34,337 nucleotides of DNA from Beijerinckiaceae bacterium (GTDB taxonomy: Bacteria > Pseudomonadota > Alphaproteobacteria > Rhizobiales > Beijerinckiaceae), in contig CANJWR010000030.1 in assembly GCA_947478455.1 (NCBI GenBank), positions 1-34,337 on the forward strand. The letters are read 5' to 3'. Positions within the stretch are counted from its first letter, which is position 1, and every line of letters begins with the position of its first letter. Under the pieces are notes generated by a model, which saw nothing but the letters and a program-made list of their open reading frames with translations, was not told the origin of the DNA and made no database searches. A program made the translations under genes and the position numbers. This document shows positions 1-34,337 of this stretch, piece after piece.

Positions 1-1
1 G

Positions 2-208
2 GTCGAGTCCGAGTGCCTGTATCCGCCGGGGCATTCGTTTCCCGACACGGGCCTCAACCGCGATGTGGTCGAAGCGAAGTTCCGCACCTGTGCGGCTGGC
101 TATCTTTCCAATGTCCAGTCGGACCAACTCATCGCCTCGCTCGTCGACGGCGATCTCGATACGCCTTTCGCCAGCGTGATGAGCATCATCGCGCAGGCTC
201 ATGCTTAG
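2..208 (+). CDS. C-terminal fragment, probable MmgE/PrpD family protein
   Basis: An open frame enters from the left edge in frame 2 and ends at TAG 206-208, giving 68 residues of a C-terminus. The tail has a proline/glycine-rich turn (YPPGHSFPD) followed by a helix with the pattern VVEAKFRTCAAGYL. This resembles the end of MmgE/PrpD-family proteins (2-methylcitrate dehydratase and relatives), where a KF-x-x-C/L-A helix follows a P-x-G loop. The next gene starts 17 bases downstream with its own ribosome site, so the two are probably co-transcribed. The family call rests on a short tail only. An unrelated C-terminus cannot be excluded. Confidence 0.5.
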   Translation, partial: VESECLYPPGHSFPDTGLNRDVVEAKFRTCAAGYLSNVQSDQLIASLVDGDLDTPFASVMSIIAQAHA

Positions 209-224
209 ATTACGGGAGACGACA

Positions 225-1262
225 ATGCTGAGACATGGAAAAAAGCTTGGTGGCTTTCTGGCGCTCGCCGCATCCCTGATATTTGCACAGGGGGCCAGTG
301 GTCAGACCGTCGAGGAACTCTACAAGGGCAAGACCCTGAAGTTCGTCGTGGCCGCTGCGCCCGGCGGCGGCGCGGATTTGTATGCGCGTCTAGTGTCCAA
401 ATATTTTGGCCGGCATATTCCGGGCAATCCATCGGTGGTCGTTCAGAACGTTCCGGGCGCCGGCGGGATGACGGCCGCTTCGCAATTGATGAACAATACC
501 GCAAAGGACGGCAGCGTTTTCGCCCTCCTGCAGCGAAACAATCTCGTCGAGCCGCTGGTTTCTGAGCGCCGCAGCGGTTTTGATCCGCGCAAGCTGCAAT
601 GGCTCGGCAGTCTCAACAAGGACACCTATGTGATCATCGCCTGGCATACGTCGCCGGTGAAGAACCTTGAAGACGCCAAAAAGAATGAACTGCTTCTCGG
701 GAATACGGGCGGCGGCAATGAGAATGTCACCTTCCCGGAAATGATGAACAAGACACTGGGCACGCGCTTCCGTCTGGTTCGCGGCTACCCGGGCAGCCAC
801 GATGTTGCGCTGGCGATCGAGCGCGGCGAGGTGCAGGGGCGCGCGGTGACCTGGACCACGCTGGTCGGCGAACATTCGAACTGGATCAAGGAAAAGAAGA
901 TCAACATCATCGCCCAGTTGGGTCTCGGTCGTAACCCGGATGTCGGCGATATTCCGAATGCGACGGAGTTCGTCACCAACCCGGATGACAAAGCTCTGTT
1001 CGATTTCATGTTCTCGCCGCTGGAAGCGGGTCGCCCCTTCGCGATGCCGCCGGAGACGCCGGCTGCGGTCGTGGTCGCCATGCGGAAGGCCTTTGTGGAT
1101 CTCGCAACCGACAAGGAGTTTGTCGCCGACATCAACGCGCGCGGCGGCTCCATCGAGTTGTTGAAAGGCGACGAGACGCAGGCGCTGGTGAACAGGCTGT
1201 TCGAGACGCCCGAACCTACTCTGGTGCGTGCACGAGCGCTGCTGAAGTCCATTCAGCAGTAA
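225..1262 (+). CDS. TctC/Bug-family periplasmic solute-binding protein
   Basis: 345 residues. Residues 1-27 form a Sec signal peptide (MLRHGKK, a hydrophobic stretch, then a small-residue cleavage region around QGASGQ). The mature part has Bug/TctC hallmarks: the KFVVAAAPGGGADLYARL segment that forms the ligand loop, VVVQNVPGAGGM, and the A-x-DG-x-x-F strand. These proteins bind carboxylates (tricarboxylates, aromatic or keto acids) in the periplasm and normally deliver them to a TctAB-type permease. No tctA or tctB is present in the window, so it is an orphan here. I chose ATG 225 because GGGAG (214-218) lies upstream at a good distance. An in-frame ATG at 201 would overlap the previous stop. 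The ligand cannot be read from sequence. Confidence 0.88.
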   Translation: MLRHGKKLGGFLALAASLIFAQGASGQTVEELYKGKTLKFVVAAAPGGGADLYARLVSKYFGRHIPGNPSVVVQNVPGAGGMTAASQLMNNTAKDGSVFALLQRNNLVEPLVSERRSGFDPRKLQWLGSLNKDTYVIIAWHTSPVKNLEDAKKNELLLGNTGGGNENVTFPEMMNKTLGTRFRLVRGYPGSHDVALAIERGEVQGRAVTWTTLVGEHSNWIKEKKINIIAQLGLGRNPDVGDIPNATEFVTNPDDKALFDFMFSPLEAGRPFAMPPETPAAVVVAMRKAFVDLATDKEFVADINARGGSIELLKGDETQALVNRLFETPEPTLVRARALLKSIQQ

Positions 1263-1296
1263 GCGTTCTGCCGCAGCCTTGATCTGACGAAGCAAG

Positions 1297-1323
1297 CCGC
1301 CGGATATGTCCGGCGGTTTTTTT
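1297..1323 (+). terminator. Rho-independent terminator of the TctC-family gene
   Basis: Perfect 8-bp GC-rich stem CCGCCGGA (1297-1304) and TCCGGCGG (1309-1316) with loop TATG, followed by seven T. It lies 34 bases after the stop of the plus-strand binding-protein gene. Confidence 0.9.
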
Positions 1324-1341
1324 GTGCTTCGGGTTTGCTTG

Positions 1342-1370
1342 AAAAAAACGGGCGGCAAATCTGCCGCCCG
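1342..1370 (-). terminator. Rho-independent terminator of the DHP-decarboxylase-like gene
   Basis: 9-bp perfect stem CGGGCGGCA (1349-1357) and TGCCGCCCG (1362-1370) with loop AATC. Seven A on the plus strand (1342-1348) become the U-tract on the minus strand. It serves the minus-strand gene ending at 1398 and sits back to back with the terminator at 1297. Confidence 0.9.
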
Positions 1371-1397
1371 CAGGACATTTCATGAAACTGCGTCGAA

Positions 1398-2375
1398 TCA
1401 GATCTTTTCGGGGTCGACGAAGAGTTCCGCAAGCGACATGCGACGCGGCGTCAGTTCCTGCTTGAAGGCAGTATCTTCAAGCGCCTTGATGGTCGGCATA
1501 TTGGGCTCCATGCCGTAGGGCATCGGGTCCGGGCCGACAATCTTCGCCTGCTTGAGATATTTCTTGTCCTTGGCGGTGTTCGCTTCGCCAGAGTGCAGCT
1601 TCTTGAGCCATTCGTTCTTCGCCTGCGAAAAGGCGTCGAACAGCGAGCGCGCCACCCAGGGGTGTTCCTTCAGCACCGCGTCCTTCACCACGATGGTTCC
1701 GTGCATCGGGTAGATGCCGGTCTTCTTGAACCAGGCTGCTTCCAGCTCCGCAGCATTCGGGAACAGGTCGGGATAGTTGGTTTCCAGTTCCTTCCAGCCT
1801 CCGCTGGTGGGATCGCCCGAACGACCGATGCCGGCGTTGGCGGCGAAGCCGGCGGCCAGTTCGCCATCGGCCATCATGTCGGCCAGCGAGCGGCCGGGCG
1901 GGGCATGGATCACGTTGGACGGCAGCTTGAGCTGCGTGACGTGCTCCTCGTCATCGACGACCCAAGTCACCTTCGAGCAGTCGAGGCCGTATTCGTCGAT
2001 CAGGATGCCACGCGTCCATGCGCCGGTCGTGACCGAATAGGCGCGCACGCCGACCTTGCGGCCTTCGAGATCCTTGGGATGCTTGATATTCGCATCGGGG
2101 CGGACCAGCAGTCCGCCGTGATGGAAGCTGCGTGTAACGAAAATCGGGAGAGCCACGAAGGGCGCGCCATAAGCACGCGCAATCACATAGGTCGTCGGCG
2201 CGATTTCGCAGACGTCGAACTCGACCTGCCGAACCATGCGGCGAAACGCGCCGATCTGCGGCACGACCTTGATGAAATTCGCCTCGACGCCCTCAATCGG
2301 GATCTGGCCATTCAGAACAGCGTCGGTATGCGGAGACGAAGCAACCGAAATGTCGAGTTTTACTTTTGCAGCCAA
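1398..2375 (-). CDS. 4,5-dihydroxyphthalate decarboxylase-like / periplasmic-binding-fold protein
   Basis: 325 residues if started at the TTG codon 2375. It resembles the Pht5/PhtD 4,5-dihydroxyphthalate decarboxylase group in the features FRRMVRQVEFDVCEI, a second segment ending SFHHGGLLVRPDA, DLEGRKVGVRAY and TRGILIDEYGL. That group has a two-lobed binding-protein fold but is usually cytoplasmic. No signal peptide is visible, which fits an enzyme more than a transporter component. Start choice: the frame stays open to ATG 2450, but those 25 codons read like leader sequence. TTG 2375 is preceded by AAGGGTGGAAG and puts the first conserved strand (KVKLDISVA) at the N-terminus. Established function of relatives: 4,5-dihydroxyphthalate to protocatechuate. 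Many homologues are annotated only as binding proteins, so substrate is inference. Confidence 0.75.
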   Translation of the reverse strand: MAAKVKLDISVASSPHTDAVLNGQIPIEGVEANFIKVVPQIGAFRRMVRQVEFDVCEIAPTTYVIARAYGAPFVALPIFVTRSFHHGGLLVRPDANIKHPKDLEGRKVGVRAYSVTTGAWTRGILIDEYGLDCSKVTWVVDDEEHVTQLKLPSNVIHAPPGRSLADMMADGELAAGFAANAGIGRSGDPTSGGWKELETNYPDLFPNAAELEAAWFKKTGIYPMHGTIVVKDAVLKEHPWVARSLFDAFSQAKNEWLKKLHSGEANTAKDKKYLKQAKIVGPDPMPYGMEPNMPTIKALEDTAFKQELTPRRMSLAELFVDPEKI

Positions 2376-2728
2376 GACTTCCACCCTTTGTTGATCGGAT
2401 GTTGCGTCACCGCAACGTCCCCGGGACCCGATAGCGTCGGGTCGTCGCATGCTGTGAATCCTGACGGTTACTCGATCAAACCGGAATCACCATGGCCTGT
2501 TCGAATGACCGACGAATGCGCGGCGGATCGCGGGCGGCGACCCATTCATCCCATCCCGTCTCATGTCTGGCCTCTAATATTTCGACGGCAAATGGATTGA
2601 AACCGTACTAGCGTAACAACAGTTTCACGTCAGCGGCAGCGCGGAAAAGTGATCGATCCTTGCCTTGATCCAATATGACGCCCGAAGCAGGCTGCACCAC
2701 GATGGAAGTTCATCGGGAGGATATAGCT
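2376..2728. promoter_or_regulatory. Divergent intergenic region with two inverted repeats
   Basis: 353 bases between two genes transcribed away from each other. No convincing ORF. In the leader side of the minus-strand gene there are two close inverted repeats: GTTGCG-TCAC-CGCAAC (2401-2416) and GACCCGA-TAGCG-TCGGGTC (2425-2443). They could be operator half-sites or leader hairpins. The promoter of either gene could not be fixed by eye. Confidence 0.45.
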
Positions 2729-3745
2729 ATGAGGCGATCAAAAATGCCCGGGCGGCGAAATGTCCTGCAGATGGGGGCTTTGGGCGGCCTCGGGCTTGTC
2801 ATCGGATCACGCCGGTCGGCGCGAGCGCAAGGCTCGAAGCTGAAACTCAATATTGTCAACACATCCGGAGGCACCAATCTGGTTCTTGCGGCTCTGATGC
2901 GCCAGCAAGGCTCGTTCGAGCAGGTCGGCCTCGATGTGACTATCACAAATGTTTCTGACGGCGCGAAACTGATGGGCGGCATCCTTTCAGGCGAGATGGA
3001 TATTTGTCCGCTGTCGGGTTTCGGGCAGGTGTTCCCGGCCATCGAGCGTGGCGCGAAAATGAAGATCATCGCTGGCGGTACGATGCTGCCGCTGCAGGGA
3101 CTTTTGACAGCCAAGCCGGAAATCAAGACGCTCAAGGATCTTGAGGGCAAGACCGTCGCCACCGGATCTCTGGGCGCATTGTCGCACCAGCTGACGGTCG
3201 CCACGATGCGCAAGTTCGGCGTCGACGATTCGAAGGTGACCTTTGCCAATATCGGCAGCGCTCCCGACATTTTCCGCGCTGTCGCCAGCGGGCGTGTGGA
3301 CGCTGGATCTACCGATGTTTTTCAGGACGGCAAGAATGGCGTGCGGGTGATCGAGAACGCACGCTTCTGGATCGATCTGCCCGAATATACCTATCAGGCG
3401 GGCTTTGCGTCGGACGCCGCCATCGCCGCCAAGCGCGAGGCGCTGGTGCGCGCGCTGGCGGCCTATGCGAAAATCTACCGCTTCATTCAGGACGGGGATT
3501 CCCGCGACGCCTTTCTCAAGGCCTACGAGGCAGGCATGGGCAAGGCCGATACTGAAACTGCATTGCAGCAGTGGACCTTCTACCAGAAGTACAAGCCGTT
3601 CGCGTCCGGCCTGATTATTTCCGACGAACGGCTGGCCTACATGCAGAAGTTGAATCTCTCGTTCAAAATTCAAACAAAGATCATGACGACCGAACAGGTC
3701 GCCGATATGTCGCTGGCGCGCGACGCCCTCAAACTTCTCGGCTGA
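2729..3745 (+). CDS. NitT/TauT-type ABC transporter substrate-binding protein, Tat-exported
   Basis: 338 residues. The N-terminus carries a twin-arginine signal (GRRNVLQMGALGGLGLV, around residues 8-24) ending near SARAQG. The body matches the NMT1/SsuA/TauA-type binding fold: LAALMRQQGSFEQVGLDVTI, GAKLMGGILSGEMDI, LKDLEGKTVATG, and DIFRAVASGRVDAG. ATG 2729 was chosen because GGGAGG (2715-2720) lies 8 bases upstream. Earlier in-frame ATGs at 2675 and 2702 lack a comparable site and would bury the Tat signal. Relatives bind sulfonates, nitrate, pyrimidine precursors or aromatic acids. No ATPase or permease is adjacent. The next gene, an amidohydrolase, begins 44 bases downstream and is probably co-transcribed. 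Confidence 0.85.
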   Translation: MRRSKMPGRRNVLQMGALGGLGLVIGSRRSARAQGSKLKLNIVNTSGGTNLVLAALMRQQGSFEQVGLDVTITNVSDGAKLMGGILSGEMDICPLSGFGQVFPAIERGAKMKIIAGGTMLPLQGLLTAKPEIKTLKDLEGKTVATGSLGALSHQLTVATMRKFGVDDSKVTFANIGSAPDIFRAVASGRVDAGSTDVFQDGKNGVRVIENARFWIDLPEYTYQAGFASDAAIAAKREALVRALAAYAKIYRFIQDGDSRDAFLKAYEAGMGKADTETALQQWTFYQKYKPFASGLIISDERLAYMQKLNLSFKIQTKIMTTEQVADMSLARDALKLLG

Positions 3746-3789
3746 TCGTCCGTCAGTCGAATTCATCTGGACCGGAGTTCTGTTTACGC

Positions 3790-4650
3790 ATGTCCGAACG
3801 CATTATCGACATCCATCCCCATATCGTTTCGACAGACACGGATCGTTATCCGATCACGCCTATTGGCGGCACGCAGTCCGACTGGTCGAAGGAACGGTCG
3901 GTCGAGTTCGACGAACTCGTCAGCGCGATGGACGAAGCGGGCGTGACGAAAGCCGCGATTGTCCATTCGTCGACCACCTATGCGTTCAACAACGCCTATG
4001 TGTCCGATGCGATCGAGGGGCATCGCGACCGGTTTACAGGTGTTTTTTCCGTCAATGTCCTTGAGCCGGATGCGCCCGAGAAAATGCGCTACTGGCATTC
4101 GCGCGGCATGGACGGGATGCGAATTTACCTGCGTGGCTCGACCATCAAGGAAGCCTGGATGGCCATCGACGATCCAGCCGCCGCTCCGGCCTGGGAATGC
4201 GCCGCCGACATGGGCATTTCGGTCTGCATCAACGTCAATGCGCGTGGCATCGGCCTTTCGCAGATGCGCAATATTCTGACACGCTACCCGACCGTTCCGT
4301 TGCTGCTCGATCATCTGGGCCGTCCGTCGATCGAAGACGGCCCTCCTTACAATGACGCAAAGGAATTCTGGGATCTGGCGAAGTTCCCGAACTTCTATCT
4401 AAAGCTGACGCCGTCAGGCTTCGGCGCAGCCCAGAAGGGCAAGGCTACGCTCGAAACTTTTTTCGACAAGCTCGTCGGAGAATTCGGCGCAGACCATGTG
4501 GCATGGGGTTCGAACTTCCCCTCCAGCCCGGGCTCGCTGAAGGAGATCGTCGACAAGTGCCAGAATCTTTTGTCGCGGTTCAGCGCTTCGGATCGTGCCT
4601 GGATTTTCAGCGGCACGGCAGAAAAGCTTTATCCGAGTCTCAAGGGATAG
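3790..4650 (+). CDS. Amidohydrolase family 2 (COG3618 / LigI-like) metal-dependent hydrolase
   Basis: 286 residues, about the usual length for the LigI-type TIM-barrel hydrolases. Visible motifs are the beta-1 H-x-H (DIHPHI, His9 and His11), a mid-barrel LLLDHLGRP (His175), and the beta-8 segment HVAWGSNFP. In 2-pyrone-4,6-dicarboxylate lactonase (LigI) the beta-8 segment has a catalytic Asp (WGTDWP). Here the aligned residue is Asn242, so either the mechanism differs or the protein belongs to an Asn-bearing subgroup. Start ATG 3790 gives an immediate MSERIIDIHPH. CGGAG lies about 12 bases upstream, a loose fit. It follows a binding-protein gene and faces the chromate-transporter operon. Substrate is unknown. 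Hydrolysis of a lactone or cyclic carboxylate is a family-based guess. Confidence 0.82.
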   Translation: MSERIIDIHPHIVSTDTDRYPITPIGGTQSDWSKERSVEFDELVSAMDEAGVTKAAIVHSSTTYAFNNAYVSDAIEGHRDRFTGVFSVNVLEPDAPEKMRYWHSRGMDGMRIYLRGSTIKEAWMAIDDPAAAPAWECAADMGISVCINVNARGIGLSQMRNILTRYPTVPLLLDHLGRPSIEDGPPYNDAKEFWDLAKFPNFYLKLTPSGFGAAQKGKATLETFFDKLVGEFGADHVAWGSNFPSSPGSLKEIVDKCQNLLSRFSASDRAWIFSGTAEKLYPSLKG

Positions 4651-4677
4651 TTGCCTTACATCTTTGCTTCGACGTCA

Positions 4678-4711
4678 AAGGCAGTCGCCGGCAAGGGCGA
4701 TTGCCTTTTTT
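4678..4711 (+). terminator. Rho-independent terminator after the amidohydrolase
   Basis: 12-bp stem AAGGCAGTCGCC (4678-4689) and GGCGATTGCCTT (4696-4707) with one G-T wobble and loop GGCAAG, running into six T. It ends at the stop codon of the convergent minus-strand gene. Confidence 0.85.
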
Positions 4712-5250
4712 CAATAGCCGAAGGTTGCGACGGTCATGAACAGGGCCGATCCACCTGCCAGCAACAGCATGGGGTGTATTTTGGGGCGCGTCGCCACAAG
4801 CGCCGCAACGCCAAGCGCAACGGCCCATGAGAGCGGCCCAGCTCCTTCAATCGTCATCAGGCTGATTGCGCCCGATATGATCAGGCCTACCGCCACAGGC
4901 GCGAGGCCGGATTCGAGAATACTGGTCCAGCGTTTGCCCTTGTGTTTCGAATAGAACTTTGTGAATGCGAAGCACATCACGGACGCAGGCAGGAAGATCG
5001 CCAGCGTCGCAACCAGCGCGCCTGACCAGCCGGCTACTTTCCACCCGATCAGCGTGGACAGCATGATGCCCGGGCCGGGGGCAGCGCGCGAAATCGCGAA
5101 CAGGTCGATGAATTCGTTCGGCGTCAGCCAGTGCAGATTGTCGACGACCTCGTGCTGGAGCGAGGCGTAAAGGCTGGGCCCGCCGCCGAACGACACAAGC
5201 GAAAAGGGGGCGAGCAGCAACACCAGCGCAAGGAGCGGGTCATTCCGCAT
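4711..5250 (-). CDS. Chromate transporter ChrA-type, second half of a split pair
   Basis: 179 residues, a single CHR domain. It has the CHR-family N-terminal motif with SFGGGPSLYASLQHE, then a WLTPNEFIDLFAISRAAPGPGIMLSTLIGW segment, followed by about five hydrophobic segments. Short CHR proteins work as pairs of opposite topology that together make the antiporter. Long ChrA proteins fuse both halves. The start ATG at 5250 overlaps the end of the upstream CHR gene by 11 bases, so translational coupling is likely. The family is known for chromate efflux. No chrB regulator is present, and the placement beside a carboxylic-acid hydratase leaves room for another anion as substrate. Confidence 0.88.
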   Translation of the reverse strand: MRNDPLLALVLLLAPFSLVSFGGGPSLYASLQHEVVDNLHWLTPNEFIDLFAISRAAPGPGIMLSTLIGWKVAGWSGALVATLAIFLPASVMCFAFTKFYSKHKGKRWTSILESGLAPVAVGLIISGAISLMTIEGAGPLSWAVALGVAALVATRPKIHPMLLLAGGSALFMTVATFGY

Positions 5251-5869
5251 TGGCGGTCGCCTTCCGCCACTGCAACACGACGCCGACCGGCGCAAACACC
5301 AGAACCACGACCGTGAGAGGCCAGTGCAGAATGACGGTGGCGACGACTACAAGCACCACCACGAGCGCCGGGGCGACCGAACGGCATGTCTTCCAGGCTC
5401 CCGTCCAGGCCACGCGAAGCCCCATGCCGATCGCGGCGGCGGAAGCGCCCGCAAGGGCAGCATGAAACAGAATCGAGCCGCTGAGATGTTCGTAGACGAC
5501 CGACAGGCCGATACAGAGAAAAAATGGTCCGCAGATCACAGCCAGCATGGCGACGAGGCCGCCGATCGGGCCGCGCAAGGCGTCGCCGATATAGATCGCC
5601 AGATTGGCGACGTTCGAGCCCGGCAGCACGCGGCTGATGACCACGCCGGGCAGAAACTGTTCGTCCGTCAGCCAATTTCGGGCGACGACGATTTCGCGAT
5701 GAATCCAGCCCAGAAGGCCGCCACCGAAGCTGAAGGCCCCGATGGCGAAGAAGACCTGGAAGATTTGGAGCAAAGAGACGTTCGGCGGCGGCGCAGGCAT
5801 GTCGCCATTCTGGCCGGACAGGGCGGCGAGTCCTTTAGCTGTCGGACGCGTCTCCCCAGTTCCGGCCAT
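5240..5869 (-). CDS. Chromate transporter ChrA-type, first half of a split pair
   Basis: 209 residues with one CHR domain: FFAIGAFSFGGGLLGWIHREIV, then WLTDEQFLPGVVISRVLPGSNVAN and several membrane helices. It begins with a soluble extension of about 25 residues before the first helix. GGAGGAGAG stands immediately before ATG 5869. The gene follows the LigJ-type hydratase by only 16 bases, so the three minus-strand genes form one operon. The SRVLPG and SRAAPG signatures in the two CHR genes are paralogous, as expected for split pairs. Confidence 0.88.
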   Translation of the reverse strand: MAGTGETRPTAKGLAALSGQNGDMPAPPPNVSLLQIFQVFFAIGAFSFGGGLLGWIHREIVVARNWLTDEQFLPGVVISRVLPGSNVANLAIYIGDALRGPIGGLVAMLAVICGPFFLCIGLSVVYEHLSGSILFHAALAGASAAAIGMGLRVAWTGAWKTCRSVAPALVVVLVVVATVILHWPLTVVVLVFAPVGVVLQWRKATANAE

Positions 5870-5885
5870 CTCTCCTCCGGTTGCC

Positions 5886-6911
5886 TCAGTGACCGCGCTT
5901 CTTCAGCAGGGCGTCGAGCCGCGGATAAACGCGACGGGCGTTGCCTTCGAAAACCTTGTGGCGGTCTTGCTCGCTGAGGTTCTTGCAGGCGTCGACGTAT
6001 TTCTTGGTGTCGTCGAAATATTCGCCGGTGTTCGGATCACGACCACGAACTGCGCCGATCATTTCCGAACCGAACAGGATGTTGTCGACCGGCACGACCT
6101 TCGTGAGCATCTCGACGCCGAGGAAGTGATAGACGCAGGTGTCGAAGAACACGTTCTTCATCATCGACTCGACGGTCGGACGCTTCATGTCGAGCGCCAG
6201 TCCGCGATAGCGGCCCCAGTGATACGGCACCGCGCCGCCGCCATGTGGAATGATGAACCGCAGCGTCGGGAAGTCCTTGAAGATGTCCGCCTGCAGGAAC
6301 TGCATGAAGGCCGTCGTGTCGCCATTGATGTAATGGGCGCCCGTTCCGTGGAAGCAGGGATTGCAGGACGAGGAGACGTGGATCATCACAGGCACGTCGA
6401 GGCGGACGATTTCCTCGTAGAGCGGATACCACCACTTGTCGGTCAGCGGCGGATCCTTCCAGTAGCCGCCCGACGGGTCGGGACTCAGGTTACAGCCGAT
6501 GAAGCCCAGTTCCTCGACGCAGCGGCGAAGCTCCGGAATGGAATTGGCGGGCGGCGCGCCCGGCGATTGCGGGAGCTGGCAGACGGCGACGAAGTTTTCC
6601 GGGAACAGATTGCAGACCCGGTAGATCAGGTCGTTGCAGACTTCCGTCCATTCGAGGCTGGTGCCTTCGTTGCCGAGATGGTGCGCCATCTGGCCGGCAA
6701 TCGGCGAAAAGATGGTCATGTCGCCGCCGCGTTCTTTCTGCAGCTTCAACTGGCCGCCGATGATCGCTTCGCGGATCTGATCATCGGAAATCTGGAGTTC
6801 GCCCTTTTTCGGCGCGTTGGGCAGGTCATTTGCAAAGGAAAGCTGTTTCGCGCGCCATTCGTGCAGGGCGCGGGGGGCGGTGGTAAAATGCCCGTGGCAG
6901 TCGATGATCAT
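5886..6911 (-). CDS. ligJ: 4-oxalomesaconate hydratase (LigJ-type, amidohydrolase superfamily)
   Basis: 341 residues, the length I remember for LigJ. Strong motif agreement: MIIDCHGHFTTAP at the N-terminus (metal ligands His6 and His8), QLKLQKERGGDMTIFSP, NLSPDPSGGYW, MIHVSSSCNPCFHGTGAHY, and FIIPHGGGAVPYHWGR. LigJ hydrates 4-oxalomesaconate to 4-carboxy-4-hydroxy-2-oxoadipate in the protocatechuate 4,5-cleavage and gallate pathways, in the cytoplasm. Start ATG 6911 follows GAGGGAGAG. A 38-codon upstream extension of the frame looks non-coding. It heads an operon with two ChrA halves. The other pathway genes (ligAB, ligC, ligK) are not in the window, so the exact physiological substrate remains open. 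Confidence 0.88.
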   Translation of the reverse strand: MIIDCHGHFTTAPRALHEWRAKQLSFANDLPNAPKKGELQISDDQIREAIIGGQLKLQKERGGDMTIFSPIAGQMAHHLGNEGTSLEWTEVCNDLIYRVCNLFPENFVAVCQLPQSPGAPPANSIPELRRCVEELGFIGCNLSPDPSGGYWKDPPLTDKWWYPLYEEIVRLDVPVMIHVSSSCNPCFHGTGAHYINGDTTAFMQFLQADIFKDFPTLRFIIPHGGGAVPYHWGRYRGLALDMKRPTVESMMKNVFFDTCVYHFLGVEMLTKVVPVDNILFGSEMIGAVRGRDPNTGEYFDDTKKYVDACKNLSEQDRHKVFEGNARRVYPRLDALLKKRGH

Positions 6912-7288
6912 TGTCTCTCCCTCGAATCTGATGCCCTGGGCTACGACACCAATGAAGGTGCGCTGCCGCCGGACGTGACAGGCCACCCAAGTCTGCCTAA
7001 ACCAGCGGCCGGGCGGGTGCGCCATCTATCTTTATGGACGTACGAGGCAGCGGCGAGCAATTGATTTTGGCTCGTGGGCCATAAGTCTTGAGAAGAATGC
7101 AGTGGCCTGACGCAACTGCCTGTTGCATGGATGCGTCAAACTCCAAACGCCGCCATCAGACGCAGAGGTAGATTCCGACCCTGTTCGGTTCGGGGTTTCC
7201 GTAGATATTTTCAGTTTGCCTGTCCGGGCTGGCGCGGTTTTGCGCGTGGTCACCGAGCTGATGCAAACGACCAATCAAGGAGACCCTC
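6912..7288. promoter_or_regulatory. Divergent intergenic region
   Basis: 377 bases between the minus-strand ligJ-chr operon and the plus-strand lipoprotein gene. The frames running through it look like extensions or shadows and have no ribosome site. A short inverted repeat GCAAC-TGCCT-GTTGC lies near 7112-7126. I found no GGAAC/CGTT pair here and no clear sigma-70 promoter. Confidence 0.35.
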
Positions 7289-7549
7289 ATGCATAAAATT
7301 CTCGTCGTTTCCGCTCTTGCCCTCAGTCTCGGCGCCTGTGCGACCGCTCGTGAGGATCGCATGTTGGGCGGCGCAGCACTTGGCGGCGTCGCGGGCGCAG
7401 TTGTCGGCGGCGTGGCCACCGGCACGGCTGGCGGAGCGCTTGCCGGCGGCGCGATCGGAGCCGTTGGGGGCGCTGTGATCGCCGACGCTACGCGCCCTCG
7501 TTCGCGTTGCTATTACAGCCGTCGCGCAGGCCGGACGCTCTGCCGGTAA
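7289..7549 (+). CDS. Glycine-zipper small lipoprotein
   Basis: 86 residues. The N-terminus is a lipoprotein signal with lipobox LGAC, so Cys17 becomes the lipidated residue. The middle is a glycine zipper with repeated G-x-x-x-G spacing (GGAALGGVAGAVVGGVATG and a second similar run), as in outer-membrane glycine-zipper proteins. The C-terminus is basic with two Cys. AAGGAG stands about 7 bases before ATG 7289. Such proteins are envelope-associated and often stress-induced in alphaproteobacteria. No specific role is known to me. The DUF3309 gene follows 52 bases later and shares a downstream terminator. Confidence 0.8.
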   Translation: MHKILVVSALALSLGACATAREDRMLGGAALGGVAGAVVGGVATGTAGGALAGGAIGAVGGAVIADATRPRSRCYYSRRAGRTLCR

Positions 7550-7601
7550 TTGCTGTTTTCCTTTTGAACGTTAATGGCCAAGGCCAGATCGGGGTACGCC
7601 A

Positions 7602-7760
7602 ATGAGCCTGGGTACAATTCTGCTCATCATACTCATCTTGTTTCTTGTCGGCGCTCTGCCGACGTGGCCGCACAGCGCAAGCTGGGGCTACTATCCGAGC
7701 GGTGGTCTCGGCATCGTTCTGGTGATCGTGGTCGTGCTCTTGTTGATGGGCCGACTGTAG
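7602..7760 (+). CDS. DUF3309 family mini membrane protein
   Basis: 52 residues. The sequence starts MSLGTILLIILILFLVGALP, continues with TWPHSASWGYYPSGGLGIV, and ends with a second hydrophobic helix and GRL. This matches the DUF3309 pattern of two helices around a P-T-W-P-H-S-x-x-W-G-Y-Y-P-S-G-G loop. Only a weak GGGG (7591-7594) precedes ATG 7602, but the protein match is strong. Function is unknown. The family is small, membrane-embedded and common in Hyphomicrobiales. It lies between the lipoprotein gene and a strong terminator and probably shares their transcript. Confidence 0.85.
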   Translation: MSLGTILLIILILFLVGALPTWPHSASWGYYPSGGLGIVLVIVVVLLLMGRL

Positions 7761-7781
7761 TTCTTCTGCTTCCGAAGTCTT

Positions 7782-7811
7782 GGGGCGCACATTTGTGCGC
7801 CCCTTTTTTTT
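7782..7811 (+). terminator. Rho-independent terminator after the DUF3309 gene
   Basis: Perfect 9-bp stem GGGGCGCAC (7782-7790) and GTGCGCCCC (7795-7803), loop ATTT, then eight T. Confidence 0.93.
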
Positions 7812-7859
7812 GGAATATCGCGATATCAGTCACCCCGATTTGCTCTGGAGCGATATTCG

Positions 7860-9059
7860 TCAAAAGTCTGGCAGGACCCAGGCGCGTCCGGCGCCGGCAG
7901 TGTTCACGTCAGGAATATCGAAGGCAAAGCTGAAAGCATTCTGTTTTTCGACCTTGATCGTCCCGCCCCATTTGCGTTCAATGACGGCCTGAAAAAGGCG
8001 TGATCCAAAGCCGCGTTCTCGCGTGTGACGCGACGGAATCGTATCGTTCCACACAAAGCTGAAGAGATCAGTCGCATTGGGGCCGGCAAGAAGCGTCCAG
8101 TCAATCTTCACCTCGCCAGCATCGCTTGCCAGAACCCCGTATGTGTTGGAGTTTGAAGCAATCTCATGCAGGACAAGTCCGAGATCAAAACAGAGGTCTG
8201 CAGGAAGTAAAATATCGTCTCCATGCAAAATCAGCTTCGGCAGATGGGGGCGCAGCACCTCATGCAACACGGTTGAAAACCGCGTGGAAGTCCAGCCTCC
8301 ATCCGCCACAATATGATTGGCGCGGCCGAGGACAGACAATCGTTCGGAGAATTTACGTCGCGCGTAATTCGAGTCCGTTGCGCGGGTAATCGTCTGGTTG
8401 GCGATCGAACTCACGACCTGCAGCATGTTTCCGGCGCGATGCACAAGCTCCCGGATCAGAATAGCCTGCTGCATCGTCAAGGCATTGTGACGAACGCTAT
8501 TGGCGATGATGTTGGCGAGTGCGACGAGGAAGTCGACATCCGCTTCATCAAATCTCCGAAGCTCGCGTGAAAAAACGCCAATCACGCCAAAAGGTTTGCC
8601 GCCATTGCCGGAAATAATTGCGCTCATGCCGCTTCGCACATCGTGTTCATGCAACATGGCAGGGCTTGCAAATCGCGACTCTGTGCGAAGATCCTGAACG
8701 ATGACAGGACCGTCATTGAGAAGGGTAAAGCCGGCTTGAGACGTCAGGGCGATTTCAAAACGGGTTTCTCCCACCAGACCGTCGCGCCATCCGATGCCCG
8801 CCTTGAAGTGAAGCGATCGACCTCCGTTGCTCAATTGCAGAACTTTAGCCAAAGGAATATCGAGAATCTCGGCGGCGATTTCCACAGATCTCCGAACAAC
8901 GCGATCAATTTCGGGTTCGCCAAGTGCATAGGATCCAAAGCGTGCGATCGCGGTTTGCTGGCGCAGACGTTTCTTCAACTCGCCTTCGCTATCAGCATGA
9001 TTAGCGAGGCCAGGCGAAGCTCCTGTCATCTCATTTGGGTTGTCGACGTCATTTGCCAT
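7860..9059 (-). CDS. GAF-domain HWE-family sensor histidine kinase
   Basis: 399 residues from ATG 9059; a GTG start at 9110 would add 17, and neither has a clear ribosome site. A GAF-like sensor domain spans roughly residues 50-190. The kinase part follows: the H-box LIRELVHRAGNMLQVVSSIANQ (phospho-acceptor His207), the HWE-type segment LGRANHIVADGGW, the N-box LVLHEIASNSNTYG (about 298-308), and GFGSRL. The eponymous W-x-E of HWE kinases reads WND here. No membrane helix is seen, so it should be cytosolic. HWE/HisKA2 kinases commonly phosphorylate PhyR in alphaproteobacteria. Its position near phyR makes it a good candidate for that role (inference). Confidence 0.87.
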   Translation of the reverse strand: MANDVDNPNEMTGASPGLANHADSEGELKKRLRQQTAIARFGSYALGEPEIDRVVRRSVEIAAEILDIPLAKVLQLSNGGRSLHFKAGIGWRDGLVGETRFEIALTSQAGFTLLNDGPVIVQDLRTESRFASPAMLHEHDVRSGMSAIISGNGGKPFGVIGVFSRELRRFDEADVDFLVALANIIANSVRHNALTMQQAILIRELVHRAGNMLQVVSSIANQTITRATDSNYARRKFSERLSVLGRANHIVADGGWTSTRFSTVLHEVLRPHLPKLILHGDDILLPADLCFDLGLVLHEIASNSNTYGVLASDAGEVKIDWTLLAGPNATDLFSFVWNDTIPSRHTRERGFGSRLFQAVIERKWGGTIKVEKQNAFSFAFDIPDVNTAGAGRAWVLPDF

Positions 9060-9229
9060 CTTGCTGGCGGCCCTGGTCCATTTCGCTACGGCTGATGCTG
9101 TGATCGGCACCCGTTGAGTTGGGCTAACAATGAGTCATATTAAACCTGTCTCAAGAAATTGAAATCCAAAATGCGACACTCTCAAAGGCGCAGCTTCAAA
9201 AATTCTGGCGATCATCGAGGGATTTCTAT

Positions 9230-9254
9230 GGAACAGAATGTCTCCTGTGGCGTT
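9230..9254 (+). promoter_or_regulatory. EcfG-type promoter (GGAAC-N16-CGTT) for the membrane micropeptide
   Basis: GGAAC at 9230-9234, 16 bases, CGTT at 9251-9254. This is the known consensus of EcfG-type general-stress sigma factors. Transcription would start near 9260-9264, about 30 bases before the ribosome site and ATG of the 25-residue peptide. Confidence 0.8.
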
Positions 9255-9293
9255 CATATGAACACTTTGACGATGCTGAAACAGGAGATTGAA

Positions 9294-9371
9294 ATGTTTC
9301 GTGGAATCTTGTTGTGGCTTCTGGGCATCCCGATTCCAATTATCATTCTTCTCTACATTTTCTATCGATAG
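9294..9371 (+). CDS. 25-residue membrane micropeptide
   Basis: Very short ORF, ATG 9294 to TAG 9371. The product is one hydrophobic helix: MFRGILLWLLG, then IPIPIIILL and a YIFYR tail. A good AGGAG lies about 7 bases before the ATG. A perfect EcfG-type promoter sits 40-64 bases upstream. The frame stays open further upstream, but the predicted transcript start falls at about 9260, so the longer form is unlikely to be made. Similar single-helix peptides with an LLWLxGIPxPIIIL core exist in proteobacteria as hypothetical proteins, from memory. Function unknown. Likely inserted in the inner membrane under general stress. Confidence 0.72.
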   Translation: MFRGILLWLLGIPIPIIILLYIFYR

Positions 9372-9479
9372 TCGCTCGCGTGTTCGGTTCTCATTGAGGA
9401 TTTCGGAGAGTTCTTCATTGACCGAAAATCCTTGAGAAATCGATTGATCTGATGAGAACAAACAAAGTTGCGAGGAGCC

Positions 9480-9504
9480 GGAACACTGACGCTTTGCGGA
9501 CGTT
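9480..9504 (+). promoter_or_regulatory. EcfG-type promoter (GGAAC-N16-CGTT) for the LuxR-type gene
   Basis: GGAAC at 9480-9484, 16 bases, CGTT at 9501-9504. The expected transcript start is near 9511, about 60 bases before ATG 9570. Confidence 0.8.
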
Positions 9505-9569
9505 GTTTCTTGGACGCCGCGTTCGATCCCAAACGGGACTTTGACGGGGCCCGGACAGGAGAAAGACTC

Positions 9570-9899
9570 ATGGGACGGCCTGAAAACCAGATACAATGGG
9601 ACTTGTCCCAGCTCACTGTTTGGCGGGACATTGCGGCAAATAATGTTGCTGCGTTGACGCCGCGACAGCTTGAAATCATGAATCTCGTTCTTGACGGGCA
9701 TCCCAGCAAGAACATTGCTGTCGATCTTGGCATCAGCCAGCGCACGGTGGAAAAGCATCGCGCCGCAATCATGAAGAGAACAGGATCAAAGTCACTGCCG
9801 GCGTTGGCGCGACTTGCATTGTTTGCCGCCTGGAGTTCAGTCGATCTTTCATTGCTGCGCAGCGGAACTGTTGTGTCCGGATCCTCCCACGCCAGCTAG
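9570..9899 (+). CDS. Stand-alone LuxR/FixJ-type HTH regulator
   Basis: 109 residues. A LuxR-type helix-turn-helix occupies about residues 28-85: ALTPRQLEIMNLVLDGHPSK, then NIAVDLGISQRTVEKHRAAIM. This is the FixJ/NarL DNA-binding form. The usual N-terminal receiver is missing, replaced by about 27 residues with no recognisable domain. ATG 9570 follows AGGAGAAAG, and an EcfG-type promoter lies upstream. With no phosphorylation domain, its activity may be set mainly by its level, that is by the stress sigma factor. It converges on phyR across a shared hairpin. Target genes are unknown. Confidence 0.82.
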   Translation: MGRPENQIQWDLSQLTVWRDIAANNVAALTPRQLEIMNLVLDGHPSKNIAVDLGISQRTVEKHRAAIMKRTGSKSLPALARLALFAAWSSVDLSLLRSGTVVSGSSHAS

Positions 9900-9906
9900 T
9901 TTTTCG

Positions 9907-9946
9907 AGGCCGTAGCTGCGACACTTCATGATCGCAGCTATGGCTT
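9907..9946. terminator. Hairpin terminator between convergent HTH gene and phyR
   Basis: Long stem GCCGTAGCTGCGA (9909-9921) and TCGCAGCTATGGC (9932-9944) with one G-T wobble, extendable by two pairs, loop of ten bases. TTCTCTGTTT follows on the plus strand, while the minus strand lacks a clear U-tract. Probable terminator for the plus-strand gene, possibly for both. Confidence 0.6.
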
Positions 9947-9952
9947 CTCTGT

Positions 9953-10744
9953 TTAGGCCGCGCGCCTTGACGAGCGCTTGTCGAAAAAGAGCGCCTGACT
10001 GATGGCCGCTTTAACAACTTCAGTCGCCAGAGGCTTGGTGATCAGGAAGGCCGGCTCCGGACGTTCACCTGTCAAAAGGCGCTCTGGAAACGCGGTGATG
10101 AAGATCACAGGTACTTCGTAGTTCGTCAAAATCTCGTTGACCGCATCAAGACCAGAGCTTCCATCGGCCAATTGTATGTCTGCAAGCACAAGGCCGGGGC
10201 GCTTGGCCTCGGCCAGCTTCACGGCTTCCTTGTGTGTGCGGGCAATGCCGATAACCTGATGTCCCAAATCCTGCACGAGAGATTCAATATCGAGCGCAAT
10301 CACCGGCTCATCTTCGATAATCAAAACGTCCGTGGCGACCTGCAGGGCGATCTCGCGACCGGCAAGATCGATGAGGCTATCCACCTGTGCGGGTTCAACC
10401 TGCAGAATAGCCGCGACCTCGGCGCCGGAAAATCCCTCGACGGTTCTGAGCAGAAACGCCTGACGCGATCGCGGCGTCAACAGATTCAGATTGCGTTGTG
10501 CAGCTGGAGCCGCCTCGGCAGTGTCGACTGCGCCGTTGATCGGAATGGACGACCAGAGATCGAGAAAGGTTCGATACAATCCAATCCGCGAAGGACTGTC
10601 TTTCGGAAAGGCCGACGGGTCAGCCACAAGAACCTCTAGAGTGGAGATGACATAGGAATCGCCGCTCTGCTGGGAGCCGGTCAATGTGCGGGCGAACCGA
10701 CGCAGATAGGGCAAATGCGGTGCAATTTCTTGAGCAATTGACAT
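9953..10744 (-). CDS. phyR: PhyR anti-anti-sigma response regulator
   Basis: 263 residues. Residues 1-135 form an EcfG-like sigma domain (MSIAQEIAPHLPYLRRFART, and a sigma-4-like LTPRSRQAFLLRTVEGFSGAEVA). Residues 138-255 form a receiver with acidic Glu144 and Asp145, phospho-acceptor Asp189 (LADIQLADGSSGLDA), Thr217 and Lys237. This is the known PhyR layout: phosphorylation frees the sigma-like domain to bind NepR, releasing EcfG. Start ATG 10744 is preceded by GGAAG; an upstream in-frame ATG would add eight residues and shows no site. It is divergent from nepR-ecfG, the classic arrangement. No perfect EcfG promoter was found in front of phyR itself. Confidence 0.96.
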   Translation of the reverse strand: MSIAQEIAPHLPYLRRFARTLTGSQQSGDSYVISTLEVLVADPSAFPKDSPSRIGLYRTFLDLWSSIPINGAVDTAEAAPAAQRNLNLLTPRSRQAFLLRTVEGFSGAEVAAILQVEPAQVDSLIDLAGREIALQVATDVLIIEDEPVIALDIESLVQDLGHQVIGIARTHKEAVKLAEAKRPGLVLADIQLADGSSGLDAVNEILTNYEVPVIFITAFPERLLTGERPEPAFLITKPLATEVVKAAISQALFFDKRSSRRAA

Positions 10745-10761
10745 GAATAGCTTCCGTTCAG

Positions 10762-10775
10762 GCAGCAATTGCTGC
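10762..10775. repeat. 14-bp perfect palindrome in the phyR leader
   Basis: GCAGCAATTGCTGC is its own reverse complement. It lies 18 bases upstream of the phyR start codon, so in the transcript it could mask the ribosome site or serve as a protein site. No proof of function. Confidence 0.4.
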
Positions 10776-10822
10776 TGCTTATCAGGTCACATTGCGCGCG
10801 CGCCTTCGCGGCGGTCAAGCGT

Positions 10823-10840
10823 GAATAAATATATTTATTC
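10823..10840. promoter_or_regulatory. 18-bp AT-rich perfect palindrome between phyR and nepR
   Basis: GAATAAATATATTTATTC is a perfect palindrome of 18 bases in otherwise GC-rich DNA. It ends four bases before the GGAAC of the nepR-ecfG promoter. Candidate operator for a dimeric regulator or AT-rich promoter element for phyR. Confidence 0.5.
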
Positions 10841-10844
10841 CTGC

Positions 10845-10869
10845 GGAACAAGTTTGATATTCGCGCGTT
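10845..10869 (+). promoter_or_regulatory. EcfG-type promoter (GGAAC-N16-CGTT) for nepR-ecfG
   Basis: GGAAC at 10845-10849, 16 bases, CGTT at 10866-10869. It lies about 80 bases before nepR, with the start site near 10876. It implies that EcfG activates its own operon, as known in other alphaproteobacteria. Confidence 0.88.
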
Positions 10870-10951
10870 TCCTGTCTGTCGACCGTGTCCCGGCGCCTGA
10901 CAATCGTGGAAATCGGGGCTCAGCCGGATTTTCTTTTGTGGGGGCGAGACC

Positions 10952-11176
10952 GTGGAAATTGAAATGGGTGAGGCCCGCGCGCCTGTCGACGATAGCCATA
11001 ATGGCAAGGACACAAGCCAGGACGTTGTGCAGCTTGACTATGCTGTGCAGCAGGTCATCGGCGCTGCGCTGAGAGATTATTGCAACGACATCATTCAAGA
11101 GCCTGTTCCGCAGAAATTCGTCGCGCTTCTGGCGCGGCTGGAAGCGGAAGAGCGCAACAAACGGAATGACAAATGA
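10952..11176 (+). CDS. nepR: NepR anti-sigma factor
   Basis: 74 residues from GTG 10952; ATG 10964 would remove four. The NepR core is visible: VVQLDYAVQQVIGAALRDYC followed by NDIIQEPVPQKFVALLARL, with the conserved I-G-x-x-L-R-x-x-Y and E-P-V-P-x-x-F-x-x-L-L pattern. NepR holds EcfG inactive and is captured by phosphorylated PhyR. The stop overlaps the ecfG start as ATGA (11173-11176), giving coupled translation. An EcfG-type promoter precedes it. The N-terminal 25 residues are polar and likely disordered, as usual for NepR. Confidence 0.93.
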   Translation: MEIEMGEARAPVDDSHNGKDTSQDVVQLDYAVQQVIGAALRDYCNDIIQEPVPQKFVALLARLEAEERNKRNDK

Positions 11177-11727
11177 CAAAATCTTCAGCTTCGGACTTGC
11201 TCGTGGCGGAAATCCCGTTTCTCCGCGCCTATGCTGTGTCGCTGACAAGCTCTGTGACGTCGGCCGACGATCTCGTGCAGGAGACGCTTGTCAAGGCATG
11301 GGCCAACTTCAGCTCCTTTCAACAGGGCACCAATCTGCGCGGCTGGCTTGTCACAATTCTTCGTAACAGCTTTTATTCGAACTATCGTAAATTGAAGCGC
11401 GAAGTACCCGACCCGGATGGTCTTTACGCGAAGACGCTGTCTGTTGGCGCCGAACAGGGCAGCCGCCTCCAGTTGAATGAGTTTCGAAAGGCGCTTGAAA
11501 AGCTTTCGCCGGAACATCGTGAAGTGCTGGTGATGATCGGTATTGCTGAAATGTCTTATGAGGAAGCCGCCGAAATCTGCGGCGTTCCAACCGGTACTGT
11601 GAAAAGCCGATTGAACCGCGCTCGCGCAAAACTGGCGGAGCTACTCGGTCTCAGCGGTGTGCAGGACATAGGTCCCGATCCGATGAATACGGGCGTGTTA
11701 GTTCGCGCGCCATCGCGGGCGTTCTGA
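11173..11727 (+). CDS. ecfG: EcfG-type ECF sigma factor (general stress)
   Basis: 184 residues. Region 2 spans about residues 12-80: FLRAYAVSLTSSVTSADDLV then QETLVKAWANFSSFQQGTNL, with the W-L-x-x-I-L-R-N motif. Region 4 spans about 105-160: LSPEHREVLVMIGIAEMSYE, then EAAEICGVPTGTVKSRLNRA. This is the ECF15/EcfG class. It overlaps nepR by four bases, and its promoter carries the sigma factor's own consensus. A 25-residue tail follows region 4. It should bind core RNA polymerase once PhyR removes NepR. At least three promoters of the matching form lie within 1.7 kb. Confidence 0.95.
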   Translation: MTKSSASDLLVAEIPFLRAYAVSLTSSVTSADDLVQETLVKAWANFSSFQQGTNLRGWLVTILRNSFYSNYRKLKREVPDPDGLYAKTLSVGAEQGSRLQLNEFRKALEKLSPEHREVLVMIGIAEMSYEEAAEICGVPTGTVKSRLNRARAKLAELLGLSGVQDIGPDPMNTGVLVRAPSRAF

Positions 11728-11752
11728 CGATTACATCTCATTGTAAGCGTCA
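11725..11752. terminator. Imperfect hairpin after ecfG
   Basis: TGACGATTACA (11725-11735) and TGTAAGCGTCA (11742-11752) form a 5+5-bp stem with one central mismatch, starting in the ecfG stop codon. It lacks a T-tract, so termination is uncertain. It lies between convergent ecfG and tex. Confidence 0.35.
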
Positions 11753-11773
11753 GTCGCACGTGGCTCAGCAGAC

Positions 11774-14101
11774 CTATCTGTTTTTTGGTCCGGGTCGTTC
11801 TGCGGCGCGGCGCAGGGCTTCCGCAAAAGCGCCGCCGCTTGATGAAGGCGCAGCCTTCGGGCTTTGTGCACTGACTTTGTTGAAGACGGGCTGAGGGCGG
11901 CGATCCGGCGGCGACGTACGAGCTCCGTTGGGATCGTCCAGCCGCATCGTGAGTGCAATGCGTTTGCGCGCCTGATCGACTTCCTGAACCTTCACCTTCA
12001 CGACATCGCCTGGCTTGACGACGCTGCGTGGATCCTTGACGAAATTTGTCGAGAGCGCCGAAACATGCACCAACCCGTCCTGATGGACTCCGATGTCCAC
12101 GAAGGCCCCAAAAGCGGCGACATTCGTCACCACGCCTTCGAGAATCATACCGGGCTGAAGGTCGGACAGTTTCTCGACGCCGTCCTTGAACGTGGCCGTT
12201 TTGAAAGCAGGGCGGGGATCGCGGCCCGGCTTTTCAAGCTCTTTCAAAATGTCGCTGACGGTGGGCACACCGAACTTTTCGTCGGTGAATTCGCTCGGCT
12301 TTAGACCGGACAAGAGGCGACCGTTGCCGATGATGGTCGTAATGTCTGACTTCGTGCGCTCCAGAATGCGTCGAACGACCGGATAGGCTTCCGGATGGAC
12401 GCCTGAACGATCCAGAGGCTGGTCGCCACCGTTGACGCGCAGGAAGCCTGCTGCAAGCTCGAAAGCCTTTGCGCCCAGTCGCGGCACCCGCTTGAGCGCC
12501 TCGCGCGACGGGAAAGGTCCATTGGCGTCGCGATGGGTGACGATGGACTGGGCAAGGGATTCTCCCACGCCGGAGACGCGCGCCAGCAGTTTAGCGGAGG
12601 CGGTGTTCACATCAACGCCGACTGCGTTCACGCAATCTTCCACCACGGCTTCGAGCGAGCGGCCAAGCTTCTGCTCCGCAATGTCGTGCTGGTACTGACC
12701 GACGCCGATGGACTTCGGATCGACCTTCACGAGTTCCGCAAGAGGATCCTGCAGGCGGCGCGCAATCGACACGGCGCCGCGCAAGGTGACGTCGAGTTCG
12801 GGCAATTCCTGCGAGGCATAGGCGGACGCCGAATAGACCGATGCGCCGGCTTCGGACACCATGACTTTCGTCAGCTTCAGTTGCGGGAACCGAGCCATCA
12901 GATCGCTGGCGAGCTTGTCGGTCTCGCGTGACGCTGTGCCGTTGCCGATGGCGATCAGTTCCACCTTGTGCTTGAGCGCAAGCGCCGCCAGCATCGAAAT
13001 GCTGTCGTCCCAGCGCTTTTGCGGCTCGTGCGGGAAGATCGCCGTCGTGTCGACGACCTTGCCGGTTGCGTCCACGACGGCGACTTTTACGCCAGTCCGG
13101 AAGCCGGGATCGAGTCCCATGGCGGCGCGCGTTCCGGCGGGAGCAGCGAGCAGGAGATCGCGGAGGTTGGTGGCGAAGATTCGCACTGCCTCGTCTTCCG
13201 CTGCAGACCACAGACGCATGCGCAGGTCGATGCCGAGATGCACTTCGATCTTCGTGCGCCAAGCCCAGCGCACCGTCTCCAGCAGCCATTTGTCGCCGGG
13301 CCGGCCTCGATCTGCAACCATGAACTTGTGCGCAATAGCGAGTTCGTAAGGGCCGGGTGCGCGCGACAGGGGATCGGCTGCGGGATCGGGTACGAGTTTC
13401 AGATCGAGCGTGTCTTCCCGCTCGCCGCGCCATAGGGCCAGGATGCGGTGGGAGGGCAGCTTGACGAGCGGTTCGGAGAAATCGAAATAGTCCGCGAATT
13501 TCGCGCCCGTTGTTTGCTTGCCGTCGCGCACCTTTGACACGAGTTGGCCGCGCGACCAGAAATCCTCGCGCAGACGGCCTATGAGCTCCGCGTCTTCGGC
13601 GAAACGCTCGACCAGAATGGCGCGCGCGCCATCAAGGGCGTCTTCGGGCGTGGCGACAAGGTCAGGTTTCACATAGGCGGCAGCCTGCGCCTTCGGCTCA
13701 AGCTCCGGATGCGCCAGTAGCGCTTCGGCCAGCGGCTCCAGGCCGTTTTCACGCGCAATCTGGGCCTTGGTGCGGCGTTTGGGCTTGAAAGGCAGGTAGA
13801 TGTCTTCAAGGCGAGACTTGGTGTCGGCTTCCATCACGCGCTTTTCGACATCGGCGTCGAGTTTGCCCTGCTCGCGGATGGAGTCGAGAATCGCTTTCCG
13901 GCGGTCTTCCAGCTCGCGCAAATAGCGCAGGCGCTCTTCGAGATTGCGCAATTGTGTATCGTCCAGCGCGCCCGTCGCTTCCTTGCGGTAGCGGGCAATG
14001 AACGGAACGGTCGAGCCGCCGTCGAGCAGCGAAACTGCCGCCTCAACCTGCCGTTCCGCGACGTCCAGTTCTTCTGCAATGCGCTGGTTGATGGATTTCA
14101 T
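11774..14101 (-). CDS. tex: Tex-family transcription accessory protein
   Basis: 775 residues, full length for Tex. The order is typical: Tex N-terminal helical region (STVPFIARYRKEATGALDD, TKSRLEDIYLPFKPKRRTKA), a YqgF/RuvC-like domain (MGLDPGFRTGVKVAVVDATG), helix-hairpin-helix region (ARVSGVGESLAQSIV, RVPRLGAKAFELAAGFLRV), and an S1 RNA-binding domain near residues 655-722 (GMILEGVVTNVAAFGAFVDI). A proline-rich tail of about 50 residues follows. Tex binds nucleic acid and elongating RNA polymerase. It is divergent from the GT41 gene with 175 bases between the start codons. Confidence 0.96.
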   Translation of the reverse strand: MKSINQRIAEELDVAERQVEAAVSLLDGGSTVPFIARYRKEATGALDDTQLRNLEERLRYLRELEDRRKAILDSIREQGKLDADVEKRVMEADTKSRLEDIYLPFKPKRRTKAQIARENGLEPLAEALLAHPELEPKAQAAAYVKPDLVATPEDALDGARAILVERFAEDAELIGRLREDFWSRGQLVSKVRDGKQTTGAKFADYFDFSEPLVKLPSHRILALWRGEREDTLDLKLVPDPAADPLSRAPGPYELAIAHKFMVADRGRPGDKWLLETVRWAWRTKIEVHLGIDLRMRLWSAAEDEAVRIFATNLRDLLLAAPAGTRAAMGLDPGFRTGVKVAVVDATGKVVDTTAIFPHEPQKRWDDSISMLAALALKHKVELIAIGNGTASRETDKLASDLMARFPQLKLTKVMVSEAGASVYSASAYASQELPELDVTLRGAVSIARRLQDPLAELVKVDPKSIGVGQYQHDIAEQKLGRSLEAVVEDCVNAVGVDVNTASAKLLARVSGVGESLAQSIVTHRDANGPFPSREALKRVPRLGAKAFELAAGFLRVNGGDQPLDRSGVHPEAYPVVRRILERTKSDITTIIGNGRLLSGLKPSEFTDEKFGVPTVSDILKELEKPGRDPRPAFKTATFKDGVEKLSDLQPGMILEGVVTNVAAFGAFVDIGVHQDGLVHVSALSTNFVKDPRSVVKPGDVVKVKVQEVDQARKRIALTMRLDDPNGARTSPPDRRPQPVFNKVSAQSPKAAPSSSGGAFAEALRRAAERPGPKNR

Positions 14102-14276
14102 GTCATCCGACTCATGGGCATACCGGGATCAGCCTTCTAGGGTCGGCGACGGGGGGCGGTCAAAGCAGCCTGTGGACAGTATGGTGGGTAGTTCGGGACG
14201 CGTTGAAATACGACCGCGCGAAATCGCTACAATCTTGCTAGAATGCTCGAGATTGACGCCAGTTGGCGGGGGAAGC

Positions 14277-16490
14277 ATGGCAAAAGCAGGGCAGCCGCGC
14301 CCGCCGGCCCGCATTGTCGGGCAGCAGGCGAAAGCGCTCTATGATCGCGCGATCGAGGCTTACAAGTCGTCGCAGTTCGAGTCCGCGCTGGGCTTCGCCA
14401 GCGCAGCAATCGCGAACGACCGGCAATACGGCGCTGCGTGGAACTTGAAGGGCGTTCTGCTCAACAATCTCAATCGTCCTCGCGAAGCTTTGGGAGTGCT
14501 GGAGGAGTCGGTGCGGCTTCTGCCAAACTCTGCGGCTCCGCACGTCAATATGGCCAAAAGCCTGCTCGCACTCGGGCAGCTCGAGCGTTGCATTCAGGTT
14601 GCCGTTCAGGGCCTCAAAATCGACCCGACCAATATCGAAGCGGCATTGTTTGTGGCGCGTGCGCGCGATCGCATGGGCGAACATGCCGCCTCGCTCGCCG
14701 TCGTCGACCGGGTGCTGGCGGCGGCACCGCGATCGGTGGATGCGCAAGTAATGAAGGGTCGTCTTTTGCTTGCGCTTGGACGGCCGGAGGACTCACTTCG
14801 AGCACTGGAAGCCGCAATTGAAGTCGCAACCGACGACGACGGACTGAAGCTCGAACGCGCATCTGTCTTGATGCGGCTGAACCGTCCGGAAGATGCTCTG
14901 GCGGTCGCAGCCGAAATGATTGCACGCAATCCGGATCATGCGGCCGCCTTGCGCTTCTTCGGCGATTTTCACTTCTTTCAGCGAGGGGATCGCCACGCCG
15001 CCAACGAATTCTATCGAAAATCGCTGGCGTCGCATTTCGATATGCGCACGGCCACAAACCTTTGCTTCAGCCTGATCAATACGCGCGGCCCTGAAGAGGC
15101 GGCCTGTATCGAGGAGGCGCAAGTTTTGGCGGCGCTCTGTATTGACCGGAATGGCTTCGATCCGCAAACGGCGAAGTCGTTTTCGTCGGTGTTCGAGCGC
15201 ACCTGCGACTTTGCCCATCTGGCGAAATTCGATCTGAAAGTCTGCGCCGAGTATTGGGCGACGAACGATGTGCCTGGAGGCCTACATAGCCTGCTGTCGC
15301 ATGTGCGAACGCGCGCGGATAGGCTCGATTTGCTGGCGCAGCACCGGCGTTGGGGCGAAATCATCGTCAAGCGCACCGCGATGACACCGATTCCTCCGCC
15401 AATTCCGACGCGGAAGCCGCGCATTCGAATCGGTCTGATGTCGTCGGATCTGCGCGATCATCCGGTGGCTTATTTTGCTCTGCCGATCTTCGAGCATTTC
15501 GACCGGGAGCGTTTCGAGCTTTACGCCTATTCGTTTAATCCCGGCGAGCCGGATCGCGTGCAACAATTCCTCACCCAACGCGCCACATCGTTTCGCACGA
15601 TTATTGGCGGAACCGATCTGTCCATTGCAAAGCAGATGGCGGCCGACGAACTCGACATTATTTTCGAGCTTGGCGGATCGACGCATCTGAACAAACCATC
15701 CGTGCTCGCGCGCCGTGTCGCGCCGGTGCAGGCCAGCTGGCTGGGCTATCCACATTCGTTGGGCCTGCCGACCATCGACTATCTTCTGGTCGATCCTTTT
15801 TTGAAGCCGTCGCCGGATCTGATGTTGGAACGCCCCTTCGAGATGCCAGCAAGCTGGATCAGTTTAAGCCGGTTGGGCTTTTCCGACTCTGCGCAGATTG
15901 CCGACGATCCGCCGGTTGTGAGAAATGGCTACATTACTTTCGGAACCGCCAACAATCCGATGAAATATTCGCAAGCCCTTTTGGCCCTGTGGGCGAAAGC
16001 GATGCACGCTGTGCCGGGTTCTCGCTTTCTTTTCGTGAGACCGGAAGGCGCTGTCGAAGCCTTTCGCAAGAATATCCTGCAGGAATTTGAGGCGTCCGGA
16101 ATCGAGAAGTCCCGGATTGAATTTCGGCCGGTTCGGGGCGCTCATCTTCCGCATTATGCAGCGATGGACATTTCGCTCGACTGCGCCCCTCACACCGGCG
16201 GGACCTCCACTTGCGAAAGCCTCTGGATGGGGGTGCCGGTCGTGACTCGCGTGGGCGAAGCCTTTTTCGAGCGGATCAGCTTCAGTAATCTTTCCAATGC
16301 AGGGCTGGGCGATCTCTGCGCGCATTCTGATACAGACTTCGTGTCCATCGCGACCGACTTGTCGAAAGATATTGCGCGGCTGCGCGATCTGCGCAAGAAC
16401 CTGCGGCAGAATATCCGAAGGTCTCCTCTTGGAAATAACATCCAGTGGGTGCGAGACTGGGAAGACAGGATTGCGGCGCTGGTGCGCTGA
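14277..16490 (+). CDS. TPR plus GT41 O-GlcNAc-transferase-like glycosyltransferase
   Basis: 737 residues from ATG 14277, preceded by GGGGGAAG. Residues about 20-260 are TPR repeats, for example YGAAWNLKGVLLNNLNRPRE and SAAPHVNMAKSLLALGQLER. The C-terminal half, from about 380, has the GT41 (OGT/SPINDLY) catalytic fold: IGLMSSDLRDHPVAYFALPI, APVQASWLGYPHSLGLPTID, and APHTGGTSTCESLWMGVPVV. Family role: transfer of a sugar from a UDP/GDP donor to protein Ser/Thr; bacterial members are mostly uncharacterised. The usual D-L-x-G-H-T segment reads ELGGSTHLNK here, so donor or acceptor handling may differ. The frame is open upstream into the tex antisense strand, but that part is not used. The crotonase gene follows after 48 bases. 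Confidence 0.88.
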   Translation: MAKAGQPRPPARIVGQQAKALYDRAIEAYKSSQFESALGFASAAIANDRQYGAAWNLKGVLLNNLNRPREALGVLEESVRLLPNSAAPHVNMAKSLLALGQLERCIQVAVQGLKIDPTNIEAALFVARARDRMGEHAASLAVVDRVLAAAPRSVDAQVMKGRLLLALGRPEDSLRALEAAIEVATDDDGLKLERASVLMRLNRPEDALAVAAEMIARNPDHAAALRFFGDFHFFQRGDRHAANEFYRKSLASHFDMRTATNLCFSLINTRGPEEAACIEEAQVLAALCIDRNGFDPQTAKSFSSVFERTCDFAHLAKFDLKVCAEYWATNDVPGGLHSLLSHVRTRADRLDLLAQHRRWGEIIVKRTAMTPIPPPIPTRKPRIRIGLMSSDLRDHPVAYFALPIFEHFDRERFELYAYSFNPGEPDRVQQFLTQRATSFRTIIGGTDLSIAKQMAADELDIIFELGGSTHLNKPSVLARRVAPVQASWLGYPHSLGLPTIDYLLVDPFLKPSPDLMLERPFEMPASWISLSRLGFSDSAQIADDPPVVRNGYITFGTANNPMKYSQALLALWAKAMHAVPGSRFLFVRPEGAVEAFRKNILQEFEASGIEKSRIEFRPVRGAHLPHYAAMDISLDCAPHTGGTSTCESLWMGVPVVTRVGEAFFERISFSNLSNAGLGDLCAHSDTDFVSIATDLSKDIARLRDLRKNLRQNIRRSPLGNNIQWVRDWEDRIAALVR

Positions 16491-16538
16491 CGAATTGATC
16501 ATCGGCCATTCACATGCGCCGGGCAGATCGGGGGAAAG

Positions 16539-17276
16539 ATGACGAGTGACATACTGACGGCGCGTCGCGGCGAAATTCTCGAAATCACCCTGAATCGCCC
16601 CGAGCGCGGCAATGCGGCTTCGGACGAGATGATCGTTCAGCTTGGGGATATTTTTGAGACGGAGCGCGAGGCGCGGCTGATCATTCTGCGCGGCGCGGGC
16701 GACGATTTCTGCGCTGGACGTGCGCCCGGCGCGCCGCCGAAAGATCCGCCCGACGCCCACCAGTTGCGCAAGATGCACGACATCGTGTTTCGCTGCTATG
16801 CGGCCGTGCGGCGCACGCAGGCGCCGGTTCTGGCGGTCGTGCAGGGCAGGGCGCTGGGCTTTGGATGCGCGCTGGCGGCGGTCGCCGACATGACGATTGC
16901 AAGCGATGCGGCCAAATTCCAGATCCCTGAGTTTGCCCACAACATCATGCCCACTATGGTGATGTCGTCGATGATCGACAGGCTGTCGCTGAAGGCGCTG
17001 ATGTATCTCGTCTACACGTCGAAGACGATCGGTGTCGAGCGCGCCATGACGTTGGGACTCGTGAACGATGTAGCTGCAGCCGGCGATGTCGAGGGGCTTG
17101 TGGACGCCCTTTGTGCAAGCCTACTGAAGGCTTCCCGCGTCGCCGTGCTGGGCGTCAAGGAATATGCGCAGAGCGCGCAGGCGATTGATGTCGACAAAGC
17201 GGTCAACTATGCGCGTAGCATTCATGCGCTGGTGAATACGTCCGCCGAGTTGCGGGCTAATTTCAAGAAGCCTTAG
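16539..17276 (+). CDS. Enoyl-CoA hydratase/isomerase (crotonase) family protein
   Basis: 245 residues, GGGGGAAAG before ATG 16539. Crotonase fold motifs: ITLNRPERGNAASDEMI, GAGDDFCAGRAPGAP (first oxyanion loop), VVQGRALGFGCALAAVADMTIAS (second loop), and FQIPEF. Of the two catalytic Glu residues of classical enoyl-CoA hydratase, the one in the C-E-L-A loop is replaced by Ala111 (CALA), while the one in the P-E segment is kept as Glu131. It therefore may isomerise, hydrolyse or decarboxylate a CoA ester rather than hydrate one. It lies between the GT41 gene and a bidirectional terminator, head to tail with the former. Substrate unknown. Confidence 0.88.
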   Translation: MTSDILTARRGEILEITLNRPERGNAASDEMIVQLGDIFETEREARLIILRGAGDDFCAGRAPGAPPKDPPDAHQLRKMHDIVFRCYAAVRRTQAPVLAVVQGRALGFGCALAAVADMTIASDAAKFQIPEFAHNIMPTMVMSSMIDRLSLKALMYLVYTSKTIGVERAMTLGLVNDVAAAGDVEGLVDALCASLLKASRVAVLGVKEYAQSAQAIDVDKAVNYARSIHALVNTSAELRANFKKP

Positions 17277-17312
17277 ATCCCATCGTCTTCGAACCGGATC
17301 GACGTTTCGCAA

Positions 17313-17348
17313 CAAAAAAACCCGCATCGACATCGCCGATGCGGGTTT
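17313..17348. terminator. Bidirectional terminator between the crotonase and molybdo-hydroxylase genes
   Basis: 12-bp perfect stem AAACCCGCATCG (17318-17329) and CGATGCGGGTTT (17337-17348), loop of seven. The A-run 17314-17320 gives a U-tract on the minus strand, so it should strongly end the long minus-strand operon. The T-run on the plus strand is only three, so it is weaker for the crotonase gene. Confidence 0.88.
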
Positions 17349-17373
17349 GACGTCAGTCAAATCTCTTCTGCGT

Positions 17374-19659
17374 TCAGTTCAGGCCTTGCGCCTTCGCTTG
17401 TTCAATCAACTTGAGCAGTTTCGGCGGCGACATCGGCAGCGATGTCGGACGAATGCCGATGGCTTCGCCGACAGCGTTGGCGATTGCCGCCATCGCTGGC
17501 GTCAATGGCACTTCACCGACGCCGCGCAATCCGTAAGGATGTTTCGGGTTGGCGACCTCGACGATCACGGTGTCGATCATCGGCACGTCGGATGCGACCG
17601 GCATGCGATAGTCGAGGAAGCCGGCGTTCTGCAGTTTGCCGTCTTCACCGAACACATATTCCTCGTTCAGCGCCCAGCCGATGCCCTGAACGGCTGCGCC
17701 CTGGAACTGACCCTCGACCTGCAGAGGGCTGATCGCCTTGCCGGCGTCCTCGACAATCGTGTAGCGCTTCACGCCCACGAGGCCGGTTTCCTTGTCGACG
17801 TCCACGTCCACGATGTGAACCGCGAAACCCGGGCCCGCGCCGGTGACGTTCATTTCCGAATGACCGCAGATTGCGCCCATCGTGTAGGTGGTCTTCGACG
17901 CAATGTCCTTCATGGACAGGGGCGGGAAATCGCCGACGTTGGAGCTGGCGGGACGGCAATGTCCGTCCTCGAACACCACGCCTTCTTCGGGTACGTTCCA
18001 CATCTTCGCCGCGCGGCGGCAAAGCTCCGCGATGATCTTGCGGGCGGAGTCGACCACGATCATGCCGCTGGAGAATGTCGTACGGCTGCCGGCGGTGACG
18101 CGGTTGTAGCCGAGCGAATTCGTGTCGGCCAGTTGCGAGCGGATGCGATCAACCGGAATGCCGAATTCCTCAGCGGCCATCATCGACATGGACATGCGCG
18201 AGCCAGCGACATCCGCAGTGCCGAGGATGATGTTGAGGGTGCCGTCGGGCGCCAGCGCCATCGAGCCGGTGGTTTCGCCGCCGCGATTGAACCAGAAGCC
18301 GCAGGCGATGCCGCGACCCTGACCGGCTGGAACCGGCGAGCGATAATGATCGCAGGTCTTGGCGGCCTGCAGGGTTTCGACAAAGCCGATCTTGGTGAAG
18401 GTCTCGCCATAGATGGTCTTGTGGCCCTCGACGATCGCGTTCTTCATGCGGAAGTCGATCTGGTCCATGCCCAGCTTCTTTGCCATTTCGCTCACGAGGC
18501 CTTCGACGCCGAACACTACCTGCGGCACGCAGGGCGCGCGGAACGAGCTGACCTTGGGGCGATTGGAAACGACTTCATACGAGACGGTCTTGACGTTCTC
18601 GATCTCGTAGCGCGTCAGCATGGCCTGCGGCGCATTGGTGAAGGCCGAGCCTGTGTAGGGACCGGTCTGGAAGATCAGTTCGGCGTCGACGGCGACAATC
18701 GTGCCGTCCTTCTTGCAGCCCATCTTGATCTTCGAGGCGGTTCCGGACACCGGGCCTGTGCCGCGCAAGACTTCGACGCGCGTCAGGGTCATCTTGACCG
18801 GCGCCTTGGCCTTCTGGGCCAGCACAATCGCTACAGGCTCCGTGTAGAAGGTCGTTTTTCCGCCGAAGCCGCCGCCGAGTTCCGACTGCTGGATGCGGAT
18901 TTTCGATGAATCCAGCTTGAGGATTTCGGTCAGACGGTCGCGATAGACCCACGGTGCCTGCGTGCAGCACCACAGATCGACCTGTCCGTCGTCGGAGACG
19001 CTGGCGATGCAGGATTGCGGCTCGATATAGCCCTGATGCATGGGTTTGGTGTCGTAGGAGCCTTCGACGATCAGATCGGCCTTCTCGAAGCCCTTTGCGG
19101 CGTCGCCCTTCGAGAGTTCGAGGCGCTCGACCACATTGGTCTTCTTCTCGGCCGCCGGACCCTTCACGCCCTTGGTGCGCAGATAATCGTGCAGGATCGG
19201 CGCATCGTCGCGCATGGCCTGAACGGGATCGATGACGTGCGGCAGCACTTCATACTCGACCTCGATCAGCTTCAGGGCTTTCTTGGCGGCGGATTCTGTC
19301 GTGGCCGCAACGGCGGCGACCGGATGGCCCTCCCAGTAAACCTTCTCGCGCGCCATGGCGATGCGGGTCATGTCGCCGCCGCCGGTGCCGGCCTTGATCT
19401 CGGGGAAGTCGTCGCGGGTGACGACAGCCTTCACGCCGGGAACTTTCTCGGCCTTCGAGATGTCGATCCGTTTGATGATTGCATGGGCGTGCGGGCTGCG
19501 CAGGTACTTGCCGACCAACATGCCGGGCAGAAAGGCGTCGGCGGCAAACTTGGCTCGGCCGGTCACCTTGTCGAAACCGTCGTGCTTCACGGGCGAGGTG
19601 CCGATGATCTTGTATTTCTTGTCCGGGTTGTAGCCGGGCTTTTCGAGAATGGTTGTCAT
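17374..19659 (-). CDS. Molybdopterin-binding large subunit, xanthine dehydrogenase / CO dehydrogenase family
   Basis: 761 residues. N-terminal aldehyde-oxidase hammerhead domain (KHDGFDKVTGRAKFAADAFL, YLRSPHAHAII), then the molybdopterin-binding domains with QSELGGGFGGK, SSFRAPCVPQ and the C-terminal GVGEVPLTPA, where Glu716 is the catalytic base of the family. The coxL AYRCSFR-type loop of true CO dehydrogenase is absent; FRAPCVPQ fits a hydroxylase of unknown substrate. ATG 19659 follows GAGGGGAG and lies two bases after the 2Fe-2S gene's stop. Gene order FAD, 2Fe-2S, Mo equals that of coxMSL. No XdhC/CoxF-type maturation gene is in the window. It would hydroxylate a heteroaromatic or aldehyde-type substrate with water-derived oxygen. 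Confidence 0.92.
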   Translation of the reverse strand: MTTILEKPGYNPDKKYKIIGTSPVKHDGFDKVTGRAKFAADAFLPGMLVGKYLRSPHAHAIIKRIDISKAEKVPGVKAVVTRDDFPEIKAGTGGGDMTRIAMAREKVYWEGHPVAAVAATTESAAKKALKLIEVEYEVLPHVIDPVQAMRDDAPILHDYLRTKGVKGPAAEKKTNVVERLELSKGDAAKGFEKADLIVEGSYDTKPMHQGYIEPQSCIASVSDDGQVDLWCCTQAPWVYRDRLTEILKLDSSKIRIQQSELGGGFGGKTTFYTEPVAIVLAQKAKAPVKMTLTRVEVLRGTGPVSGTASKIKMGCKKDGTIVAVDAELIFQTGPYTGSAFTNAPQAMLTRYEIENVKTVSYEVVSNRPKVSSFRAPCVPQVVFGVEGLVSEMAKKLGMDQIDFRMKNAIVEGHKTIYGETFTKIGFVETLQAAKTCDHYRSPVPAGQGRGIACGFWFNRGGETTGSMALAPDGTLNIILGTADVAGSRMSMSMMAAEEFGIPVDRIRSQLADTNSLGYNRVTAGSRTTFSSGMIVVDSARKIIAELCRRAAKMWNVPEEGVVFEDGHCRPASSNVGDFPPLSMKDIASKTTYTMGAICGHSEMNVTGAGPGFAVHIVDVDVDKETGLVGVKRYTIVEDAGKAISPLQVEGQFQGAAVQGIGWALNEEYVFGEDGKLQNAGFLDYRMPVASDVPMIDTVIVEVANPKHPYGLRGVGEVPLTPAMAAIANAVGEAIGIRPTSLPMSPPKLLKLIEQAKAQGLN

Positions 19660-19661
19660 GA

Positions 19662-20141
19662 TCAGGCTCCCCTCATCTCTTCCGCTGCCGCGAGCACAGA
19701 GCGGATCACCTTGTCGTAGCCAGTGCAACGGCAGAGATTGCCAGCAAGCCAGTAGCGAACTTCAGTCTCGGTGGGATCGGGATTGCGTTCGAGCAGCGCG
19801 CGCGCAGCGACAAGAATGCCGGGCGTACAGATGCCGCATTGCAGACCGTTGAGTTCCAGAAACTTGCGCTGGAGCGGGTGCAGTTCGTCGTTCGACGCCA
19901 TGCCCTCGATGGTGTCGATCGTCTTGCCTTCTGTCTCGACCGCGAGAATGAGGCAGGAGCAGACGAGCGTTCCGTCGACCATAACGCTGCATGCGCCGCA
20001 ATCTCCGGTGGCGCAGCCTTCCTTGGTGCCGGTCAGCATGAGTTCGTCGCGCAGAACGTCGAGAAGGGTCTGCTGCGTTTCGCACAGGAACTCGTATTCG
20101 TCGCCGTTAACGGTGGCGGTGACGTGATGCTTTCTGCTCAT
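19662..20141 (-). CDS. 2Fe-2S subunit of the molybdo-hydroxylase
   Basis: 159 residues, normal for the small subunit. All eight cluster ligands are visible: plant-ferredoxin-type Cys43, Cys48, Cys51 and Cys63 (EGCATGDCGACSV), and the alpha-helical cluster Cys102, Cys105, Cys137, Cys139 (QCGICTPG, NLCRCTGY). It passes electrons between the molybdenum and FAD subunits. Its start overlaps the FAD gene's stop by four bases (ATGA), and the large-subunit gene follows two bases later, so the three are translationally coupled. Confidence 0.95.
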   Translation of the reverse strand: MSRKHHVTATVNGDEYEFLCETQQTLLDVLRDELMLTGTKEGCATGDCGACSVMVDGTLVCSCLILAVETEGKTIDTIEGMASNDELHPLQRKFLELNGLQCGICTPGILVAARALLERNPDPTETEVRYWLAGNLCRCTGYDKVIRSVLAAAEEMRGA

Positions 20142-21010
20142 GCGATATGCCTCGCGCGTTCGAGCGCCTTCTGGGCGACACGTTTCGCCAGCACGCCGGC
20201 GACCTTGATGCGGAATTCCTTGGTGCCGCGCTTGTCGTCGATGGGACGGCAGGCGGCGCTGGCGGCTGCGGCAAGTTTGTCGAGCGCAGCTTCATCGACC
20301 TTTGTGCCGATGAGCGCGTCCGCACATTCCTTGCTAAGCAGAACCGTCGGGGCGACGGCGCCGAGCGATACGCGCGCAGCCGTGCAAACGCCGCCGGCGT
20401 CGAGCGTCAGGTTCACAGCGATTCCGACAACCGCAATGTCCATCTCGGTGCGGGGCGTGAAGCGCTGATAGGCGCCGCCCGAATTGCGCGCCGGGGCGGG
20501 CAGGAAGAAGGATTCGATGATCTCGCCCTTGGCGAGCGAAGTCTTGCCGGGACTGACGGGGATCTGCTCGACGGGGACATCGCGCGCGCCATTGGGGCCA
20601 ACCACATGGGCAATCGCGCCAGCGGTGACCATGGGCGGAACGCTGTCCGCGCCCGGAGAGGCGTTGCAGAGATTGCCGGCGACAGTTGCGCGGCCCTTCA
20701 CCTGAATGGAGCCGATGAGCTTCACGCCCTCGATGACGCCCGGAAAGGTGGCGCAGAGCGCTGCGTGATCCATCATCTGCATGGCGCTGACGGCCGCGCC
20801 GATGCGGAAGCCACCGTTCTCGGCAGTGATGTTGCGCAGGGCCGGAATTTTCTTGATATCGACCAGCAGTTCCGGCTCGATCAGATCGGTTTCCATCTGA
20901 ACGATGACGTCAGTGCCGCCGGCCAGAATGCGTGTCAGGCCGCCGGCGGCTGCGAGCGCCTTCACGGCGTCCGCCAGACTTCCCGGCGCCTCATAGCGAA
21001 GATCGGGCAT
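20138..21010 (-). CDS. FAD-binding medium subunit of the molybdo-hydroxylase
   Basis: 290 residues from ATG 21010, which follows GAGGGAG; 28 more upstream in-frame codons appear non-coding. FAD-PCMH domain with ILAGGTDVIVQM (GGTD 31-34) and TVAGNLCNASPGADSVPP (109-126), followed by the CO dehydrogenase flavoprotein C-terminal domain (AVVGIAVNLTLDA, SLGAVAPTVLL). It receives electrons from the 2Fe-2S subunit. The permease gene ends 93 bases upstream, and no terminator is seen between them. Confidence 0.93.
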   Translation of the reverse strand: MPDLRYEAPGSLADAVKALAAAGGLTRILAGGTDVIVQMETDLIEPELLVDIKKIPALRNITAENGGFRIGAAVSAMQMMDHAALCATFPGVIEGVKLIGSIQVKGRATVAGNLCNASPGADSVPPMVTAGAIAHVVGPNGARDVPVEQIPVSPGKTSLAKGEIIESFFLPAPARNSGGAYQRFTPRTEMDIAVVGIAVNLTLDAGGVCTAARVSLGAVAPTVLLSKECADALIGTKVDEAALDKLAAAASAACRPIDDKRGTKEFRIKVAGVLAKRVAQKALERARHIA

Positions 21011-21103
21011 TTCCACTCCCTCGTTGAAATTCGTCCGGGCCATCATGGCCCGAATTGCGCGCCGCGCCAACAGGCTTGACGGCGACATGGGCAAACTTCC
21101 GCA

Positions 21104-22843
21104 TCAATCGCCGGAGCTTCCGGCCTTGCCGCTGAAGCGCGGTCTGGCGAACAGAAGGGCAGCCGAGACCGTAATTCCCGACACGATGCCGATGATGCTG
21201 CCGAGCGCCGCCAGCTGCGAATAGGTGCCGTTGTCGAACAGGGCCAAAATCAGATAGCCGATCACCGGATTGCGCGGTCCCGCCAGAATGGCGGCGGCGT
21301 TCAGTTCGCCCACCACAAGGGTGAAGATCAGCGCCCAGCCCGCCGCCAGACCCGGCAGGATCAGCGGCAATTGCACGGTGCGGAAAGTGCGGCCCGGCCT
21401 TGCGCCGAAGATGCGCGAGGCTTCAACGAGCTGGTTGCCGACCTGCTGGACGGCGGACTCCGCCGCGATGGATGCCTGCGGGATGTAAACGGCCAGATAG
21501 CAGATGAAAATGATCAGCCATGTGCCGTTGAGGAAGAACGGCGCAAACCCGAATGTCACCAATACGCCCACGGCGAAGACGATGTGCGGGATGGCCGAAG
21601 GCACTTTGGTGAGAACGCCGAGCCATTTCTCTTTTGCGCCGCCGATATTCTTGCCGACGATGGAGAGAATGCCGGCGATCAGCACGACTGCGGTCGTCGT
21701 CAGCACGGCCAGCCAGGCGCTGTTGATGATGGCCGTGCGCGATTGCCGGTCGGACCAGAATTCGAAGAAATTGGCGAACGAAAGCTGGTCGAACACGATG
21801 GTAGAGCGCCAGAAAGGCTGTAGCGACACAACGAAAAGGGCCAGCAAAGGCAGGATCGATGTCAGCGTCACATAGAGCAGGAGCAGGATGCGCGCCGGCC
21901 AGCGCCATGCGCCCAGCCCGATCAGGTTGGGCCGCACGCCCATGCCGCCGATCTGCGCATGGCCGGTGCTGGAGGCGATGCGCCGCTGCGTCAGCCACAG
22001 CAGCCCGATGACGACGATCAGCACGACGCCGAGCACGACCGCTTGTCCGATTTTCGGCGGATAGGAGGCGTTGAGCAGGCGATAGATATAGACGGACAAA
22101 ACGTCGATGCGCGCCGCCGTGCCCAGCAGGGCGGGGATTGAGTAAAGCCCGAAGGACGAAATGATTGTCAGCAGGGCGCTAGAGCCGACCGCATGACGGA
22201 TCGCCGGAACCGAAATGCTCCAGAAGCATTTCAGACGACCCTTGCCGAAAATGCGCGCGGCTTCTTCAAGCGAGGGATCGAGCGAGCCGAAGGCCGCCGC
22301 CGCCACCACGTAAACATGCGGCACCGAAAACAGAACGTAGAGCAGCACAAGACCGCCCCAGCTTTGCACCGCCAATGCCGACGGATCGATAGCGAGCCCG
22401 AGCATCTTGAACAGGGACTGCAGCGGCGCTGCGAGAAAGCCGGCGCGCGGGTCTGCCAGAAACAGCCAGCCGATGGTCATCGCCACGGGCGGCAGCAGGA
22501 GCGGGATCACCGGAAGCAGGCGTGAAAGCGCGCCCCAGCGCGCATCCGTGCGCTCGACCAGCCAGGCGAAGAAAATACCGATGGGAACAGAGATGATCGT
22601 ATTCAGGAAGGCAATGATCAGCGTGTTGCGAACAGCGACCATCAGGTCCGGCTGCGACAACGTCGTGGCCCACAGCGCGAAATCGGGCTTCCAGTTCGGC
22701 AGTAGGGCCCGCTGGAGGATGATCCCGAGCGGAAAGAAGATCGCCACGAAGACCAGCGCGGCCAGGACCACCACCAGAGCCGTGATAGCGCGATAGCGCG
22801 GGCGCTCATTCTCGACTGTCTGGCTCACGGCGTTCATCGTCAT
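21104..22843 (-). CDS. ABC transporter permease, fused two-domain iron(III)/2-aminoethylphosphonate type
   Basis: 579 residues with about 12 membrane helices and two complete permease domains. Each has its EAA loop that contacts the ATPase: SLEEAARIFGKGRLKCFWSI in the first half and QLVEASRIFGARPGRTFRTV in the second. This is the FbpB/ThiP-like fused layout used with FbpA/AfuA-type binding proteins. The start overlaps the ATPase stop by four bases (ATGA). Relatives import ferric iron, thiamine, spermidine-like or phosphonate ligands. The enzymes around it suggest an organic ligand rather than iron (inference). Confidence 0.92.
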   Translation of the reverse strand: MTMNAVSQTVENERPRYRAITALVVVLAALVFVAIFFPLGIILQRALLPNWKPDFALWATTLSQPDLMVAVRNTLIIAFLNTIISVPIGIFFAWLVERTDARWGALSRLLPVIPLLLPPVAMTIGWLFLADPRAGFLAAPLQSLFKMLGLAIDPSALAVQSWGGLVLLYVLFSVPHVYVVAAAAFGSLDPSLEEAARIFGKGRLKCFWSISVPAIRHAVGSSALLTIISSFGLYSIPALLGTAARIDVLSVYIYRLLNASYPPKIGQAVVLGVVLIVVIGLLWLTQRRIASSTGHAQIGGMGVRPNLIGLGAWRWPARILLLLYVTLTSILPLLALFVVSLQPFWRSTIVFDQLSFANFFEFWSDRQSRTAIINSAWLAVLTTTAVVLIAGILSIVGKNIGGAKEKWLGVLTKVPSAIPHIVFAVGVLVTFGFAPFFLNGTWLIIFICYLAVYIPQASIAAESAVQQVGNQLVEASRIFGARPGRTFRTVQLPLILPGLAAGWALIFTLVVGELNAAAILAGPRNPVIGYLILALFDNGTYSQLAALGSIIGIVSGITVSAALLFARPRFSGKAGSSGD

Positions 22844-24003
22844 GCGTCAAGCCATTGCAGGCTGCCGGGTTCGAAGATCACATCGATTGGACTGCCGGCA
22901 ACGGGAGGCGAGCGATGCGACACGGCCTCAAACAGCCAGGCCATGACTTCCGCGCCCGGCAATTCGATGCGGACTTCGCAGCGCGCCCCGAGGAAGACGA
23001 CTTCGCGCACCGTGCCACGCACGCGTGGCGCAGGATCGGCTACGGCAGCGCCGACGGCGCCGACATCCACCCGCTCGGGGCGGATCGCCAGAACGCCCTT
23101 CTGGCCGATTTGCATTTCTGAATTTGCGCAATGGACTTCGAACGTGCCGAAGTTGGTTTTCGCATGAACCACGGAAGGACCAACCTGAACAATCTCGGCC
23201 GGCCATTGGTTCACTTCGCCGACAAAGCCCGCCACATAAAGGCTGTTGGGCTTTTCATAGACCTGACGGCTCGATCCGAGCTGCTTGATGCGGCCCGAAT
23301 CCATCACCGCCAGCGTGTCGGCGAGTTCCATCGCCTCTTCCTGATCGTGAGTGACGTAGATGCCGGAGAATTTTGTTTCGTGTTTCAGGTCACGTAATTG
23401 CGCGCGCAGGCGCCGACGCACTTTCGCGTCGACGTTCGAAAGCGGCTCGTCGAACAGGATCACGGAGGGCTTGCCGATCAGCGCCCGCGCCAGCGCCACA
23501 CGCTGCTGCTGGCCGCCGCTCAGTTCGCTGGGAAAACGTTCTTCGAAGCCCGCAACGCCAAGGCGCGTCAGCACATCATGCACGCGGCCGCGGACATCGC
23601 CACGCGCTGCTGGATCGAGCGAGGTCAGCGGGTAGGAGACGTTCTGGAACACCGTCATGTGCGGCCAGAGCGCATAGGACTGGAACATCATGCCGAGGTG
23701 GCGATCCTCCGGCGGCAGGTAGCGTTTCTTCGACGAGGAAAAAACCAGTTTGCCGTCGATGGTGATTTCGCCTTCATCGGGCGTCTCAAGTCCGGCGACA
23801 GAGCGCAGCAGCGTCGTCTTTCCACAACCGCTGGGCCCGAGCAGCACCACCAGTTCCCCGGCGTTCACATCGAGATCGACGTGATCGACGCCGACCACAT
23901 TTCGGGCGCGTGTGCGATAGACCTTGCGCAGCCCGCGTATCTGAACCGCTGTTCGTTTCTGGGCCGGCGCACCGGTCGTGCCGTCGGGATTGCTGCTGTT
24001 CAT
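22840..24003 (-). CDS. ABC transporter ATP-binding protein (FbpC/PotA type)
   Basis: 387 residues from ATG 24003; the frame is open upstream but those codons look non-coding. Walker A GPSGCGKT (56-63), Q-loop Gln108, signature [15 protein letters not shown] (161-175), Walker B VILFDEP (181-187), switch His219 (YVTHDQEEA). A C-terminal TOBE-like regulatory domain follows from about residue 290. It powers the fused permease directly downstream. The ribosome site is weak (GGAC). Two binding-protein genes lie upstream in the same transcript. Confidence 0.94.
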
Positions 24004-24053
24004 TTTGTCCGCATCTGGGGCAGGGCGTGTTGACGGGATGAGACCGGAGCAGA

Positions 24054-25091
24054 CTAGTTCGCCAACCCCATATCCTTCACCAGTTGCTTCTTGCGCTCTT
24101 CGGTGAGGATGTAGGTGATCGGCTCCGGATCCTTGACGATTACGCAACCGAACTTGCCTTCCGGATCCGCCACAACTGCGACCGTCTTGTTCTTGCAGGC
24201 GGCCTTGATGCCGTTTTCGGACATGATCCAGTCCATGAACAGGCGGGCCGCATTCGGGTGCGGGGAATTGGCGAGCGCGGCGATGACGCGCTCGGAGACC
24301 AGCGTCGGCTCCGTGATGGCGAACAGCGCGATGGGGGCCTTCTTCTCGATCAGGGCTGCGGAGAAGTCCTGAAAGGTCGGAAAGTTAATGGCGAAGGCGC
24401 CGGCGGCGATCATCTGAGCGCCCGAAGCGCCGCTGGGCGTCAGCGTGGCGTTGAGGGCTGCGATCTTGCGCAGGAAGTCTGCGCCCCTAGCCTTTTCGAG
24501 ACCGTCGAGCCAACCGAAATAATTGTCCGCCACGCGCGGGTCGGTCAGCAGGATTTTGCCTTTCCATTTCGGATCGGCAAGTTCGGCGTAGGTCTTCGGG
24601 TGGGTCCCGACCGGAATCTGGTCGGTGTTATATGCGAGATAGAAGTTGTCTGCGGTCCAGCTGATGTAGTTCGGGCTTACCCAGCGGGTCGGCCATTTCG
24701 GCAGGTTTTCCGCATATTCCTTTGTCATCTTCACGAACCACTCGGGGTGCTCGATGAACGGCACTGTGGTGGAGACGCTCACCACATCGGCCTGAACGTC
24801 CTTGCCCTCGATCTCTGCACTCATGCGCTGGATGAGCGGGATCGTGGTCAGGCGCAGCCACGAACCGGCGATGCCGAACTCGGCCTCAAATGCGCCCAGC
24901 ACGGTTTTGGACTGGGTTTCTCCCGACGAGGAATAAAGCATCAGCTTGCCCTCGGCCTTCGCGGCCTTGATCAAGGCATCGCGGCTGATGGGCGCCTGCG
25001 CGAGGGCGGCGGATGCGCCGAGCGCAACGCCCGCGACCGCAAGAGCGGCTGTGATGCGGGTGCGCAAATGGTTGGAAGATGTTTTCGACAT
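24054..25091 (-). CDS. Periplasmic binding protein, Fe(III)-type ABC importer (paralogue 1)
   Basis: 345 residues. Sec signal peptide ends at about residue 31 (ALAQAP). Mature protein of the FbpA/AfuA-like fold: LIKAAKAEGKLMLYSSSGET, DPKWKGKILLTDPRVADNYF, and a C-terminal ARLFMDWIMSENGIKAA. CGGAG lies 7 bases before ATG 25091. It resembles its upstream neighbour along its length (shared LTDPR-, SGASGAQ-, HPEWF and LIEKKAPI segments) but is clearly diverged, so this is an old duplication. The tyrosine pair typical of ferric-binding FbpA near the C-terminus is not evident, which argues against free iron as ligand. Confidence 0.9.
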   Translation of the reverse strand: MSKTSSNHLRTRITAALAVAGVALGASAALAQAPISRDALIKAAKAEGKLMLYSSSGETQSKTVLGAFEAEFGIAGSWLRLTTIPLIQRMSAEIEGKDVQADVVSVSTTVPFIEHPEWFVKMTKEYAENLPKWPTRWVSPNYISWTADNFYLAYNTDQIPVGTHPKTYAELADPKWKGKILLTDPRVADNYFGWLDGLEKARGADFLRKIAALNATLTPSGASGAQMIAAGAFAINFPTFQDFSAALIEKKAPIALFAITEPTLVSERVIAALANSPHPNAARLFMDWIMSENGIKAACKNKTVAVVADPEGKFGCVIVKDPEPITYILTEERKKQLVKDMGLAN

Positions 25092-25133
25092 GGTCTGCTC
25101 CGGAAGGAGAATGCGATAGGATGAAGGCGTGAA

Positions 25134-26162
25134 TTAAAGACCCAGCAGTTTCAGCAACTGGGCGCGACGCTCGGGCGTCGTTTTCCACGGCAACGGCTGC
25201 GGATCTTTCAAGGCGATGCAGCCCAGCTTTCCATCTTCGTCGCCCGGTGTGGAGACCGGCAGTGCGGCGCAGAGCGCCCGCACGGCGCTTTCCGACAGGA
25301 CCCAATCGAGAAACAGCCGCGCGGTTTTCGGGTGCGGGGCCTTGGCGGCGACGGCGAGGCTGGTTTGGCTCGCCAGAACCGGATCGGCCATGATGCGCGA
25401 CGAGATTGGCGCCTTCTTCTCGATCAGCGGCACCGAAAAAGACGAATAGGCCGGGAAATTCAGATGATGCGCGCCGGCGGCGACCAGCTGCGCTCCCGAT
25501 GCGCCGCTCTGGGTGAGCTTCACGTCCTGCGCACCGAGCTTCTGGATGAAGTCAGCCCCGTAGCGTTTTTCGAGCATGTCGACCCAACCCAGATAGGTGT
25601 CGGAAATGCGTGGATCGGTGAGAAGGATCTTGCCCTTCCACTTGGGATCGACAACGTCGGCCCAAGTCTTGGGAATATCGGCGTCCTTCACCAGATCGGT
25701 ATTGAACTGGATGACGGAGCCGCTGGTCTGGATCGTCACAGCGTTGGATGACACCCAGCGCGCCGGCCAGCGGGTCACATTGGGGATCTCTTTTGCGTCG
25801 AGTTTGAGGAACCATTCGGGATGCAGTTCGAACACCTGCGGGGATGAATCCAGAAAGGCGTCGGCGTCGTTGGAGTTTGCGTCATTGGCGGCGGAGAAGC
25901 GCTGGATCAGGGGCGTGCTGACGAGGCGAAGAAAATCCCCCTTGATGCCATAGTCCTTCTCGAAACCGGCGAGCAAGGCCTTGATCTGCGGATCGCTGAT
26001 GGACGCATAAAGCAAAAATCCGCCTTCGGCTTTCGCGGCTGCGATAGCGGCGTCGCTGGCGCGCACGCCCTGAGCCAATGCGGACTGGGTGATGCCAAGG
26101 GAGGCAGAAAGAGCCAGACCCAGCGTGACGCCCAGTGTCTGAACGCGCATGTTCCTGTTCAT
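25134..26162 (-). CDS. Periplasmic binding protein, Fe(III)-type ABC importer (paralogue 2)
   Basis: 342 residues from ATG 26162, preceded by GGGAGGGGATG. Sec signal peptide through about residue 31 (SALAQG). Mature fold as in the neighbouring paralogue: AIAAAKAEGGFLLYASISDP, ELHPEWFLKL, DPKWKGKILLTDPRISDTYL, SGASGAQLVAAGAHHLNFPA, and KTARLFLDWVLSES. Two binding proteins for one ATPase/permease pair suggest two ligands or a wider ligand range. Forty-two bases separate the paralogues. The 101 bases before this gene could hold an internal promoter (TTGACG at 26216-26211 on the minus strand), but no good -10 box was found. Confidence 0.9.
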   Translation of the reverse strand: MNRNMRVQTLGVTLGLALSASLGITQSALAQGVRASDAAIAAAKAEGGFLLYASISDPQIKALLAGFEKDYGIKGDFLRLVSTPLIQRFSAANDANSNDADAFLDSSPQVFELHPEWFLKLDAKEIPNVTRWPARWVSSNAVTIQTSGSVIQFNTDLVKDADIPKTWADVVDPKWKGKILLTDPRISDTYLGWVDMLEKRYGADFIQKLGAQDVKLTQSGASGAQLVAAGAHHLNFPAYSSFSVPLIEKKAPISSRIMADPVLASQTSLAVAAKAPHPKTARLFLDWVLSESAVRALCAALPVSTPGDEDGKLGCIALKDPQPLPWKTTPERRAQLLKLLGL

Positions 26163-26263
26163 TGTCACATCCCCTCCCGTTCCCTCATTTCGAGGGTAAA
26201 CCCGTCCATACGTCAAGCGTCGGGCCTTGTTGCTCGCCCGGATTTCGCCTGCCGTGTCGTATA

Positions 26264-27271
26264 TTAACTGGCCTTGCGTTTGACCGCCTCGCGATAGGCC
26301 CATTTATAGGCGTTGATGCGCGCATGCATCATCGGATCGACCGGACGACGTTCGAATGCGTCGAGCCAGTGACGCAGCAGGAGGCGCTTCTGCGTTGCGG
26401 AATTCTCGAACTCCGTGCGGCAATGCAGGAACAGATAATTGTTCCACAGCATCATCTCGCCCGGCTCCAGCATGAAGCGCAGGTTCATGTCGTTGCGACC
26501 GGCCAATTCCATGAAGAGGTCGAGGCCTTCGGCCAGCTTCGGCGGCAGCGGCTCGCCGCGCTTTTTGGCGGCTTCTCGCATGAAGCTTGCGGCGATCATG
26601 CAGCTCACCACGCCGTTGACGTTGCTGAAGACCGGAATCTTCTCGTCAGTTAAAGGCTTGTCGGTGAATTTCACTTCGGGAATTGCGTAGTAATACCCTT
26701 CATAAAGCGCATCGAGCAGGTCGGGCCGCGTGCGCTGGATCTCGTTGTGAATGGCCAGTACGCTGACCATGCCGCTCATGCCGCCCGAGGCTGCCTGCCT
26801 GATGCACATGAGGCCGATGTGCTCGGGCGAGTCCGTATGCCAGGTCAGTTCGCCCGAGCTGCGGTAGCCGCGCTTGACCGGGTTCGTTTCGTCGTCCTCG
26901 ACGAAGCCGATGCGATCGCCCGAAGCGCTCTGTACATTGGCGACTCCGAGATGCGTGCCGAGGCCCCAGTAGATGCGCTCCATATCTTTCTCGGAAAAAC
27001 GATCCGGCGTGATGCCGACGAGAATGACTGCGCCACGGCCTTTTTCAACAATCTCTCGAACATCGTTCATAAGCGGCGTGGTGCGCGGGTCGTCGAAATC
27101 CTGCCGCGTCACGTCCTGCACGTCGAGGTGTTTTGTTTTCGCCAGCAGACTTTCGAAGCCGGCTAATTCGTCGGCGGTCAGCGCTCTGACCAGGTCCGCC
27201 TTGCCGTGCGGCAGGGACTTGCTTGTCCAGACTGCCGGATGATCAATCTGCGCGCGATACACGGGAGTCAT
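26264..27271 (-). CDS. TauD/TfdA-family Fe(II)/2-oxoglutarate dioxygenase
   Basis: 335 residues from ATG 27271, which follows AAGGAG by seven bases. Facial triad: His145-x-Asp147 (ELTWHTDSPEH) and His283 (NYLFLHCRTEFE); the 2-oxoglutarate-binding Arg is Arg300 (RLLLRHW). These residues match the active TauD superfamily, so it is probably functional. It is larger than TauD (about 283 residues), and the body (YYYAIPEVKFTDKPLTDEKI, MLEPGEMMLWNN) matches the gamma-butyrobetaine/carnitine-like branch of uncharacterised members. It oxidises a C-H bond using 2-oxoglutarate and oxygen. Its place between a decarboxylase and an importer suggests it acts on the imported compound or a derivative (inference). 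Confidence 0.9.
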   Translation of the reverse strand: MTPVYRAQIDHPAVWTSKSLPHGKADLVRALTADELAGFESLLAKTKHLDVQDVTRQDFDDPRTTPLMNDVREIVEKGRGAVILVGITPDRFSEKDMERIYWGLGTHLGVANVQSASGDRIGFVEDDETNPVKRGYRSSGELTWHTDSPEHIGLMCIRQAASGGMSGMVSVLAIHNEIQRTRPDLLDALYEGYYYAIPEVKFTDKPLTDEKIPVFSNVNGVVSCMIAASFMREAAKKRGEPLPPKLAEGLDLFMELAGRNDMNLRFMLEPGEMMLWNNYLFLHCRTEFENSATQKRLLLRHWLDAFERRPVDPMMHARINAYKWAYREAVKRKAS

Positions 27272-27367
27272 GGGCGCTCCTTGTCCAACGCCGATCGTAA
27301 CGAGCGACAGCGTTTCCTCAATGATTTTGGTTCTGGATTCCCAGTAATCCAACGTGAGGCCCGATTC

Positions 27368-27400
27368 AAGGCGGCGATTTGTCCGTGAAATTGCCGCCTT
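27368..27400. other. Strong hairpin between the decarboxylase beta gene and the dioxygenase gene
   Basis: AAGGCGGCGATTT (27368-27380) and AAATTGCCGCCTT (27388-27400) pair over 13 bp with one G-T wobble, loop GTCCGTG. No T-tract on either strand. It may attenuate or stabilise the long transcript rather than end it. Confidence 0.55.
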
Positions 27401-27411
27401 GCGTCATTCGG

Positions 27412-27975
27412 TCAAGCTCCCGATGCGAGCGCTTCGCGCAGCGCCGCGCGCCGGGCGGGCTTGTACATGTCGGTCCAGTCCTTACGACCGGGTGGACCCT
27501 GCTCGACGTCGAGACAGACGAAAGTCGGTCCGTCGATGGTCATCCAGCTGGCGATATTCTTCTCGAAGTCTGCAATGTCTGAAACTCGCGCAACATTGCG
27601 GATATTGGCGCCGCGCGCGATGGCGGGGAAATCCACTTCCCGATTGGGGATGGGGTGCCCGCCGTTCGCCTCGTAGACGTTGTTCTGAAACACGAAATGC
27701 AGCAGATTTTTCGGTGCGACCTTCCCGATGGTCACGAGCGTGCCGAGATTCATCAAGAGGCCGCCGTCGCCATCCAGCACCACGATTTTCCGTTCGGGAC
27801 GCGCGAGCGCAAGGCCAAGTCCGTGGGAGGAACCCAGTCCCATTGCGCCGACCGCATAATAGTCCAGCGGTCGTTCGCTTATTGAAGCCCAGTCGAACCC
27901 GCTCGAATAGGTTCCGACGACGATCTCGTTGGTGATGTGGCGCTTGAGAATTTCCAGAACTGCAAGACGGTTCAT
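27412..27975 (-). CDS. Thiamine-diphosphate-dependent decarboxylase, beta (PP-domain) subunit
   Basis: 187 residues. Only the diphosphate-binding domain of a TPP enzyme: the motif GDGG (69-72) and Asn98-Asn99 bracket the classic metal-binding segment (VVLDGDGGLLMNLGTLVTIG, FQNNVYEANGG). AVGAMGLGSSHGLGLAL precedes it. Separate alpha and beta chains are the layout of sulfopyruvate decarboxylase (ComDE) and some phosphonopyruvate decarboxylases. Its start overlaps the alpha gene by four bases (ATGA). The substrate should be a 2-oxo acid; whether sulfo-, phosphono- or another type cannot be told by eye. Confidence 0.85.
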   Translation of the reverse strand: MNRLAVLEILKRHITNEIVVGTYSSGFDWASISERPLDYYAVGAMGLGSSHGLGLALARPERKIVVLDGDGGLLMNLGTLVTIGKVAPKNLLHFVFQNNVYEANGGHPIPNREVDFPAIARGANIRNVARVSDIADFEKNIASWMTIDGPTFVCLDVEQGPPGRKDWTDMYKPARRAALREALASGA

Positions 27976-28508
27976 GCGGGCTTACCCCCGATCAGAATCG
28001 CGACGGGGCGCGAAGTTGCGTAGGCCTCATCGATTGCGGGCTGAATCAGATGCACGTCATCGTCGGATTCGATGAGAATGCGCTTGATGCCCATCACATC
28101 GAGAATAGGTTCGACGATGCGGATGCCAAATCTGCGCGCCTGTTGTGGCGCGACGCCCGGCTCCTTGCCGAGCAGGCCGATCATGAGCACCATCGGTTGC
28201 TTGTGTTCGACCGCGACGGCCCTGATGGCGTTCATCGCATACAGGAAACCTGTGTACTGAATAAGGATCAATGCACGCTTGTTTCCGTACTGGAGGCCAG
28301 CTGCGATACCGAGCGTCTCGTCTTCCTTGCAGACACGGATCAACTTCAGGTTCGGGTCAGCGGCGATCGGCGTCAGCAGACCCTGGGCTGTGTGCAGATC
28401 GGGAACCGACAGCACATAGTCGATGCGCGAATCCCTGATCGCCTGCATCACTTTTGCGCCGTGCAATTTTGGCGGGGCAGCAGCCGTTTTGGCGGTAGTG
28501 TCGTCCAC
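27972..28508 (-). CDS. Thiamine-diphosphate-dependent decarboxylase, alpha (PYR-domain) subunit
   Basis: 178 residues from GTG 28508, preceded by GAGGAGGAAG. Pyrimidine-binding domain: IRVCKEDETLGIAAGLQYGN contains the conserved Glu that activates TPP (Glu62 or Glu64), and YTGFLYAMNAIRAVAVEHKQ, PMVLMIGLLG follow. It needs the beta chain to build the active site at the interface. It is the first gene of the long minus-strand operon. A plausible sigma-70 promoter lies about 65 bases upstream. Family relatives: sulfopyruvate and phosphonopyruvate decarboxylases. Confidence 0.85.
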   Translation of the reverse strand: MDDTTAKTAAAPPKLHGAKVMQAIRDSRIDYVLSVPDLHTAQGLLTPIAADPNLKLIRVCKEDETLGIAAGLQYGNKRALILIQYTGFLYAMNAIRAVAVEHKQPMVLMIGLLGKEPGVAPQQARRFGIRIVEPILDVMGIKRILIESDDDVHLIQPAIDEAYATSRPVAILIGGKPA

Positions 28509-28572
28509 GGACTTCCTCCTCAGGGCGAAAATCCGGCGCCCCTTTTGATTTTTTTACCTTCCGGCTTCGCCT

Positions 28573-28602
28573 ATTCTAGCCTTGGCGACTGCGGCAAAGC
28601 AA
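28573..28602 (-). promoter_or_regulatory. Putative sigma-70 promoter of the ten-gene operon
   Basis: On the minus strand TTGCTT (28602-28597), 18 bases, TAGAAT (28578-28573). Expected start near 28566, giving a leader of about 58 bases before the GTG of the alpha subunit gene. Found by eye only. Confidence 0.5.
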
Positions 28603-28620
28603 TAACCGTCCTGAATGCAG

Positions 28621-28647
28621 ATCGCCGCATTCGATGAATGCGGCGAT
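28621..28647. terminator. 12-bp perfect hairpin after the BA14K gene
   Basis: ATCGCCGCATTC (28621-28632) and GAATGCGGCGAT (28636-28647) with loop GAT. T-rich sequence follows on the plus strand only (TGATTTTT), although the nearest upstream gene is on the minus strand. It may still block read-through from BA14K into the catabolic operon, whose -35 box lies 19 bases away. Confidence 0.55.
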
Positions 28648-28674
28648 TGATTTTTCCAGACGAGGCCGGTCGAC

Positions 28675-29142
28675 TTACTCGCAGGGATAACGCTGTCCGT
28701 CATACCCGCGGTACGTGCCGCTGCGGGCATCGAAAGAGCGATAGCGGCGCGAACAATAGTCGTACCAGGCGCGGGAGCCGGGCTGCGGGGCGTAGCTGAC
28801 TTCGGGCTGCTCGTACACCGGGTAACCCTGCTGAGGGTAATATCCGGGCGCAGGATAATACTGGGGCTCGGGACGCGACTGCGAGGCGATGATCCCGCCT
28901 GCAATTATGCCCAGGACGCCTGCCGCGACGGCGGCGCCGGCGGCGTTGCCGCCACCACCACGACGACGCGGGGCAGGGGCCGCGCGCACACCGCGGCGCG
29001 CCTGCGCCTGAACGATCGGCAGTTCGGAGGCTCCCTGACCGATCGGCGAATAGGTGAAGGGCAGAGCGGCCGCGGGCGTCAGGCTCGCAACAACAATGGA
29101 CGAGCAGGTGAGCCCGGCGATCAACGCGGATCTCAAATTCAT
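28675..29142 (-). CDS. BA14K-family exported protein
   Basis: 155 residues from ATG 29142 (AAAGGA upstream; a TTG start at 29163 is possible). Sec signal peptide to about residue 27, a basic Arg/Gly-rich stretch, a glycine/alanine-rich helix (AAGAAVAAGVLGIIAGGIIA), a Pro/Tyr-rich linker, and the BA14K domain at the C-terminus (WYDYCSRRYRSFDARSGTYR, then YDGQRYPCE). The two domain Cys residues are kept. First described as a Brucella immunoreactive, lectin-like protein. In most relatives the role is unknown. Envelope-associated, single gene. Confidence 0.88.
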   Translation of the reverse strand: MNLRSALIAGLTCSSIVVASLTPAAALPFTYSPIGQGASELPIVQAQARRGVRAAPAPRRRGGGGNAAGAAVAAGVLGIIAGGIIASQSRPEPQYYPAPGYYPQQGYPVYEQPEVSYAPQPGSRAWYDYCSRRYRSFDARSGTYRGYDGQRYPCE

Positions 29143-29239
29143 CAGGGAAATCCTTTCCAGCAACTACGCGGGCGTGCCGGAAGGCCCGCCTCGGTCTGAA
29201 CCATAGAACGGTTCAGGCGGAAACCAAAGCCCGGACGTT

Positions 29240-30196
29240 TCAAGCGGTGATCCGGTTCACTTCCTGCATCTCGGCTGTCGTGAGAACCCACGAGGCCGCC
29301 TTGATGTTGGCGTCGATCTGTTCGGGCTTCGTGGCGCCGGCGATGATGCTGGACACGCAGGGGCGGCAGGCGAGCCAACTGAACGCCAGCTCCAGCAGGG
29401 TCTTGCCGCGCTGGTCGGCAAAGGCTTGCAGGGCCGCGATCTTGTCCCAGCTCGCGTCGGTCCAGTAGCGGGTCAGGAAGCCTGCTGCGCCTGCGAAGCG
29501 CGTACCCTGCGGGGGAGTTTCGTTCTTTTTATATTTTCCGGTGAGCAGGCCGCTGGCGAGCGGGAAAAACGGCAGCAGGCCGAGGCCATGCGCCTGCATG
29601 GCGGGAAGAAGCTCTTTCTCGATGCCGCGCTCCAGCAGGCTGTATTCGTCCTGACAGGAAATGAAGCCTTCCAGCCCGGCCGTCTTCGAAAGCCAGCGGG
29701 ATTCCACCACCCGCCAGGCGGCATGGTTGGAGACGCCGATGTAGCGAACCTTGCCCTGCCGGACCAGATCATCGAGCGCCCGCAGTGTCTCTTCCATCGG
29801 GGTCAGCGGATCGGGCTTGTGATACTGGTAGAGATCGATCCAGTCGGTCTTCAGGCGTTTCAGGCTCGCTTCCACGGCGGTCATGACATAGCGGCGCGAG
29901 GCACCGCGCATGCGCTCGTCGGACCCAAGGGGAGAGCTGAATTTCGACGCAAGCACGATATCCTTGCGGCGGTCGCCCAACGTTTCGCCGAGCGTGATCT
30001 CCGAACCGCTGTCCTTGCCGTAGGAATCGGAGGTGTCGAACAGCGTGATGCCGGCGTCGAGCGCGCGATGCACGACCGAGCGCGTGCCTGCAAGGTCGAG
30101 GCGTCCGCCGAAATTATTGCAGCCGAGGCCGACCGCCGAGACGCGCAGGCCCGAAGGGCCGAGGTTCCGCAATTCTATTTTTAAATCTCCGGACAA
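29240..30196 (-). CDS. Aldo/keto reductase family oxidoreductase
   Basis: About 318 residues. Features of the family: GLGCNNFGGRLD, TLFDTSDSYGKDSGSEITLG (catalytic Asp and Tyr), VLASKFSSPLG (Lys), DWIDLYQYHKPD (His region), YIGVSNHAAWRV, and a C-terminal SSIIAGATKPEQIDANIKAA that grips NADPH. The start is uncertain: homologues begin with M-x-x-R-x-L-G-x-S-G-L. Here that position is ATA (30178), well spaced from GGAG, while the nearest legal starts are TTG 30172 and TTG 30196. I list 30196. It reduces a carbonyl compound; substrate unknown. Divergent from the Sir2 gene. Confidence 0.82.
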   Translation of the reverse strand: MSGDLKIELRNLGPSGLRVSAVGLGCNNFGGRLDLAGTRSVVHRALDAGITLFDTSDSYGKDSGSEITLGETLGDRRKDIVLASKFSSPLGSDERMRGASRRYVMTAVEASLKRLKTDWIDLYQYHKPDPLTPMEETLRALDDLVRQGKVRYIGVSNHAAWRVVESRWLSKTAGLEGFISCQDEYSLLERGIEKELLPAMQAHGLGLLPFFPLASGLLTGKYKKNETPPQGTRFAGAAGFLTRYWTDASWDKIAALQAFADQRGKTLLELAFSWLACRPCVSSIIAGATKPEQIDANIKAASWVLTTAEMQEVNRITA

Positions 30197-30287
30197 GGTG
30201 ATGAGTCCATTGGACAGGTTCGAAGAATGTTTTTCAAGCGCTTGAGAGCAAAAGACCTCCGCCCTAAGTTTCACGCAGGAGTAATCG

Positions 30288-31061
30288 ATGCCAAAAATCT
30301 GCGATGTCGCCGACGGATATGTTTTGCTTTCTTCGTGGGTGCGTGAAAGCGATTTGACCGCAGCCTTTACGGGCGCGGGCATTTCGACAGAATCCGGCAT
30401 TCCGGATTTTCGTTCGCCCGGCAGCGCATGGCTGCGAAACAAGCCTATTCCGTATCAGGATTTTCTCAATGACGAGGCTGCACGCGTCGAGTCCTGGCGG
30501 CGAAAGTTTGCGATGGATGATCACTACAGCGGCGCGAGGCCTGCGCGCGGACATCGTGCGCTGACGCAGCTTGCGCGCGCCGGCAGGCTCGCGGGCGTGA
30601 TCACCCAGAACATCGACGGGCTGCATCAGGCGGCAGGCCTCGAAGATGAGCTGGTGATCGAACTTCACGGCAACGGCAATTACGCCCGCTGCCTTTCTTG
30701 TGGCGAACGATACGAACTTGCTCCAATCCGGGCGGAGCTGGAAGCCACGCTTCGCGCGCCTGTCTGTCATTGTGGGGGGCTCGTCAAAGGCGCGACGATT
30801 GCATTCGGGCAGGCGATGCCACAGGAGCCTATGCGTCGCGCCAGCAAGGTTGCGCGATCCTGCGAGCTCTTTATCGCGATCGGCTCATCGCTGGTCGTCT
30901 ATCCGGCGGCCGGGTTTCCACTGCTGGCCAAAGAGGCCGGCGCAAGGCTGGCGATCATAAATCGTGAGTCGACGCCGCTCGATTCTGCCGCCGATCTGGT
31001 GATCCGGGGCGACATCGGCGATGTGCTGGAGCCGTTCCTGAACGCCCATGCGCTGAACTGA
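30288..31061 (+). CDS. Sir2-family NAD-dependent protein deacylase
   Basis: 257 residues. GAGIS (29-33), GIPDFRSPGSAW, TQNID (106-110) and catalytic His127 in ELHGNG. A zinc site is formed by Cys135, Cys138, Cys160 and Cys162; the second pair is C-x-C rather than the usual C-x-x-C. FGQAMP and IGSSLVVYPAAGFP complete the Rossmann core. GCAGGAG lies about 6 bases before ATG 30288. It removes acyl groups from lysine using NAD+. It may tune acetyl-CoA synthetase or other metabolic enzymes, as shown for bacterial CobB, but targets here are unknown. Confidence 0.92.
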   Translation: MPKICDVADGYVLLSSWVRESDLTAAFTGAGISTESGIPDFRSPGSAWLRNKPIPYQDFLNDEAARVESWRRKFAMDDHYSGARPARGHRALTQLARAGRLAGVITQNIDGLHQAAGLEDELVIELHGNGNYARCLSCGERYELAPIRAELEATLRAPVCHCGGLVKGATIAFGQAMPQEPMRRASKVARSCELFIAIGSSLVVYPAAGFPLLAKEAGARLAIINRESTPLDSAADLVIRGDIGDVLEPFLNAHALN

Positions 31062-31202
31062 CGGCACAGGCATGGCGTAAGCGCCTGAAGTCGGCGGATT
31101 TCGGGAGTCATCCACAACTTGTCCAAAATACGACTTTGCGGCGTCGACGTGGATGCTATCTTAACTAAGTGATTCACCGACGCGGGCAGGTGATTCGGGC
31201 TG

Positions 31203-31220
31203 CTCCCCAATTGTGGGGAG
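31203..31220. other. Hairpin in the cold-shock gene leader
   Basis: CTCCCCA (31203-31209) and TGGGGAG (31214-31220), loop ATTG, 41 bases before the start codon. It could shape mRNA structure or be an operator. Confidence 0.4.
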
Positions 31221-31260
31221 GTTGCGTCAGTTGGCGCGGTAGTTTTTGGGGGCCATTCCT

Positions 31261-31848
31261 TTGGGCAGCAAGGATCATTCTTCACCGGTCCTGGAAGGTT
31301 TCGTCGCTCCGAGCGCTGTCGAGGATCGTCCGTTAGACCTTCTGGACCTCTCAGGCCGCATCAAGTGGTTCGATGTCGCCAAGGGCTTCGGTTTCATCGT
31401 TCCCGACGATGGCGGGGCCGATGTTTTGCTCCATGTGACGGTCCTTCGCAGAGACGGTTTCCAGACTGCGCCCGAAGGCGCGCGCGTTGTTTGCGAGGTT
31501 CAACAGCGCAGCAAGGGCCTTCAGGTTTTTCGCGTCGTGGCAATGGATGAGTCCACTGCTGTACATCCTGCCCAGCTACAGGCTCCTCGCACGCATGTGC
31601 AGGTGGTTCCGTCGGGCGGTTTTGAGATTGTTATCGTCAAGTGGTTCAACCGCGTGCGCGGTTTCGGATTCGTGACGCGCGGCGAGAACACCGAAGACAT
31701 TTTCATCCATATGGAAACCCTGCGCCGCTTCGGCATTACGGATCTGAAGCCGGGCGACAGTCTGCTTGTCCGGTTTGGCGATGGCCCGAAGGGTCTGATG
31801 GCGGCGGAAGTCCGTCCGTTGACCACCACCATGCCGTCGTCGCACTAA
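31261..31848 (+). CDS. Two-domain cold-shock protein
   Basis: 195 residues from TTG 31261, with GGGGG eight bases upstream; TTG 31246 is an alternative. Two complete cold-shock domains: the first at about residues 30-98 with RNP1 KGFGFI and RNP2-like VLLHV, the second at about 120-190 with RGFGFV and DIFIHM. Duplicated CSD proteins are typical of Hyphomicrobiales. They bind single-stranded RNA/DNA and act as RNA chaperones. A short inverted repeat lies in the leader. The gene stands alone, followed by the DUF192 gene. Confidence 0.9.
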
Positions 31849-31909
31849 TCCGCTTTCGTTACTGTCCCAAAGATACGCATTTCTGGTGTTTGCGCCAAAG
31901 GCGGATTAG
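31845..31909. repeat. Long-range inverted repeat after the cold-shock gene
   Basis: CTAATCCGC (31845-31853, overlapping the stop codon) is matched by GCGGATTAG (31901-31909), 47 bases apart. Could fold the 3' end of the transcript or bound a small RNA. No T-tract. Confidence 0.35.
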
Positions 31910-31946
31910 ATTGTCGATCTTCGGGATTTTGGGAGCGCAGATCAGC

Positions 31947-32453
31947 ATGGCCCAGTTTTCGGTTCGTTTCACGCGGGCGCTCGTTTGCCTGCTGATCGGA
32001 ACATCTCTTTTGCTTGGTAGCGGCATGGTCCTGCATCCTCGTCAGGCGAAGGCGCAAGCGCAACCGGCCGAGGCCGGGCTGGAAACGCTCTCGATCACGA
32101 CATCTTGCGGGTCGCACAAGTTTTCGGTCGAGGTCATGCGCACCGATGAGGAGCGCGCCAAGGGTCTCATGTTCCGCCGCTTCATGCCGCAAGATCGTGG
32201 CATGCTTTTCGATTTCAAGCGCGAAGAGCAGGTGGCGATGTGGATGAAGAACACCTACCTGTCGCTCGACATGCTGTTCATCGACAGGACGGGCAAGATC
32301 GTCAATATCGCCCAGAATGCCGAGCCTCTTTCGGAACGCATCATCCCGTCAGGCGCGCCGACCTATGCGGTTCTTGAGCTGAACGCCGGCGTCGCCAAAA
32401 AGCTTGCGATGAAGATCGGCGACAAGGTCGAGCATTCGATGTTCCGCAAATAG
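31947..32453 (+). CDS. DUF192 family exported protein
   Basis: 168 residues from ATG 31947 (GGGAG upstream). A signal peptide or anchor reaches about residue 36 (LLIGTSLLLGSGMVLHP, cleavage near AKAQ). The DUF192 domain follows: VEVMRTDEERAKGLMFRRFM, MLFDFKREEQVAMWMKNTYL, LDMLFIDRTGKIVNI, and AVLELNAGVAKKLAMKIGDK. The family is widespread, small and of unknown biochemical role. Here it is exported, as usual in alphaproteobacteria. Confidence 0.9.
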   Translation: MAQFSVRFTRALVCLLIGTSLLLGSGMVLHPRQAKAQAQPAEAGLETLSITTSCGSHKFSVEVMRTDEERAKGLMFRRFMPQDRGMLFDFKREEQVAMWMKNTYLSLDMLFIDRTGKIVNIAQNAEPLSERIIPSGAPTYAVLELNAGVAKKLAMKIGDKVEHSMFRK

Positions 32454-32649
32454 GGCGTGAGCCGGATCTGTCTCCATGCTGTGGAGTGGCCGTCGGGGAT
32501 GGTCGGGGTCGACCGGCAATCTCAAAATAAGCGATTCTGGATTGGTCCCGAATCCGCTCCTGGCGCGTTGTTCTGCATAGTCGGACCGAAAGTCGCTTTT
32601 GACTTGCGGTGGAGCCGGGCCAAGCGCAGCCGGAAGGGATGCCGCCGGA

Positions 32650-33024
32650 ATGCCAATTCTTCCGAAGCCGAGGAAGACAGTCCTCGTCGTTGACGACGAC
32701 CCGCTTATTCGCATGCTCGCCGCCGATATGGTGACAGATGCAGGTTTTGCGGCCATCGAGGCCCATAACGCCGATGAGGCCATTGAGGTTCTGGAGGCGA
32801 ACCCGGACGTTTCGGTCATTTTCACCGACGTCGACATGCCGGGCTCGATGTACGGCGTGAAGCTCGCCCACGTTGTCCGCGACCGTTGGCCGCCGATCAG
32901 GATCATTGTGGTTTCAGGCTACACGACATTGAGTCAAAATGACCTGCCGGAGGGCGGTCTGTTTTTTCGCAAACCCTATATCGGGCGTGACATTGCCCGG
33001 GCCTTGAACGATCTGGCGGCCTGA
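32650..33024 (+). CDS. Single-domain response regulator (CheY-like)
   Basis: 124 residues, one receiver domain with no output. Acidic pocket Asp15/Asp16 (VLVVDDDPLIRML), phospho-acceptor Asp60 (IFTDVDMPGSMYG), Ser89 and Lys108 (FFRKPY). This receiver form is common in Hyphomicrobiales. Start ATG 32650 puts the first strand at residue 10; an earlier in-frame ATG at 32599 seems non-coding. No kinase is adjacent. The HWE kinase 24 kb away in this window is one of many possible partners. Confidence 0.88.
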   Translation: MPILPKPRKTVLVVDDDPLIRMLAADMVTDAGFAAIEAHNADEAIEVLEANPDVSVIFTDVDMPGSMYGVKLAHVVRDRWPPIRIIVVSGYTTLSQNDLPEGGLFFRKPYIGRDIARALNDLAA

Positions 33025-33080
33025 TCACTCGCATTGATGGTTGCGGGCGTTGGGCGGGCCGTGCTATCGCCGGTGTCGCT

Positions 33081-33157
33081 CGGGGTATAGCGCAGTCTGG
33101 TAGCGCGGAAGTTTTGGGTACTTCAGGTCGTAGGTTCGAATCCTGCTACCCCGACCA
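33081..33157 (+). tRNA. tRNA-Pro (anticodon TGG), CCA encoded
   Basis: Full cloverleaf: acceptor CGGGGTA (33081-33087) with TACCCCG (33147-33153), D-arm GCGC/GCGC, anticodon stem GAAGT (33108-33112) with ACTTC (33120-33124), loop TTTGGGT giving anticodon TGG (33115-33117), T-arm GTAGG-TTCGAAT-CCTGC with one mismatch, discriminator A and genomic CCA (33155-33157). The first acceptor base C and discriminator A agree with tRNA-Pro. Confidence 0.95.
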
Positions 33158-33201
33158 GCAATCCTGCCAAGTCGCAGACCATCATTCCGCCAACGTCGGG
33201 A

Positions 33202-34053
33202 TCAGCCGAAAAGGCTGAAGATGAAGCGCAGGCACACCAGCATCAGGAACGTGCCGAAGGCCATTTCGAGCTTTTTCTTCGACAGGCTATGGGCCAGACG
33301 CACGCCGAAAGGCGCCATCCACATGCTCAACGGCGCAACCAGAATGAAACCGATGAACGACACGAAGCCCAGCGCCAGTGGCGGCTGAATGACGGCGACG
33401 TCGGGGTATTCCAGAGCCTTGGGCCACCCTGCATAAATGTAGCCGATCGCGCCAGGGATGGAGATCAGGACGCCGAGTCCTGAGGAGGTCGCCACAGACT
33501 GGTGAATTGGGCGACCGTAGAAGGTCATGAACAGGTTGGACAACTGGCCGCCGCCGATGCCCATGAGGGCGGACAGGACGCCAATCAGTAGCCCATAGGC
33601 TTCCATCAACCAGCCTTTCGGGACGTCGTCAGCGATTTTCCAGGAGTCGCGACCAAACAGCAGGCGAATGGCCGATGCGCCGGCAACCAGCACAAACACG
33701 ATCTTGAACAGTTCAGCCGGGGCATAGCGGGCGACCGCAGAACCCGCCACGACGCCAAGCAGGACCGGGAGCGCCCAGCGCTTCAGGATCGAATTGTCGA
33801 CGGCGCCCTTGGCCTGATGCGCCCGGAAGCTGCGGATGGAGGTGGGAATGATGATCGCAAGGGATGTACCGATAGCCAGCGGCATCCGGATCGCTTCCGG
33901 CACCGAGAGCATGCGGAACAATTCATAAAGGATCGGCACCACGACTGCGCCGCCGCCGACGCCAAATACGCCTGCCAACAGGCCCGTGAGGGCACCGCCA
34001 GCGGCAAGCGCCACAACGATCATTGCGATTTCGCCGGGCGGGATTCCAAACAT
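33202..34053 (-). CDS. TauE/SafE family sulfite-exporter-type permease
   Basis: 283 residues from ATG 34053; GTG 34059 would add two. AGGA is ten bases from the ATG and four from the GTG, so neither is ideal. About eight membrane helices. Two family repeats are seen: GLLAGVFGVGGGAVVVPILY in the first half and GVLSALMGIGGGQLSNLFMT in the second, both with the G-x-G-G-G turn. Members move sulfite, sulfoacetate or other small anions outward. A link to the TauD-type and sulfopyruvate-decarboxylase-like genes 5-6 kb away is only a possibility. A TGCTGTCA inverted repeat lies upstream. Confidence 0.88.
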   Translation of the reverse strand: MFGIPPGEIAMIVVALAAGGALTGLLAGVFGVGGGAVVVPILYELFRMLSVPEAIRMPLAIGTSLAIIIPTSIRSFRAHQAKGAVDNSILKRWALPVLLGVVAGSAVARYAPAELFKIVFVLVAGASAIRLLFGRDSWKIADDVPKGWLMEAYGLLIGVLSALMGIGGGQLSNLFMTFYGRPIHQSVATSSGLGVLISIPGAIGYIYAGWPKALEYPDVAVIQPPLALGFVSFIGFILVAPLSMWMAPFGVRLAHSLSKKKLEMAFGTFLMLVCLRFIFSLFG

Positions 34054-34102
34054 CGGCACTTGTTCCTGTCACGCTGGTGGAAGGTCGTCGCCAGCTTTTC
34101 TC

Positions 34103-34126
34103 TGCTGTCAATTTGAACTGACAGCA
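34103..34126. promoter_or_regulatory. Inverted repeat TGCTGTCA-N8-TGACAGCA upstream of the TauE-type gene
   Basis: Perfect 8-base arms (34103-34110, 34119-34126), eight bases apart, 50 bases upstream of the start codon. The spacing suits a dimeric regulator binding on one DNA face. Alternatively a leader hairpin. Confidence 0.45.
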
Positions 34127-34174
34127 AGCGCTTATGGCGCTGCATCCACCATGTTGCAAATGCCTTTTGGCAGC

Positions 34175-34337
34175 CTAGATCAGTCCGATCTTCACCAGCA
34201 ATGCAATGGCCACGCCACCGGCGATCAGGCCCATGATGAAATAGGAAGGTGTGATCTTCATCCCGATATCCGTTGAGGAACTACTGCGTCCGTTAAAGCG
34301 AATCTTGCACGGTTTGATAATAATTCCAACGATTTGA
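34175..34337 (-). CDS. Hypothetical protein with C-terminal membrane helix (partial or micro-ORF)
   Basis: Minus-strand frame ending in TAG at 34175. From ATG 34261 it gives 28 residues with a single hydrophobic helix (YFIMGLIAGGVAIALLVKIG). The frame stays open upstream to the window edge, adding 25 codons rich in basic and Ser residues. It could therefore be the C-terminus of a longer protein or a small membrane peptide. No strong ribosome site is seen before ATG 34261. I do not recognise the family. Confidence 0.4.
   Translation of the reverse strand, partial: QIVGIIIKPCKIRFNGRSSSSTDIGMKITPSYFIMGLIAGGVAIALLVKIGLI

Follow-up and report, generated by a model that had tools for sequence, protein, structure and literature searches.

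Do ten neighbouring genes that bring together a split ThDP (TPP) decarboxylase, a 2-oxoglutarate (2OG) oxygenase, an ABC importer and a molybdenum hydroxylase serve one pathway, or do they merely share an address? The question is raised by a 34,337-nucleotide stretch of DNA from a freshwater Beijerinckiaceae bacterium (the window), in which ten adjacent open reading frames, all on the minus strand, run from 28508 to 17374. ORF reading and Pfam identification give the following features:

27972-28508, minus strand: g1, PYR-domain subunit of a split ThDP decarboxylase, ComD/RhiE-like, GTG start (Pfam TPP_enzyme_N-like; TIGR03845; RhiE)
27412-27975, minus strand: g2, PP-domain subunit of the same enzyme, ComE/RhiF-like, ATGA overlap with g1 (TPP_enzyme_C; GDG...NN cofactor motif)
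26264-27271, minus strand: g3, Fe(II)/2OG oxygenase of the TauD/TfdA superfamily (Pfam TauD; motifs; nearest solved folds FrbJ and TtnM)
25134-26162, minus strand: g4, periplasmic binding protein 1, AfuA/PhnS2-like (SBP_bac_6/1; NCBIfam)
24054-25091, minus strand: g5, periplasmic binding protein 2 (SBP_bac_6/1; 47% identity to g4)
22840-24003, minus strand: g6, ABC importer ATPase, PhnT2/PotA-like (ABC_tran and TOBE_2; NCBIfam)
21104-22843, minus strand: g7, fused ABC permease of 579 aa, ATGA overlap with g6 (two BPD_transp_1 stretches)
20138-21010, minus strand: g8, FAD subunit of a xanthine-oxidase-family Mo-hydroxylase (FAD_binding_5 and CO_deh_flav_C; NCBIfam)
19662-20141, minus strand: g9, 2[2Fe-2S] subunit of the Mo-hydroxylase, ATGA overlap with g8 (Fer2 and Fer2_2)
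17374-19659, minus strand: g10, molybdopterin subunit of the Mo-hydroxylase, active-site Glu retained (Ald_Xan_dh_C and MoCoBD)
17318-17348, minus strand: intrinsic terminator, a 14-pair stem followed by a T run

A first-pass annotation of this DNA had described an uninterrupted minus-strand run with gaps of at most 140 bases, and the frames, the Pfam identities and the junction lengths confirm it: from g1 to g10 the junctions are an overlap of 4 bases, gaps of 140, 101, 42 and 50, an overlap of 4, a gap of 93, an overlap of 4 and a gap of 2. The four ATGA or near-zero junctions that it counted are three ATGA overlaps and the 2-base gap, and the strong terminator that it placed past g10 is indeed there, between g10 and a convergent enoyl-CoA hydratase-like gene; this terminator is not conserved in the sister species G004. 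Its candidate promoter at 28573-28602 is not supported, being absent from the sites returned by a promoter scanner and lying in upstream DNA that is little conserved in two sister species. Rfam at the gathering threshold found no riboswitch, its sole match being one tRNA. Against a single operon, there is room for internal promoters in the gaps of 140, 101 and 93 bases. An aldo/keto reductase gene adjoins the set.

The decarboxylase and oxygenase genes have intact motifs. As in ComDE and RhiEF, the latter being the nearest solved proteins, the PYR and PP domains of g1 and g2 lie on two small adjacent genes and retain the conserved Glu region and the GDG...NN motif; unlike RhiE, which has QNSGLG, g1 has QYTGFLY at a stretch that we infer to be family-defining for ComDE/RhiEF, and QNSG occurs in 0 of the 25 genus rows in which the stretch is visible. 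The TPP_N match of g1 falls under the Pfam cut-off (21.1 versus 26.8 bits) and is supported by RhiE and by TIGR03845, itself under cut-off: TIGR03845, TIGR03846 and TIGR03297 score 83, 102 and 116 bits against curated cut-offs of 148, 221.5 and 312.5. The oxygenase g3 has the HxD...H triad, the 2OG-binding Arg and the TauD fold, with H145, D147, H283 and R296 invariant in 13/13 aligned rows, and no curated equivalog model matches it above cut-off. FrbJ, a phosphonate hydroxylase, and TtnM, a tautomycetin hydroxylase, share its fold (Foldseek E 1.7e-22 and 7.7e-21) and its 2-His-Asp plus Arg set but are only 22-26% identical to it, and because these characterised relatives use unrelated substrates the specificity of g3 cannot be read from them.

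With AfuABC and PhnS2T2U2-type importers g4-g7 have in common SBP_bac_6 receptors, a fused permease and a TOBE_2 ATPase, but here one permease goes with two receptors, joined by a third in the sister species G035, and all scores fall under the equivalog cut-offs. The predicted receptor structure, at pLDDT 53, was too poor for use, including on the Fe(III)-binding residues of a ferric-iron importer (FbpABC). The Mo-hydroxylase genes encode the FAD, 2[2Fe-2S] and MoCo subunits of the xanthine-oxidase family, resembling 4-hydroxybenzoyl-CoA reductase and XdhABC in the three-subunit plan, the domains and the active-site Glu. Three specific identities found no support. The 4-hydroxybenzoyl-CoA reductase models give 463/995 bits (alpha) and 112/405 (beta), the beta model being matched by g8 in two pieces only, as if the 4Fe-4S insert were missing; the XdhA, XdhB and XdhC equivalog models give 438/780, 191/310 and 170/217 bits; and no Cys of g10 aligns with the Cys of AYRCSFR, which we take to be the CO dehydrogenase motif.

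Two sister species carry related loci. G004 has a complete, collinear ten-gene set with 78-94% identity to the window, and in G035 one contig reads TPPN-TPPC-four extra genes-TauD-receptor, the inserted genes encoding a RidA protein, two amidohydrolases (Amidohydro_2) and a receptor, while a second contig reads receptor tail-ATPase-permease-FAD-FeS-Mo start, its Mo gene cut at the contig end after five codons that read MTTIL as in the window. The G035 contigs are unjoined, and across 113 residues the receptor after the G035 TauD gene shares just 57% identity with g4. Between the window and G004, dN/dS lies at 0.06-0.14 for every one of the ten genes; these values, and the recurrence of the order in G004 and across the two G035 contigs, mark the gene set as more than a chance grouping. 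Gene order in G004 is only partly independent evidence because the flanking genes are syntenic there too. Synonymous divergence from G004 is uneven (dS 0.62-0.69 in the Mo trio, 1.1-1.4 in the TPP pair and 0.8-1.0 in the remaining genes), and because the Mo trio lies below the TPP pair and the rest, the parts may differ in history.

This unevenness favours a rival reading in which the locus is a set of modules without a common pathway, namely a genus-wide TPP decarboxylase with a job of its own, a TauD-importer unit and a transferable Mo trio, that came to share a transcript or just a place. Distribution in the genus speaks for it as well. A homologue of the PP subunit (TPPC) is present in 33/37 genus genomes (32/36 without the source genome), in many neighbourhoods, and at the loci opened it stands by itself or is joined by other cassettes; 10 further genomes have the Mo trio, with no TPP or TauD match in the same stretch; and at the same chromosomal site in G003, G013, G020 and G031 the decarboxylase pair is joined to different cassettes. 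At 24 other TPPC loci opened in 19 genomes, the window TauD had no match, the permease had one (31%), and Mo-family matches in five lay more than 6 kb off. Gene calling returned few genes at L065, L068 and L122-L125 and none at L147 and L149, and counts by gene name exclude the neighbours at these loci. Against separate modules stand the gene order, which is preserved in G004 and, across the two contigs and even with four genes inserted, in G035, the three ATGA overlaps and 2-base gap, and a distinct operon type in G004 and G031 in which a fused Mo/FAD hydroxylase lies no more than one base from a different split TPP pair, so that the pairing of Mo-hydroxylase and split decarboxylase recurs. 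That operon type adjoins VanA-like Rieske oxygenases, with an NMT1-type importer in G004 and, further on, an intradiol dioxygenase in G031. The g3 orthologue is found in 3/37 genus genomes, close TauD orthologues occurring only together with the gene set, and a search of 23 other genus genomes for the g7 permease gave an orthologue in G004 and G035 alone. On balance we consider separate modules rather unlikely. Regular separation of enzymes from transporter, which the first-pass annotation had set against its proposal, is seen for TPPC and the Mo trio and not for the oxygenase and permease, a mixed outcome.

Sulfonate or phosphonate import, followed by TauD-type hydroxylation and decarboxylation of sulfopyruvate or phosphonopyruvate, was among the substrates first suggested. 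The best NCBIfam matches of g1 are sulfopyruvate and phosphonopyruvate decarboxylases, with the phosphonopyruvate enzyme second to an unnamed family for g2; g4-g7 score against the PhnS2/T2/U2 models; and RhiEF, TtnM and FrbJ are the nearest solved proteins. Every one of these model scores, however, is under its curated cut-off, QYTGFLY replaces QNSGLG, and the Mo-hydroxylase would be left without a role. Xsc or PhnX scored above cut-off in 0/7 genomes, a search in which no control genome passed either and G000 is about 92% complete. We therefore regard this chemistry as very improbable.

Outside these loci, other TPP pairs of the genus lie near LigA/LigB, UbiD, carboxymuconolactone-decarboxylase-family and Amidohydro_2 genes, and at one locus (L148) TPPN shares an ATGA overlap with an aminotransferase gene, as expected if the TPP pair is a 2-oxoacid decarboxylase. 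A class-wide link between split TPP genes and Mo-hydroxylases was rejected: across 40 alphaproteobacterial genera, Mo genes occurred at 1/40 TPP loci (one per genus, from the top of the list, among the matches listed) versus 2/40 control regions taken from those genomes (for the most part the opening 18.5 kb of contig 1; stretch lengths vary, with totals of 645,619 and 641,854 bases), with ATPases at 12 versus 12, SDRs at 10 versus 8 and TauD at 0 versus 1. Among plasmid-borne relatives TPPC had no match and TauD reached at most 41%, and in the gene lists of the two plasmid TauD neighbourhoods opened there were neither TPP nor Mo genes.

The locus is probably an uptake-and-oxidation operon peculiar to this lineage that serves one organic acid and builds on a 2-oxoacid decarboxylase spread through the genus, and it is likely that all ten genes belong to one pathway. 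The single route of import and oxidative breakdown proposed in the first-pass annotation is partly supported: it agrees with the families and with gene order in three species, and is weakened by the TPP pair and the Mo trio often occurring apart. With reaction types inferred from the enzyme families, two receptors would feed a small organic acid to one AfuA/PhnS2-type importer, the 2OG oxygenase would insert oxygen at an aliphatic or alpha-to-heteroatom carbon and the Mo-hydroxylase at an aromatic-ring carbon or an aldehyde, and the ThDP enzyme would turn the 2-oxo acid so formed into an aldehyde by decarboxylation, leaving this aldehyde to the Mo enzyme, to general dehydrogenases or to the neighbouring aldo/keto reductase. 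The RidA-family protein and the two Amidohydro_2 enzymes added in G035 point, weakly, to a carboxylated aromatic or N-heteroaromatic as the most likely substrate class.

A further, more tentative possibility is that the uptake-and-oxidation operon is one state of a plug-in locus, with the genus-wide, two-subunit QYTGF-type decarboxylase fixed at one site and cassettes swapped around it: TauD with the two-receptor importer and Mo-hydroxylase, an SDR pair with a LigA/LigB dioxygenase, or an SDR pair with an NMT1-type importer. In the window lineage this would amount to an aerobic route not described before, with 2OG oxygenase, Mo-hydroxylase and ThDP decarboxylase working one after another on a single imported acid. 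Searches of an open-access library brought up no described pathway with this gene set, which is weak evidence of absence; as far as they go, what is new is the combination, its parts being familiar enzyme types found separately too. The widespread, conserved two-gene decarboxylase is a concrete assay target, one that would account for a function retained by almost all species of the genus, and the exchanged cassettes would be natural clues to its substrate range.

The ten minus-strand genes running consecutively from 28508 to 17374 were borne out, and their junctions are as compact as the first-pass annotation had claimed, with a 4-base overlap, gaps of 140, 101, 42 and 50 bases, a second 4-base overlap, a gap of 93 bases, a third 4-base overlap and a gap of 2 bases. 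A 14-pair stem was found for the terminator it had placed past the last gene; the promoter it proposed at 28573-28602 is without support. Families were assigned with Pfam and NCBIfam, and none of the NCBIfam hits displayed for the ten genes reached its cut-off; the identifications are therefore family-level, not substrate-level. The window is an entire contig of a 4.6 Mb assembly in 317 contigs. Features are as follows.

28508-17374, minus strand: split TPP decarboxylase (TPPN, TPPC), TauD-type oxygenase, two receptors, ATPase, permease, and the FAD, Fe-S and Mo subunits of a Mo-hydroxylase
33081-33154, plus strand: tRNA gene (Rfam)
201-6911, left part: three binding proteins (one TctC-like by eye, two NMT1-like), a pair of Amidohydro_2 proteins and a chromate transporter encoded by two genes
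7860-11727: a sensor kinase with a response regulator and an ECF sigma factor, which look like a PhyR-type general stress response locus (receiver and sigma domains supported by Pfam, the remainder judged by eye)

TauD orthologues (82-84%) occur in two of the 36 other genomes of the genus, the sister species G004 and G035, and at E <= 1e-70 in none of 396 other genomes sampled from the order. Scanning genome contigs with TauD gave 12 loci, those of the sister species and ten at 43-53%; within the stretches examined, none of the ten has a TPP match, receptor matches (24-28%) occur in four, of which two also have a permease match (29%), and one locus has an Fe-S match (37%). G004 carries all ten genes in unchanged order (78-94% identity) and at the same site: AKR, sirtuin and BA14K genes border one end of the set, and enoyl-CoA hydratase-like and TPR genes the opposite end. 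Against G004, dN/dS across the ten genes is 0.057-0.139, values that are rough because dS reaches 1.4. At the position of the window's terminator, G004 instead has a palindromic repeat after its Mo gene (L076, about 17740-17818), which resembles repeats dispersed in rhizobia.

The G035 version lies on two contigs. C177 reads sirtuin-AKR-BA14K-like-TPPN-TPPC-RidA-Amidohydro_2-Amidohydro_2-receptor-TauD-receptor and then ends; C387 reads receptor tail-ATPase-permease-FAD-FeS followed by the first five Mo codons. The receptor tail is 76% identical to the window's second receptor over 25 residues and the Mo start, MTTIL, is identical in the window; the Mo-subunit search was blank in G035 because C387 ends inside that gene. 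RidA, the two Amidohydro_2 proteins and an extra receptor form an insertion (L075, G035:C177, 3313-7093), with the rest of the operon conserved. The contigs, whose join we infer, are compatible with one operon carrying a four-gene insertion.

Judged by its TPPC subunit, the TPP pair is genus-wide: TPPC homologues (E <= 1e-40, 43-78%) occur in 32 of the 36 other genomes. The neighbourhoods of 24 TPPC loci, from 19 genomes, were opened: nothing in them matched the window's TauD, the permease was matched once (31%), and Mo-family matches turned up at five loci, always >6 kb away and in four cases with a single divergent TPP type. L082 (G011, 2346-5183), among these 24, carries a different TauD-family gene (Pfam) on the opposite strand, two genes away from its TPP pair. 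The AKR/sirtuin site is occupied in G013 by TPPN-TPPC and two SDRs adjoining MFS-like, Acyl-CoA_dh_2-family, LigB and LigA genes, and in G003 and G020 by the same families; in G031, TPPN-TPPC is accompanied there by an ATPase, a permease, two SDRs and an NMT1 receptor. In a tree of 26 TPPC rows the window, G004 and G035 group together (100/98), beside the copies of G003, G013 and G020 that share the site, though weakly (83/74). Elsewhere the pair lies ~90 bases downstream, on the same strand, of a zinc alcohol dehydrogenase (family by profile match) resembling by eye glutathione-dependent formaldehyde dehydrogenase (L054, 6172-8464; L056, 7726-10028), a possible hint at the native role of the genus-wide pair. 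Other neighbours are an amine-oxidase-like gene (by eye), TctC-like receptors with Amidohydro_2 genes, and a UbiD/carboxymuconolactone-decarboxylase-family cluster. In another family of the class an aminotransferase gene overlaps TPPN by ATGA, with TPPC next (L148 in G559, 7429-9577), and the distant loci L173 and L182 each combine a TPP decarboxylase, a RidA-domain protein and an Amidohydro_2 protein.

Permease orthologues were found in G004 only among 22 other genus genomes searched, and in G035 (83%), searched separately. Mo-subunit relatives (72-86%) occur in 10 more genomes of the genus, each with adjoining FAD and Fe-S genes; the stretches examined around them (4-19 kb) contain no TPP, TauD or permease match, and hold a receptor match (29%) in one case, TctC-like matches in five and LLM matches in two. 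This wide occurrence of the trio and its lower dS leave room for a function separate from the other seven genes. The case for placing all ten in one pathway would rest on gene order and spacing as seen in three closely related species. In a second arrangement within the genus, a fused Mo/FAD hydroxylase (1123-1128 aa) immediately precedes a split TPP pair whose identity to the window's TPPC is 31-32%; the two overlap by one base in G004 and are separated by one base in G031.

Second operon type: VanA-like Rieske protein, 2Fe-2S protein, fused Mo/FAD hydroxylase and divergent split TPP
L144 (G004:C29), 2375-12973: also an NMT1-type importer, a luciferase-like monooxygenase and an isochorismatase-family gene
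L145 (G031:C16), 2195-9452

Across the class, TPPC-family matches occur in 127 of 385 genomes, and a Mo-hydroxylase match was found in 1/40 TPP loci (40 genera) versus 2/40 control stretches; with no class-wide enrichment, TPP-Mo pairing therefore characterizes certain clusters and not the enzyme family as a whole.

The TPP enzyme is likely a 2-oxoacid decarboxylase, since the Glu of its KEDE motif aligns with the presumably catalytic Glu of RhiE and GDG...NN is retained. It differs from RhiE at QNSGLG, where the window's TPPN reads QYTGFLY; QNSG occurs in none of the 25 genus rows in which the stretch is visible (27 rows aligned, a few loci present twice), and one window-type relative outside the genus has QNTGFF. 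Background on RhiEF and ComDE is from PMC12141560. In the oxygenase, H145, D147, H283 and R296 are shared by all 13 rows aligned. Its predicted model (pLDDT 85.8) is nearest to the solved folds of FrbJ and TtnM, whose substrates differ, so that the fold does not specify the substrate. The nearest solved relative of the Mo subunit is 4-hydroxybenzoyl-CoA reductase alpha, yet the score is far under that family's cut-off, as it is for xanthine dehydrogenase. The importer has a PhnS2-like architecture, with two receptors 47% identical to each other.

Taken together, the gene set is real and conserved, and is a putative operon of predicted catabolic type. Its two-receptor ABC importer would take up the substrate, the TauD-type oxygenase and Mo-hydroxylase would provide two kinds of hydroxylation, and the split TPP enzyme would provide a decarboxylation step. 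The genes inserted in G035, RidA and Amidohydro_2, are reminiscent of aminomuconate-type chemistry and tilt the reading weakly towards a nitrogenous aromatic acid as the possible substrate. As the first-pass annotation had supposed, no pathway with this gene set is described in the open-access literature searched. The component families of the set are already known and their combination is new.
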